Below are positions 1 through 64,000 of a stretch of 64,000 bases of DNA, one piece after another. This DNA is from Panorpa germanica. Its lineage: Eukaryota > Arthropoda > Insecta > Mecoptera > Panorpidae. The DNA lies in assembly GCA_963678705.1 (NCBI GenBank), contig OY783216.1, positions 16,322,596 to 16,386,595 of the forward strand, given 5' to 3'. The notes under the pieces are model-generated. The model was not told the DNA's origin. It made no database searches and saw only the letters and a list, made by a program, of their open reading frames with translations. Position 1 is the stretch's first letter; each line of letters begins with the position of its first letter. The position numbers and the translations under genes were made by a program.

Positions 1-42
1 AAAATAATTCGTAATTACAATTCATATTTAACTCTACAATAG
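1..42 (+). repeat. Truncated A-type repeat fragment at window edge
   Basis: These bases match the stretch just downstream of the head of the complete A units (compare about 105-130 and 1,680-1,710), so this is the cut end of another unit. It joins directly to the head of the next unit. Confidence 0.5.
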
Positions 43-833
43 TTTACCCCCGTCGCAAAGCGACGTCTTTTTGGCGTGTATCATTTGAATCCAATAAAAT
101 AATTCGTAATTAAATTTCATATTTAACTGTTCTATTTTTAAATTGAAATAATAAATAAACTCGCACATATACATTGACACATATAAATTGACTAAAAAAA
201 TATATTTTTTTTATCAAAATAAAAAATATTTTCAATTTATGCGTTATTTGACCAACTTTTTTTCAAAATTTGGAAGTTTTTTTTTCGATTCGTAAATAAG
301 TTACCAAGGTTAGCCTATATACAAAATTTCAACTTTCTAGCACAAATTTTACTCTCGGCAAATACAGCCCCCGTGCCCCCTAATAAAATTTGGAAATTTT
401 GAATTTTTTTTTATTAATAATATACTTAATTATTCTAGAATCCAGAATATAAACTTTCTCCAAAGTTCCCTACCGGGCCCCCGAATTTCTTCTACCCCCC
501 CTTTTTCAATTTTTGAATTTCTAATTTTTGAAAAATGTCAGCATTGAATACCTTAATACACATGCAAAATTTCAACTTTCTATCTTTTACGAATTAAAAG
601 TTATAGAGCAAAAAGTAAAAAATTTTTTTTTCGTTTTTCCAAAATTACGGGTTTCCAGAAAATTCAGGGAAAAATTCGGGGACGCCAAAAGTCTTAGAAT
701 TTTTTTCTCTACGAAATAGCAAATTTTTAAAAACTTCCCTGAGCCGTTTTCGAGATGCCATACAAAATTTGAACCAAACATATAAACATATAAGAAAACA
801 AATATACACCTGGGACATTATAATATACTAGCT
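43..833 (+). repeat. A-type tandem repeat unit 1
   Basis: Unit of about 791 bp. It opens with a pyrimidine-rich head and a hairpin (CGTCGC, loop AAA, GCGACG), followed by the A-type signature TTTTTGGCGTGTATC. The body is AT-rich with short C-rich blocks. It ends with a tail rich in ACATATAA and the phrase GGGACATTATAATATACTAG, which abuts the head of the next unit. I see no real coding region: the short open frames here recur in other units only because the DNA is repeated. The tail resembles those of RTE-type retroposons; that link is inference. Confidence 0.85.
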
Positions 834-1626
834 TTTACCCCCGTCGCAAGCGACGTTTGTTTTTTGTGAGTGGCTTGAATTTCAAGTCAAAATTTAATTT
901 TTAAATTGAAATAATAAATAAACTCGTCCTATATTGATTTAACATTTAATAACAATTAATTTTTCATACAAACTGACTAAGAAAATACATTTTTTATATC
1001 AAAATAAAAAATATTTTGAATTTATGCGATATTTGAACAACTTTTTTTCAAAATTTAGGATTTTTTTTTCGATTCGTAAATAAGTTGCCAAGGTTAGCCT
1101 ATATACAAAATTTCAACTTTCTAGCACAATTTTTACTCTCGGCAAATACTGCCCCTGTGCCCCCTAATAAAATTTTATAATTTTAAATTTTTTTTTTATT
1201 AATAATATACTTAATTATTCTAGAATCCAGAAAATGAATTTTCTCCAAAGTTCCTTGCCGGGCCCCCGAATTTCTTTAACCCGCCCTTTTTCAATTTTTG
1301 AATTTCTAATTTTTGAGAAATGTCAGCATTGAATACCTTAATACACATGCAAAATTTCAACTTTCTATCTTATACGAATTAAAAGTAATACAGCAAAAAA
1401 GGATCACTTTTTTTCCAGTTTTTCCAAAATTACGGGTTTCCAGGAAATTCAGGGAAAAATCCGGGGACGCCAAAAGTCTTAGAATTTTTTTCTCTACGAA
1501 ATAGGAAATTTTTAAAAACTTCCCTGGAGCCGTTTTCGAGATGCCATACAAAATTCGAACCAAACATATAAACACATAAACATATAAGAATATAATATAC
1601 ACTTGGGACATTATAATATACTTGAG
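834..1626 (+). repeat. B-type tandem repeat unit 1
   Basis: Unit of about 793 bp, homologous to unit A but with a different post-hairpin segment: GCGACGTTTGTTTTTTGTGAG and a TGAATTTCAAGTCAAAA block replace the A signature. The rest (TTAGCCTATATACAAAATTTCAAC, CCGGGCCCCCGAATTTC, AGTCTTAGAATTTTTTTCTC) runs parallel to A. It directly follows A1 in the same orientation. Confidence 0.85.
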
Positions 1627-2424
1627 TTTACCCCCGTCACAATGCGACGTCATTTTGGCGTGTATCATTTGAATCCAATAAAATAATTCGTAATTAAATT
1701 TCATATTTACCTGTTCTATTTTTAAATTGAAATAATAAATAAACTCGCGCACATATACACACATATAAATTGACTAAAAAAATATTATTTTTTTTATCAA
1801 AATAAAAAATATTTTCAATTTATGCGTTATTTGACCAACTTATTTTCAAAATTTGGGATTTTTTTTTGATTCGTAAATAAGTTACCACGGTTAGCCTATA
1901 TACAAAATTTCAACTTTCTAGCACAATTTTTACTCTCGGAAAATACTGCCCCCGTGCCCCTAAATAAAATTTTGAAATTTTGAATTTTTTTTTATTAATA
2001 ATATACTTAATTATTCTACAATACAGAATATGAACTTTCTTTAAAGTTCTCTACCGGGTCCCCGAATTTCTTCAACCCTCCCTTTTTCTATTTTTGAAAT
2101 TCTAATTTTTGAGAAATGTCAGCATTAAATAGCTTAATACACATGCAAAATTTCAACTTTCTATCTTTTACGACTTGAAAGTAATACAGCAAAAAAGGGA
2201 TCACTTTTTTTCCAGTTTTTCCAAAATTACGGGTTTCCAGGAAATTCAGGGAAAAATCCGGGGACGCCAAATGTCTTAGAATTTTTTTCTCTACGAAATA
2301 GGCAATTTTCAAAAACTTCCCTGGAGCCGTTTTCGAGATGCCATACAAAATTTGAACCAAACATATAAACATATAAGAAAATAAGAATATAAATATACAC
2401 CTGGGACATTATAATATACTAGCT
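1627..2424 (+). repeat. A-type tandem repeat unit 2
   Basis: About 798 bp. It has the A signature, but the hairpin is weakened: CGTCAC AAT GCGACG carries a mismatch. The tail again ends GGGACATTATAATATACTAG at the next head. Confidence 0.85.
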
Positions 2425-3224
2425 TTTACCCCCGTCGCAAGCGACGTTTGTTTTTTGTGAGTGGCTTGAATTTCAAGTCAAAATTTAATTACATTTTTAA
2501 ATTGAAATAATAAATAAACTCGTCCTATATTGATTTAACATTTAATAACAATTAATTTTTCATACAAACTGACTAAGAAAATACATTTTTTATATCAAAA
2601 TAAAAAATATTTTGAATTTATGCGATATTTGACCAATTTTTTTCCAAAATTTGGGACTTTTTTTTCGATTCGTAAATAAGTTGCCAAGGTTAGCCTATAT
2701 ACAAAATTTCAACTTTCTAGCACAATTTTTACTCTCGGCAAATACTGCCCCCGTGCATTCCAATAAAATTTTAAAATTTTGAATTTTTTTTTTATTAATA
2801 ATATACTTAATTATTCTAGAATCCAGAAAATGAATTTTCTCCAAAGTTCCTTGCCGGGCCCCCGAATTTCTTTAACCCCCCCCCTTTCAATTTTTGAATT
2901 TCTAGTTTTTGAGAAATGTCAGCATTGAATACCTTAATACACATGCAAAATTTCAACTTTCTATCTTATACGAATTAAAAGTAATACAGCAAAAAAGGGA
3001 TCACTTTTTTTCCAGTTTTTCCAAAATTACGGGATTCCAGGAAATTCAGGGAAAAATCCGGGGACGCCAAAAGTCTTAGAATTTTTCTCTCTACGAAATA
3101 GGAAATTTTTAAAAACTTCCCTGGAGCCGTTTTCAAGATGCCATACAAAATTCGAACCAAACATATAAAGACATAAACATATAATAATATAAATATACAG
3201 CTGGGACATTATAATAGACTTGAG
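2425..3224 (+). repeat. B-type tandem repeat unit 2
   Basis: About 800 bp. Near-copy of B1, with the same intact hairpin CGTCGC AAG GCGACG and the same B signature. It continues the alternation A-B-A-B. Confidence 0.85.
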
Positions 3225-4040
3225 TTTACCCCCGTCGGAATGCGACGTCTTTTTGGGGTGTATCATTTGAATCCAATAAAATAATTCGTAATTAAATTTC
3301 ATATTTCATTGTTCTATTTTTAAATTGAAATAATAAATAAACTCGCACAAATGCATTGACACATATAAATTGACTAAAAAATATATTTTTTTTATCAAAA
3401 TAAAAAATATTTTCAATTTATGCGTTATTTGACCAATTTTTTTTCTAAATTTGGAATTTTTTTTTTTGATTCGTAAATAAGTTACCAAGGTTAGTCTATA
3501 TACAAAATTTCAACTTTCTAGCACAATTTTTACTCTCGGCAAATTCTGCCCCCCGTGCCCCCAAACAAAATTTTGAAATTTTGAATTTTTTTTTATTAAT
3601 AATATACTTAATTATTCTAGAATCCAGAATATGAACTTTCTCAAAAGTTCCCTACCGGGCCCCCGAATTTCTTGAACCCCCCCTTTTTCAATTTTTGAAA
3701 TTTTAATTTTTGAGAAATGTCAGCATTAAATAGCTTAATACACATGCAAAATTTCAACTTTCTATCATCTACGAATTAAAAGTAATACAGCAAAAAAGGG
3801 ATCACTTTTTTTCCAGTTTTTCCAAAATTACGGGTTTCCAGAAAATTCAGGGGAAAATCCGGGGACGCCAAAAGTCTTAGAATTTTTTTCTCTACTAAAT
3901 AGGAAATTTTCAAAAACTTCCCTGGAGCCGTTTTCGAGATGCCATACAAAATTTGAACCAAACATATAAACATATAAGAATATAAGATCATAAGATCATA
4001 AGAATATAAATATACACCTGGGACATTATAATATACTAGC
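3225..4040 (+). repeat. A-type tandem repeat unit 3
   Basis: About 816 bp, with the A signature and a mutated hairpin (CGTCGG AAT GCGACG). The tail has an extra ATAAGATCATAAGATCATAAG expansion. The following head at 4,041 is a diverged variant (CTTCGGCCCGTCGCAAAGCGACG) and opens a different region. Confidence 0.8.
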
Positions 4041-5550
4041 GCTTCGGCCCGTCGCAAAGCGACGTGTATATAACATTTGTGGATAAATAAAAGTTATTTG
4101 CTAAATTGAAAATAATGCAAAATAATATTTTTAAGTAATTTTCGTTAAAATATATCCTTTTTTAAATTTGTTTCCTTATTTTGTTATAATTCTTTCATTT
4201 ACAGTAATAAAGCACTGTATTGTCCAGTCTCCAGTGCCCCCGCCCATAAGCCCCAATCATGACCTCTTGGCTCAATGCTCTCTTACGTTTCCGAACTTTT
4301 AATTTGATTCTAAACTTCTGCCATGGAGCGCCTTCTTCCTTCAGCACTCTGTATCGCTTCTTTCCTAAGCATCGTCGGTCCTTACAGTATTTTCAGAGCG
4401 CCCCCGCTTTGGCACTATAACTAAATAATCCTTCGTTTCCTCCTCTCTGTGTAAAATTATCATTTAACCTAATGAAGCACAGTATTGAACAATGTCCACT
4501 GCCCCGCCCCTAAATACCAATCATCACCTCTTGCCTCCATGCTCTGTATCGTTCTGCACTTTCAATTGTATTCCTCTGCACCTCTGCCACAATGCGCCCA
4601 CTTGCAACACCACAGCCCACCTGAGCATCATCGCTCATTACGGCACTTTCCAATCGCCCTTGTTTTACCGCAATCATTAAATTATCTTGCGCTTTCACCC
4701 TCTGCGTACTAATCTCATAACAATTAGTTTACAAAATTAATACTTTACTCTTAACCTACATACTAAATTTCATCCTTAGAAGTACATTATTTTTTAATAA
4801 TTATTCGATAAGATAAATGCTTGATAAAATTAATGGTTACTCATTACAATGTAAACCTACTAATTTCATGAATTCATTTATCTTTTAAAGAAAGCCTAGC
4901 GGTTCGCTCCTAATAATCTGATCTCTAGCCCTTATACTTCCCGTTATTGTACTTTCAATTTAATCCCCCGAACCGCCGCCCACATTTCCAGCACCAAAGC
5001 ACATATTCTACAACACGGTTACTTCCCAGAGCCATTATAATCTATCGCTACTTCTTCTAACACCACCGTTACTTGGTGTCCTGAACCCCGGCGCCACCCT
5101 CTCCTCCAATCAGGCACTACCAATTCAATATTACAGCAATTCATTTACATAATTAAAACTGCACTGTAATCTTATGTTCTAATTTTCGTATTTATATTTA
5201 CGATATAATATTATTCTGCAACACGGTTACCTCTAAGAGCCATTATTAATCTATCGCCACTACTTCTAACACCACCGTTACTTAGTACTGAACCCCAGCG
5301 CCACCCTCTCCTACAATCAAGCACTACCAATTCGATATTACAGTTATTCATTTACATAATTAAAACTGCACTGTAATCTTATGTTCTAATTTTTGTATTT
5401 ATATTTACGATATAATATTGTCCTCCCAATTAATTCCCGCTCCTGAAATAAAATTGACAAATTTTAGGCATAACAATCTATTTTGCTCATAACAATTCTC
5501 TCTACTTTTATAACCTTTATTACTACTATCTACTTTTATAAATGATCGAA
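4041..5550. repeat. Degenerate, GC-richer repeat block with internal duplications
   Basis: This stretch starts with a variant hairpin head and holds C-rich islands in an AT-rich background. Two kinds of local duplication are visible. A diverged pair lies at about 4,205-4,440 and 4,470-4,720; both contain an AGCAC-GTATTG phrase and CCCCGCCC runs. A closer pair lies at about 5,003-5,210 and 5,211-5,420. Short open frames here (for example near 4,485-4,712) overlap on both strands and look random. I see no gene. Confidence 0.55.
5003..5420 (+). repeat. Tandem pair of ~208-bp repeats
   Basis: The phrase CAACACGGTTAC starts at 5,011 and again at 5,219, an offset of 208 bp. The two copies stay alignable through CACCACCGTTACTT, GCGCCACCCTCTCCT and ATTAAAACTGCACTGTAATC to the ACGATATAATATT end. 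They differ by small indels and substitutions. Confidence 0.75.
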
Positions 5551-6876
5551 ATTTAAAATTGAGCTCTTTGGCAAAGCCTTTCCCGCCCCCACTTCCCCAA
5601 TTTCACGCCGCTACTAAGGTTAAACTTATTTTTCGCAAATATGCACATGCGTAGTTTCTATTTTTTTAATTTGATATTTGGGGCTGTTAACTATTTCCCC
5701 CCTATACCTCTCACTCCTCTTTGATTTCACAGCACAACGAACGCACCAAAAATCAATTCAATTCTACTATTGAATGTAATTTGACTATCTAACTTATAGA
5801 GAACTATTGTGCTTCTATTTAATATTCTACATGCAAAATATCATCGTTGTACCTCTATTTTGTTCTTATACTCGGTTTATCACTCCCCACTCTAGTGTTA
5901 CACTTAGGAAAAGGATTTTTTTTTTATATTTCGTTATTAATTTGTCAATCTATATCTGCATACTAAATTTTAGCTTTGTATTTATATTTTAGCATTATTA
6001 CCCCCCCACATACCTGCGCTACTGAACAAGTTTGTCAAATTTTAACACAGGGATCTATTTTATTTATATCTAAGAACATATAATCTAAACTATAGCCTTT
6101 TATTTCTATATATTTCATATTTCTGGTTTTTGGCCCACAGCGCCCGCCGCCTCTGGAAAGTTGCAGTTTTCTATAGTTTGTCTTTAATGACACTCTATAT
6201 AGAGCCCACGTTCCAAATATCAACGTTCTAGCTCTGTTGCAACATTGCCCCCAAAAAATGACACCGCTACTGAATTAATATTTTGGTAATCCAATTATTG
6301 GCAACATTCGCAATTAGTGTCTCAATACATGCCCTAAGTTTTAATACTACTTTTCAATATTTCTGGCTTTTACTAACTCAACTCCCGCCGCCACTGGAAA
6401 TTTGGGGCTCTTTATTTTTTTTCATTAATAACACTCTAGAGCGAGCCTACATATTAAATTTGAACGTCCTAACTCTATTCTAACATTGCCCCCGGAAATT
6501 CGCGCCGCTACTGAACTTAAATTTTAAATGTCCAACTATTGGCAAATGTGCACAATTATGATCTTAATACACATACCAAATTTCAGTTTCCTATCTTTTC
6601 TAGTTCGTCAGATATTTGCAAAAGTATTTTTTCAAATTTTCCAGTTTTTCCAGAATAATTTGTTCCAGGGAAATTCAGGGAAAAATTCAGGGACGTAGAA
6701 AGTCTTAGAAATTCGTCCTTTACATAATATCAAAATTTAAAAAACTTTGTAGGCGCCGTTTAGAAGATACCATACAGATTTTGTTACCGGAAATATATAT
6801 ATATATATATAAATATCTATGAGTTCTTATGAGTTTTCCATGTTAAATTGGAACATTACGAACATTATAATAGTAG
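5551..6876 (+). repeat. X-type repeat unit 1 (1.33 kb)
   Basis: It opens with TTTAAAATTGAGCTCTTTGG and ends with ATTATAATAGTAGAT, a tail like that of RTE-type retroposons, preceded by a (TA)n tract near 6,799. The phrase CGCTACTGAA recurs inside it. The last 300 bp or so are distantly homologous to the end of the A and B units (TTCAGGGAAAAATTCAGGGACG, AAGTCTTAGAA). Short open frames (5,807-5,992, 6,283-6,483) have no coding character I can defend. Confidence 0.85.
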
Positions 6877-8203
6877 ATTTAAAATTGAGCTCTTTGGCAA
6901 AGCCTTTCCCGCCCCCACTTCCCCAATTTCACGCCGATACTAAGGTTAAACTTATTTTTCGCAAATATGCACATGCGTAGTTTCTATTTTTTTAATTTGA
7001 TATTTGGGGCTGTTAACTATTTCCCCCCTATACCTCTCACTCCTCTTCGATTTCACAGCACAACGAACGCACCAAAAATCAATTCAATTCTACTATTGAA
7101 TGTAATTTGACTATCTAACTTATAGAGAACTATTGTGCTTCTATTTAATATTCTACATGCAAAATATCATCGTTGTACCTCTATTTTGTTCTTATACTCG
7201 GTTTATCACTCCCCACTCTAGTGTTACACTTAAGAAAAGGATTTTTTTTTTATATTTCGTTATTAATTTGTCAATCTATATCTGCATACTAAATTTTAGC
7301 TTTGTATTTATATTTTAGCATTATTACCCCCCCCACATACCTGCGCTACTGAACAAGTTTGTCAAATTTTAACACAGGGATCTATTTTATTTATATCTAA
7401 GAACATATAATCTAAACTATAGCCTTTTATTTCTATATATTTCATATTTCTGGTTTTTGGCCCACAGCGCCCGCCGCCTCTGGAAAGTTGCAGTTTTCTA
7501 TAGTTTGTCTTTAATGACACTCTATATAGAGCCCACGTTCCAAATATCAACGTTCTAGCTCTGTTGCAACATTGCCCTTAAAAAATGACGCCGCTACTGA
7601 ATTAATATTTTGGTAATCCAATTATTGGCAACATTCGCAATTAGTGTCTCAATACATGCCCTAAGTTTTAATACTACTTTTCAATATTTCTGGCTTTTAC
7701 TAACTCAACTCCCGCCGCCACTGGAAATTTGGGGCTCTTTATTTTTTTTCATTAATAACACTCTAGAGCGAGCCTACATATTAAATTTGAACGTCCTAAC
7801 TCTATTCTAACATTGCCCCCGGAAATTCGCGCCGCTACTGAACTTAAATTTTAAATGTCCAACTATTGGCAAATGTGCACAATTATGATCTTAATACACA
7901 TACCAAATTTCAGTTTCCTATCTTTTCTAGTTCGTCAGATATTTGCAAAAGTATTTTTTCAAATTTTCCAGTTTTTCCAGAATAATTTGTTCCAGGGAAA
8001 TTCAGGGAAAAATTCAGGGACGTAGAAAGTCTTAGAAATTCGTCCTTTACATAATATCAAAATTTAAAAAACTTTGTAGGCGCCGTTTAGAAGATACCAT
8101 ACAGATTTTGTTACCGGAAATATATATATATATATAAATATCTATGAGTTCTTATGAGTTTTCCATGTTAAATTGGAACATTACGAACATTATAATAGTA
8201 GAT
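6877..8203 (+). repeat. X-type repeat unit 2 (1.33 kb)
   Basis: Head-to-tail copy of X1, offset by 1,326-1,327 bp, with only scattered differences visible (for example ACACTTAGGAAAAGG versus ACACTTAAGAAAAGG, CCCCCAAAAAATGACA versus CCCTTAAAAAATGACG, and a slightly different C run and TA tract). It ends in ATTATAATAGTAGAT, followed by a short A/B-type tail. Confidence 0.85.
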
Positions 8204-8248
8204 AAGAACACAAATATACACCTGGGACATTATAATATAGGACTAGCT
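8204..8248 (+). repeat. Short A/B-type tail fragment
   Basis: AAGAACACAAATATACACC and GGGACATTATAATATAGG match the last bases of the A and B units, so a truncated tail sits between X2 and the next B head. Confidence 0.6.
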
Positions 8249-9389
8249 TTTACCCCCGTCGCAAGCGACGTTTGTTTTTTGTGAGTGGCTTGAATTTCAA
8301 GTCAAAATTTAATTCCATTTTTAAATTGAAATAATAAATAAACTCGTCCTATATTCATTTAACATTTAATAACAATTAATTTTTCATACAAACTGACTAA
8401 GAAAATACATTTTTTAATTCAAAATAAAACATATTTTCAAATTATGCGTTATTTGACTAACTTTTTTTCAAAATTTGGGATTTTTTTTCGATTCGTAAAC
8501 AAGTTACCAAGGTTAGCCTACATACAAAATTTCAATTTTCTAGCACAATTTTTACTCTCGGCAAATACTGCCCCCGTGCCCCCCAATAAAATTTTGAATT
8601 TTTTGTTAATTTGCGACGTTTGTTTTTTGTGAGTGGCTTCAATTTCAAGTCAAAATTTAATTCCATTTTTAAATTGAAATAATAAATAAACTCGTCCTAT
8701 ATTCATTTAACATTTAATAACAATTAATTTTTCATACAAACTGACTAAGAAAATACATTTTTTAATTCAAAATAAAACATATTTTCAAATTATGCGTTAT
8801 TTGACTAACTTTTTTTCAAAATTTGGGATTTTTTTTCGATTCGTAAACAAGTTACCAAGGTTAGCCTACATACAAAATTTCAATTTTCTAGCACAATTTT
8901 TACTCTCGGCAAATACTGCCCCCGTGCCCCCCAATAAAATTTTGAATTTATTTTTATTGATAATATACTTAATTATTCTAGAATCCAGAATATGAACTTT
9001 CTCTAAAGTTCCCTAACGGCCCCCGAATTTCTTCAACCCCCCCTTTTTCAATTTTTGAATTTCTAAATTTTGAGAAATGTCAGCATTGAATACCTTAATA
9101 CACATGCAAAATTTCAACTTTCTCTCTTTTACGAATTAAAAGTAATACAGCAAAAAAGGAATCACTTTTTTTCCAGATTTTCCAAAATTACGGGTTTCCA
9201 GGAAATTCAAGGAAAAATCCGGGGACGCCAAAAGTCTTAGAATTTTTTTCTCTACGAAATAGGAAATTTTCAAAAACATTGTTGGAGCCGCTTTCGCGCT
9301 GCCATACAAAATTCAGTACCAAACATATAAGAATATAAACATATAAGAATAGATTCAAACAGTTGGAACATTATAATATAGGACTAGCT
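8249..9389 (+). repeat. B-type unit 3 with internal duplication
   Basis: A B head (hairpin intact, B signature), but 348 bp of its first half is present twice, which lengthens the unit to about 1.14 kb. The tail reads AACATATAAGAATATAAACATATAAG, then GGAACATTATAATATAGGACTAG before the next head. Confidence 0.8.
8265..8960 (+). repeat. 348-bp direct duplication inside B-type unit 3
   Basis: GCGACGTTTGTTTTTTGTGAG begins at 8,265 and at 8,613, exactly 348 bp apart. The two copies are nearly identical (one visible change: GGCTTGAATTT versus GGCTTCAATTT). The second copy begins inside the hairpin, so it lacks the left arm. Confidence 0.85.
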
Positions 9390-10069
9390 TTTACCCCCGT
9401 CGCAAGCAACGTCTGTTTTTTGTGTGTGGCTTGAATTTCATGTCAAAATTTAATTCCATTTTTAAATTGAAATAATAAATAAACTCGTCCTATTTAATTT
9501 TACATATAATAACAATTAATTTTTCATACAAACTGACCAAGAAAATATATTTTTTATATTAAAATAAAAAATATTTTCAATTTATGCGTTATTTGACCAA
9601 CTTTTTTTCAAAATTTGGGATTTTTTTTGATTAGTAAATAAGTTACCAAGGTTAGCCTATATACAAAATTTCAACTTTCTAGCACAATTTTTACATTCGA
9701 AAAATATTGTCCCCCGTGCCCCAAATAAAATTTTGAATTTTCTATTATTGATAATATACTTAATTATTCTAGAATTTAGAATATGAACTTTCTTTGACGT
9801 TTCCTACCGGGCCCCCGAATTTCTTCAACCCACCCTTTTTTAATTTTTGAATTTCTAATTTTTGAGAAATGTCAGCATTGAATACCTTAATACACATGCA
9901 AAATATCATCTTTCTATAATTTACGAATTAAAAGTAATACAGCAAAAAAGGGCTCACTTTTTTTCCATTTTTTCCCAAATTACGGGTTTCCAGGAAATTC
10001 AGGGAAAAATCCGGGGACGCTAGAAGTCTTAGATTTTTTTCTCTTTAAAGTCTCTTTTAAAGTCTAAGG
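9390..10069 (+). repeat. B-type unit 4, 3'-truncated
   Basis: B-type head with a decayed hairpin (CGTCGC AAG CAACG). The body is normal until TTAGATTTTTTTCTC, then it breaks off into TTTAAAGTCTCTTTTAAAGTCTAAGG and the next A head. The last 150 bp or so of a normal unit is missing. Confidence 0.75.
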
Positions 10070-10887
10070 TTTACCCCCGTCGCAAAGCGATGTCTTTTTG
10101 GCGTGTATCATTTAAATCCAAAAAATAATTCGTAATTAAATTTCATATTTAACTGTTCTATTTTTAAATTGAAATAATAAATAAACTCGCGCACACACAC
10201 ATATAAATTGATTAAAAAAATATTTTTTTTTTATCAAAATAAAAAATATTTTCAATTTATGCGTTAATTGACCAACTTTTTTTTAAAATTTGGGATTTTT
10301 TTTTTCGATTCGTAAATAAGTTACCAAGGTTAGCCTATATACAAAATTTTAACTTTCTAGCACAATTTTTACTCTCGAAAAATACTGCCCCCGTGCCCCC
10401 CAATAAAATTTTGAAATTTTGAATTTTTTTTTATTATTAATATACTTAATTATTCTAGAATCCAGAATATGAACTTTCTCCAAAGTTCCCTAACGGGCCC
10501 CTAAATTTCTTTAACCCCCCCTTTTTCAATTTTTGAATTTCTAATTTTTGAGAAATGTCAGCATTGAATACCTTAATACACACACCAAATTTCAGTTTTC
10601 TATCTTTTCTAGTTCGTCAGATATTTGCAAAAGTATTTTTTCGAATTTTCCAGTTTTTCCAGAATAATTTGTTCCAGGGAAATTCAGGGAAAAATTCAGG
10701 GACGTAGAAAGTCTTAGAAATTCGTCCTTTACATAATATCAAAATTTAAAAAACTTTGTAGGCACCGTTTAGAAGATACCATACAGATTTTGTTACCGGA
10801 AATATATATATATATATATAAATATCTATGAGTTCTTATGAGTTTTCCATGTTAAATTGGAACATTACGAACATTATAATAGTAGAT
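10070..10887 (+). repeat. Chimeric unit: A-type head, X-type tail
   Basis: The first ~510 bp match A units. From about 10,580 the sequence switches to the X-type end (ACACACACCAAATTTCAG, GTTCGTCAGATATTTGCAAAAG, GTTACCGGAAATATATA) and finishes ATTATAATAGTAGAT. The switch falls in the conserved CCTTAATACACA phrase shared by both families. Confidence 0.8.
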
Positions 10888-10895
10888 GACTAGCT

Positions 10896-11723
10896 TTTAC
10901 CCCCGTCGCAAGCGACGTCTGTTTTTTGTGTGTGGCTTGAATTTCATGTCAAAATTTAATTCCATTTTTAAATTGAAATAATAAATAAACTCGTCCTATA
11001 TTAATTTTACATATAATAACAATTAATTTTTCATACAAACTGACCAAAAAAATATATTTTTTATATTAAAATAAAAAATATTTTCAATTTATGCGTTATT
11101 TGACCAACTTTTTTTCAAAATTTGGGATTTTTTTTTTCGATTCGTAAATAAGTTACCAAGGTTAGCCTATATACAAAATTTTAACTTTCTAGCACAATTT
11201 TTACTCTCGAAAAATACTGCCCCCGTGCCCCCCAATAAAATTTTAAAATTTTGAATTTCTTTTTATTATTAATATACTTAATTATTCTAAAATTCAGAAT
11301 ATGAACTTTCTCCAAAGTTCCCTAACGGGCCCCCAAATTTCTTTAACCCCCCCTTTTTCAATTTTTGAATTTCTAATTTTTGAGAAATGTCAGCATTGAA
11401 TACCTTAATACACACACCAAATTTCAATTTTCTATCTTTTCTAGTTCGTCAGATATTTGCAAAAGTATTTTTTCGAATTTTCCAGTTTTTCCAGAATAAT
11501 TTGTTCCAGGGAAATTCAGGGAAAAATTCAGGGACGTAGAAAGTCTTAGAAATTCGTTCTTTACATAATATCAAAATTTAAAAAACTTTGTAGGCGCCGT
11601 TTAGAAGATACCATACAGATTTTGTTACCGGAAATATATATATATATATATATATAAATATCTATGAGTTCTTATGAGTTTTCCATGTTAAATTGGAACA
11701 TTACGAACATTATAATAGTAGAT
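10896..11723 (+). repeat. Chimeric unit: B-type head, X-type tail
   Basis: B-type head with an intact hairpin, then the B body. It switches at the same CCTTAATACACA phrase (about 11,400-11,412) to the X-type end with its TA tract, and stops at ATTATAATAGTAGAT. This is the last unit of the array. Confidence 0.8.
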
Positions 11724-13146
11724 TGTAATCTTATTGTACTATTATCATCGTTATTATTTTATTAAATAAATGTATTAAACAAATTATGTGATTCTTTATC
11801 ATCCTGACAAGAAAGTAATATATTGCATAGTTGAATATTAATTGAATTGACATTTGCCCTAACTTAAATAGAGTACCTTAGTTTCACCTCAGATTAGCGG
11901 ATTGGGTATCGTTTTCCACATAAGAATTGGGATAGTACTCTCGTTTTCCACATATATATATCCTAAATGCCAAAACTATATTTTATTTTCACATGCGATA
12001 ACCTACCTCACAGGTGGCGTGGAAATGTGTGCATATCATGTATAATGTGACTCTTAGAATCGCGATATCTCAGGAATGGTAACTCTTAGGAAAGAAATCA
12101 TAAAAACCATTTTTGTAGAGAATTCTAAGATCTACAACTTTGGTAAAATGTTTTTTTTTTTGATAAAGCACACCGTTTTCGAGAAAAATAAAAAAAAACC
12201 TCTAATTTTTACCTTTGACCCCGAATAACTTTTGAAGCACACATAGAATCGATGAAAATTTTTAAAACTTGATTTGTAAGATAAACCCTAGCTCTCCACC
12301 AATATTTGGCTCTCCGGGAATTTTTGTTATTTGACCACTATTTTTATGTTTAAATTGACCAGATTAATATTATTGTAGGTGTAATTTTTTTAGTAAATTT
12401 TAAATCACATTCAATTTTTTATATATGCTTTACAAAACTAAATAATATGTAAAACGTAACGTGGGTGGTATTGTAATATGTAAATAATACGTAATTCAAC
12501 CGTTTAAAAGAAATGCAAAATTTGAGTATTATTGTCATTTTATGTAATTAACTTTATTATACCAGTATTAGAAATAAGCCAAAGTATAATATAATGGGTT
12601 TATATACAGGGTGTCCCAAAATTCAACGATAAGCACTTACTTTTTGGGCCTATATCACAAGCAAAATGTAACAGATATAACCAAAATAAAACATAATTCA
12701 AATAATATATGCAATATGTATTATATATGCAATATATATTATTTGCATATATAATAAATATGCAATATGTTTTATACATGCAATGTATTACTAAATGATT
12801 AAATATACGCATAGGATTTATTCGCTGAGGTTGCATAATATGAATAAATATACTATTTGCATATTTGTCTAGTTAAGCCATATTTCATTTTGTTTTATAT
12901 TAGGTTAATTTATATTAGACACGATATTTATACTAGCACATTTCCTGAAACTATGTGCACATTATTGGCACAAGCGAGTATTTAATGATTTTTTTTTCAT
13001 ATAATTCCAGGCACCACTCCTATATACTCGTATACTAATAATTTTATTTAAAATAAACCAATAAACGGACCTCACTCTTAATTTTTTTTCCAAAATTACT
13101 AATAACTGTAATTTTTCATTGACCTTTTTATTATAGTCGAAATCAC
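11724..13146. other. Intergenic, with insect-type repeat scraps
   Basis: No gene seen. About 12,055-12,320 contains ATCGCGATATCTCAGGAATGG, the ACACCGTTTTCGAGAAAAAT phrase and poly-A/T runs, a style common in dispersed insect repeats. TATACAGGGTGTCCCAAAA at about 12,602-12,620 is another phrase often seen at insect repeat ends (from general knowledge, not checked). The 78-aa minus frame at 12,600-12,836 lies on TAT-rich low-complexity sequence and is not credible. Confidence 0.4.
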
Positions 13147-13163
13147 GATAGTTCGGCGGTGAC
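13147..13163 (+). repeat. 17-bp inverted repeat, left arm
   Basis: GATAGTTCGGCGGTGAC here is the exact reverse complement of 18,483-18,499. The arms enclose LINE copies A and D and a decayed ORF. No obvious matching target duplication flanks them. Confidence 0.5.
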
Positions 13164-13214
13164 TCTTACTTTAAAAAATTAGACCGTATAAATTTACGAC
13201 ACATTGAAAAAGCA

Positions 13215-13231
13215 TTATCTTACTGTTATTA
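13215..13231 (+). repeat. Target-site duplication of LINE copy A, left
   Basis: TTATCTTACTGTTATTA is repeated exactly at 14,834-14,850, on the other side of the LINE. Confidence 0.85.
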
Positions 13232-14833
13232 TTTTATTGTTTATTGTTCGCCTTTCGGCTTTCCAATCTACATTCTTAATACATATTTCAAATAACAATT
13301 AAAATTAAATTTACATTATTCTCCACCAGCTTATTTATTCTCCTGTTTTTTCTTTCCTTCTTACTATTTCCGCCATCTTCCTCTTTCCTTCACTGCCTCC
13401 CTTTAATAGCTGGCCGATATTCCTTTCGCTCGCTACTTTTTCCTTACACTCAAACTTAATGTGCTCCAGTGTTTCGTCTTCCGCTCCGCACATTCCACAA
13501 TTTCTTTCCTTACTCTTTTCCCAGTATCTGTTTCCTTTTTCCTCATTTCCCAATCTAAACCTTGCTGTTCTTCTTATGTGTTTTATGTCTTTTTCTATAA
13601 GGTACTGAGGCACATTATTTTCCCATAACCTTTTATATCTTTTATTGTAGTTACTTTTTTTTATTTTTGCCATTCTCCCCTGCTGTTGTATCTCCTTATC
13701 CCTTCTCCTTAGCTCCTCTTTCACACTTGCGCCACATTCTCTTCTCCTCTCTGCCTCCTCGATCGCCATTCCATTCCTTTTAAAGTACTCCTTTCTCTTT
13801 TTTAGACCTCCTCCCCTCCCATTATTTATGCTATCCTCTCTTATTTTCTTCTAAATTTTGCTTTCCGCTCTGTTCAATTTCTTCTCGTATTTTACTGCTC
13901 TTTCCCCTGTTTTAATTCGTATCTTATCCCTTTTTAGCTCCTCCATCACCATGTATCCTGGCGTGCACCTGTCTAGCCCTAGTACCCATTTAATATATAT
14001 CACCTGTATTCTTTCCAACTTTTCTTGTTCCTTCCACCCCCAAACCTCTGCTCCATACAACATCATACTGGCTATCAGTCTATCAAATATCCATATTCTC
14101 TTTTGAATTTCCCCCCCAAATACCTTTTCCCCTAGTCCCTATACCCGTCGCATTGCTTGCTCTGCCTTCTTTGCTACCTTCCTTATCTGAGCCTCTTCTC
14201 TATTGTTCTTTTTAAAAGTGTAGCCCAGATATTTAAATTCTTCTACTTCCTCAATGTCCTCTGTCTTGTATTTCCACCTTTTATGTCTTCTTTTCCACCC
14301 CCCTTTTTTAAATACCATAATTTTTCTTCTTTTCCACGTTTAACTCTAGTCCTTTCCTGTCTATATACCTCCCTAGCCGGTGTGCCATCTCCTGCAGCTC
14401 TCCTTCCCTTTTTGCCAACAGGACTATATCGTCAGCGTATGTTAAAGTCCATATCTTGAAGTGTCTTCCTATTACCACCCCCCTATCTTGTCCTCTTTCC
14501 ATTACCCTCTCCAAGTCTGCTGTATATATCGCAAATAAAATGGGGCTCAGAGGACAACCTTGCCTCAACTCCTTGTCTGTCCAGAATTCTTCTGATTTTT
14601 CACCCCCAACTCTTATTCTCATTCTTGTTTCTTCGTAAATTTCTTCAATACATTCCATTATGTCCTCATCTATTTTTTTCTTTCTCATGTACTTCCACAA
14701 TTTCTGTCTGTTAACCATGTCAAACGCCGCTTTAAGTTCGATAAACATTGCATATATCTGTCCTCCTTTTTCCCTTAGCTCTTTTTCAACTACATGGTTC
14801 AATGCGTATATATTGTCTAAAGTCCCTCGTCCC
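13232..14833 (-). mobile_element. 5'-truncated LINE, copy A
   Basis: Minus-strand non-LTR retrotransposon of about 1.6 kb, flanked by 17-bp target duplications. Its 3' end is at the left, with the phrase GATTGGAAAGCCGAAAGGC shared (with small changes) by copies B and C. Its 5' end is cut inside the RT coding region, near the GRGTLDN block. It lies just to the left of an older relative, copy D. Clade not assigned; the RT style is that of the endonuclease-RT LINEs abundant in ants and other insects. Confidence 0.9.
13335..14833 (-). pseudogene. Reverse transcriptase ORF of LINE copy A, broken
   Basis: Three open pieces in different frames form what was one protein. The first (14,308-14,802) is the RT palm: FIELKAAFDMV, RQGCPLSPILF and the catalytic YADDIVLL are all visible. 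The second (13,851-14,066) carries MMLYGAEVWGW and LDRCTPGYMVMEEL, the post-RT region. The third (13,335-13,769) holds the C-terminal Cys/His motif CGMCGAEDETLEHIKFEC. Frameshifts separate the pieces, and the N-terminal endonuclease is missing through 5' truncation. Intact family members reverse-transcribe their own RNA at a nicked chromosomal target; this copy cannot. Confidence 0.85.
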
Positions 14834-14850
14834 TTATCTTACTGTTATTA
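14834..14850 (+). repeat. Target-site duplication of LINE copy A, right
   Basis: Exact copy of the 17 bases at 13,215-13,231; marks the 5' end of the minus-strand LINE. Confidence 0.85.
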
Positions 14851-14984
14851 CTAAAATATATGTAAGAGTAAAAAAGCTTAAGCAAAAATTGTGTGCTATG
14901 TTAAGTATAGACTAAGGTGAAAAAGTAAGTCAGTTTTTATTTTGTAAAGAGGAGCTAAAAAATTTTTCTGTCGTCCTTTCTCTC

Positions 14985-17258
14985 CATCTCATCTGTCGCT
15001 ATTCCATTCCTTTCAAAGTATTATTTCATTCCTTTCATAAAACAAACCTCTTCATTGCCCTTCTTTTATATCTTTCGATCTTATTTTCCTCAGGACTGTA
15101 CTTTCAGCCCATTGCATTTTTTCTTCAAATCTCACTTTCCATTTACTTCTACTCTAAGATTGCCCCTCGAACTCTTCTACAATCATGTACCCAGGCGTGC
15201 ATCTGTTAAGTCCAAGTACCCATTTGATGTATCTTTCTTGCGTTCATTCTATTTTCTTTTGCTCTCTGTATATATGCTATCATCTTGTCGAACATTTAGA
15301 GCCTTTTATCAATGTCCGCCTTAAAAACCTTATCTTCTAACCCGTACACCTGTCTCATTGTTAGTTCGGCTTTCTTAGTCACTTTCCTAAGAAGCTGAAC
15401 TCTTCCACTTCTTCTACACTCTCACCCTTATATTTCCAAGTTCTTTTTTTTCTTACCCTCTCCCCCTTTTTAAAAAATTAACATTCTAGTTTTTTCCTTC
15501 CTTCTCTTCTTTCCCTTACTCTCCACTTCTTTCCTTGGCTTGCTCATTACAGCCTTTCTTGTATTCTCTCTATCCCCTCAATTGTTCCTTCTTTACTATA
15601 GATCCACTTATTTTTCTGACCAGTCACTTCCTTCTCTCCATACCCCTTTCTATCTTTTTCCTTTATGCACTTTCAACTCTGCCACCAGGGATAGGTGGTA
15701 CGACTCCACTCGCACTTTTTCCCTCATCCTTGATATTTTTCTCTCTCCCTCCTTCGTTGTCAAGCACATAGTTAATCATAGTGTCCCCTTTATGCCCTTC
15801 TTTATTTCCGTGCAACACCTTCCATCATTCTTCTTCCAGACTTTCCATCATTTTTTTTCTCTTCGCATTAACTGTTTTATCTTTTGTGTTTTTATTTTTT
15901 TATTGTACTCGCCCATTTCTTCTTCCATCAGTTCTAGCTCTCTTATTATAGCATTGAAGTCTCCTTCAGTCACTAGGTGTTCTTGTTTTTCATCTTTCAG
16001 TATCTCTTTGATTTCTTACACTGTTTTTTTACCTTCCTATTATTGAATATCGTCATTATGTTACATACTTCTGCTTCAAGCTTTATAGTTCTCCTTACCA
16101 CACCTTCACTCATCTCTGTCATTGTTTTTTCTATTACTTTCCTCCTTGTCACTGTTATTTCTACCTTTTTCTTACCCATTCTTATGCCCTCGAACCGCAC
16201 CTTGGCAAAACAATTTGTAGTTTTTTGGTATCTTGACTTCCCTTTTTTTTCTATTCTTTGCTTCTCAGCCACGTTTTCACCATCTTAATCACATCCCTGC
16301 TTGTGATGTGTCTCCAGAAGTCTTTTTCCTTTCCTGTTATACCCGCTGATTAGTTAAATCTCACAGAAACTTAACAGGGGGTACAACTTTGTTTAATTTT
16401 TCTTTTACCTCTCTTTCTGCTCTCTCTCATCAACCTTTCTTCCTCTCCTGCTTCTAGCTTATTCTCCTTTTTTCGAAATTCCAACTTTTCAGTTTCTTGT
16501 TCTTTTCATGCCATATATAATGCGTTCCTTCACATCATACCTTTTTGTATACAGCTTTCCCACCTGTTTCCTTTGCTCTATTTGCTTTTTTGCCCACTGT
16601 CTAACCTTCCACTGTACCTCTTTCTTTGTATGTTAAATAATCTTCTATGAATAAATCCATACCCTTTAGTGCTCTCTTTCCCACCATAATCTTTCTCTTA
16701 ATTTCTTCTCCTTCACCATCACTATTTCCTTTTCCACCGCAAACGCTTACCCTATTTTTAGTTTTTCTCCTAACTCTTTTTAAATACCTGTTCCTACACT
16801 TGTTTTTGCAATTCCGCACCCATTTTGCTTGTTTTAATTCCCCTGATCACAATATTGTCTTTCCTATCGCGTTTTATAACCATTTCTTGTCCTCTTTCCA
16901 ATTCCTTGACCTTTTCTCTGATTTTATTTTTTACTTCTTTTTTTCTGTACTTCTTCTTTTCTTTCTTATTTTTCTCTTCCTTCCCTTTTTCAAATCTCAT
17001 CATCACCTCCTTTCTTTCTTTGCGAAACTCCTCCATAAACATCTCAAAGTCTTCCTATATTTTCTCAACTTCTCCCTCATTTACTTCATCTCATCTCTTT
17101 TTTCTTTTTCTGCTTTTAACAACCACTTAATTTTATTCATCGGTCTTTCTTCCTCTCGACTTGATCCCTCCTGGTCTTCGTTCCCTTCAGACATTTTCGA
17201 ACCACTAACAAACACTTGTTTACGTCACCTATTGTTAGTTTACCAAAGACTATTGTAA
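14985..17258 (-). pseudogene. Old, internally deleted LINE (copy D) with 5' coding region
   Basis: Minus-strand relative of LINE A, much more decayed, and the only copy here that keeps the 5' part. In order on the minus strand: a Lys/Glu-rich coiled-coil-like stretch (16,794-17,258); then FIEDYLTYKERGTVEG (16,601-16,700), as in N-terminal regions of such LINEs; then apurinic-type endonuclease pieces at about 15,680-16,330 (an ETW-like block decayed to KTWLRSKE, GDFNAII, and a final VESYHLSLV in place of SDHLPL); then, with the RT palm missing, the C-terminal LNRCTPGYMI-like region near 15,180-15,230 and the start of the following segment near 15,000. Many stops and frameshifts. The long plus-strand frames in this block (such as 16,647-17,258) are its antisense shadow. 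Confidence 0.7.
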
Positions 17259-17426
17259 ACTGTGACTTGGGCCTTTATAAACTGTTAAAATAAAAGGGTT
17301 TATGTATAAAACAGATAATCCAAGAAGAGTATTGCTAGAGAGTCATGCTCGTTTTAAAATTAGTAATATTTTAAAAGGATCTAAATGATCACATGTTCAG
17401 GTTCATTGCTGTAACTAGAAGCAAAA

Positions 17427-17758
17427 ATGGTTTTGTGTAAACCCGTCACTGATATTTTTAATAAAGTCTTTGACTTGGATCAGACTTTGGATTACAATGC
17501 CAATATGACTCCGGATTTGTTCACGAAATTGTCTGCAAAATAATTTATCCCCAATTTACAAATGCTAAGCTTGTGGTTGATCACATGATCTAATAAAGCA
17601 TTCTCATTTATTATTTTGATCAACAAGACAAACAAGGACTAATTACTTCAGTCTCTATTGATGACACAACAAGCAACAAGCGCGTTAGTACAGACGCCAT
17701 TAATGATGCCAAGCATACACACTTTGCAGTAGTGCAGTACAGTTTACAATGTGTATAA
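17427..17758 (+). pseudogene. Decayed unknown ORF (~110 codons)
   Basis: I do not recognise this protein. An ATG in a good insect start context (GCAAAAATGG) opens a 38-codon frame beginning MVLCKPVTDIFNKVFDLDQ and ending at 17,543. After a frame change the coding character continues (IYPQFTNAKLVVDHMI, two adjacent stops, then YYFDQQDKQGLITSVSIDD and STDAINDAKHTHFAVVQY) to a stop at 17,756-17,758. Codon use and composition look protein-coding, unlike the flanks. It could be a remnant of a mobile-element, viral or host gene. Confidence 0.4.
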
Positions 17759-18482
17759 ACAATTAATATCATTTGTATTCTTTCTATTATCAATTTGTGT
17801 ATCTATTGTTAATAATCAGTGTAAAATAATTAAAATAATCAATAACATCTTATCCGCAAATTAAAGTGTATTTTGTGAAAGCATTTGTACCTTGTAATAA
17901 ATAAAATAAAATTAATACATAAATGCAAATTACCACAAAGTCAATAATTCAAGTGAGATAATATAAAAAATGACCAGACAGAACTCTTTGTTATTCAGAT
18001 AGGAGATTCTGACAATAAATGTCATAGTGATTAAAGAGGCTTATTGATTATTGTTAACTGACGTCTTCTTAAAATTCTGATAGTATCTATTGTATCTTCA
18101 TCTCACATATGTGAGCTATATGATAAAATGAATTGTGATAACAAACAAACCGGGAACATATAGCGCTTGTCGGGGAACCAAACACAAGGACACAGCAGCC
18201 TTACGTGAAACAAATATTTGAATGCGTATAAATAATAATTAATAAATAAGAGATGCATGACAATTAAATTTTTAAATATTTAAATAAATTTAAAAAAATT
18301 ATTTCAATGTGAATAATTTCTAAATACACTCGTACATATTTTTATTTATTCTCGTAGATTTTGCAATTATTTTACAATAGCGCTCACAGATGACACTGCT
18401 ACAAAATACATTTATATACAAATAAATTTTGCTGTGTAATAAGAGAAAAATGCATCTTAATCGAGGGATTCTCTAGCCATAC
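17759..18482. other. AT-rich intergenic DNA
   Basis: No open frame, repeat or motif that I can support. Confidence 0.5.
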
Positions 18483-18499
18483 GTCACCGCCGAACTATC
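18483..18499 (+). repeat. 17-bp inverted repeat, right arm
   Basis: GTCACCGCCGAACTATC is the exact reverse complement of 13,147-13,163. Confidence 0.5.
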
Positions 18500-18914
18500 A
18501 TAAATTCACATCATGAATAGATAAGATAAAATGCTAACTAATGTAGCATTTATAAAGATAATTAAATAAGCTGTGAAATTTATGTATTTAATTAATATTT
18601 TTTGTTTTTTCTATTTTTGTCATCTATATTTTATCGGAACAATTATATTTAAGTTTTTAAAATAATAACCACTTATGATGTTTCAGCTGCAGTTGTACAA
18701 ATTTTCGATATGTTATCGTAATGGTATAATCCTTCAATAAATTTAAAACCATTAAAAACTAGAATTTTCCACCGCATAATTCAAATGCGATAATTTTGAG
18801 AACAATCTTATATTCAAAGAGCTAAAATATTGTTTGTTTTAGTTGAACTGATTCACACATAGCTTTTTCTATGTATATTATTTTTTTATTCCTTCATTTT
18901 TCTTTTATTTTCAG

Positions 18915-18990
18915 AAGACCGCAATTAAGACTATAAATACGTATAGTTATAATAACTTGTCTGAGCCAAACGTGAGGAAAATCGAAGAGG
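18915..18990 (+). other. Candidate internal exon (76 bp)
   Basis: A pyrimidine-rich tract and acceptor (TTTTCTTTTATTTTCAG) precede an open 25-codon stretch reading KTAIKTINTYSYNNLSEPNV and on to KIEE, followed by a plausible donor (GAGG|GTTAGT). No family is recognised and no partner exon was found. Splice-like signals occur by chance in AT-rich DNA, so confidence is low. Confidence 0.25.
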
Positions 18991-20879
18991 GTTAGTTTCA
19001 AAAACGAAATAAATGCGCCGTTTATACCTATACAATGTATTTACTACTTTAGTCGTCCTTATAGTCGATGCTCACCGTTATTGATTATTACACGCGGCAC
19101 TCGCCTCTTTACTTATCTTTGAACCTTGTAAAAGGATAAAGGATGTGTAAACGTCTATATCCTGATTATTATATGGCAGTGTGATTCTTAGCTGCTAAAA
19201 GATATATGCAGATAAGAGTGACGTGCTAACATTGGCGTGATACTATCAAGTAAGTCAAAATATAAATCCTATTGTAAAGAAATTACAATACATTGACCGG
19301 AGGACATTTGTCAGTCACTAAGAATATATTCCAACACTGGATTACTGATTTTGGTATTTTCTTTCTAATTGTATGCTAAATAAGTTAAAATTATTTGTTC
19401 AGTTATATACTAAAAACTTACTATCTGCAAATAATAATTAATTGATGTATAATGTATGATTTGATATACCAGTTAACAGATATTTTTTATGTTAACAATG
19501 TGTATATTCAGTCAAGATCATAATAATACTTCTGATAGCATGTTAACGCCTGCTAACATAATTAAAAATATACAATAAAATTACTTTACTTATAAAGCCG
19601 TATTAAATTTATTAGACTTTTTGTTCTTCAGTAATTATCAGTTCTCCAACTGCAATATTTTTATTTTATACTATACTAATATAATGTAGCAATCTGTAAG
19701 TTCAAATACTTTTCATTACTAAATGAATATAATGATTAATACATCTTATAAGAAGAAAAGCTTCTGTGCATCAAAAGGTTTCTTGCGATAGTATAAAGCT
19801 AAGAGATAAGGTTTTCTGCAAAATTTATATAATTCGAAAATATTTTTAAGCCAGAATCTGTTATCTGGAAATGCTTTTACGCTTATATCATGGTTTAATA
19901 ATTCTGTTTTTAGCTGGTTCTGGTTTTTCCAGGACTGGAATGATAACACCACGCTATATCATAGAAAAAATTATTTCATAACAAAACCTACTTTCTTTAA
20001 ATAAATGAAACATTTTTGTTGGCAATCTCAGTAGTAAATAAAAAGCATGAAGACAAGACACACTATATTATATTTTATACTCTTGTTAATTAAAATGAAA
20101 TTGACTAAATTAGCGATTTAAATCTATTTGACATATATTATGAACATAATTTTTTATTATTTGAAATGGTATAAGAATTGTACAATTTTTACTTATATGT
20201 ACATTTTGAACCCTATAGTAATAAATAACAATAAAATTTTAATTAGAAAGTACAATGAGAAGTACAAAAGAATCTAGGAGAGGGAGTGAGCATATTGGTG
20301 GAATGAAAAAATACACAAGATATACAAATAGCAAAATTTAAACTAGGCAAAGAGGAGAAACGAAATAGGTATTATAAGGAAATAAAAATATGAGTGTTTC
20401 TTAAAGATAAGATAATACTTTGAAACAAATGAGTAGTTGCAAATGTGTAGTGAAAAGAAAAATTGTTGATAGAGAAAGAAAAAGAACGAGAAAGAAAAGA
20501 AGCGAGAAAAAGAGTATGGTCCAGAAAGTGAAGACAATAGAAAATAAAAGAAAAAAACCTTTAGTTTAAAAAAATATTTTTAACGAGCTGCTGCTAAAAA
20601 TATAGGTCATTTAGACCATAAAAATTTAGGGTACAGAAAAGAATGAATGAGAAGAAGGAATAAATAGGTACACGATAAAAATATTAAATTTAATTTTATA
20701 GAATTTAAGAATTGTGTTTAGAGTAGTTATTATATTATTAGGCAATACAATCTTCCGCCTTAAATAATTAAAATACGTATCAAATGTAGATAAATTTATT
20801 GCGTAATTAGCAAAAACCAAATAGATTAAATTTTTTCTTTATAATTTAAAGAATATTTTATATCATTTTTAGAAAGACA
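18991..20879. other. AT-rich intergenic DNA
   Basis: No gene supported. The 60-70-aa frames at 19,746-19,952, 20,343-20,537 and 20,626-20,820 are Phe/Lys/Tyr-rich and look random. A purine-rich stretch lies at about 20,460-20,560. Confidence 0.5.
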
Positions 20880-20978
20880 ATGGATGCAGATTCATTGTAT
20901 GCTGATTCCACTGATGCTTTTAGCTTCTATAGTATTAGCTGCAAAGCCAATTTAAAAAGAGTTGTAAGACAGTGTTAA
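20880..20978 (+). other. Small ORF, possible terminal exon (32 aa)
   Basis: An ATG opens MDADSLYADSTDAFSFYSIS, running to ...KRVVRQC and a TAA. An acceptor-like ATTTTTAG lies just upstream, with the frame open back to it. Composition is more protein-like than the surroundings. Not recognised; chance is a fair alternative. Confidence 0.2.
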
Positions 20979-21344
20979 CACAAAATATCGTGATTCTCGA
21001 TCTAACTCAAAGAAAGAACCAAAATTTTAAGTGAACTTGATTGTTTTTGTCGATTAAAACACGAAAAACATATTGCTTATGCAAATTTATTGCTATTAAT
21101 TTTCACTGCTTTCATTTGTGGACTGTATATTTAAGTGAAACTCACAGAAAAAACATGATTAAGTAACTAATGACTTTATTTGAATAAGTTGAAAAATTCG
21201 TGTACAAAATAACAAATGAAGATAATTATTTAATACAGCTATACCTTTTGTTTTTATATAAACCTAAAAAATTATTGAATAAATTATAGAAAATAGAGAA
21301 ATAAATATAAAAGATCTAGCAACATGTCCAGTTGGTTGCAATAT
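20979..21344. other. AT-rich intergenic DNA
   Basis: Nothing seen beyond poly-A/T runs. Confidence 0.5.
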
Positions 21345-21780
21345 AACAAATAACTAAATAAAAACTTGCGGATCATGTCTATCTAACGCGCCGATTTTAC
21401 ATTTACTGTTCCGCCTCTGGTGTCCACGAAAAAATAAACTACATTGACACATTTTGCAGACTAGCCACTTATATTATCTCCTTAGGGCTATGCAATGGAT
21501 GTTGATGAAGCATGGCTAGATTAGACTCACCCCAAAAACAGAAATTTTGTCAATAAACATACCTGTTTATGTGAAAATGCGCCTCGTCACTGAAGAATAT
21601 GTTCTCCTAATTAACATATCTCTCCAACATTGTGTTGGTAATATTAAGTATTAAAAACCTTAAAATGCAAATCAGAAGGCAATAGATAATCCGATTTGAG
21701 GCCGAAGTTTTCTGATTCTCTTGCAGTTCTTGGACGTTTATTTCCCACTGTTTTGCCGAAAAACGTCTGAATCTATGAGA
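21345..21780 (-). pseudogene. DDE transposase remnant (IS630/Tc1-like)
   Basis: Read on the minus strand, this stretch carries the pieces of an insect DDE transposase in the right order: KTVGNKRPRTARESENF (about 21,690-21,750; a linker block ending the DNA-binding part), FFSDEAHFHINRYV (about 21,545-21,600; the block with the first catalytic Asp), QNFCFWGESN and HQHPLHSPK (about 21,480-21,540), then VYFFVDTRGGTVNVKSAR (about 21,380-21,440). These match the common insect pattern SDEAHF, KQN, W-E and YFF-D-G-TV-V. At least two stops and several frame changes break it. The second and third catalytic residues lie beyond the preserved part. Confidence 0.6.
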
Positions 21781-23459
21781 GAATGGTTGTATTTCTTAGC
21801 GCCTGACCAATATTTCCAATCGATAGTGAAATCGAAATAGACGACGCACGCGAATTAGCCAGCGACCGTATTCAAACCATACTTCTTAATACCGCATTTT
21901 ACTTCCCACTTCTACGGTATTGCACCGTCTAGTTCGCTGTCTATTTTTATCTATTTATCGTTGTATCTAACTTATTAACGCTGCTGGTCCAATGATCCTC
22001 CATGACGAGAGATCTCTTATGTGATACATATAAAGCTTATAAGTCTCTGTTGTTTTCTTTATCCTGCATCTTAATTTATCATGAATACTTGTTCTATTGT
22101 TTTTTATTTGAATTCTTCTAATAAACTCTTTTCTATTTCTATTTTCTTTCGCTTTAAAAAAATTATTTTGCCATTTGCGTTAGTTGACTTTTGGAATACA
22201 TTTCAAATTCTTTAAACTTCTTCTTCAATATAATGTATACTACATTATACAGAAATATACTATCCGAATCAGAGCTATCAGACTCTTCCACATAATAGTG
22301 CCACATATACTCTACGAAATGAGTCTTTTATTATCGACTAAATTTTATTTTATGATCATAACCCATATTTTCCACAGCCTTTTTTCTCCATTATTAATTT
22401 TGGAAGTACACGTAAAGAGAAAATTATAGATTTCGGAGGCTGTACTTAAAATGTATTGCACATAAAAGTTAGAAATTCAGTTTTTGTAGAACCTGATCTT
22501 ATGAAATGTACTAATTTACATTTTTAAGGGGGTCTATTAAAAAAATGTTAAAATATTTGTTTGATTTAGATTTAATTAGCTTCTAAATACATATATTTGA
22601 CTTACTTCCTATTGTCACACATAACATTCATATTTTACTTGTAAAAATCTAACACATTCAATTAAATAAAATAAAAGTTAGGTCCTTACAGTTACTTGTA
22701 TAGTATACCATAAAAACTTGACAAAAATGGTTAATTATGAACATTGTAGGTTATGTTTTAATGTCATAGTCGTCAACGCATGTGTATACGGTACCTCGAA
22801 CATGGCCGAAGCAAATATTCGAAAGCTTTGATGTGTTCTATTCACTGAAAGTGATCCGCCTTTGTGTACAGAAACGGAAATGTTTGCCAAATGACTTTGT
22901 TCCCACACATGTCGTAGACAAAATAACACTTATTTAAGCTAATTAATTGATAACTGCATACTAGAGAAATGTCATAAGCAAGGAATGTAAAATACATACC
23001 ATCTAAATAATTTATGTATATCATGAGTCATTGTAAAGAAAAAATAAAATATTTTTCTATGATGTTTGAAAAAATTTTGAAATTATATGTTAACTCATAT
23101 TAGTATGAAACTGCTTAATGTAGTTAGGTATCTATACTTGCATAGAGAAAAGTTGTGTATTGATATTGTTATAAATTAGTATTTTATATACAAATTGTTC
23201 ACATGCATGTTTTCTTATTTCCTTCATGGTTCTATGGGTTACTGCTTTTAATTTTTTAAATTCGACAAAAAAATCTACAGTTTTGTGACGTTTGCATCTG
23301 TTAAAAGCTGTTTGTTTATTTATACAGGTTTAGCACATTACTCATTTTACAAAGATAAGGAGGTTTGTGTGGCCCACTTTTTTTTTTTGAAACGAAACTA
23401 TTTGCTTCTGATAATATCTTGGAAGTAAAAGATTCTGTTATCACACATATGTCATCTTG
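21781..23459. other. AT-rich intergenic DNA
   Basis: No supported gene. A 33-codon frame starting at 22,727 (MVNYEHCRLCFN) superficially resembles the start of a ZAD zinc finger but soon stops. The open frames at 22,184-22,429 and 22,735-23,024 have no recognisable content. Confidence 0.4.
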
Positions 23460-23650
23460 TCATCATCTTCATTAAATATCTATATTCAATAAATGGCTAT
23501 CTTTTAATAATATCAAATTATTATTGTACAGTAATCATTCTATTAAATATTCTCTGTTGTCTTTAACGTTACCCCATAAGCTATTATGTGTATTAAAAAT
23601 TCCAAGTAATATAAAGGGGGAGGGAATTGTGTTAATATGACTTTATGTTA
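23460..23650 (-). pseudogene. Jockey-like LINE endonuclease fragment
   Basis: On the minus strand it reads IPSPFILLGIFNTHNSLWGN, then REYLIE, a stop, and LLYNNNLILLKDSH. This is the central block of an apurinic-type endonuclease of jockey-group LINEs (family pattern: GDFN-HN-LWG, then a leader ending LL-NN-L-LLN). The catalytic Asp of GDFN is changed to Ile and stops are present, so it is dead. The following ~800 bp to the right (to about 24,480) may hold more of the element, but nothing there is clear enough to name. Confidence 0.6.
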
Positions 23651-26600
23651 TTTTGACTATGTTTAAGTATAAGTTTCAGATAGAAATTTTTTGTAGAACA
23701 TGTAGATTATTTCTAAGTTGGGTTATATAGTTATATGTTCCGAACAAAAAGCTTCTCTGACCAGTGTAGCCACTCTACCACTGGTGTTTTTAGTAACTCG
23801 ATCTTTTCAAAATATATTTTATGTTTTTAATGTTTATGTTTGTTTTGGCCTAAAAATTGTTGTTTGTAAGTAGATTACAATAGGGTTGTAATCAACTACC
23901 AGTCTTTGAAAGTTTTCTAACCAGCTGAAACAACCGTTTTAATTCCATTGAATTAAATTAAATTTTTAAGGATTCATTGAATTCGTATTCAGTTATTATT
24001 AAATAATGTATTTCACTGATTTGTTTTTAACATTTGATTATTTCTTGTTTTTAGTTTATTTCGTAATCTTTTTCTAATAGTTTCACTATCATCTATTGTT
24101 GTAATTGCTTATTTGTTAGTCATTGAGCATAAGAGCTTATCCAGGTTGTTTATTTCTGTAATGTTATTGGTTTTAAATATTTTTGAGTTTTTAAGATTTA
24201 TTGTCTTTTGTTTTCTCTTATAGAATGTACTTCCTTTAGTCTTGTTTTGTTCAATATTAGATGTGGATGGTATTTGATGAGCATAGAATGCTCTTTGTTA
24301 AAATTAAAATAGAGCATTATATTTCGCTTTTTGGAGATGTTTTTATTGCCACGTCTTGTTATTGTTTGTATTGAAACAGTTGTACCTGCTGATCCTTCCG
24401 TAGTTAAGAAGATTTAATTATAGTTTTGCAGGTCGAGTCAGACGAGCTTTCCTTCCTACTTAGCTATTTGTAGTGTAGCAATAAAAACGGTAGATGGGGA
24501 TACTGGTTGTACAATTTATTGCTACAGTGTTGTAATTGTTTGATTGGCTGATTGAGATTCGTTATTACATCGGGTTTTATGCGAATTGAATTTGAAATTG
24601 AAAATTTATTCGAGGTATTTGAGGTTACCTGGTACAGTGAATAAATTCAATCGGGGCTTACGTCGGTAGCCGCCAAAGAGTAAACAACTAAGGGAACCTA
24701 CAAGACATCTGCGGATAGTCGGGTAAATAATAGTAATAAGACAAACCATGGCGATTAGTGTTTGAAACAGAAAAACTGTGACTAGAGTATTTATTTAATA
24801 CCAATATGGATTATTAATCTGTTTTGAATAATAAAAAAGATGTAGTTTATCGCTAAATGTATTTAATTTATTTTGTCATCTGAGGTATTAATTTATGTAT
24901 CATAATTATTTAATTTATTGGCTATGTACAATCTGAGAGCCCACGTAAACTTAAGATACACTTGTACCATTATATATCGGATTATGTAATAAGGATACTT
25001 AACGATGGTCTTTTCGATTGGATTAATTATTTAACTTATTGTACGTGTATTGTGCCGTTTATGTTTTTTTTAAATTTTTTTTTTTATATTTATTTGTTTA
25101 TTTGCCTTAACTTTTATTCGTCATAGCCACATCAAACATTTATTTTTTAATAAAATGACATCTTTTTATTAAAATATGATCTTTATGGTTTTCTACTGTT
25201 GTCGCACCTTGTAAAAATTGTTTTCAGATGATAAATGATTAATTTGTATCAAGGGCCCTTCTGGACCGCTTAGTTTATTAATAAGTGGAAGTCAGAAGGA
25301 GGATACATAGTGTTGTCTTTTCAGTTAAAATTAGGAGCGGATTGATAAATAATCCGTGTGCTACACACTCCCAAATGTTTAATTTAACAAACAATTTTTT
25401 TCCATGTGCCATAGCCCTCATAACGGAGTTCCCAGGACTTAGAAAAAATCATTGTTACAGTAGCATTGTACAGTAGACTTGTCCTCCATTGACTTTTTCT
25501 TTAGAAGATACCTTAAAATCAAAGTTTACATAAGCAACTCAAGAGACTATTAAAGAATTTAAAGAAAACATATGCAACAAAATGCAAAACATTTCAACAA
25601 CCACTTGCTGTGCGGTCATGCAATATTTCCAGTACATTTAAATAATGAAATCCTCATTTTTGTACTTTCAAATACAGTATATAGTAATTAATTAATACCG
25701 ATTTTATATTTTTTATCGCCATTTAAAATGTTAAGATGATATTGGTCCAAAAACGAAAATATTACAAAAATTAAAAATTTGACAACATTTCGCTATAGAA
25801 AAAGTGACATTTGTTTAAAACTTTAGCAGTATTACTTATTTATAAAATATATATGTATATTCAAAAGTCCTGCCTAACTTTTAAAATTCAAAACGGCTCA
25901 TTTTTATTTATCCTCAGATAATGTGTGAACATAAGCGTTACACTAGCAGAGATAATTGCACAACATAATATTCTTTTAGCGTAGAACTTTTAGCGAAAAG
26001 AATAATAAAAAAGATTGGTTAAATTATGTATGTGGACGTGTTTTAGAGAAAAGAAAAGCAATTCTACAGTTTTACTAGTACTGCAAATCAAGTACATTTA
26101 TAGACGACTCTCTCTGTCAAGAACCTTTATTTAAAATAAGTATAATACGATACGTTTTACGATCTCCAAGTAGCGTTTGTGTTGAAAAAGATCATGGTAT
26201 ACTAGATGGGTTTGATAAAATGCAGGGATTGTCTTATTTTTGATAATAAATCTGAGAAGTGAATTGGCTAAATGTGTCATGAAATTAATATAATGAACCA
26301 ACAAATAGAAATATATTCAAAATATGAAAAAATAGAAAGGGTTATAAATTTCATTTATCTATAATGTTTAATTTTTTGTTTTTTTGTTGTTTAGTATAAT
26401 TATTTAGATTAGATAAGTTTTAACTTATTTTGTAATTGACATACTTAGGAAAGAAGACTGAGAAGGCCAAAAATGAATTTAAAAAAAAACACAACGAAAA
26501 GTAATTATGATATTTCTCAAGAGAATACATAATTCGTACATGACTAGGCTGACTAAAAATTATGTTGCAATATTACCCAAAGTGTTTATACTGCAGAGCA
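23651..26600. other. AT-rich intergenic DNA
   Basis: No gene supported. About 23,650-24,480 may be older sequence of the same LINE. The 63-aa plus frame at 25,285-25,476 has no recognised motif and no supporting context. Confidence 0.4.
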
Positions 26601-26609
26601 AAACAAAAT

Positions 26610-26702
26610 AAAATCGACAGTTCTGACAGGAGATCGAATCCTAGATCTTTATATCTATACCATACTATTCTGACTCCTAAGCTACCAGTGTTGTTGATAA
26701 TT
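26610..26702 (-). repeat. tRNA-derived SINE head
   Basis: On the minus strand an A-box-like TGGTAGCTTAGGAGTCAGA is followed about 35 bases later by a B-box-like GGATTCGATCTCC, the layout of an internal RNA polymerase III promoter in tRNA-derived SINEs. The leader ATTATCAACAACACTGGTAGC recurs with a few changes at 53,136-53,156, supporting a repeat family rather than a tRNA gene. There is no foldable acceptor stem. Confidence 0.5.
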
Positions 26703-27377
26703 TTTGTGTTATTTTCGGCACTACAAAAAATTAATTTATAGTTAACATTTAAACTAAAGAAGTGTATTAGTTACTTACAAACTTTTCAAATAAATCACCC
26801 CATTATAAAAATTATTATATAAGGATTGTTGATATTAAATACATACTCATAAGTCATTGTAAACGACATGTCATATTTGTTGCAGCTACTATATGCTGTG
26901 CGAGAAACCCCGTCGGGATTACGAAAGAAATTTAAAAAATAATATGTCGACATATAACATTTTTGGTACATTTATAAGACTTAAACTTACTTATAAATAA
27001 AATTATAATTTGGCATTATATTTTGCCATGAGAAATAAAATGTTTGTCATATTTTCATCAATAGTGGAGGCGGCAGGAGACATTAACTTTGCAAAAACCG
27101 TTCCATGAATTCTAATTGTTGATTTCAGTTAAGAAAGATTTAAAAAATGATATGGCGCAGTGTGCCGTACGGAAGTATGGTCGAATTCTTATTTTGGTCT
27201 TATAATAAGAGATTTTGGTTACAGAGATGTAGCTGTGAAAGAAACGTTGTTTTTGACTATTTAAGGTTGTTTTGGCATGGTATGAAATCGAAACCGGCAT
27301 TATCATAATACAATATAAATTTAATCATTGTAAAATTTATATATTAATTAATAATGAAAAATAACAATATTTTACAC
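26703..27377. other. AT-rich intergenic DNA
   Basis: Nothing supported. The 64-aa minus frame at 27,112-27,306 has no recognisable motif. Confidence 0.4.
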
Positions 27378-27653
27378 TTATAAGATACAATTAATGCTGA
27401 TTTTTTTACAAGTACAGGACATTGTTGTGCAATTAGCATTACATTTGCAAGTCCTTATTAAAGATTCTGGCAAAGACGGTTTTGCCATTTGCAATTTTCC
27501 ATTTCGCCTTTTATAGACGAATTGAAGAAACTTTAGAGGCTCATATATTGTTTGTGAGGAATGTCGATACAAATATGTTTGTAATGCAGCTTTTAAGCAA
27601 TTTAAATACGAAACATAAGAACGGATTTGAATATCACTATTTGTTAAAATAAT
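27378..27653 (-). pseudogene. Cys-rich C-terminal fragment of an insect repeat-family protein
   Basis: A 91-codon open stretch on the minus strand with no ATG near its start. It begins with SDIQIRSYVSYLNCLKAALQ. The last third reads NGKLQMAKPSLPESLIRTCK followed by CNANCTTMSCTCKK and a final Cys. This matches the C-terminal pattern of a multicopy insect protein family: G-L-P, LP-LL, then C-C-C--C-C-CK--L-C. I know that pattern from unannotated insect proteins; their function is not established. The terminal CGxCRG part is missing (a stop follows the last Cys), and no upstream exon is joined. Likely a decayed gene or mobile-element fragment. Confidence 0.45.
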
Positions 27654-27714
27654 TTATATTTCATTTTTCGTCGATGAGGTCTCATTATCATTCCAACAAA
27701 CATAAAATGACTTT

Positions 27715-27963
27715 CTACTTCGGCAGAACTTGGAAAACAAGTGTTATATTTATTTTATATAAAGAATCTAAATTAGTATTATCTTTTAAATATTGCAACG
27801 TTTCTAGCTCTATGATTGTACTGGCATAGTTACTAGCTGTAGGCAAATCTAAGTCTTCCACAAACATATAGTAAGATTCGTTCTTTTTCTTATCAATTGT
27901 ACAACATACAGTTTTTACGTCTTTTTGTTTTATTATAAAATCAATATTCCCAAAATGACAGAA
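27715..27963 (-). pseudogene. Unknown 82-codon open stretch upstream of the Cys-rich fragment
   Basis: Stop-free from TAG to TAG on the minus strand, reading FCHFGNIDFIIKQKDVKTVC, then TIDKKKNESYYMFVEDLDLP and on to LVFQVLPK. Composition is clearly more protein-like than nearby random frames, and it lies just upstream of the Cys-rich fragment on the same strand but in a different frame. The two may be parts of one decayed gene. No family recognised. Confidence 0.35.
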
Positions 27964-29408
27964 CTAAGTAAATGTGACCGTTAAAGAGTTACAAAAAGTG
28001 ATATAGTACACGACATCATTTCTTCCCTACTGTAGTAGAGGGTCCAATGCAGTTAAAAAGGAGAAGTGCAGAAGAGATGCAGTATTAGTCTATCAAAGCT
28101 ATAGCAACTGTTGAGTCGACCCATCATGTTTTAATATAATGTCTTGATAGATGTAAAACGAAAAATAAATTACATTGCTTATGATGTTCTTTTCAATTCA
28201 GGATGTCATCAACTATTAATATAACAACTGGAATATTACGCTGTAAAACAAAAGTGAAACTATAAATAGATATATATATCAACTTTTGAATACCAAATAA
28301 AACAAAAACTTCATTAGACGTTTATTAACCAATATTTCAATATTGATTTAAAAAATTGACCCCTTACGAATGAGTTCTCAACCCAATTATCTTATTTTAT
28401 GTCTTAAAGTAGAGTTAATAGGAAAGATATGGAAAGAACAGGCTCTATCATTTTCAAGTAGAATTATCACGACAATTATGCAGATAATTTTGGGTCATAA
28501 ATGGTGCTAATGTTGATGGGGTTTTAAGTTTATATTTATAATGTAATGTTTACGGATTAACACTATGAAGTAAGAAAAATTAAAAATGTATTTTGCATTT
28601 TCCAAATTGGAAAAAAGTTCGTAAAAGTTTTCAAATAAAGTATAAAATTCTATACTCTTAAAAGGTATTTAAATACAAAATAGATAATAGGTTTTTTGTA
28701 TTGTGTATTTGTATTTTGAGTATATGTATTTAAAAAACGCACATCTCTGTCTGTATATGTCTATTGTTTTATAATAAATACTTATTTTATAACAAATATA
28801 TTATATTATTTACATTAAGTACTATTAGTGTAAAGCTTTATATAATATATGAATATTTAAATATATATCTTATGAAGCTTTAGATCAATTTGTCATAATA
28901 AGTACAAATAGCTTCGATCCTTATTTACTTGTGGTTCACTGTAAGAATTCTTTATTTTTAAATTGTAAACCTTTTAAGCTTTATACATATTTTAAACTTA
29001 TTATATTAATTGTAGTAATTGTATTATCATCTAATACTGAGGTTTTTATTAATTAAAAAAGGGACATTTAATGGAAATACCCAAATCAGTAACAATAAAA
29101 TTTATCTTATTTAAATTTACCTTTTTGACAAATAAGGATATTGCAGGTAAAGCAAATAAAATAATTTAGCAAAAGCTAAGTTGCTGAGAAATCATAAAAT
29201 AATTTAAAATAAAATGAAATGGACACTACAGTAGAATACAATGGATCAGTATTTATATGTGTTCTTAAATATGTAATGTTGAAGAATTAGAGAATAATGA
29301 TATGTGTTAGGTACACAATCCTAAATATTAAAATTAAAATAGAACTATTTGAAATAATAATGTAAAGTTTACCTCTCAGAATTCAATACAATTTTATGTT
29401 TCAAAATT
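27964..29408. other. AT-rich intergenic DNA
   Basis: No gene supported. On the minus strand about 28,010-28,130 may continue the decayed gene at 27,715 but is too broken to read. Confidence 0.4.
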
Positions 29409-29422
29409 AGCTCTCACATATA
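29409..29422 (+). repeat. Target-site duplication of LINE copy B, left
   Basis: AGCTCTCACATATA recurs exactly at 30,762-30,775. Confidence 0.85.
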
Positions 29423-30761
29423 TATTTATATTTATTATTAATTGTGTGTGCCTTTCGGCTTTACAATCTACCGTATTCTATTTCTTAATACATTTCATTC
29501 CTATCTTAACAATTTAACCTTAAAACTAAACTTTATTAATTTTATTTAAAACTAATTATTTACTTAAAACTAAACTTTATTTATTTATTAAAACTAAAAA
29601 AAAAATTATTCTAGACTTTTAGTACTTCTAAAAAGTGCTTTCTGCTTCTTCTTCTTTTGACCCTCTCTATTATTCTCCACCAGCTTATTTATTCTCCTGT
29701 TCTTCCTTTCCTTCTTACTTTTTCCGCCATCCACCTCTTTCCTTCACTGCCTCCCTTTAGTAGCTGGCCAATATTCCTTCCGCACGCTACTTTTTCCTTA
29801 CACTCAAACTTAATGTGCTCCAGTGTTTCGTCCTCCGCTCCGCACATTCTACATTTTCTTTCCTCACTCTTTTCCCAGTATCTGTTTCCTTTTTCCTCAT
29901 TTCCCAATCTAAACCTTGCTGTTCTTCTTATGTGTTTTATGTCTTTTTCTATAAGGTACTGAGGCACATTATTTTCCCATAACCTCTTATATCTTTTATT
30001 GTAGTTACTTTTTTCTATTTTTTCCATTCTCTCCTGCTGTTGTATCTCCTTATCCCTTCTCCTTAGCTCCTCTTTCACACTTGCGCCACCTACTCTTCTC
30101 CTCTCTGCCTCCTCGATCGCCTCTTTATCTTTTTTAGACCTCCCCCCCCACATTCTTTATGCTATCCTCTTTTATTTTTTTTAAAATTTTGCTTTCCGCT
30201 CTGTTCAATTTCTCCTCGTATTTTACTGCTCTTTCCCCTGTTTTAATTCGTATCTTATCCCTTTTTAGCTCCTCCATCACCATGTATCCTGGCGTGCACC
30301 TGTCCAGCCCTAGTACCCATTTCATATCTCACCTGTATTCTTTCCAACTTTTCTTGTTCCTTCCACCCCCAAACCTCTGCTCCATACAACATCATACTGG
30401 CTATCAGTCTATCAAATATCCATATTTTTTTTGTATGTCCCCCCCAAATACCTTTTCCCCTAGTCCCTATACCCGTCGCATTGCTTGCTCTGCCTTCTTA
30501 GCTACCTCCCTTATCTGAGCCTCTTCTCCATTGTTCCTTTTAAAAGTGTAGCCCAGATATTTAAATTCTTCTACTTCCTCAATGTCCTCTGTCTTGTATT
30601 TCCACCTTTTATGTCTTCTTTTTCCACCCCCCTTTTTTAAATACCATAATTTTTGTCTTTTCCAAGTTCAACTCTAGTCCTTTCCTGTCTATATACCTCC
30701 CTAGCCGGTGTGCCATCTCCTGCAGCTCTCCTTTCCTTTTGACCAACAGGACTATATCGTC
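29423..30761 (-). mobile_element. 5'-truncated LINE, copy B
   Basis: About 1.34 kb on the minus strand, flanked by 14-bp target duplications. Same family as copies A and C: the 3' end GATTGTAAAGCCGAAAGGC is shared. The AT-rich 3' tail is TAATAATAAATATAAATATA. The 5' cut falls right at the YADD region of the RT, so only the post-catalytic part remains. Confidence 0.9.
29689..30761 (-). pseudogene. LINE copy B C-terminal coding remnant
   Basis: Open pieces at 30,134-30,325 (MKWVLGLDRCTPGYMVMEEL) and 29,689-30,153 (KEELRRRDKEIQQQERMEK, then the Cys/His motif CRMCGAEDETLEHIKFEC). They are in different frames and overlap, so at least one frameshift lies near 30,140. The part from the RT palm to GLELNVE is also present in broken form at 30,590-30,760. 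No catalytic site remains. Confidence 0.8.
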
Positions 30762-30775
30762 AGCTCTCACATATA
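30762..30775 (+). repeat. Target-site duplication of LINE copy B, right
   Basis: Exact copy of 29,409-29,422. Confidence 0.85.
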
Positions 30776-31048
30776 AAATATAATTCATTTTCTATATAAG
30801 TTCTCATGTATTCCAAATTTTTTTCTAAATAAATAATTTTATTTATTTTACCTATTCGATTTTGTTGTTGTTTGTTGATTGATGTTGGATGTTGAATATT
30901 TATTATATTTATTGAAGGGTTTGGTTTGAGATTGAGAATTAAAAAATAAAAAAAAAGTTATAAGAAATGACAAGAGACGACTACAGTTCTCTTCAAACTA
31001 GAAATGTGTTTTGGCAATTCATATTTTTAACACCTATTTAGCAAATAA

Positions 31049-31052
31049 ATAG
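31049..31052 (+). repeat. Target duplication (ATAG) of the gypsy element, left
   Basis: ATAG directly before the LTR start TGTAAC; the same four bases follow the other LTR at 42,205-42,208. A 4-bp duplication is usual for Ty3/gypsy integration. Confidence 0.75.
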
Positions 31053-31961
31053 TGTAACCCTACCCCTTATATCTACTATCTATATATGGTGGTAGTTACT
31101 TATTTTATGAGGGCAATTCTATAATTCCCTCATGCGAAAGTTCGTTTATGAGGATCTGGTTCCCCTTGAGTCGGATGACCAAGCTAATGCTAATTGTGGA
31201 GGCTTCTTTATTATTCAGGACTTATTACCTCATCTAATTATATTTCATAAATATATTAGGTTTTACTTACTTTTTGTACTTTCTCTGCAGGCAGCTTCCT
31301 CTGCTTTGGACAATCACTTTATTTAACGCGACCGTTAATTCTAAGTACTTTTACAATTAAAACAAGGGATTCATTAACACTATTTTCTTTATTATTCAAA
31401 AACTTAATTAATACAAATCTTAGTAATTTTAATAATCTTTATGTCAAAGCGACTGACTAATACCCGAACCACCGACTAAGGGGCGCTACTCCCTTATTAG
31501 ACGGGGCTGATTAGACAGACCTTTCGATTGACGTCTCGACGTACTAACTGGCTGATTGATCTTGATGGACTGACCCCCTCTCCTTTCTTAAACTCGGTTT
31601 ATATAGATTCAAACTCTTTGTTTCAAAAGATGACCTCATTTAAACTTATTCCGTCATCATGGCTTTGATTTTGAGTTTGGTTTTAATATAAACATTATTT
31701 CAAAGTACACGTGCCATACACACAAAAGAAGTTAGTTAATATTTCTCTTAAAAGTTATTGTAAATACTTTGTCAGCAGTTTTGAGTATAACACTAATATA
31801 CGACATGGTCCTATCGATAAAACAATACTTAATCTAACTAATATTCCCGCCAGTTCGGCGACTTAAGCTATTAAAAATACATTGTATGTGAACCATTACA
31901 CTGGTTCCTAAATAGTTAGTTATATTATCAATAATTAATGAATCTATATGGGACTGTTACA
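31053..31961 (-). repeat. 3' LTR of the gypsy element
   Basis: 909 bp, TGTAAC to GTTACA read on the minus strand (ends TG...CA). It matches 41,296-42,204 apart from about two substitutions: T versus G at the third base of the left end, and AATTAATG versus AATTATTG near the right end. Confidence 0.95.
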
Positions 31962-31976
31962 TTGCTTCCCGTTTTT
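31962..31976 (-). other. Polypurine tract
   Basis: On the minus strand AAAACGGGAAGCAA lies directly against the 3' LTR start. It is the expected site for plus-strand DNA priming. Confidence 0.75.
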
Positions 31977-34104
31977 AAATTAAAATCTATAATCCAATGA
32001 TTATAATTTTATTAGTCTTTCCCGTATTTCTAGATTCATTCATAATTGAAACCTTAATAAAATAAATGTAATTTAAAATTTAAATCAATAAATCAATCAT
32101 ATATAATCGTTGATAATCAAAATAATTCTTCTTTATCTGCTTTATGTAGGTGATTTTGTTCTCATAATTTCATTTCAAAATGCGACAAACTTTGATAAAT
32201 AAGTGAATACTTTTCTTCGTTTCGAATACGCTCTCCCTCGGTTTGTTTTCGAATGCGGCCTTGTCCTACTGCTTTGCATCTGGCTTCATATTCCATAGGT
32301 TGCATAAACAATACTGATAGTTTTTAATGCTCCATAACATTTGTAAATTCTTGTTCTGTTTACAATACTTGTAGATCAATACACACATCATATATGTTTT
32401 CTTCTTAAGCGATTACTGCTTCACTTAGACTCTTAATTTCTTCTGGATTATTCACGTACTTCGTCATTTTCGTATTGTTTTCTTCATCTTTTTCAATTTG
32501 CATCGATTTCATCGGAATCTTCATCTCATAACGGCTTGCATTCTGGTAGTTCCTCTCGTACATTCGATCATTGACTCGTTCAAGTATTCACACTTATTAC
32601 CTTAGTCTTACGCATTATGAAAATCAACTACTAGTCTCATCCTTCAGTTCCTCGTTGTTGTAAATGCTGCAATTTATACTCTTACGTAATTATCTTAATT
32701 ATAAATTCATTTTCTGTCTTCTTTTTCTATAATTTCTTACATTTGACATAACAAATTTGGCTCTTATATAGCTCTTTTACTTATACTTTGATTAACTTTA
32801 CTTAGAAGTTATAGTCATTACAAAATATGAATTTATTTCATAACATATCTTAATTTCTAGTTATTTTAATTATATTTTAAACATAACATGTAAATATCTT
32901 ACGGCATGTGTTTCTTTTTTTAAATATCATCAATATCTTTTGAATTTCCTCTTATTACTTTTTTTTTCTTTGATTGTTATATATATGTTTTTCAACTTTG
33001 CAATATTTATGCCATAAATTATTTTCACATCTTTTACAAACTACTTGTTAATTCTACACAATAATAAAATTTAATGTAAACATATTTTTTTCTTTAATTA
33101 AAATACAAATTTAACTTTTCTCTTAAATTTAGAATCAATATTCCATACTTTAGTTTATACTTTTATTAACGAATATTTTAATGAACTTATTCTCATTTAC
33201 TGTATTTTTTCCATTTAACAAATTTATTATGTTTATTTCTTTCAAATCAAAACATTATTCTAAACATGGTTATATCAAACATTATTTTTAAATCTATTTA
33301 TTATTTTTTTTAAACAACAAAATCTTAATTTTATAGATACTTTACTCAAATATAGTCAAGGTAAACATAATTATTAAACTTCAACACTTGTTACTTGAAT
33401 TTAAAACAACTTTTTATATTCGCATGTAGTTTTACATGTGCTTCACAAAATAAAATTTCTTTTTCTCTATATTATATTATATCTCAATGCAATTTTAACA
33501 ATACAAGTGTTTAAATTTTCAATGAATACCTCTTATCAATTTTAAAATCTTCTTCTTTCTCCAAAATAATCTGTGAACAGAAAAACATGTTAATTTATTC
33601 AAAATTTGTGATATAAAATCTTCAATTAAGTCATCTCATCCTATTTGCTGCATTCATTATGTATCTTGTCCATCTGAAATTATATAGCATTAGTATATTT
33701 CGATAAAAACATAAAAATTATTATTCTTTAAACGTTATTGTTACTCATGTTTCGTACATCTGTAATTTCTGGTCTAGCTTGTTTATTATTGTACCCTTAT
33801 CTAATTTATGTTCTCCAACCCCCTGTTAGAAATCTTATTTATGTTCACTTATATTCTCAAGTGTTAATTTCTTCTATGACCTTTCTGACTCGAATTTCAA
33901 TACATCTGTTACAAATAACTTTAGTCTCTAATTATATGTTTATTTTCTTAACTCATGACCTTTCTGTTTTTATGTTTCTTTTACTCGTAAAATATTAAAG
34001 TACCATATTAGTCTCATTTAACTATTTTAACGACAAAATAATCCCTTTTTCAAATTGACCTTAACTAATTTATATCCCATTGAAACTCCGATAGTTATAA
34101 TTAG
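31977..34104 (-). other. 3' noncoding region of the gypsy element
   Basis: About 2.1 kb of AT-rich DNA between the pol stop and the polypurine tract, in the place where envelope genes sit in env-bearing relatives. No frame longer than about 90 codons and no envelope signature was found. The only coding-like part is a broken ORF at 32,162-32,586. Confidence 0.6.
32162..32586 (-). pseudogene. Broken third ORF of the gypsy element
   Basis: One minus-strand frame of about 140 codons stays coding-like from EYLNERVNDRMYERNYQNAS through IPMKSMQIEKDEENNTK to YEARCKAVGQGRIRKQTEGE and a final HFEMKL stop, interrupted only by three TAA codons (one at 32,324-32,326). It is Lys/Glu/Asn-rich with no membrane segment, so it does not look like an envelope protein. 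No family recognised. It may be a captured or accessory gene that decayed before this young copy inserted. Confidence 0.4.
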
Positions 34105-37100
34105 TTATATTCTACTATTCGATATCCACGGTTGTTTTGGTGCAACGCATCGGCTGCGCAAAGAGTAACTATGCCCAATTTTATCTTCAACTGGATTTTC
34201 TATCTCTATATCAATATTCTCTATATTGTCATTATTATCAATATTCGTGTCTATCTCGATTATTTCTTCTATCTCATCTGATATATCATTATTCGTATCA
34301 CTAGTATAACCCAAATTCAATAAATTACCGAAACCTGTATTTAGATTCGTACCATTTTCTTCATCTTCAGATTCACTTTCTGAATGAACTTCATTATTTC
34401 CTGAAAATACCTCAGCTGTATTACCTTTAAATTTCTTGAGGCGATTAACATGCACTCGTTCTTCCCGTTTTCCATAAATTTCCTTTATTAAAAAGTTTAC
34501 TTCGCTGGTTCTATCAATAATTCTATAAGGACCTCGCCATACTTTTCCAAGTTTTCTACTTAATCCCGGTGTGTGCGTCATATGTTTCAATAGCACATGA
34601 TCACCTATTTTAAATTTGACCGGTTCCGACTTTTTATTATATTGTTTAGCTTGTCTATCTTTTGCTGTTTCTAACCTTTCTGTACATAACTTAAAAGCGT
34701 TCTTTAATCTTAAAATTAATTCGGCGGCATAATTATCATCGAGGTCGTATCTAACTCTTTCAGGTTTTAATACCTCTCCATATGGTAATACCATATCACG
34801 ACCATGCATTAGAAAAAATGGTGTTTCTTGTGTCGAACTATGTATAGCTGCATTGTATGCCATGACAGCGTAGTTTAAACAGGAATCCCAATTCCTTTGA
34901 TCAGAATCCACGAAATGTGACAAATAGTCTTTTAATATACGATGACAACGCTCTAAACTTCCGTTTGTCGAAGGAGAATACGCTGATGTTGAAAGTTGCG
35001 TAATGTCTAGTCTCTTACAAACGTTTCTAAATAATTCGGACAAAAAGTTAGTACCTCTATCTGTCAATAAAGCTTTAGGAGTACCATAACGTGCTATAAC
35101 TTGTTCACAAAATACCTTTGCTACCGTTTCTGCAGACTGATCAGGTATTGCAAACGCTTGCAAGTATTTTGAGAATGCACATTGAACTGTTAAAATGTAC
35201 TTCATCCCTGAATTACTGAGTACTAATGGTCCTACAATATCTAGTGAAATTCTTTCAAATGGATAAGTAAGCGGTTTAAATTTCTGTAACGGTGCTCGTT
35301 TTAAATGAGGTGAAGTTTTTCTCATTTGACAGCTTAAACATTCTTCACAATATCTTTTTATGTCTTGTCTCATTGCTGGCCATACAAAATGTTTCTTTAT
35401 TATCTGTAGTGTCCCTTCAAATGCCCTATGCCCTGCTGAAGGCGTATTGTGAAACAAATACAATATATTCGGTACCATTCGTGTTGGTGCTACTACACAG
35501 TCATTTCTATCTGTTTTTTCATTACTTTTCTTATACAGTATACCCCTATCATCTAAATAATAATCATTTTTCTCCCCATACTTAGTTTGTGTTATTAATT
35601 GTTTAATATGGGAATCACTAGCTTGTTCATTTTTAATTTGACACCAATCCCAATATGGAACTTCTTCAGCTGCTACGGCTGCAATACTTTCTGTTTCTAT
35701 TCTACTTAATGCATCGACATTACCGTGTTTTACCCCTGGCCTATAAATAATTTCAAAATCGTAATCTGCTAAAGTTAAAGCCCACCTTGCTAATCTACTT
35801 TTCATTGGATCTTTCATAGTCATTAACCAACGTAATGATCTGTGATCTGTTTGAATCTTAAATTTCTTACCATATAAATACGTACGAAAATGGGATAAAC
35901 TCCATAAAATCGCTAAACATTCCCTTTCTGTGGTTGAGTAATTTTTCTCACATTTATTTAATTTACGAGAAGCGTATGCTACAGGACGTTCTACTCCATC
36001 CTGAACTTGGCTTAGGATTGCACCTAATGCGATTCCTGATGCATCTGTACCTAATATAAAATCTTGACTAAAATCTGGGTAAGCTAAGACTGGCTCAGAA
36101 CATAACGCGTTTTTTAATGCTTCAAAACTTTTCTCTTGTTCAGGTCCCCAAGTAAATGACTCATTTTTGCAAGTTAGTTTTGTTAGGCTTGATGATAATT
36201 CTGAAAAATTCTTTATAAATCGTCTATAAAATGAAGCTAACCCTATAAAAGATCGGATTTGTTTAACTGTTTTCGGACGCGGATAGTTTCTAATTACTTC
36301 CGTTTTTTCTGGATCTGCCTTTACACCATCACTAGAAATAATATGACCAAGATATTGCGTTTCTTTATTCATAAATTCACATTTACTAGGCTTCAATGTC
36401 AAACTTGCTTCTCTCAAGCGATCGAAAACCTCTTTAATTCTCTGGATATGTGAATCTACATCATCGTTACTAAATATTATAATATCATCTAGGTAAACTA
36501 AACAATGTACTCCGGTTAAACCCGCTAACACTGCATACATAAGTCTCTGAAATGTAGCAGGAGCTGATACTAACCCAAACGGCATAACATTAAATTGAAG
36601 GTGTAAATCAGGTGTTGAAAATGCTGTTAATTCTTTAGATTTTTCGTCCATTTCAATTTGCCAAAATCCCGATGCTAAATCTAATTTGGTAAATAAACTT
36701 GCTTTGCCTAATTTATCAAGAGTGTCTACTAAGTGTGGTAATGGAAAGTAATCTCTTTTTGTTATTGCGTTAAGACCCCTGTAATCTATGCAAACTCTAA
36801 CCTTGTTTTCCCCATTTGCTGCTTTCTTATTTACAAGAACAACATTACTGGACCACGGTGACATTGATGGTTCTACTATGCCATCTTCAAGCATTTGATC
36901 TATCTGTTCTCTCAGTACCTGTAACTGTGCATGCGGAACTCTATATGGTTGTTTAGTTATAGGAGGAACATCTTGAATTATTATCTTATGTTTAACTATC
37001 GAGGTAGTTTTCAATTCTTGACCCTCTGTTAAGAATATGTCGCGATATTCGTAAATTAAATTTTCCATTTTACTTTGGTCTCTAGCACTTAAATGATTTA

Positions 37101-39018
37101 ACTTTATTTTACTAAAAAGTTCCGTTATTCTCTGTGTTTTATTTATATCATCATTCTTATGACTTCTTTGCTTCCACTGATTGGTAACTTCATGTATAAT
37201 TTTATCTTCTTTAGCTGTTAAATTATTATAACCTATTTCATCAAATAATTGTATATTTTCAAACCCTGTGTTTGTTTCTGCTGATCGTACAGCACCAATT
37301 AAAATATTTTTATTTCTTTGTCGGACATGTTCTCTTAATAATTCAACTGTTTCAGTATATTCGTCATCATATGGCTCTATTATACCTATCTTAGTATTTA
37401 TTGGTATATTTATATTCTTTTGCGTAACATTGGTTATTCTACATATTAACCTACCCTTACATATTGAATTTACACTTCTTGCTACTAATACTCCATCTAT
37501 GCTCAATTCTGGGTTAAAAATCCCATGACCTTCCTTAATGTCTTTTTGAAATGCATGAACATTTATTGTACATCGGGGCGGTAACGTTTCTTGACCTAGT
37601 AACCTAACACTACACCGATTACTACTACACGTGTGTGCGTCTGTTCGCTTTCGAGTGGTTTCAGATTTCTCATTCATATTTTTGTTTATTTTTTCAACTC
37701 GGTCAGCTGTGTTTATTCTTTTTAACCACTTTGTTTGTAACTTCTTCCATTTCTTTACCTGTTCTTCGGCTTTAACATTCTTTCCGTCAATGTTACTTTT
37801 TAAATCTTTATCATTTTCATTTATTATACAGCTCATATACCTTTTTCCATCTTTTTCCGATTCGCCATCATAGAATGCTATCTTTATTTTACTTTCAGAA
37901 AATATATATTCAATCATTTTACTCACTATTGTAAAATCTAATTTATCTAGCCCACATGCTATGTATGGTAATGCAATAAATTTCACTTTATTTTCTAACA
38001 TATGATCCCGTAATTTAATTATTGACGAATATAAATCTGCGTAGAGAGGTTTCTCGTTACTCCTCTTCTTTGTTACTAAATAATATATAAAACGATTTTC
38101 ATCTTTTAATATAGCTAATCCACCCTTTTTCTGTTTCTGTTTCAAAAGCTGCTCAACTCTACCAAATCTTTCTTTAAATTCAACTGCTATTCCTTGTGAC
38201 ATACGTAAATCTGAGGCTACACAATGACCCAATGCATACTTGCTAGATGCATTAAACAAATCTCCCTTATTAAAATTTATACTGCACAACGTCTCTATCG
38301 TTGGAAATCTACTATTTTTCCATTTTAGAAAATCATCAAAACTATTATAATCGTGCCCTATCTTATCAATTCGCTGATTATTTACTTCTCTTTTTACGTC
38401 AATATTTTCTGTTTCAGTACAACCTATATTTCTACCTTTTCTATTCTTTTCTACGATTTTCCCTGACTTTGATATAATACGCTTTTGCTTTCTAATGATA
38501 CCATTTACATTTTCTCTAATCATATTATTTATATTTAAATTATCTTTCTGAAAATCATGTACAGTATTACGATTAATGTCGTAAATAACGTTTCTGTATA
38601 TTAAGATACCCTTTCCAAAATCTACAATTATCCCAAATTTACGAAGAAAGTCTAACCCAATTATACCTGTCCAATTTTCCATATTTTCTACAATTTCAAA
38701 ATCAAAAGTCACATTATCCCCAAATAAATCTAACTTTAATCTGCTTTTACCAAGTGTATGTATTTTATTATTTTGTGCATCTCGCAAGATATTTTGCGAT
38801 TCTGTAATTTTTTCTGTTTTTAAACATTCTCTAGTTAGTAGGCTGGCGCCTGCACCACTATCTATAAGAACATTGCAATTTTGACCATTAATTACTAAAT
38901 TAAGAAACCATTGATTATCATGAAATGCCGGTACATACAACTCTGTAAGACTACCCTTTTTACTTATTGAATGGCTTCTACGTCTCGGGTAGTGAGTGAA
39001 GCCATCAATCCGTTTAAA
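34105..39018 (-). CDS. pol: Gag-Pol (Pol part) polyprotein with TARG1-like macro domain
   Basis: Pol frame, open from the frameshift site (39,018) to the stop; residues are counted from the codon at 38,940. Domains in order: retropepsin-like protease (DSGA, D27) with GLDFL near 95; macro domain about 219-360; basic linker; RT about 660-860 with the catalytic YLDD at 816-819; RNase H (D966, E1006, D1032); integrase with the HHCC zinc site (H1164, H1171, C1201, C1204) and the DD35E triad D1234, D1294, E1330; GPY/F module (WRGPY, about 1468); then an acidic tail about 1513-1590. All catalytic residues are present and there are no stops, so it looks functional. It would cleave the polyprotein, copy the RNA and integrate the DNA. 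The protease-RT gap (~600 residues) is far longer than usual because of the macro domain and linkers. The frame is -1 to gag and no good ATG starts it, so translation by frameshifting is expected. Confidence 0.95.
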   Translation of the reverse strand, partial: FKRIDGFTHYPRRRSHSISKKGSLTELYVPAFHDNQWFLNLVINGQNCNVLIDSGAGASLLTRECLKTEKITESQNILRDAQNNKIHTLGKSRLKLDLFGDNVTFDFEIVENMENWTGIIGLDFLRKFGIIVDFGKGILIYRNVIYDINRNTVHDFQKDNLNINNMIRENVNGIIRKQKRIISKSGKIVEKNRKGRNIGCTETENIDVKREVNNQRIDKIGHDYNSFDDFLKWKNSRFPTIETLCSINFNKGDLFNASSKYALGHCVASDLRMSQGIAVEFKERFGRVEQLLKQKQKKGGLAILKDENRFIYYLVTKKRSNEKPLYADLYSSIIKLRDHMLENKVKFIALPYIACGLDKLDFTIVSKMIEYIFSESKIKIAFYDGESEKDGKRYMSCIINENDKDLKSNIDGKNVKAEEQVKKWKKLQTKWLKRINTADRVEKINKNMNEKSETTRKRTDAHTCSSNRCSVRLLGQETLPPRCTINVHAFQKDIKEGHGIFNPELSIDGVLVARSVNSICKGRLICRITNVTQKNINIPINTKIGIIEPYDDEYTETVELLREHVRQRNKNILIGAVRSAETNTGFENIQLFDEIGYNNLTAKEDKIIHEVTNQWKQRSHKNDDINKTQRITELFSKIKLNHLSARDQSKMENLIYEYRDIFLTEGQELKTTSIVKHKIIIQDVPPITKQPYRVPHAQLQVLREQIDQMLEDGIVEPSMSPWSSNVVLVNKKAANGENKVRVCIDYRGLNAITKRDYFPLPHLVDTLDKLGKASLFTKLDLASGFWQIEMDEKSKELTAFSTPDLHLQFNVMPFGLVSAPATFQRLMYAVLAGLTGVHCLVYLDDIIIFSNDDVDSHIQRIKEVFDRLREASLTLKPSKCEFMNKETQYLGHIISSDGVKADPEKTEVIRNYPRPKTVKQIRSFIGLASFYRRFIKNFSELSSSLTKLTCKNESFTWGPEQEKSFEALKNALCSEPVLAYPDFSQDFILGTDASGIALGAILSQVQDGVERPVAYASRKLNKCEKNYSTTERECLAILWSLSHFRTYLYGKKFKIQTDHRSLRWLMTMKDPMKSRLARWALTLADYDFEIIYRPGVKHGNVDALSRIETESIAAVAAEEVPYWDWCQIKNEQASDSHIKQLITQTKYGEKNDYYLDDRGILYKKSNEKTDRNDCVVAPTRMVPNILYLFHNTPSAGHRAFEGTLQIIKKHFVWPAMRQDIKRYCEECLSCQMRKTSPHLKRAPLQKFKPLTYPFERISLDIVGPLVLSNSGMKYILTVQCAFSKYLQAFAIPDQSAETVAKVFCEQVIARYGTPKALLTDRGTNFLSELFRNVCKRLDITQLSTSAYSPSTNGSLERCHRILKDYLSHFVDSDQRNWDSCLNYAVMAYNAAIHSSTQETPFFLMHGRDMVLPYGEVLKPERVRYDLDDNYAAELILRLKNAFKLCTERLETAKDRQAKQYNKKSEPVKFKIGDHVLLKHMTHTPGLSRKLGKVWRGPYRIIDRTSEVNFLIKEIYGKREERVHVNRLKKFKGNTAEVFSGNNEVHSESESEDEENGTNLNTGFGNLLNLGYTSDTNNDISDEIEEIIEIDTNIDNNDNIENIDIEIENPVEDKIGHSYSLRSRCVAPKQPWISNSRI
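37861..38286 (-). other. Macro domain (TARG1/OARD1-like) encoded within pol
   Basis: Residues about 219-360 of Pol. The stretch holds KGDLF (225-229), a HC..SDLRMSQGIAVEFKERFG block (239-260), IYYLVTKKRSNEKPLY (285-300), LPYIACGLDKL (324-334) and a final KIKIAFYD. This is the order and spacing of TARG1/OARD1, the vertebrate and insect macro-domain enzyme that removes ADP-ribose from acidic residues. The two TARG1 catalytic residues, K84 and D125, correspond to K291 and D332 here, both kept. Activity and substrate are inference. The domain lies in one uninterrupted frame with protease and RT, so it is part of the polyprotein and not a nested insertion. Confidence 0.85.
38950..39018 (-). promoter_or_regulatory. 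-1 ribosomal frameshift site with pseudoknot
   Basis: On the minus strand gag codons AAT TTA AAC contain the slippery heptamer U_UUA_AAC (39,012-39,018). After a 6-nt spacer comes AUGGCUUC (38,998-39,005), perfectly complementary to GAAGCCAU (38,971-38,978). The loop holds ACUACCC (38,987-38,993), perfectly complementary to downstream GGGUAGU (38,950-38,956), giving an H-type pseudoknot (loops of about 4, 8 and 14 nt). The gag UAA (38,964-38,966) lies in the last loop. The pol frame has a stop directly before the heptamer, so pol is reachable only at or after this point. Confidence 0.9.
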
Positions 39019-40085
39019 TTATCCTCATAATTATTGGACGCTCGTAAATTTCTTTCTTCAACTTCGCTTGGCTTATTTTCGATGCTGCGAATATTTCTGT
39101 TACTTTGGAAAGTCACTTGTCTCTGATTTCTCGCAGGACTACGGCTATCATTATATTCTTGGAGGACTCTAACACTCCCTAATCGGTCATTACTTTGACT
39201 ACGGTTTCCATACCTATTTGACCTGCGATTTCTTTGAAATCGATCTCTTACGTCCCTTATCTCCCGTTGAGGACGACTACGACAATCTCTCTGAAAATGT
39301 CCTACTCTGTTACAATTATAACACCTTGCACCATCTCTTTGCCTATTATTAAACCTACGGCCTTGTGAACCGCTACGCGAGTTGCTAGGTCGCATAGACG
39401 ATTGATTATTTTGAGATGTGCGATTTACATAATAGTGGTCGGTTCTGTTTATTCGGTTTGTACCCCCTGTAGCAATCTCTGCTACGTAGCCTTGCTTCGA
39501 TGAGACTAAATCATCGGTTTCTACTCTTTCCGCAATTTCAACGGCACTATTAAAACTCTTGGGATCCGCGGCCCAAATAAACTTAGAATATCTCGGCGAT
39601 ATCCCTTCTTTAAATCTTTTTAAAACGGCTACTTGCAACTCAACTGTGAGCTTCTTTTCTTGCTCTTTATCAATTGCTTCTGGTACACATTTTGACCCTA
39701 ATGCCCATAACCTTTGTGAAAATTCATAAACAGTCTCGCCATGTCTTTGTTTACAACCCCCGAACTCAATTTCCGCTTGTCTCAGAGCAGATGGCCCTTT
39801 TCTGCTATATCTAGACAATAATGCATTACGAATACTCATATAACTACGGTTCTCACTTTGAACCTCCGAATTAGACAAAAGATATTCAGCTACATCAGGC
39901 GACACTTTCGCAAATACGGTAACTGATTGCACCTTATCGGTCCAATCCAACAATTCTGCCATTTGATCCACCGCATTTAAAAATGTTGCTATGCTACCTG
40001 TACCGTCAAAGAATGGTATATAATTCAATCCTTTCAATTTAGGAATTTCTGGGGCAATAACTGCGTTTGTTTCATTAGTTGCCAT
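38964..40085 (-). CDS. gag: Gag polyprotein
   Basis: 373 codons from an ATG at 40,085. Residues about 50-190 form the helical retrotransposon-Gag region (LRQAEIEFGGCKQRHGETVY, then EFSQRLWALG is the family's hallmark block). A Ser/Asn/Arg-rich linker follows, then one CCHC zinc knuckle, CYNCNRVGHFQRDC (255-268), for RNA binding, and a basic tail. It would assemble the virus-like particle and package element RNA in the cytoplasm. The slippery site lies at codons 356-358, near the C-terminus, so Gag-Pol keeps nearly all of Gag. Intact; the leader of about 1.2 kb separates it from the 5' LTR. Confidence 0.93.
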   Translation of the reverse strand: MATNETNAVIAPEIPKLKGLNYIPFFDGTGSIATFLNAVDQMAELLDWTDKVQSVTVFAKVSPDVAEYLLSNSEVQSENRSYMSIRNALLSRYSRKGPSALRQAEIEFGGCKQRHGETVYEFSQRLWALGSKCVPEAIDKEQEKKLTVELQVAVLKRFKEGISPRYSKFIWAADPKSFNSAVEIAERVETDDLVSSKQGYVAEIATGGTNRINRTDHYYVNRTSQNNQSSMRPSNSRSGSQGRRFNNRQRDGARCYNCNRVGHFQRDCRSRPQREIRDVRDRFQRNRRSNRYGNRSQSNDRLGSVRVLQEYNDSRSPARNQRQVTFQSNRNIRSIENKPSEVEERNLRASNNYEDNLNGLMASLTTRDVEAIQ

Positions 40086-41275
40086 TTTAACTATTTGGAA
40101 TAAACTTTAAATCAAATAAAAACCTTTAGTAAGCTTCAATAAACTACTACAAATATTTTAAAATCTATTTTTTTTTTAAAAGTAAACAATATCTTACACG
40201 GCCTTAGTTATTTTAACAAAACTGTACTCTTGTGATTTACTTTTTGAAACGAAATGGAACGTCTAGTTGTTTATATATACATAAAAATAAACAAACAAAT
40301 TATTTTTAAGTAGGTCAAACAAAATGCTAGTATATTTAATATAGACTGTTTTTAGAACAATAAAAACCCAAATAAAAATTATGACAAACAATATTTATGA
40401 CAAAAGTATATTAACGAATTGTAAATTGATAAAATTATTTTTAATTATTAGTTAAATAAAATCAAACAAACTATTTTATGTAATACTCAATATTTTCTCA
40501 TATAATCTAAAAATAAATTCAAAATAATTTCAAATAAGTTGTGTTACAAATTTTTTAATCGTTCCAATCACTTAATAAAATTACGACAAAACAAAAACTA
40601 CTTATTTTTTCAATTCCTGTTACAATGACTCTAAACTTTATACTTTATAAAAACGTGCCACTTTACTTGTGAATTACAAAAACTATTTTAAAAATATCCC
40701 TTATTTAGTTACGGTTAAAACAAAATATTCAACTTTAACAAGTTATGGTTTAGAAAAATTATCTACTGTTTAGTTCCTTAAATTTATTCCCTTTTACAAA
40801 ACTTAAAATACCCCACTCTTTGATTATTTAAATATTCCCTTTTCTTGAATTATGCTGATATCTTTTCTTTTTCTAATTATTAATCTGCAGTTGCTAGTTG
40901 CAATTAATAAACTATATTCCTTTTTTCCAATTAATCCTTTTTATCCGTTTTTCCCAGTTATTACAATTTATTCCTTTTTTCACAATTAATAAAACTTATT
41001 TTTATTTCTTTTTTTCAGTTACTAAGATTATCCCTTTATTTTCTCAAATTAAATTTTCCACTTAATGCCTTTTTTCCCAATTACTCAAATTTCTGCCTTT
41101 TTTAACATCCCACAATTTTAATACCTTTTTTAACGTATCTCTCTTTTAAAATACCTTACAATTTCTATACCCTTTTTCTTTTAAATGTGACCCCACAATT
41201 TCAATACCTCTCTTTTAACATATTTCTCTTTTAATACACCTCTTTTCAATACACCTTTCTTTTTCTTTTAATTGA
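40086..41275 (-). other. 5' leader of the gypsy element
   Basis: About 1.2 kb between primer site and gag ATG. On the plus strand it is T-rich with many imperfect repeats of the style CCTTTTTTCCCAATTA (40,860-41,280), so the RNA leader is A/G-rich and probably poorly structured. No ORF. The packaging signal presumably lies here (inference). Confidence 0.6.
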
Positions 41276-41292
41276 CCCCACACCTGACACCA
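41276..41292 (-). other. Primer-binding site, tRNA-Leu-like
   Basis: On the minus strand TGGTGTCAGGTGTGGGG starts 3 nt after the 5' LTR. TGGTGTCAG is complementary to the 3' end of animal tRNA-Leu (...CTGACACCA); the rest fits less well. Confidence 0.6.
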
Positions 41293-41295
41293 AAA

Positions 41296-42204
41296 TGGAA
41301 CCCTACCCCTTATATCTACTATCTATATATGGTGGTAGTTACTTATTTTATGAGGGCAATTCTATAATTCCCTCATGCGAAAGTTCGTTTATGAGGATCT
41401 GGTTCCCCTTGAGTCGGATGACCAAGCTAATGCTAATTGTGGAGGCTTCTTTATTATTCAGGACTTATTACCTCATCTAATTATATTTCATAAATATATT
41501 AGGTTTTACTTACTTTTTGTACTTTCTCTGCAGGCAGCTTCCTCTGCTTTGGACAATCACTTTATTTAACGCGACCGTTAATTCTAAGTACTTTTACAAT
41601 TAAAACAAGGGATTCATTAACACTATTTTCTTTATTATTCAAAAACTTAATTAATACAAATCTTAGTAATTTTAATAATCTTTATGTCAAAGCGACTGAC
41701 TAATACCCGAACCACCGACTAAGGGGCGCTACTCCCTTATTAGACGGGGCTGATTAGACAGACCTTTCGATTGACGTCTCGACGTACTAACTGGCTGATT
41801 GATCTTGATGGACTGACCCCCTCTCCTTTCTTAAACTCGGTTTATATAGATTCAAACTCTTTGTTTCAAAAGATGACCTCATTTAAACTTATTCCGTCAT
41901 CATGGCTTTGATTTTGAGTTTGGTTTTAATATAAACATTATTTCAAAGTACACGTGCCATACACACAAAAGAAGTTAGTTAATATTTCTCTTAAAAGTTA
42001 TTGTAAATACTTTGTCAGCAGTTTTGAGTATAACACTAATATACGACATGGTCCTATCGATAAAACAATACTTAATCTAACTAATATTCCCGCCAGTTCG
42101 GCGACTTAAGCTATTAAAAATACATTGTATGTGAACCATTACACTGGTTCCTAAATAGTTAGTTATATTATCAATAATTATTGAATCTATATGGGACTGT
42201 TACA
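41296..42204 (-). repeat. 5' LTR of the gypsy element
   Basis: 909 bp, nearly identical to 31,053-31,961. Followed on the right by the ATAG target duplication (42,205-42,208). Confidence 0.95.
41811..41848 (-). promoter_or_regulatory. Predicted core promoter in the 5' LTR
   Basis: On the minus strand TATATAAA (41,841-41,848) is followed about 30 bases later by TCAGTC (41,811-41,816), an exact insect initiator. Transcription would start near 41,814, making 41,815-42,204 U3. The same pair exists in the 3' LTR at 31,568-31,605. Confidence 0.55.
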
Positions 42205-42208
42205 ATAG

Positions 42209-44982
42209 GCACAACATTTAAATTATTTAACTCACCACCTTTAAAAATAACATTTTATTATTACCGAAAATATTACTTGAGATTTAATCAAATATTGAAA
42301 TACTTTACGTACATGCTTTTTTATTAATTTTAAATCATAAGTTAAACAACAAAATTTGTTTGCAAGAGTAAAAATTAAGCTTGCAGTTGTTTGAAATTGT
42401 TCTTAAAACTAATCGTCAAGTTAACTTCTTAAACAAACAATAACAAGAAGTAACGAGTCAAGATTTGTTATATTTTCTTTTCTTCTACTATTATAATGTT
42501 CCAGTTGTTTGTTTATATTCTTATATGTTTACGCGATTTATATGTGGCTCGAAATCGGCTCTATGCTTATTTTTAAAAATTTCCTGTTTCGTTAAGAAAA
42601 TAATTCTAAAACTTTTTGCATCTTGGTATTTTTCCCTAAATGTTCTGGAAACTCGTAATTTTGAAAAAACTGTGAAAAAAGATAGGCACTTTTTGTTGCA
42701 TGACTTTTAATTAGAAAAAGATAGTAAATTGAAATTTTTCATGTTAATTATGGTAATACTAATAATCATAACTATATTCAAACCAAATGTTTTATTTGCT
42801 ATACGTATTGATAAATATAATGGTGGCTTATGACATAAAAGTAGAGTTTGTATTGTAGCACAATTTGTTTAAATTTTGAAAAGTTAATTAGAAAAAATCA
42901 GAAGCAACTGATATGCTGAGTGATCCAGAATATATGTAGATTAAGAAACTTTGTTTGTTGCAACTTTGTTTATTTTAACAATAATCTAAAACTTCCAATA
43001 CACATTAGAACACGGAACCTGATTATAGTTTGTTCAACTAAACTTTTATATTACTTCAGTTATACAGTTACACATTACATGAATGTACAAAAACTGTAAG
43101 ATATACACAAGAATGCTGAATTAGTTGAATACAGAAATACGTGAAAACGTATATAAATGAAATTGTAAAATAAATGCTAACTTACGTAGAACTGCTAATA
43201 ATCATAAAACCAAACAGAAATATAATAAATATAAGTTATTGCTATTATACTTTTATTTATAGGGTTAGCAAGAACTTAATTTCTAAAACAGTTTTTTTAA
43301 TTTTAGTATTTAAAAAATGTATGCTTATTTACTTATTTTTATTTATTTTAAGAACAAAGTGCGCGTAGGCTAAATTACGAATCAATATTTGTGACATGCA
43401 TCTCAAACGCAATGAAACGGGTTCCTTTTCCTAAAGCGAATTAGTACTACTAATGAAAAATGGATCTTGATGATAATATAAATTAAAAACTATCTTGGTA
43501 TGAACCAGCATAAAGTAGATCAAATGCTAAATCGCAAAAAGAATAGATAGACAGTCAACTAGGTGGAGAATTGTTATAAAAAAATTCATATCTTTATTGT
43601 CAGTCAACAAGTAATATAACTGGCATTAGCCATTAAAGAATAGCGGTCACAATTGGCAAGTCTCAAAAGAATCGTATTCCATTAAGACAGGATAACGACC
43701 TACACATCTTTATGTTGTTTTGAGAAGTTGGTAGAACTCTTTGAATGGTTGAAAAATGAAACATGACCTGAAATTGCGCTTCGTGCGGTTTTGGATGCTA
43801 AGCGCTTTACATTCTATGAGCTCAAAATCATGAAGTTGAACAATAAAAGGTAAGATGTCATTGTACAAAATGTAAAATATATAATTAAATAATGTTAAAA
43901 ATAATGGTGTTATTTTACAATACAAACGTGAAATTACTTTTTTGTTAATCCCATATTTAGGCAAACGTATATAGTAATTTTGGTAGTAAGTATTATTGCA
44001 ATCCACTAAAAATACAACTTACAATCTATGTAAATGAATTACGACATATAACGATTACCATTATAAAGATGTACACCGTGCTATAGAAGCTAATTATAAG
44101 TATGTATACTTATAAAACCAATATTTTTACATTATTTTCATATTAATTTTGTAATAAATTGTATCCTGACAATTCTTTTGTAATAAATTCCCTATATACT
44201 ACAAGACCCCACATCCCAAAACGTAGATCGTTTTAGCACAGCTGACACTTTGAGAAAAAATAGTGTAACATCCAACTTCCTAGTAATATGTATGCTTACT
44301 TGTTAGATTGAAAACGCAGTTTTATTACATGTAGCAAGTGCAAAAGGTACATATAAACCTCACTCACAGGCGTAAAAGTATGATGCCTTTACAATAAAAT
44401 TAATGTACAATGTAAAAGGATGAAAGTACAACAGCCAAGGACCGCCAGACCTACGGCATACTATAAAGGCTAAATTTTTCAATGCAAGAATAATGCAATT
44501 AGCTACTATGAACCTTGATTTGAGTTAGCTTTGCTAGGTAACAAGCAGTAAAGATGTATAAAATTGACACAAAAAACGTCCTACCATTGTGACGCACTGC
44601 CACATTAATGGGCTTGCGTCCTATGTCTTAATTTCTATAAAAGTTTACTATGTATTGATAAAGTGGATTACTAGAACCTCAAATGCTCAATTATTTTTTA
44701 ATAACTCCTTATATGTTAAGAGATATTAACAATTAAAAAAGTCATTTTGTTTATTTAATTATTAAAGGGAATCAACGTTGTACACATTCCAAGTGCATGT
44801 GACATCACAATCCTTGAGTAAGGTTACTAACCTTACAGCTCATAAATCTCTGCTATATGTATCTATATATCAAAATATCAAATATTATTTACAGATATTT
44901 CAAGGAACAATCATATTTCAATATTATATCTGCCTTAGCACGGTTAAATAAAATAAAAACTTATTATTCTTTGATTTGACTT
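42209..44982. other. AT-rich intergenic DNA with one repeat fragment
   Basis: No gene supported. The only assignable part is an inverted A/B-type repeat tail at about 42,470-42,715. The other 60-98-aa frames (43,174-43,368, 43,710-44,006) have no recognisable content. Confidence 0.4.
42470..42715 (-). repeat. Dispersed, inverted A/B-type repeat tail
   Basis: Read on the minus strand this matches the last ~250 bp of an A or B unit in order: TTCAAAATTACGAGTTTCCAG, ATTTAGGGAAAAAT, a run like AGTTTTAGAATTATTTTC, then an ATATAAACAAAC tail and GGAACATTATAATAGTA. About 80% similar by eye, so an older dispersed copy. Confidence 0.6.
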
Positions 44983-45273
44983 GATTATTTGACTACCAAC
45001 AGCTGCAGAACATTACCACAGCACTGACCTACTCAACAAATAACTGACGTTAAAATGCATTTCACGTCATACAAATATGGCCGACCATTTCTAGCCATAA
45101 AACTACAATTCAAACTTTTAATTGCTATATCTCCATCAATATTTAGATATTTAATAAAATACACCCGCCAATACACATTTATTAATATCAATTTCAATCA
45201 ACAATTAAAAAATCGACCACTAAAAAATGAGGACACAAGCCCATTTGACAGGTTGTTGGTAGTCAAACGATTA
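44983..45273. mobile_element. Candidate MITE (~280 bp)
   Basis: TTTGACTACCAACA (44,988-45,001) is exactly inverted at 45,254-45,267 (TGTTGGTAGTCAAA). GATTA lies directly before the left arm (44,983-44,987) and one base after the right arm (45,269-45,273), a possible target duplication. The interior is AT-rich with no transposase; the 82-aa frame at 45,055-45,303 runs out through the right arm and is probably meaningless. Confidence 0.45.
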
Positions 45274-47201
45274 CAGTGTACGCAGGTAATACAGTCGGAC
45301 TAAAAGCCGGTCGGTGCTGTGGAAAAAGACACTCGAGAATTGATAGCGATGGCGTGAGATATAGTACGGGTAGTACGGGTGATATTTATAAGAATTAATA
45401 AATAATTAATAGAAATAGTTTTAAAGTGATTCTAAAGGTAGGGAGTAACGAGTTTGTAAAATAAATTATTATCAATTAGATTTGTTGTTTGTGTTTCTCC
45501 TTGAATGTTCACTATATGTATGCAGAACACGGAATAAAAAAAATTGAATCATTTACTATTTTTGAGTAATACGCGAAAAATGCTTTTTTTGAAGTGGTTT
45601 TCTAACTTTTTCTACAATATCACTTGAGGTTTTATAACACCAATTAGAATTTTTTTTAAATCAGGCAATCCATTTCAGGCATTCTTTTAATGGCGTAAAA
45701 GATAGACTTACGTGCTAGTTGCAAAAGGAAACACAAATATTTTTGTTATAACCCCGTGAATGAACTATAACACAACTGTACGTTTAAATAAATATATGTA
45801 TTAAAAATATTCTTGGCCGTGTTACTAAATTCGCCAAAACTTTAAATCAGATTAAAAAATGTTACATAAAAAAAATAAGACAAAAATAATTAAAATATAA
45901 AAATAAATAAATAAAACACCACATCTTGGATTATCGGATTGTCATCTATAGATTTAACTAAATAAAGTTTAAAGTTATATTTCAGAAATGACTAAAAGAA
46001 ATATCATTATATTTATTCATAAATCAGGAAGAACAGCAAAATAGTATTAAAATGTATATAGGGGAACTAAAATAAACTACGGGACAAAATAGTTTGGGCT
46101 TATATAATTAAACCAAAGGTTATGAAACTCTAGTTAGGCCAAATCAACTGCACTATTACCTCATAATTAAATGTTATCAAGAAAGTCTACAAGATATTAC
46201 ATATTGCAAGCAACATTTTAATTATTACCGTCTTACTAATTTTAATAGAAATAAATAAAACATATCTCAAAGAAAAAATGGCTGTTTTCTAACTACGTTT
46301 AAAAAAAAAAAAAATTAAAAAATTGCTTTGCAAATATTAATCATTTTTTAATTTTTAGAATATTACAACTAAGCTGTTGCAAATCTGGAAATTTACACTT
46401 CGTTATAGATAATTTTATGCAATTTCAATACACTGACTAGTCTGTAAAAAATAGTAAACACTTGATTCTCTTGTGGTATGGTATCAGGATCACAGGCATA
46501 CGTCTTGCGGCTTGGACCTCTTTAATCTGCTATTGACTATCTGCAGAATTCCTTGATTCTGGTGAATCTGTAGGCCTAAATGATGATTACTAGCACTTCT
46601 CATTACTTCAGCGTATATCGTGTGTTTAATTTATATTATAATGTACAAAGGCACATAATCATTTAAGTGTATTAACTTTTAACAGTTAAAACCACTTAAG
46701 GAGGTACAGGACATACCGTCAATGCAGAAAGTTTATCTCTCGATAAAACGAAATACAAAATATATAATTAAAATGACTTTTTCATTTCACAATAAAATAG
46801 ATTTTCGCCTGTTTAAATGATTTTCTTATGCATATAATAACTTAATAATTAAAGAATTACTTTGTCAAGTTTATATGAATTTAATTAAAATTATAAAAAA
46901 ACTTAATAAAATATTATATTTTAAAAAAGTAATGGTAAACTTAACAACGCTGCCGGAAGAAATGTATGAAGGTATAAAACTTAGGCCGCTCGCACACGGG
47001 TGGGTAAGTATCGATATGTGTGCAATATGTCAATCGGTTAATGCTCAATACATTTTGCATCAAGTTTGAATACGGATCGGTGCAATCGTTGCCGTCTCAT
47101 AGTCCAAATTTTCTGTTTTTTACTGCTTTTATTTAATTATTTCTGGAAACAGGTACTCTTTTGATAACTTCATTTTTGCAATGGTTTAAAAAACATTTTT
47201 T
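45274..47201. other. AT-rich intergenic DNA
   Basis: No gene supported. About 45,300-45,480 is less AT-rich (AAGCCGGTCGGTGCTGTGG, repeated TAGTACGGG) without a call. The 64-aa plus frame at 46,875-47,069 is unrecognised. Confidence 0.4.
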
Positions 47202-47215
47202 ATATACACGAGGTT
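47202..47215 (+). repeat. Target-site duplication of LINE copy C, left
   Basis: ATATACACGAGGTT recurs exactly at 49,118-49,131. Confidence 0.85.
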
Positions 47216-49117
47216 ACCTGCCAGACAGCTGGAGAGAAGGGGTAATAACGCCGATATATAAAAAGGGAAATAGACATGAAGCCAAAAATTACAGGGGTAT
47301 CACACTACTGAACACAGGGTACAGGATTTATGCAGGGATTGTGAGAGAAAGACTGGAAGAAGAGGTAAAAGTAAAAGAAATACTTCCCGAGACACAAGCA
47401 GGCTTTAGAAAGGGACGAGGGACTTTAGACAATATATACGCACTGAACCATTTAGTTGAAAAAGAGCTTAGTGAAAAAGGAGGACAGATATATGCAATGT
47501 TCATCGACCTTAAAGCGGCGTTTGACATGGTCGACAGACAGAAATTGTGGAAGTACATAAGAAAGAAAAAAATAGATGAGGACATAATGGAATGTATTGA
47601 AGAAATTTACGAAGAAACAAGAATGAGAATAAGAGTTGGGGGTAAAGAATCAGAAGAATTCTGGATAGACAAGGGGTTGAGGCAAGGTTGTCCTCTGAGC
47701 CCCATTTTATTTGCGATATATACAGCAGACTTGGAGGGGGTAATGGAAAGAGGACAAGATGGGGGGGTGCTAATAGGAAGGCACTACAAGATATGGACTT
47801 TAGCATACGCTGACGATATAGTCCTGTTGGCAAAAAGGGAAGGAGAGCTGCAGGAGATGGCACACCGGCTAGGGAGGTATATAGACAGAAAAGGACTAGA
47901 GTTAAACGTGGAAAAGACAAAAATTATGGTATTTAAAAAAGGGGGTGGAAAAAGGAGACATAAAAGGTGGAAATACAAGACAGAGGACATTGAGGAAGTT
48001 GAAGAATTTTAATATCTGGGCTACACTTTTAAAAAGAATAATGGAGAAGAGGCGCATATAAGGGAGGTGGCAAAGAAGGCAGAGCAAGCAATGCGACGGG
48101 TATGGGGACTAGGGGAAAAAGTATTTGAGGGGGACATACAAAAGAGAATATGGATATATGAGAGACTGATAGCCAGTATGATGTCGTATGGAGCAGAGGT
48201 TTGGGGGTGGAATGAACAAGAAAAGTTGGAAAGAATACAGGTGAGATACATGAAATGGGTACTAGTGCTGGACAGGTGCACGCCAGGATACATGGTGATG
48301 GAGGAGCTAAAAAGGGATAAGATACGAATTAAAACAGGGGAAAGAGCGGTAAAATACGAGGAGAAATTGAACAGAGCGGAAAGCAAAATCTTAAAGAAAA
48401 TAAGAGAGGATTACATAAAGAATGGGGGGGGAGGAGGTCCAAAAAAGAGAAAAGAATACTTTGTAAGGAATGGAATGGCGATCGAGGAGGCAGAGAGGAG
48501 AAGAGAAGGTGGCGCAAGTGTGGCAGAGGAGCTAAGGAGAAGGGATAAGGAGACACAGCAGCAGGAGAGAATGGGAAAAATAGAAAAAAGTAACTACAAT
48601 AAAAGATATAAGAGGTTATGGGAAAATAATGTGCCTCAGTACCTTATAGAAAAAGACATAAAACACATAAGAAGAACAGCAAGGTTTAGATTGGGAAATG
48701 AGGAAAAAGGAAACAGATACTGGGAAAAAAGTGAGGAAAGAAAGTGTAGAATGTGTGGAGCGGAGGACGAAACACTGGAGCACATTAAGTTTGAGTGTAA
48801 GGAAAAAGTAGCAAGCGAAAAGAATATTGGCCAGCTATTAAAGGGAGGCAGTGAAGGAAAGAGGTGGATAGGGAAATAGTAAGAAGGAAAGGAAAAACAG
48901 GAGAATAAACTGGTGGTAATAAGCTGGTGGAGAATAATAGAGAGGGTCAAAAGAAGAAGAAGCAGAAAGCACTTTTGGAAGTAGTAAAAGTCGAGAAGAT
49001 TTTAAGTTTATTTTAAGTTTAGTTTTAAGTTTGGAATGTATATAGGAATGAAATGTATTAGAAATATAATACTGTAGATTGTAAAGCCGAAAGGCATACA
49101 CAATTAATATATAAATA
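47216..49117 (+). mobile_element. 5'-truncated LINE, copy C
   Basis: About 1.9 kb on the plus strand, flanked by 14-bp target duplications; the longest and best preserved copy of the family of A and B. The 5' cut is just upstream of the RT, at LPDSWREGV. The 3' part has GATTGTAAAGCCGAAAGGC and an AATTAATATATAAATA tail. The coding sequence needs only one nonsense change to explain its two open frames. Confidence 0.9.
47217..48879 (+). pseudogene. LINE reverse transcriptase with one in-frame stop
   Basis: Both open pieces (to 48,012 and 48,067-48,879) lie in the same frame, separated only by a TAA at 48,010-48,012 in the context EEF-stop-YLGYTF. RT blocks in order: VITPIYKKG, NYRGITLLN, GFRKGRGTLDNIYALN, FIDLKAAFDMV, GLRQGCPLSPILF, the catalytic AYADDIVLLA and LELNVEKTK. 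After the RT come SYGAEVWGW, LDRCTPGYMVMEEL and the zinc-type motif CRMCGAEDETLEHIKFEC near the end. The upstream codons from 47,161 belong to flanking DNA. The last residues differ from copy B (GKRWIGK stop versus a longer end), pointing to a small frameshift at the C-terminus. Confidence 0.88.
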
Positions 49118-49131
49118 ATATACACGAGGTT
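49118..49131 (+). repeat. Target-site duplication of LINE copy C, right
   Basis: Exact copy of 47,202-47,215. Confidence 0.85.
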
Positions 49132-49816
49132 TTTAAAAACAATGGTGACAATTCAGAGTTAAACGTTATTTTATTTGGTGAAATTGAGCTAAAAGTAATG
49201 ATATACTCATATATGGAAATTGACTATTTTTAATCAAGTTTAGAAAGAAATATATATTTAAATATATGTATTCCTACATTTATAATCTGACTCATATGAC
49301 AAACCCCAAAAAAAAACCAATTACCATATGAACCTAAAATGGGCCACTTGGGTTGACATTTAACTTTAAAAATTGATGTTTTTCTAAAAATAACATAAAA
49401 ATACCAGAAAAATATAACTTTTAACTTTATAACTTCATAACGATTTCCTTCGTATTGTGTTACTGTTAATCATAATAATTCCTTACGACCTATAACAAGA
49501 AAATGACACCAAAATTGATATAAGTGTACAAAATTGACAAACATTTTGCAACGCAATTTTACAAGAACAACATTCAAAAGCCAATATTGCGTGACTACTT
49601 TCTTTTAAATTTTGTTCAGTTGAAATTATTGATCCTATAATAGAATAAGGAGTTAAAATCATAGGCGTTTCAATTATTATTAAAAAAAAACATAAAATAT
49701 CAGTAGACAGGTCAGTAGATCTGATGTAGTTATTACAAAGAGAACACGAAATTGTTTACATAATTTTTGTATCAAAGGAACATTTTCTTAAGATGAAAGT
49801 ATTTACACAATATGTA
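49132..49816. other. AT-rich intergenic DNA
   Basis: Nothing seen that I can name. Confidence 0.5.
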
Positions 49817-51122
49817 CTCTGTCTGTTCAAAAAATAAGGTGAATTTTCATTTTTCTCAAAAAATATTTATTTATTCATCAATTTCTATTTTGTCCCGTTC
49901 AAAGTAGTCCCCCTCAGATATAATACACTTGTGCTAGCGTTTTTACAATCCTCAAAGCAGTTTTGATATGCACTTTTTGGTATGCTCTTGAGCTCTCTCA
50001 GCGCTTCGGTTTGTATCTCCTTAATCGTCTCAAAATGCCGTCCTTTCATGGGTCTCTTCAATCTTGGGAACAGGAAAAAGTTGCAGGGGGGCAAATCTGG
50101 TGAATACGGTAACTGAGGCATGATTACGGTGTTGTTTTTGGCCAAAAAATTACGAAGAAGCAATGACGAGTGAGCAGGTGCATTATCGTGATGCAAAAGC
50201 CATGACTTGTTTTTCCACAACTCCGGACGTTTTCTTCGTATTGCTTCTTGCAAGCGGCGCATGACTTCAAGATAATACTCCTTATTGACCGTACGACGAT
50301 GTGGTAAGAACTACTGATGCACTACGCCACAGTAATCGAAAAAAACAGTCAGCAAAACTTTCACATTTGATTGAACTTGGCGTGCTTTTTTTGGACTTGG
50401 CTCTCCTGGGCTCCTTCATTGGGACGATTGGACTTTTGTTTTGATGTCATAACCATATACTCATGATTCGTCACCAGTTATGACCTTTTTAAGCAAATCT
50501 GGATCGCCGATGACGTCATTCAACAATTCCTGAACGATGCTCATGCGACGATTTTTTTGGTCTAAATTGTTGCCACACGCTTCATCCCAAAAATTTCCGA
50601 AAAAATTGCATGGCATGAGCCAACCAATATGCTGACATCCTCAGCAACTTCTCTAATAGTAATTCGACGATTCTCCATAACAATTTTCTTCACTTCCTCA
50701 ACATTTTCATCGGTTGTTGATGTGCTGGGGCTTCCAGGGCGAGCGTCGACATTCACATCTTCTCGACCTTTTGTAAAAAGCTTGTACCGCTTGTAAACAT
50801 TTTTTTGGCTTAAAGTAGACTCATTGTATGCAACATTCAACATTTATCAACATTTTAAGTGTTTTGGAGCTTGATTCCATTTTTCACACAAAATTTAATT
50901 CAAACCCTTTGATCTATGTTTTTCGACAGCAGCAAATCGCCGAACACGCAAAACACTTGTAACTTTTATGTCTCTCACAAACAAACTAAATGTGCTATAT
51001 AGCTAAAACTGTGAACATATGTTCGAGACGAGTGTAGCAACATAACAAAATAAAAAAATCGATAATCGAATGTACGTAGCCCGCGAAATTTTTGCCTCAC
51101 CTTATTTTTTAAACAGACCTCG
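49817..51122 (-). mobile_element. mariner transposon (defective, ~1.3 kb)
   Basis: Terminal inverted repeats: CTCTGTCTGTTCAAAAAATA at the left end and CGAGGTCTGTTTAAAAAATA at the right end (reverse complement), both continuing AAGGTGA. A TA dinucleotide flanks each end (49,815-49,816 and 51,123-51,124), the mariner target duplication. Length 1,306 bp is normal for the family. The only gene, on the minus strand, is broken. Confidence 0.93.
49885..50843 (-). pseudogene. mariner transposase, inactivated
   Basis: The N-terminal part (50,562-50,843) is the helix-turn-helix region (YKRYKLFTKGREDV, RPGSPSTSTTDENVEEVKK, ITIREVAEDV). The middle holds the first catalytic Asp in TGDES, followed by TGA where the family has Trp (50,461-50,463). 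The C-terminal part (49,885-50,262) has HHDNAPAH with the second Asp. YSPDLPPCNFFLF carries Asn in place of the third Asp, giving DD34N instead of DD34D. Frame changes lie between the pieces. Total span (about 320 codons) fits a full-length ~345-aa transposase. It could still be mobilised in trans through its ends. Confidence 0.9.
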
Positions 51123-51124
51123 TA

Positions 51125-51879
51125 CATGTAAATTCTATTTGCCTTATAAATATTCAATTTTCATTTACTGTTACAAAGAAAAAGTACAATGATTACGGGT
51201 AATCCAATAGTTGACTAATTTTACTATTTATCATAATTGTTGCTTACTAACTGTATTAAAATACCATTGAGTTATTAATTAATTACATTAAATAAATCAT
51301 TACATCATTATCATTAAAAGAGATTAAATATAGATTTACTATTTACTATGTGGTTGCTGATATAACTTAACAATTTAGAGGCATAGTTCAAACTCTAAAT
51401 CTAAAACAATAATAAGTCTTTCGAGAAAAATTAATTACCTTTTTCAAAATTAATTATGTTTACTAAGAATTGAAGTAAATAATATATCTTATTAAAATTA
51501 ATATTAAGATATTAAAATGAAATAATTTAAACATATTTTAATTATACATCTGTTTATCGTAAATCTATTATAATTTTATTTTTCCTGTATTGTAATTATT
51601 AATAGCAAAGGTGCAGCTTAATATTAGTCTTGTAGGTCGTCGTCATCCTTTTCTGGGGCGCTATTCCTGAGTTCAGTCGAATCGTAAATTCTTCTTCTTT
51701 CCGTAAAAATCACTTGATTTACTCAAAAGTGCTATTCCTGAAAATTTAACGAAAATTTACGAGTAGAGAAATCGAGCAAAAAAGTGAACATTTGCACGTC
51801 GACTATTTAGCTTGCGAATGCACGATCGAATATAAATTTTAGTGATTTTTATTAGTTATCACTGTTTCAGGCAAGAGTA
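51125..51879. other. AT-rich intergenic DNA
   Basis: No gene. From about 51,640 it is less AT-rich (GTCGTCGTCATCCTTTTCTG) but not assignable. Confidence 0.4.
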
Positions 51880-52760
51880 TTTAGTAAAAATTGTGTTGCT
51901 TGTTCTATTTTTCTGATGCCATTTTTTTTTATTTTTTTAATCTATTGCGCTTTGTCTCCTCTTTTTCACTGGCTAACCTAATTCTTTTGCGAAATAATAA
52001 TTTTTTTTTTCTTCTATCTTTTTCTTTTGTATTTTCTTGTAGCAATCGTTTTTTGTTTATTAAATGTGCTCTAGCGTTTCTCTATTCAAACTATGTGTTG
52101 CCTTTCTCTTTTTCCTATCCAACTCTTGCGATTCTTCTTATGTTCCTTGTGTCTTTTTCTTGTATGTATTCCGGTATCTTTTTCTAAAATCCTCTTTTAT
52201 TTTTCATTGTATTTGCTATTGTCTGTATTTACCTTTTTCTGTTTTTCTCTCTGCCTCCTCTGTCGCCATTCTGTTCCTTTAAAAGCACTACTTTCTCCTT
52301 TTCGTTCCTCTTCCTCCACCTTTCTTTCTATTCTCCTTCCTCATTTTCCTTAGGATCTCGCCTTTAGCATTTTTTATTTTCTTCGAATTTAATTGCTGCT
52401 TCTATTGTTATTTTGTCCCTTTTCGCTTCCTCCATTACAATATATCCCGGTGTACCTGTCCAGCCCTAGTGCCCATTTAATCTCTTTATCTCCCTTGGAT
52501 TTCTTTTACATTTTGCTTGTTCTTTTCCACTTCATATCTCTGCTCCGTACATCATCGTACTCGTTAGAGTCTACCAAATATCCATAGCCGCTCTTAAATA
52601 TCAGCAACAAACACATTTCCTCTACTCTCCACACCCTTCTTATCGCTAAATGCCTTATCTGCGCCTTCTCTTTGTTGTTTTTTTTTTAATTAATAAAAGA
52701 ACTTTTCGGGCTTCCTAGGTACGTAGCCTTTTATCGCCCCTAATATATTCTGCTTCTTCT
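51880..52760 (-). pseudogene. Decayed LINE fragment, copy E
   Basis: Minus-strand relic of the LINE family A-D. Recognisable pieces: the Cys/His end region near 52,060-52,110 (a decayed LEHI), the EKDxGIH-RKRHKEH stretch near 52,140-52,180, and LDRYTG-IVMEE near 52,430-52,480. Every frame is broken. Plus-strand frames of 60-98 codons here are Phe/Ser/Leu-rich antisense shadows. Confidence 0.55.
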
Positions 52761-53135
52761 TATACTTTGTATGCCGACAACAAGATTGATCAATTCATGG
52801 CTACTGCTGTTATAAATTTCGGTTTCTCAATCTAAAAGGCGGTGTTAACAGGAAGCGTCTGCGAAGTCTGTAGCACCGCCCGTTGGAGTCTTGTGGATAG
52901 TTGTTTCCATCCATTTTCACTTCATTCCTAGTACTTGCTTTGGCCCTTTACTGTAGTTTTGTAGATAAGTGTTTTACTTTCCTACCATTGTCATTCGTTG
53001 TACTTAAAATTTCACTTTGAACCATTTCCTGTTTGTCAGACTGTGATTAGGGTCTTGTTTGCCTAAAAACCAAGTTTGTATTTTTGGCATTGAAGTCACC
53101 ACCACTTCGTCTTCGAAACTACTCAAAGCCCTTAA
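52761..53135. other. Unassigned DNA, possibly SINE-related body
   Basis: No gene. Slightly less AT-rich than average. On the minus strand it follows the SINE-like head at 53,136-53,156 and could be its body. Confidence 0.3.
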
Positions 53136-53156
53136 GCTACCAGTGTCGTTGGTAAT
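53136..53156 (-). repeat. Second SINE-like head
   Basis: On the minus strand ATTACCAACGACACTGGTAG, then CTTAAGGG: the same leader as at 26,681-26,702 with about four changes. The B-box-like part further on (TGACTTCAATGCC, near 53,082-53,100) is poor. Confidence 0.4.
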
Positions 53157-53307
53157 TTTCTATATTTTTTTTTATATAGCACGAAAAACATAATTATGCT
53201 AAGAATCTTTCTGTATTCTGTCTATAGCATTTTTTGTGCATTTAAGACATATTATATAATAATATATATAATATATTATATTATTATATATATTATATAT
53301 AACTGTT

Positions 53308-53309
<2 letters not shown>

Positions 53310-53399
<90 letters not shown>
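53310..53399. repeat. Long (TA)n microsatellite
   Basis: About 90 bp of nearly pure TA. It lies directly next to the zinc-knuckle end of the jockey ORF1 relic. The 120-aa frame at 53,196-53,558 is translated microsatellite (Tyr-Ile repeats), not a gene. Confidence 0.95.
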
Positions 53400-53404
<5 letters not shown>

Positions 53405-53408
53405 GACT

Positions 53409-53959
53409 GTAACAGTATCTCCTGGTGTGTCCAAATTCTTTACACCTCTTGCATTGCGGTGTGAGCTATTGCTTTCTAAGAAACTGTCATTTCAGCAATC
53501 TCTTTTATATCGTAAATACGATAAATGTCTTCCTCTTTGTTATCATAAACATAGATAATAGTGTTTTGTCTCTACTGCTTTAGATATTTGTCATTGACAT
53601 TACCTTAATTTTTTTTGTTTTAGATTCTTCTGGTAGACTTGAGAAATAGAGCTTCTTTTCTATAATCCTTATTGGTCCACCCTACATATTCTCAAAAGTA
53701 TACCAACTTGCTCTTGTGTCATTTAATTTTCATGCAGCTGTCTCTTAGAACTGTAACGTTTGCTTCAATGGCTTGTTCTTTCTAGAATTTTTTTTAGATG
53801 TTCATAGTTGTCCACCTTATTTACAATTATTGGAGATGGAGGTTTATTTTGATTATTGTTGTCTCGTCTTGCGATGATGGATGCTTGTTCCCAATCTTTT
53901 CTTTTCCAACTTATTTTCGTAGTTGTAGTATTCTTCTTTACTCTCGGCATTCTTTGCAT
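53409..53959 (-). pseudogene. Jockey-type LINE ORF1 (Gag-like) remnant
   Basis: Minus strand. The N-terminal part reads PPSPIIVNKVDNYEHLKKIL (53,765-53,860); the family pattern is PPIIV-GV-NY-L---L. A broken middle follows (DSCMKIK near 53,735; IYVYDNKEEDIYRIYDIKEI near 53,490-53,560). The end is a CCHC zinc knuckle, [18 protein letters not shown], at 53,409-53,462. This order (PRE_C2HC-like core then CCHC) is that of nucleic-acid-binding ORF1 proteins of jockey-group LINEs. Several stops and frameshifts; the downstream ORF2 is not visible past the TA tract. Confidence 0.65.
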
Positions 53960-54639
53960 GCATGTTGGATGAGGTTATTTTATTACATTATATATATCTT
54001 GTACCTCCCTTAATTAATCTTTTTCATTTTAATATTGTTTTTAAGTTTTCTCTGATTCCATGTATACATGTGCTGTGCTTTCGTGCTGCTGTTTTAATGT
54101 TTAGGGCGAAGAATTCTTCATTTCTCCTCTTTGAAAGTGGCTCGGTGCTACATCTCTTTTTGTTTTGCTGGTTGATTTTCCTCCAAATCAGTTATCTATC
54201 CGCTGATGATCAGGATAACATTTTGCATTATCTCTTGCAATATCCATTTAAATCAATTTCATTTTTGTAGCAAATACTACGCTAGTCAATGTAGCATCTT
54301 TCTCCGTATTAACACTAACCTTCACTTTTTCTGTATTATAAAGTATTATGCAATTACTTTTTTTATACTCTGCACTGATAACAAAAATAACAACGGAGCT
54401 AAACATTTTCCTTTCATTTGTTGACTAACCTTTCTTGTGAAAGTGTTACCTCTTTTCACGTCTTTTAATTCTTATGTTGAGTCGCCGAGTAATTTTAGTT
54501 CATAGAAGATACATCAATGAATGATGTAGTTAAAAGCGTTTTTTTCAGTATCGAAAGATTTTACACTAAATGAAGAACCCCTGAGTAGGATGAAAATAAT
54601 ATTATGTAAAGAAAGTAGAAACTAGTGGTGTTTATGAAA
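53960..54639. other. Unassigned DNA
   Basis: Open plus frames (53,962-54,270, 54,206-54,424) are Phe/Leu/Ser-rich. An isolated SADDQDNILHYLL at about 54,195-54,235 recalls an RT active-site block but has no flanking RT motifs. Confidence 0.3.
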
Positions 54640-55480
54640 ACATTACTTGCGCATATTTGCCATTAAAGAAGAAACCAAATTTAAATTCAATGGCGGCGAA
54701 AATTTGTTGGTAGAAATTTTGGATGATATTTAGTGTATGTAGCATTGTAGCATTTTATGTAAGCCTCTGTCAACGTTCAAATTCTACTAAAAAGTCAAAT
54801 TTTACTTCAGTAGTTGCGATAAGTGAGGAGACTTATATTATAATACAGATATAAATATGAAATTTAGTATGTAACTATATAGCGCAATATTAATTACGAA
54901 AACAAATTGCTGTGTGGTTAAGCGGCGCTAGGATTAGTGCAACGGAGGGGAATAGATAACCTGTGTGATAGAGGTACTGTAGTACTAGAAGTAGAGGCGG
55001 CAGTGCAAGTGAATTGTATTAAAACTACCGGAGCAAAAACAATGCAAACGCTAGAAATATTTATTTAAAAAAGTTAAAAGTACGAATTGTTAAAACATTA
55101 ATTATGCATATATTCCAATAACTGGAAAACTAAAATTAAAATTCATTCAATGTTATTGAATTCGAAAGCGTATGATTGTGGGAGTGGGAGGTGACAGGGC
55201 GCCGGTTAACAGTTGGATAAAGGGCAATGAAATGCTGAGCTTTTAGTGATAGGAGTGCTGCATTGCATTTACCATAGTGCTAAAAGTGTGGCGGCGGTGC
55301 AGAGAAATTAAATTATAAGTATTGAAAATTCTGGTATGAGTTGAATCGCTAATTATACATTTTTGCAAATAATTGGAAAAACAAATTTTAAATTCAGTAG
55401 CGGAGAGATTTTTTAAGAGCCATATCACAAAAGTGATAAAACGTTGAAATTTGATACCTGGGCTATATAAGGACGCTTTT
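54640..55480 (-). repeat. Inverted, diverged X-type repeat copies
   Basis: Read on this strand as given, phrases such as AATTCAGTAGCGGAGAGA, AAAACGTTGAAATTTGATAC and TGGGCTATATAAGG parallel the reverse complement of X1 (about 6,180-6,290: AATTCAGTAGCGGTG, AGAACGTTGATATTTGGAAC, GTGGGCTCTATATAG). The layout occurs at least twice (about 54,640-54,760 and 55,320-55,480), so this is an old, partly tandem, inverted copy. Confidence 0.5.
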
Positions 55481-57534
55481 TATTTTAAGTGATGTGCTTT
55501 TTAGATTATATACGACCGTAGACCGTTATATGATATATAGTGTAGTATGTCTTTTTCTATCTTCTTTATTTAGGATGTTTCTTTATATTATATTATGTAC
55601 ATAATAATAATATATTTGTATTTAAAAGATGATTCATATTTTAAAATATCATGACCTTGTACATTACAATTTTATATATTTGACAGTTTTATTGTTCTTG
55701 CATTGTCATTGTCATTGTTTTTGGACATATATGAAACACGGTTCACTGTATCACAAAAATGTTTTACTTTTCTCTACCTGATATGCATCTAGTTTATTAA
55801 GTAGGAACAAAGCCCAATTCATTTTGCTTTTTTACCAAAAACAGTAGAACAATTGCTTTTAATTAACATATTATCACTTTAAAATAAGTTAAATATTTAA
55901 TTTTAAAAAGTTTATTGAGATATGTAGTATGATAACTAGTTTGCGCTTCCCGCATGCAGTTTGTATTATGCAGTAGTATTGTGAATTAAAAATATTAAAA
56001 ATCAACACTAAGAGAAAACAGTATTACCTGAAAAGAGGAAACACATTTTCTATATAGGATATAATAAAATGATCCTAATGTATTGAGAAGCAATGATCCT
56101 GCATTGTTACTCTATAGCATTGAAAATGTTTCTTATAAATTCAAAAATATAACTATTGCTATTTAAGAAATCGACGGACGATCACAGACGTGTGTGATAT
56201 GTTTCAATTATGCATATATTGCTGTTTTGGCGACTGTGCTACCCAGGCGAATCACCATAAAGAATCAGAAAGTCTTTTAAAATTTTTGAACACAATACGA
56301 TTTAAACATACATTTATTTTATAATGATTAACACATCGGGGTCATAAATCGCAAGAGAATGGTTTAATTAAACACTTATCCTAATACTTATCAATAATTA
56401 ATGTCTATAATTGTTTTTATGTAATGTTTTTAGTAGTAAATCGTGCTTTTGCAAAACACTTATTGTCTCGTTGAAAGCTATTGTTTATTACACCATATTT
56501 TGGTATAAAATATTTAGTATTTTTAAATAGCACAGGGAAGAGGTGTAGGAAGAAATGATACCATAGCGCATTTGTTGACACAGGTGCAGGAAATTAGTAG
56601 TAAAAAACATTGGTATTTACACAAACAATTGCATAATGCAGTTTCACTCCTCACATGTTTAGACAACACTCATTAAAGTACATTTACAGTTTTGTTTTTA
56701 AAAACATAAAATTAATTTATAATTTAACTTTTATGCATATTTTTGTCCAGATCTGTTGACAGTTGTAATTACATAAATTAATAAAACAACAATATTATAG
56801 AATAAAATTAAAAAACGAGATAGTAATTGGTTATTACTTACTGAAAGGTTCGGGAACTGAAAGAATATTGGTTGGTTATAATATAATTTTTTAATTTGCA
56901 CGTTTCAAATTAAGAGTTCATTTAGGTTTATAATATACATAAAATCGTTTAGGTGTTAAAACTTTAAAACGGTGTGGGCATCGCAGATTATTTAATTTTT
57001 CATTAAGAAACTTATAAACACTTTTCTGTAACAACGTTTAGTTTGGTTGGCGGCAGTGATTTCTCCGGAACCACTGAACCAATCCTAGAAATTTTAACCA
57101 CATATTCTACAAATGAATAGCTTCAGCGCATTCTAAAACCGTATTAAAAATTTAATTTTTACTATGTTTTTTTGCCAAGAACAGTATTTGCAGTATTTTA
57201 TTATTCATTAATAATAGTCATATTTAAATATGCTTGATTTTCTCGGTTCCAATGAACCGTTAACGAGATATCAACGCCGACAGCGACATATATACTTTTC
57301 AAAGAGTATTTTTGTGTATATTACGTGTTTCAAATATTATTTTTAAATGTTTTATGTATATAGAAAGTTAGCTCAACAAATTTTATATCTACATTTATAA
57401 GAAAAAATTCCTAAATTTTTCAGCCTTTTTTTTGAGCATCTAAACTAGAATAAACCCTTTAATATTATTTTTAAACATAACTTAATAGAACTTTGGTACA
57501 AAACTTATAATTTTAATTTCCATATAATAAACAG
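55481..57534. other. AT-rich intergenic DNA
   Basis: No gene supported. About 57,050-57,290 has two GGAACC-type phrases (TCCGGAACCACTGAACC, CGGTTCCAATGAACCG) of the kind found in dispersed insect repeats. Confidence 0.4.
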
Positions 57535-57746
57535 GTACGCCAGTGAAACGGGAATATTTCAAGTAAGCGAAGATATTTTGGAAGATGATGACGATGAGGT
57601 TGAAGATTACTAACTCCTCTCCATCTGCACCATTTACTGATCCATTTGCAATAGAAAATTTGTCTGGTAAACACCGCGGCTACATAGTTAAAACGTATTA
57701 TATGAATAGTGAAAGTTTGCAATTGTTCCTTCAGATGAAGCAATAA
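57535..57746 (+). pseudogene. Exon-like coding scrap with acidic stretch
   Basis: After an acceptor-like CATATAATAAACAG, a plus-strand frame reads YASETGIFQVSEDILEDDDD, then EVEDY and a stop at 57,611. In the next frame coding character goes on (SSPSAPFTDPFAIENLSGKH, then RGYIVKTYYMNSESLQLFLQ) to a stop at 57,744-57,746. One frameshift would join them. It looks like a terminal exon or a fragment of one, but no family is recognised. A 92-aa frame covers the other strand (57,513-57,791), so chance is not excluded. Confidence 0.35.
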
Positions 57747-58385
57747 AGTAAATAAGCAACGTGGAACAATTCTAAAGTGGATAAACATCATATTCGAAAC
57801 AAAGTCTAAGGAACACTTGTCAATACCGAGAAAATAATGTATACTTCAAAGAAAGATATTTGCTAAAAGTTGTTTTCATAAAATAGTTTTTTATATAAAT
57901 AAATTTTTGGTAATAAAATAAAAAAATTAATATTGATCATCCGCTAAAATTTATATATAAACTAGATATTTAAATTTAAAAATAGAATTAAAATTAGTAA
58001 TATGATTACAAACTATTCTATTTAATTAATCCAAATATGTATAATTACCGTTTAGGGAGTTTATTTATATTTTAATAAAACAATATTTATATATTTGAGG
58101 TAATAATTAATGCGCGATGCAGTTTGTACATAGTCTCTAAAGGACGTGCGCCAATAATCACTGTGTGATGCAGCTTATGGTTAGATTAAGATTTAGTTAG
58201 ATTAGGATCACTTATATACTATTTCATTATCTCCAAAGTGTATTGTTCGCAAAGATATTGAAATGACATTGTTGATTTGGGATCGTAAGGAATATAATTA
58301 TAACGCTTCTTTCTAGTTGATTTTTAATTATCCTATATTAAAATGTTCCAAGTGAAAGTTTAAAAGGTTATATGTTTACGCCATT
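57747..58385. other. AT-rich intergenic DNA
   Basis: Nothing seen. Confidence 0.5.
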
Positions 58386-58389
58386 CGTA

Positions 58390-59073
58390 AGTTAATGTAT
58401 ACTTTCTGGGAGCCGAAAGTAATTAACAAATTTATATTTGGTAGTTAATTTACTTATTAATTCATATGTCGTAGTCGACATAAATAAAACAATTATTTAT
58501 GTTTATTTATTTATATTTTATTATATATTTTATTTACTTTTTGATTTCTTTCTTTTACAATTTATACTTTTGTATTTTTAAATTTAAATTATGGTAATGT
58601 CAATAATCTACGATAGAAATTGACTATTACTGAATCAAGATAACACGTACAGCTATTGTGGTGTTATCCTATAGATTCTTGAGCAAGCGAAAGTAAAATG
58701 ATCTCGATTGATGTTTCTACTTTTACAGACTAACTTATTATATCTTTACGAACTATATATATACTAATGTTGTATATTAACCAAAGGGTAGAACCCTTAG
58801 TCAATTGTAAAGTGATTCCTAGAATTAGCTTGAGACCCTACTGCAAAGATCATGGTTCTGACTTATAGTTTTTAAATGTATAATTTATGACTTTTATGAT
58901 AGAGTAAGATATTTGTTTTGTTTAATTACTAAACATAAAAGGACTCTTGTTATTTGAGATTTTAAGTAATTATTGAATGTAATTTATGAGTGAGTTTTTA
59001 AAGGAATGAAAGATAAAAATAAATGTAGGTTATGGGTTTGACATTATGCATTTTAAAATGTCCCATGTTAACT
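58390..59073 (-). repeat. 3' LTR of the errantivirus-like element
   Basis: 684 bp. Matches 62,437-63,163 closely (for example TAGAACCCTTAGTC versus TAGAACCCTGAGTC) but lacks about 43 bases present near the other LTR's end (between AAAATG and TCCCATGTTAACT). Confidence 0.9.
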
Positions 59074-59084
59074 CCTCCACCTTT
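59074..59084 (-). other. Polypurine tract of the errantivirus-like element
   Basis: On the minus strand AAAGGTGGAGG directly precedes the 3' LTR. Confidence 0.7.
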
Positions 59085-60034
59085 AGAAGGAAAATTACAT
59101 TTTAATTTATTGAAATTAATTTTACTTTAGATTTAATGGTTTAGTTTTGATCTATTAATAATTGTAACATTTTATATTTATTTATTTTAGTTATTAGTTA
59201 TAATAATTCTAGATAAAATACTACATTAACAATAATACATAATAGAGTTATAATAATACATAGTACAATAATTGTTAGTATTTATATGATGTTACATCTA
59301 TGTTAAATCTAGTTAAGAATTTACTTAATGATATTAGTTTTGAATATGAGTATCATTGAATTCATCTGGTTGGGTGATAAAATCTAATTGTTTGATTTGT
59401 TTATATGGTTTGTTGCACTGTAAATAATACTCATTCGACAGTAATAAATATTTCTTAGGAGGGAATATTGTTAGATAAAAAAAAGGTTGTTTTATAGGTA
59501 TACAGTACAGGTGATAATATTGATAAAAGGTATGTTTTATTAAGGAATTTAGCATGTTAACTTATTTTTTTATTATATGTGACTTTTAGTTAGGTAGTTC
59601 ACTTTTAATTTAAATTTTGGTTATATTTTTAGTGTTGATTAAACAGTGTCAGAGTTCCTTCTGTTATTGGTAATATATGTGTGATAGTCGTGAATTTATT
59701 TAATTCATTTACGTAAATTACATATTTAATACATCAAAATAATTTGTATTGTGACTATGATTTGTTACATTAAAGTATTCATTTGATAAAGGTCCATTAT
59801 TTTAAGTCCGGGTGCTATACAATGAGTCGGCGTCATATTATGCAAAGTAAATTTAATTTAATTCTTAATAAGGCTTCTGCAACGTAATTATGAGTATTAT
59901 AGTATATTATTTTAACTACAATTTATCGATTAAATTTCATTTATGTTGAATAGTTTAAAATTAAGTTGTTTATTTTTAAATTTATTGGATATTTCAAATT
60001 TAAGTTGATTATATATCTCAAAAGTATATGATAT

Positions 60035-60100
<66 letters not shown>

Positions 60101-60302
60101 AAAAGGTTTTTTTACTTCTGCATTTTATTACTTAAATTATGAAACTTGTTGATATAATTTTGTTTACATTTAATTGTTTTTAGTAATAATCAATGCTTAA
60201 TTATATAGTAAAAGATTTTGCGGGGTCAGTGTCATAGCATATTTGTTGGCATAATTTTAATTTAATTCTAAATAAAGAAAACTTTATTTAATTTATTAAA
60301 TT
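59085..60302 (-). other. 3' internal region with possible env remnant
   Basis: Mostly AT-rich noncoding DNA. A minus frame at 59,334-59,555 contains LYCIPIKQP and FPPKKYLLLSNEYYLQCNKP, a style (P--YLLL---Y-L--KPC) found in the envelope (F-like) proteins of errantiviruses; only about 70 codons remain. Tentative. Confidence 0.4.
60027..60098. repeat. (TA)n microsatellite
   Basis: About 70 bp of TA repeats with one ATAAAT interruption, inside the defective LTR element. Confidence 0.95.
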
Positions 60303-61797
60303 TTATATATTCGAGAATGTATTTGATATTTGAGTAAGGTTTGAGTTGTTGCTGTTTACTCTAATTGGGTTTATCCGATCATAGACTGCTTTGTTGAGGT
60401 CACCAGGTTGTTCGTAATATTTGTAATATTCGGCAGGTATTTTCTCAATTTTTCTTAATGTCACACCGGATTGTTTGTGATGCTGATAAAAACATTCTTG
60501 TCGATATTTAGTATTTTGCATTCGAGTTTGTTGTTTGTATGGAATGTAAGTATACTTATTTTTAAAACATATTTTATTTCTGGCTGTTGTTCTATGTGTT
60601 TATAATATTCTTCTAGTTCTTTTGCATTGTCAACTTCTGGTTCTTGTTGAAAATATTTACAATGCTCGTCAGCTGCATTTTCGATTTCAATTTCTGGTTC
60701 TATTTCAGAATATTCATAATGTTCTTCAGATGTATTTTCGATTTCAGTTTCTGGTTCTATTTCAAAATATTTATAATGATCTTCAGGTGTATTTTCATTT
60801 TCAATATATGGTTTTTGTATTTGTTGTTTCAGGTAATTCGTACGTATCATTTCTGAAGTCTCCATAGACTCAAAGTTTTGGGTATTTTGTTGAATAGGTT
60901 GATATTGTGGTTTTGGAATAGGTAAATTAGGTTTTGGAATAAATTGTGATGGAATAGGTAAATATGATTGCGTGCATGGCGTTAATGATGGTTTTGGTTG
61001 GAAATTGTTTTGATAAGGTATAAATGAATGTTTCGGTTGATTGTTTTTTTGATAAGGTATAAATGATTGTTTTGGTGGGAAGGGTTTATTTTGCGGTTTC
61101 TGGTGAGGTGATTTAAAACTTTGTGTTGGTCTATCTGGTGAATAAGATGAGTAGTATTTGCACTGCATGCGTTGTATATTTTCCTCTTCTAACACATACG
61201 ATTATGCCTCTCCACAGAGCTTGGCATTCTTGCTTTTATACATTCTCTTAGTTTTCCTCTCAAACCTCTGGTAAAAGATTTTAGTATTACCTTTGTATAT
61301 AGGTTTAATTTTTCCTTGAAAAGAAGATTACAATTATATTGATTATTATAGGCCAATAGAGCTGACAGATGGTCAGAGCATCTATTAAAAAATTCTGTCG
61401 TACTTTCATGTGATTCCTGTATCAGTTCACTAACTGCTAAGATAAGGGTACCTTCATCTCTTTGGTCTGAGAAGTTAGTGATTAGTACTTTTTTCAGGTC
61501 CTCCCATGTGTTAAGCGTCACCCTTTTAGCGGAATCCTCCAACTTTGATAAAACTACTAGAACTATCCACGTTTTGGTTTCATTAACTGCATTTCTGAAC
61601 ATGTAAACTATATTGTCTACCCGTCTTATAAAAGTACTTAACTTTACGGGTTCTCCGTAAAATGTTTTAACAGTATCAAAATAACAATCGCTATAAATTA
61701 TATTGTTGTGCCGTAGTTCTGCGAGTTGTCTTTTTAGTTCTTGTAGTTGTAACAATACATTTTCCATTTTTAAATTTTTGTTTATATTCAACTTCAT
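60303..61797 (-). pseudogene. Errantivirus-type gag, broken
   Basis: Minus strand. The first part (61,189-61,797, 202 codons from an ATG context) has the features of errantivirus Gag: an N-terminal coiled-coil-like stretch (LLQLQELKRQLAEL), FYGEPVKLSTFIRRVDNI, NTWEDLKKVLITNFSDQRDE and the ESTTEFFNRCSDHL block. A frameshift near 61,200-61,230 and an in-frame TAA separate it from the second part (60,461-61,195), which begins LEEENIQRMQCKYYS. That part holds a Pro/Gln/Lys-rich region with SFIPYQ repeats, then three or four imperfect repeats of an acidic unit around YKYFEIEPE. A last frame at 60,303-60,521 follows. No zinc knuckle is visible, as usual in this group. Gag would form the particle; this copy cannot make the whole protein. 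Confidence 0.75.
60640..60830 (-). repeat. Imperfect acidic repeats in the errantivirus-like gag
   Basis: The coding sequence repeats a ~63-base unit (DNA phrases TCTGGTTCTATTTCA, ATGATCTTCAG and ATGTTCTTCAG recur), giving copies of an E-HYKYFEIEPE-type motif. Repeat number probably varies between copies. Confidence 0.6.
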
Positions 61798-62418
61798 TTA
61801 ATAAAGAGTTTAGTTCATTGTTTCATTATTATTATTTTTCATTTGTTTTAGTTCATTATGCCGCATAAAGCCTATTATTATTATTATTATTTTAAAAAAT
61901 TTGATATTTGGATATTAGGAATTTGTGAAAAGGAATTTCAGTAATATTCACTACTTACAGTTATATTACAAGTATTATTGATATAGATTCTATGGTTCCG
62001 TTTTATGGTCTCGCTGTAGGATGGTTTCGACTCCTTTTGCTATTTATTTAAAACTATGTGTTTAAAATTAATTTTTTATTTTTATAAAACACTTTTTGTA
62101 TTTCGTTTAATTGCCCTTTGTACACTTTTTTTAATAATTTAAAAAAAAATTTAGTACACTTCTTATTCTTACACATTCTTACACTATACTTTTAAGTATC
62201 TTTTTGTACACTTCTTATAATTATTTAAAAACTTATATTAAACTCTTTTATTTAAAAAACTTTCGTACACTTTTTTTTTTATTTTTTTTTTCACTTTTAC
62301 AGAAAAAAAAAACTTTGTGCATTTTAACATAAAAATATTTACTTAATACACTTTTGTAGATTCTTTTATAATTTTTTCAAGAACTGGGTTCTACTTTTTA
62401 TTTTCCAAAAAAGCAAAT
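61798..62418 (-). other. Leader of the errantivirus-like element
   Basis: About 620 bp between primer site and gag, with poly-T runs and repeated GTACACTT phrases (about 62,110-62,280). No ORF. Confidence 0.6.
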
Positions 62419-62420
62419 TA

Positions 62421-62436
62421 TCCTACCGACTGCGCT
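62421..62436 (-). other. Primer-binding site, tRNA-Ser type
   Basis: TCCTACCGACTGCG on the plus strand equals the 3' end of insect tRNA-Ser (before CCA), so the minus strand GCGCAGTCGGTAGGA is complementary to it. It directly abuts the 5' LTR. This is the primer used by 17.6-like errantiviruses. Confidence 0.8.
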
Positions 62437-63163
62437 AGTTAATGTATACTTCCTGGGAGCCGAAAGTAATTAACAAATTTATATTTGGTAGTTAATTTAC
62501 TTATTAATTCATATGTCGTAGTCGACATAAATAAAACAATTATTTATGTTTATTTATTTATATTTTATTATATATTTTATTTACTTTTTGATTTCTTTCT
62601 TTTACAATTTATACTTTTGTATTTTTAAATTTAAATTATGGTAATGTCAATAATCTACGATAGCAATTGACTATAACTGAATCAATATAACACGTACAGC
62701 TATTGTGGTGTTATCCTATAGATTTTTGAGCAAGCGAAAGTAAAATGATCTCGATTGATGTTTCTACTTTTACAGACTAACTTATTATATCTTTACGAAC
62801 TATATATATACTAATGTTGTATATTAACCCAAGGGTAGAACCCTGAGTCAATTGTAAAGTGATTCCTAGAATCAGCCTGAGACCCTACTACAAAGATCAT
62901 GGTTCTGATTTATAGTTTTTAAATGTATAATTTATGACTTTTATGATAGAGTAAGATATTTGTTTTGTTTAATTACTAAACATAAAAGGACTCTTGTTAT
63001 TTGAGATTTTAAGTAATTATTGAATGTAATTTATGAGTGAGTTTTTATAGGAATGATAGATAAAAATAAATGTAGGTTATTGTTTTGACATTATGCATTT
63101 TAAAATGCATAATTTATGAGAATGTAACAGGAAACATATGTAGGTCGTAGTCCCATGTTAACT
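62437..63163 (-). repeat. 5' LTR of the errantivirus-like element
   Basis: 727 bp, AGTTAATG to GTTAACT. It carries the ~43 bases missing from the other LTR. Confidence 0.9.
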
Positions 63164-63167
63164 CGTA

Positions 63168-64000
63168 TATGGTGGTTTGAAAACGACTTAATGCGTCTTT
63201 TAAAAGACTTTTGGCGTCCTCGGATTTTTTGCTGAATTTCCGCGACGAATTAGAATGTAACTGTAGCGATTGACTGACAAGTCCAAATTGTTATAAAGAT
63301 TAATTAAAGATTATTAAAGATAAATACATATTTAGTTAAAAATATTTCCTTCGGATGAACTTTTGGCCCGCATTATATTATGGTGCGTTTATCTATCTTT
63401 AATTTGATTTAGTTTGTCTATAAATATTTTTGCTTATTTAAATAAAGCTTTATTTAGTGCGTATGCGAAATTAAATGTGTTGGTTGCTATTAATTTTACG
63501 ATTTTTATAGTTGGAATTAAATAAGTCGTAAAATTGGAGTAGGATATTTTTTGAATCTAGACTTATTGACATCTATTGCGGTGCGCTCAAATAAAACGTT
63601 AATTATTTCTTTTTATTAAACTCGATTGCAGTTTTTTTATTTTTGTTCTCACTTTCTGAGCTTTCGTCCTTTAAATTTTTGTTATATGGTTAAAAGGATA
63701 TTACGTTTTATTCGGCTATTGCCTTTTTTTTTTTTAGTATTCAGGTATATATCTGCTTCAGCTACTTTGGATTTTTAACATAAGCGGTGCTCATGCTAAT
63801 AACTTGTATTGTTTACATTTATTTATTTAATTATATGGGAATAGATTTTAAGTCTAAAAACCATGTGTGTTTTCATAGTAGCTGACTTAGCAGTACTGAC
63901 TTGATTTTTAAATGTGGACTTATCTGTTGTACTGGAGTGAAGTTATCCTGGAGTGTTATATCTTATAATACCAAATAGATTTAAAAAAAAATAAAAATTA
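63168..64000. other. AT-rich DNA with a small A/B-type repeat scrap
   Basis: About 63,200-63,242 (AAGACTTTTGGCGTCCTCGG, then GCTGAATTTCC) is the reverse complement of the AAATTC-GGGGACGCCAAAAGTCTT part of A and B units: a short dispersed copy. The rest has no gene I can support. Confidence 0.45.

Follow-up and report, generated by a model that had tools for sequence, protein, structure and literature searches.

A TARG1-class macrodomain fused in frame into the Pol protein of a Ty3/gypsy retrotransposon of Panorpa germanica

The window analysed here (a 64-kb stretch of Panorpa germanica DNA) contains a Ty3/gypsy LTR retrotransposon on the reverse strand, assigned by its LTRs, target-site duplication, primer-binding site (TGGTGTCAGGTGTGGGGTC, presumably tRNA-Leu-like) and domain order PR-RT-RH-IN (Table 1). 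The element had been described from its letters as very young, which was confirmed; its 909-nt LTRs show two differences, and ATAG stands on both sides. The Pol frame is open back to position 39018 and lies in the -1 frame relative to gag; the heptamer T TTA AAC at their overlap, which we take to be slippery, is a probable -1 frameshift site as read from the sequence, and no unusual fold for frameshifting was detected downstream of it (z -0.31). The protease was recognised with PF13975 (E 2.3e-5; 25.4 versus 28.2 bits) and PF00077 (20.5 versus 20.7 bits). Between pol and the 3' LTR no env ORF was found, the longest ORF wholly within 31962-34104 (ATG, GTG or TTG start) having 86 aa on the opposite strand, and the element therefore does not qualify as env-bearing (errantivirus-like).

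Table 1. Features of the retrotransposon (positions in the window)
Feature	Position	Strand	Basis or remark
Target-site duplication ATAG, left	31049..31052	.	Flank comparison
3' LTR, 909 nt, TGT...ACA	31053..31961	-	2 differences from 5' LTR
Pol open frame, 1611 aa from first listed start	34105..38940	-	
Integrase core PF00665, Pol 1227-1323	34972..35262	-	E 8e-12
Integrase zinc-binding H2C2 PF17921, Pol 1152-1210	35311..35487	-	E 1.2e-17
RNase H region PF17917/PF17919, Pol 931-1060	35761..36150	-	Pfam profile match
Reverse transcriptase PF00078, Pol 705-868	36337..36828	-	E 1.5e-37
TARG1/OARD1-type macrodomain, Pol 219-360	37861..38286	-	Catalytic K291, D332
Aspartic protease, RVP-like, Pol 10-103	38632..38913	-	PF13975, PF00077 matches
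Gag ORF, 373 aa, one CCHC zinc knuckle	38964..40085	-	
Heptamer T TTA AAC, gag frame, at gag/pol overlap	39012..39018	-	Sequence reading
Probable primer-binding site	41274..41292	-	3 nt from 5' LTR
5' LTR, 909 nt	41296..42204	-	LTR comparison
Target-site duplication ATAG, right	42205..42208	.	Flank comparison

A TARG1-class macrodomain is fused in frame into Pol, between protease and RT in the single open frame, at the place given by the sequence-only reading. The match of Pol 219-360 to TARG1 was reproduced (phmmer, E ~7e-38 over 137 residues), homology to the TARG1/OARD1 class spans the whole domain, the domain shows the fold of TARG1, and the catalytic Lys84 and Asp125 of TARG1 align with K291 and D332 of Pol, so that the pair described as intact is indeed intact. 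The domain is 47.2% identical to the host TARG1 and 46.7% to human TARG1. The domain missed the gathering cut-off of PF01661 Macro (22 bits), with 18.7 bits alone and 14.9 bits in the whole Pol, and the macrodomain assignment therefore rests on TARG1, not on that model. The DarG antitoxin model (NF048014) was rejected at 40.7 bits against an equivalog cut-off of 250 bits; the DarG macrodomain, a bacterial antitoxin partner of DarT, is 22-23% identical to the window domain (isolated macrodomain structures). The Pfam Macro model overlooks the domain at its cut-off in 5/5 Pol proteins scanned whole.

A private accident was ruled out, since 53 rows at 90-100% identity (window row included, two split fragments left out) were found in the element's own 464 Mb genome, together with six further Pol families bearing TARG1 domains in the protease-RT or RNase H-integrase interval; many near-identical copies sit on different contigs. 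For each of the seven families TARG1 is the best solved relative. The domain adjoins the integrase (RNase H-IN interval) in five of the seven and the protease in family A, to which the window element belongs. The suggested search of other Pol proteins also yielded four from other collections (P0001-P0004), in which the macrodomain is C-terminal, after the integrase. Both catalytic residues are retained in P0001-P0004 and in 5/7 families (A, B, C, D and E1); family E2 has neither (K84 to R, D125 to C), family F is without D125, H32 and others, and family C keeps the catalytic Lys and Asp with a changed active-site loop (G121 and G123). The equivalent of Asp20 is present in P0001.

Searches with other queries were also made. 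From the P0004 macrodomain, only P0004 itself was recovered among 209 candidates although P0001-P0003 were in the set, because the search is blind to relatives sharing no words. Four of 16 candidates proved to be free-standing homologues. Macro domains are encoded at 13 viral loci; no retroelement ORF was seen by eye around L001, the one locus whose surroundings were inspected, and no retroelement relatives were found in IMG/VR by RT, by the window macrodomain alone or by P0006. A common N-terminal helix upstream of the macrodomain, which inspection by eye had suggested, was discarded after a shuffle test, the best between-lineage pair being reached in 86 of 2000 shuffles over ten comparisons.

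Purifying selection retains the macrodomain in the sampled copies of family A, beside a neutral linker. Among the best 30 of 151 macro matches, pN/pS was 0.32 for the macrodomain (copy bootstrap 0.27-0.38; 28/30 loci), a value biased downward because the best macro matches were sampled, and 0.99 for the linker 361-445 just after it; RT gave 0.10 and the Pol stretch 561-690 gave 0.07, both more constrained than the macrodomain, and the neutral linker does not stand for every inter-domain stretch. K291 and H239 were each retained in 30/30 of these loci and D332 in 29/30. For family B, the macrodomain gave 0.35 (9 copies), with the active-site Lys and Asp retained in 9/9.

The host TARG1 gene consists of three separated pieces split by intron-like stretches, unlike the uninterrupted copies in the elements. 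A macro tree of 20 rows, omitting the four diverged rows P0005, L006, L010 and P0009, separated a TARG1-like set (five retroelement domains, human TARG1, two free proteins and one viral-contig protein) from phage and bacterial homologues with support of 100/98, which does not favour a bacterial or phage origin; across 12 records, phage homologues share 33-38% identity. A single clade of retroelement domains was not rejected in three macro trees with many open forks, namely one leaving out the long rows P0005, L006 and L010 (p-AU 0.356), the 20-row tree (p-AU 0.242) and one using 3/6 bacterial and no viral loci (p-AU 0.269). A further macro tree took in 8/13 viral loci; in this tree, in the first two of the three trees and in the K291/D332 alignment, the P0001 domain was entered without its first residues. 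By tree path no row lies closer to host TARG1 than the window domain, yet the path from that domain to human TARG1 is shorter still, and in the p-AU 0.269 tree window domain and host TARG1 are not united by any supported fork. The three positions in Pol, with an RT tree of macro-bearing elements only, indicate insertion into Pol at at least three sites. A domain that had moved, or had been exchanged among elements, would be indistinguishable from a fresh capture, and one capture and several both fit.

We consider it reasonably probable, from sequence comparison, that the window domain is a eukaryotic TARG1 captured through RNA and turned into a constituent Pol enzyme, which would clear ADP-ribose from the element's nucleic acids and possibly from proteins. 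Pol would be made by -1 frameshifting and packaged with the element RNA, and the macrodomain, fused in Pol or cut free by the element protease, would hydrolyse ADP-ribose on RNA uracil, on cDNA thymine or on phosphate ends, possibly acting on nearby proteins too; host ADP-ribosylation blocking reverse transcription, translation or integration would thereby be undone. The suggested role, erasure of PARP-type marks while the element replicates or the host responds, is plausible. TARG1 is described as reversing thymine-ADP-ribose, the K84A mutant being dead and TARG1 rescuing E. coli growth under DarT (in passages of PMC8501950), uracil-ADP-ribose in RNA, with two of three fly homologues active on a uracil probe (in parts of PMC13036486), and ADP-ribose on RNA ends, which viral macrodomains also reverse (in a portion of PMC6582358). 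MACROD2 and ARH3 likewise act on the uracil-ADP-ribose probe (same parts of PMC13036486), and this activity is therefore not unique to TARG1. A limited literature search found no report of ADP-ribosylation of insect retroelement RNA or cDNA, and a narrow one none of retroelement silencing by insect PARP.

The eraser might instead act on proteins rather than nucleic acids, removing marks that host PARPs or sirtuins place on Gag/Pol or on proteins of silencing or antiviral defence; this we regard as unlikely but deserving attention, given that TARG1 removes ADP-ribose from protein Glu/Asp as well (passages of PMC8501950), that mammalian L1 is silenced via SIRT6 mono-ADP-ribosylation of KAP1 (sections of PMC4695847) and that viral macrodomains counter host ADP-ribosylation (parts of PMC7232374). 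It is improbable that the domain mainly binds, reading ADP-ribose, for instance on chromatin or where DNA is broken, and steering the pre-integration complex as Ty3/gypsy chromodomains do. Such a role would suit the proximity to integrase in five genome families and all four other Pol proteins, and the in-frame domains of families C, E2 and F with their changed active-site residues, but a pure reader needs neither the catalytic Lys nor the Asp, which are kept in families A-D and E1, in P0001-P0004 and in nearly all examined copies of A and B, and the domain of family A adjoins the protease instead. The losses in E2 and F and the altered loop in C nevertheless imply that erasing activity is not the whole story for all families; there the domain may bind ADP-ribose or nucleic acid, or be disappearing. 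Still less probable, and very much so, is a functionless passenger, that is, captured host sequence tolerated within a linker: the adjoining linker does tolerate change and catalytic residues or loop are altered in three families, but selection in families A and B, the retained catalytic pairs and recurrence at three Pol positions argue against it. An assembly or annotation artefact placing a host exon beside an RT gene, never more than a general possibility, is refuted by the near-identical element copies on different contigs, and is further opposed by the single unbroken frame between two intact LTRs flanked by a target-site duplication, the macro-Pol fusions in other source collections and the split host TARG1 gene elsewhere.

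TARG1/OARD1/C6orf130 (human; Drosophila Targ1-3) is a free-standing cellular enzyme, whereas that of the window is a domain of a retroelement polyprotein, resembling in this the ADP-ribose-processing macrodomains embedded in the replicative polyproteins of alphaviruses and rubella virus. Chromodomains and DnaQ-like exonucleases are likewise extra domains added to Pol in retroelement polyproteins, and dUTPase lies between RNase H and IN in some lentiviruses. None of the accessory domains named in the relevant parts of PMC6338049 and of the plant screen of PMC9289625 is an ADP-ribose enzyme. Orchid Ty3/gypsy elements carrying an AlkB m6A RNA demethylase are, in the same parts of PMC9289625, LTR elements that also captured a remover of RNA modifications; they differ in chemistry and host kingdom, their enzyme is an additional ORF rather than part of Pol, and it is active in vitro. 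A full-text literature search found, among the matches listed, no earlier report of a macro domain in a retrotransposon, in agreement with the earlier remark that no described case was known from a Ty3/gypsy polyprotein.

The presence of TARG1 domains in several families suggests that ADP-ribose marks may act in defence against jumping genes, and TARG1-type ADP-ribosylhydrolases could recur in LTR retrotransposons as an anti-restriction module at three Pol positions, a tentative proposal, possible rather than probable. If true, animals would defend themselves against retroelements by ADP-ribosylating nucleic acids or Gag/Pol, a means so far unrecognised, and elements would escalate with an eraser of their own. 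The biological purpose of RNA/DNA ADP-ribosylation in animals is described as an open question (in parts of PMC13036486); repeated fixation of a mark-removing enzyme class by a selfish element is evolutionary evidence, of an independent kind, for a possible importance of the marks to that element, which offers a concrete system for seeking ADP-ribose marks on RNA and DNA. P0002 also has a KptA-like domain that passed narrowly (27.8 bits, Pfam cut-off 26) and matched solved relatives at E 0.2; their first Arg-His, presumably a catalytic pair, reads Arg-Glu in P0002, so the domain may be inactive. As a lead only, P0002 may join the eraser to a domain of the KptA/TRPT1-like RNA ADP-ribosyltransferase class, a putative pair of writer and eraser.

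The TARG1/OARD1-type macrodomain of the window (37861-38286, minus strand; Pol residues 219-360) lies in an LTR retrotransposon whose two 909-nt LTRs differ at 2 sites. The 3′ LTR has the ends TGT...ACA, and ATAG stands on either side of the element. Protease, reverse transcriptase, RNase H, integrase zinc finger, integrase core and a p58-type C-terminus were assigned to Pol by domain scan, the protease models scoring slightly below their cut-offs. The heptamer in the gag/pol overlap is presumably a -1 slippery heptamer, and no unusual fold was found downstream of it. No env was seen: ORFs confined to the stretch between pol and the 3′ LTR reach no more than 86 aa.

Features of the element in the window and domain order in the macrodomain-bearing Pol families of the genome (PR, protease; RT, reverse transcriptase; RH, RNase H; IN, integrase; L-numbers, loci)
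Feature	Position	Strand	Basis or description
LTR retrotransposon, 11,152 nt	31053-42204	-	LTR and flank comparison
Putative primer-binding site	3 nt after 5′ LTR	-	sequence, probable
Gag ORF with CCHC knuckle	38964-40085	-	Pfam-type domain scan
Pol	34105-38940	-	-1 frame relative to gag, overlapping gag
Heptamer T TTA AAC, gag frame	39018-39012	-	sequence, in gag/pol overlap
Family A			PR-macro-RT-RH-IN; window's own family
Family E2	L058, L059		PR-macro-RT-RH-IN
Family B	L050, L051, L053; interrupted copies L052, L060, L064, L066, L067 and others		RT-RH-macro-IN
Family C	L054, L055		RT-RH-macro-IN
Family D	L056		RT-RH-macro, single frame
Family E1	L057		RT-RH-macro-IN
Family F	L055:71-2107		RT-RH-macro-IN

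The genome (464 Mb, 249 contigs) was searched with the macrodomain, and at least 151 matches at E ≤1e-3 were obtained from 591 candidates, 150 of which were scored. A doubt raised by the sequence-only reading, that no other copy might carry the domain, was dispelled by at least 53 rows of family A (window included) at 90-100% identity, with open frames of at least 1,571 aa in 9 of the first 30 rows. A second block of matches, with about 41-50% identity, formed family B, in which an open frame reaches 1,296 aa or more in at least 29 rows. Domains were mapped on uninterrupted frames in 20 genome stretches, and seven families were separated by divergence of the macrodomain and of RT; the placement between protease and RT, for which further Pol proteins were to be searched, recurred in family E2. 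TARG1 was the best solved relative of the macrodomain in each of the seven families (E-values: B, 9.4e-43; D, 1.5e-23; E1, 4.4e-21; C, 2.5e-17; E2, 3.4e-15; F, 3.9e-14). Three family-B matches on contig C5 (16555239-16568374) lie on one strand at a spacing of exactly 6361 nt, as would LTR elements arrayed in tandem.

The catalytic pair, read as intact from the window alone, was conserved in the family-A loci (K291 in 30/30, D332 in 29/30), as was H239 (30/30). By alignment to TARG1, equivalents of K84 and D125 are both present in five of the seven families (A, B, C, D and E1), with G121 replaced by E and G123 by D in C, and N in place of D20 in E1. Family E2 has K84 changed to R, D125 to C and no H32; family F keeps the Lys, with D125 changed to T and H32 to D. 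In families whose active site has changed, the domain would act as a binder or the copies would be decaying. The active-site Lys and Asp were present in all nine family-B copies, the motif around the Lys being changed in one.

Values of pN/pS were calculated by the Nei-Gojobori method with pairs pooled, excluding loci that had lost register or contained a stop. For family A, the macrodomain gave 0.32 (28 of 30 loci; copy bootstrap 0.27-0.38), a value lowered somewhat because the 30 loci were the best macrodomain matches of the genome search. The linker before it gave 0.46 (23 loci), the linker after it (361-445) 0.99 (25), protease 0.16 (15), Pol 446-560 0.33 (15), Pol 561-690 0.07 (12) and RT 0.10 (12). 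For family B, nine fetched copies with an open macrodomain were used after four short copies were dropped, and gave 0.35 for the macrodomain (9 copies), 0.10 for RT (8), 0.14 for RNase H (7), 0.34 for integrase (6) and 0.49 for a linker (5). These ratios and the residue conservation in families A and B suggest that the macrodomain is kept by selection on active elements, more loosely than RT. GC3 is the same in the macrodomain (0.225) as in Pol (0.223).

With the macrodomain as scored region, about 5.8 billion proteins were searched, yielding 165 candidates and five matches: four Pol proteins (P0001-P0004), all with the macrodomain after integrase, and one helicase-like protein (P0005). An alignment of eight sequences showed both catalytic residues, Lys and Asp, to be invariant. 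In RT, P0002 shares only 26-30% identity with the others, but in the macrodomain it shares 51% with that of the window; P0003 and P0004 are 76-79% identical in RT, RNase H and integrase and only 55% in the macrodomain. A second protein search, starting from P0004, found no match besides P0004 itself. After its macrodomain, P0002 (1651 aa) carries at 1353-1513 a KptA/Tpt1-type RNA 2′-phosphotransferase domain (PF01885, 27.8 bits vs cut-off 26), with Arg-Glu where solved relatives have one Arg-His. P0005 (1522 aa, 17.5 kb contig) has an N-terminal TARG1-like macrodomain and PF08719 (NADAR), both ADP-ribose related. The top match to the window macrodomain in BFVD was a predicted domain of Kadipiro virus VP8 (A0A8E0KJF2; 47% identity, TM 0.94); by this model, an arthropod reovirus carries a TARG1-type domain.

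The host TARG1 gene was located on contig C19 (about 723.4-724.1 kb) as three separated pieces, without its very start; the stretches between them, one with in-frame stops, were taken for introns. The retroelement macrodomains are uninterrupted, in keeping with capture of an mRNA. A second, diverged TARG1-like stretch downstream of the host pieces (L062, 4921-5190, plus strand) may be a paralogue in tandem, comparable to Drosophila Targ1-3. A macrodomain tree of 20 rows set human TARG1, two free-standing proteins, one protein from a viral contig and five retroelement domains apart from bacterial and phage homologues (100/98), with no resolved branching inside this TARG1-like set. Across three trees, a single clade of retroelement macrodomains was not rejected (p-AU 0.24 to 0.36). 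In an RT-RNase H tree of the 11 macrodomain-bearing elements, rooted on P0002, families A and E2 group together (96/96), as do C and D (90/98), and B falls with P0001/P0003/P0004 (97/96); the position between RNase H and integrase occurs in two separate parts of the tree. Judged from this tree and the macrodomain positions, the domain was thus inserted into Pol at three or more sites, through capture or through moves or exchange between elements.

LTR elements package Pol together with their RNA, and a macrodomain within Pol would be packaged likewise. There it would probably keep the element RNA and cDNA, perhaps also Gag/Pol, clear of ADP-ribose, because TARG1 acts on nucleic-acid-linked ADP-ribose: according to the available text of the sources, it reverses thymine-linked ADP-ribose (PMC8501950) and takes uracil-linked ADP-ribose off RNA, with two of three fly homologues active on a uracil-ADP-ribose probe, as are MACROD2 and ARH3 (PMC13036486), and phosphate-linked ADP-ribose on RNA ends is cleared by TARG1, other hydrolases and viral macrodomains (PMC6582358). 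The main rival is a protein-directed eraser acting on silencing or antiviral proteins, for which SIRT6-KAP1 offers a comparison (PMC4695847). The precedent most similar in kind is an AlkB RNA demethylase carried by Ty3/gypsy elements of orchids (PMC9289625). In the available text of a survey that covered 21,191 viral proteomes for NAD/ADP-ribose systems (PMC9503650), "retro" words apply only to retroviruses with 2H domains, and the Macro section names no retroelement. Among the full-text literature matches listed, a scope outside which subscription papers and Repbase lie, no macrodomain or TARG1 fused to a retrotransposon was reported, in agreement with the initial impression that none was described in a Ty3/gypsy polyprotein.

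The window holds other repeats. A fragment at 49885-50262 (minus strand), without a Pfam match at E 0.01, reads by eye, from its motif, as what is presumably a mariner-type transposase end. RT matches at 14308-14802 (minus) and 47161-48012 (plus), a weak zinc-binding match at 48067-48879 (plus) and, by eye only, 29689-30153 (minus) look like broken non-LTR retrotransposon pieces. A second gag-like ORF (61189-61797, minus; PF03732, E 9.8e-5, 22.9 bits vs cut-off 24.1), whose neighbour ORF at 60461-61195 (minus) had no Pfam match, probably belongs to another LTR element.
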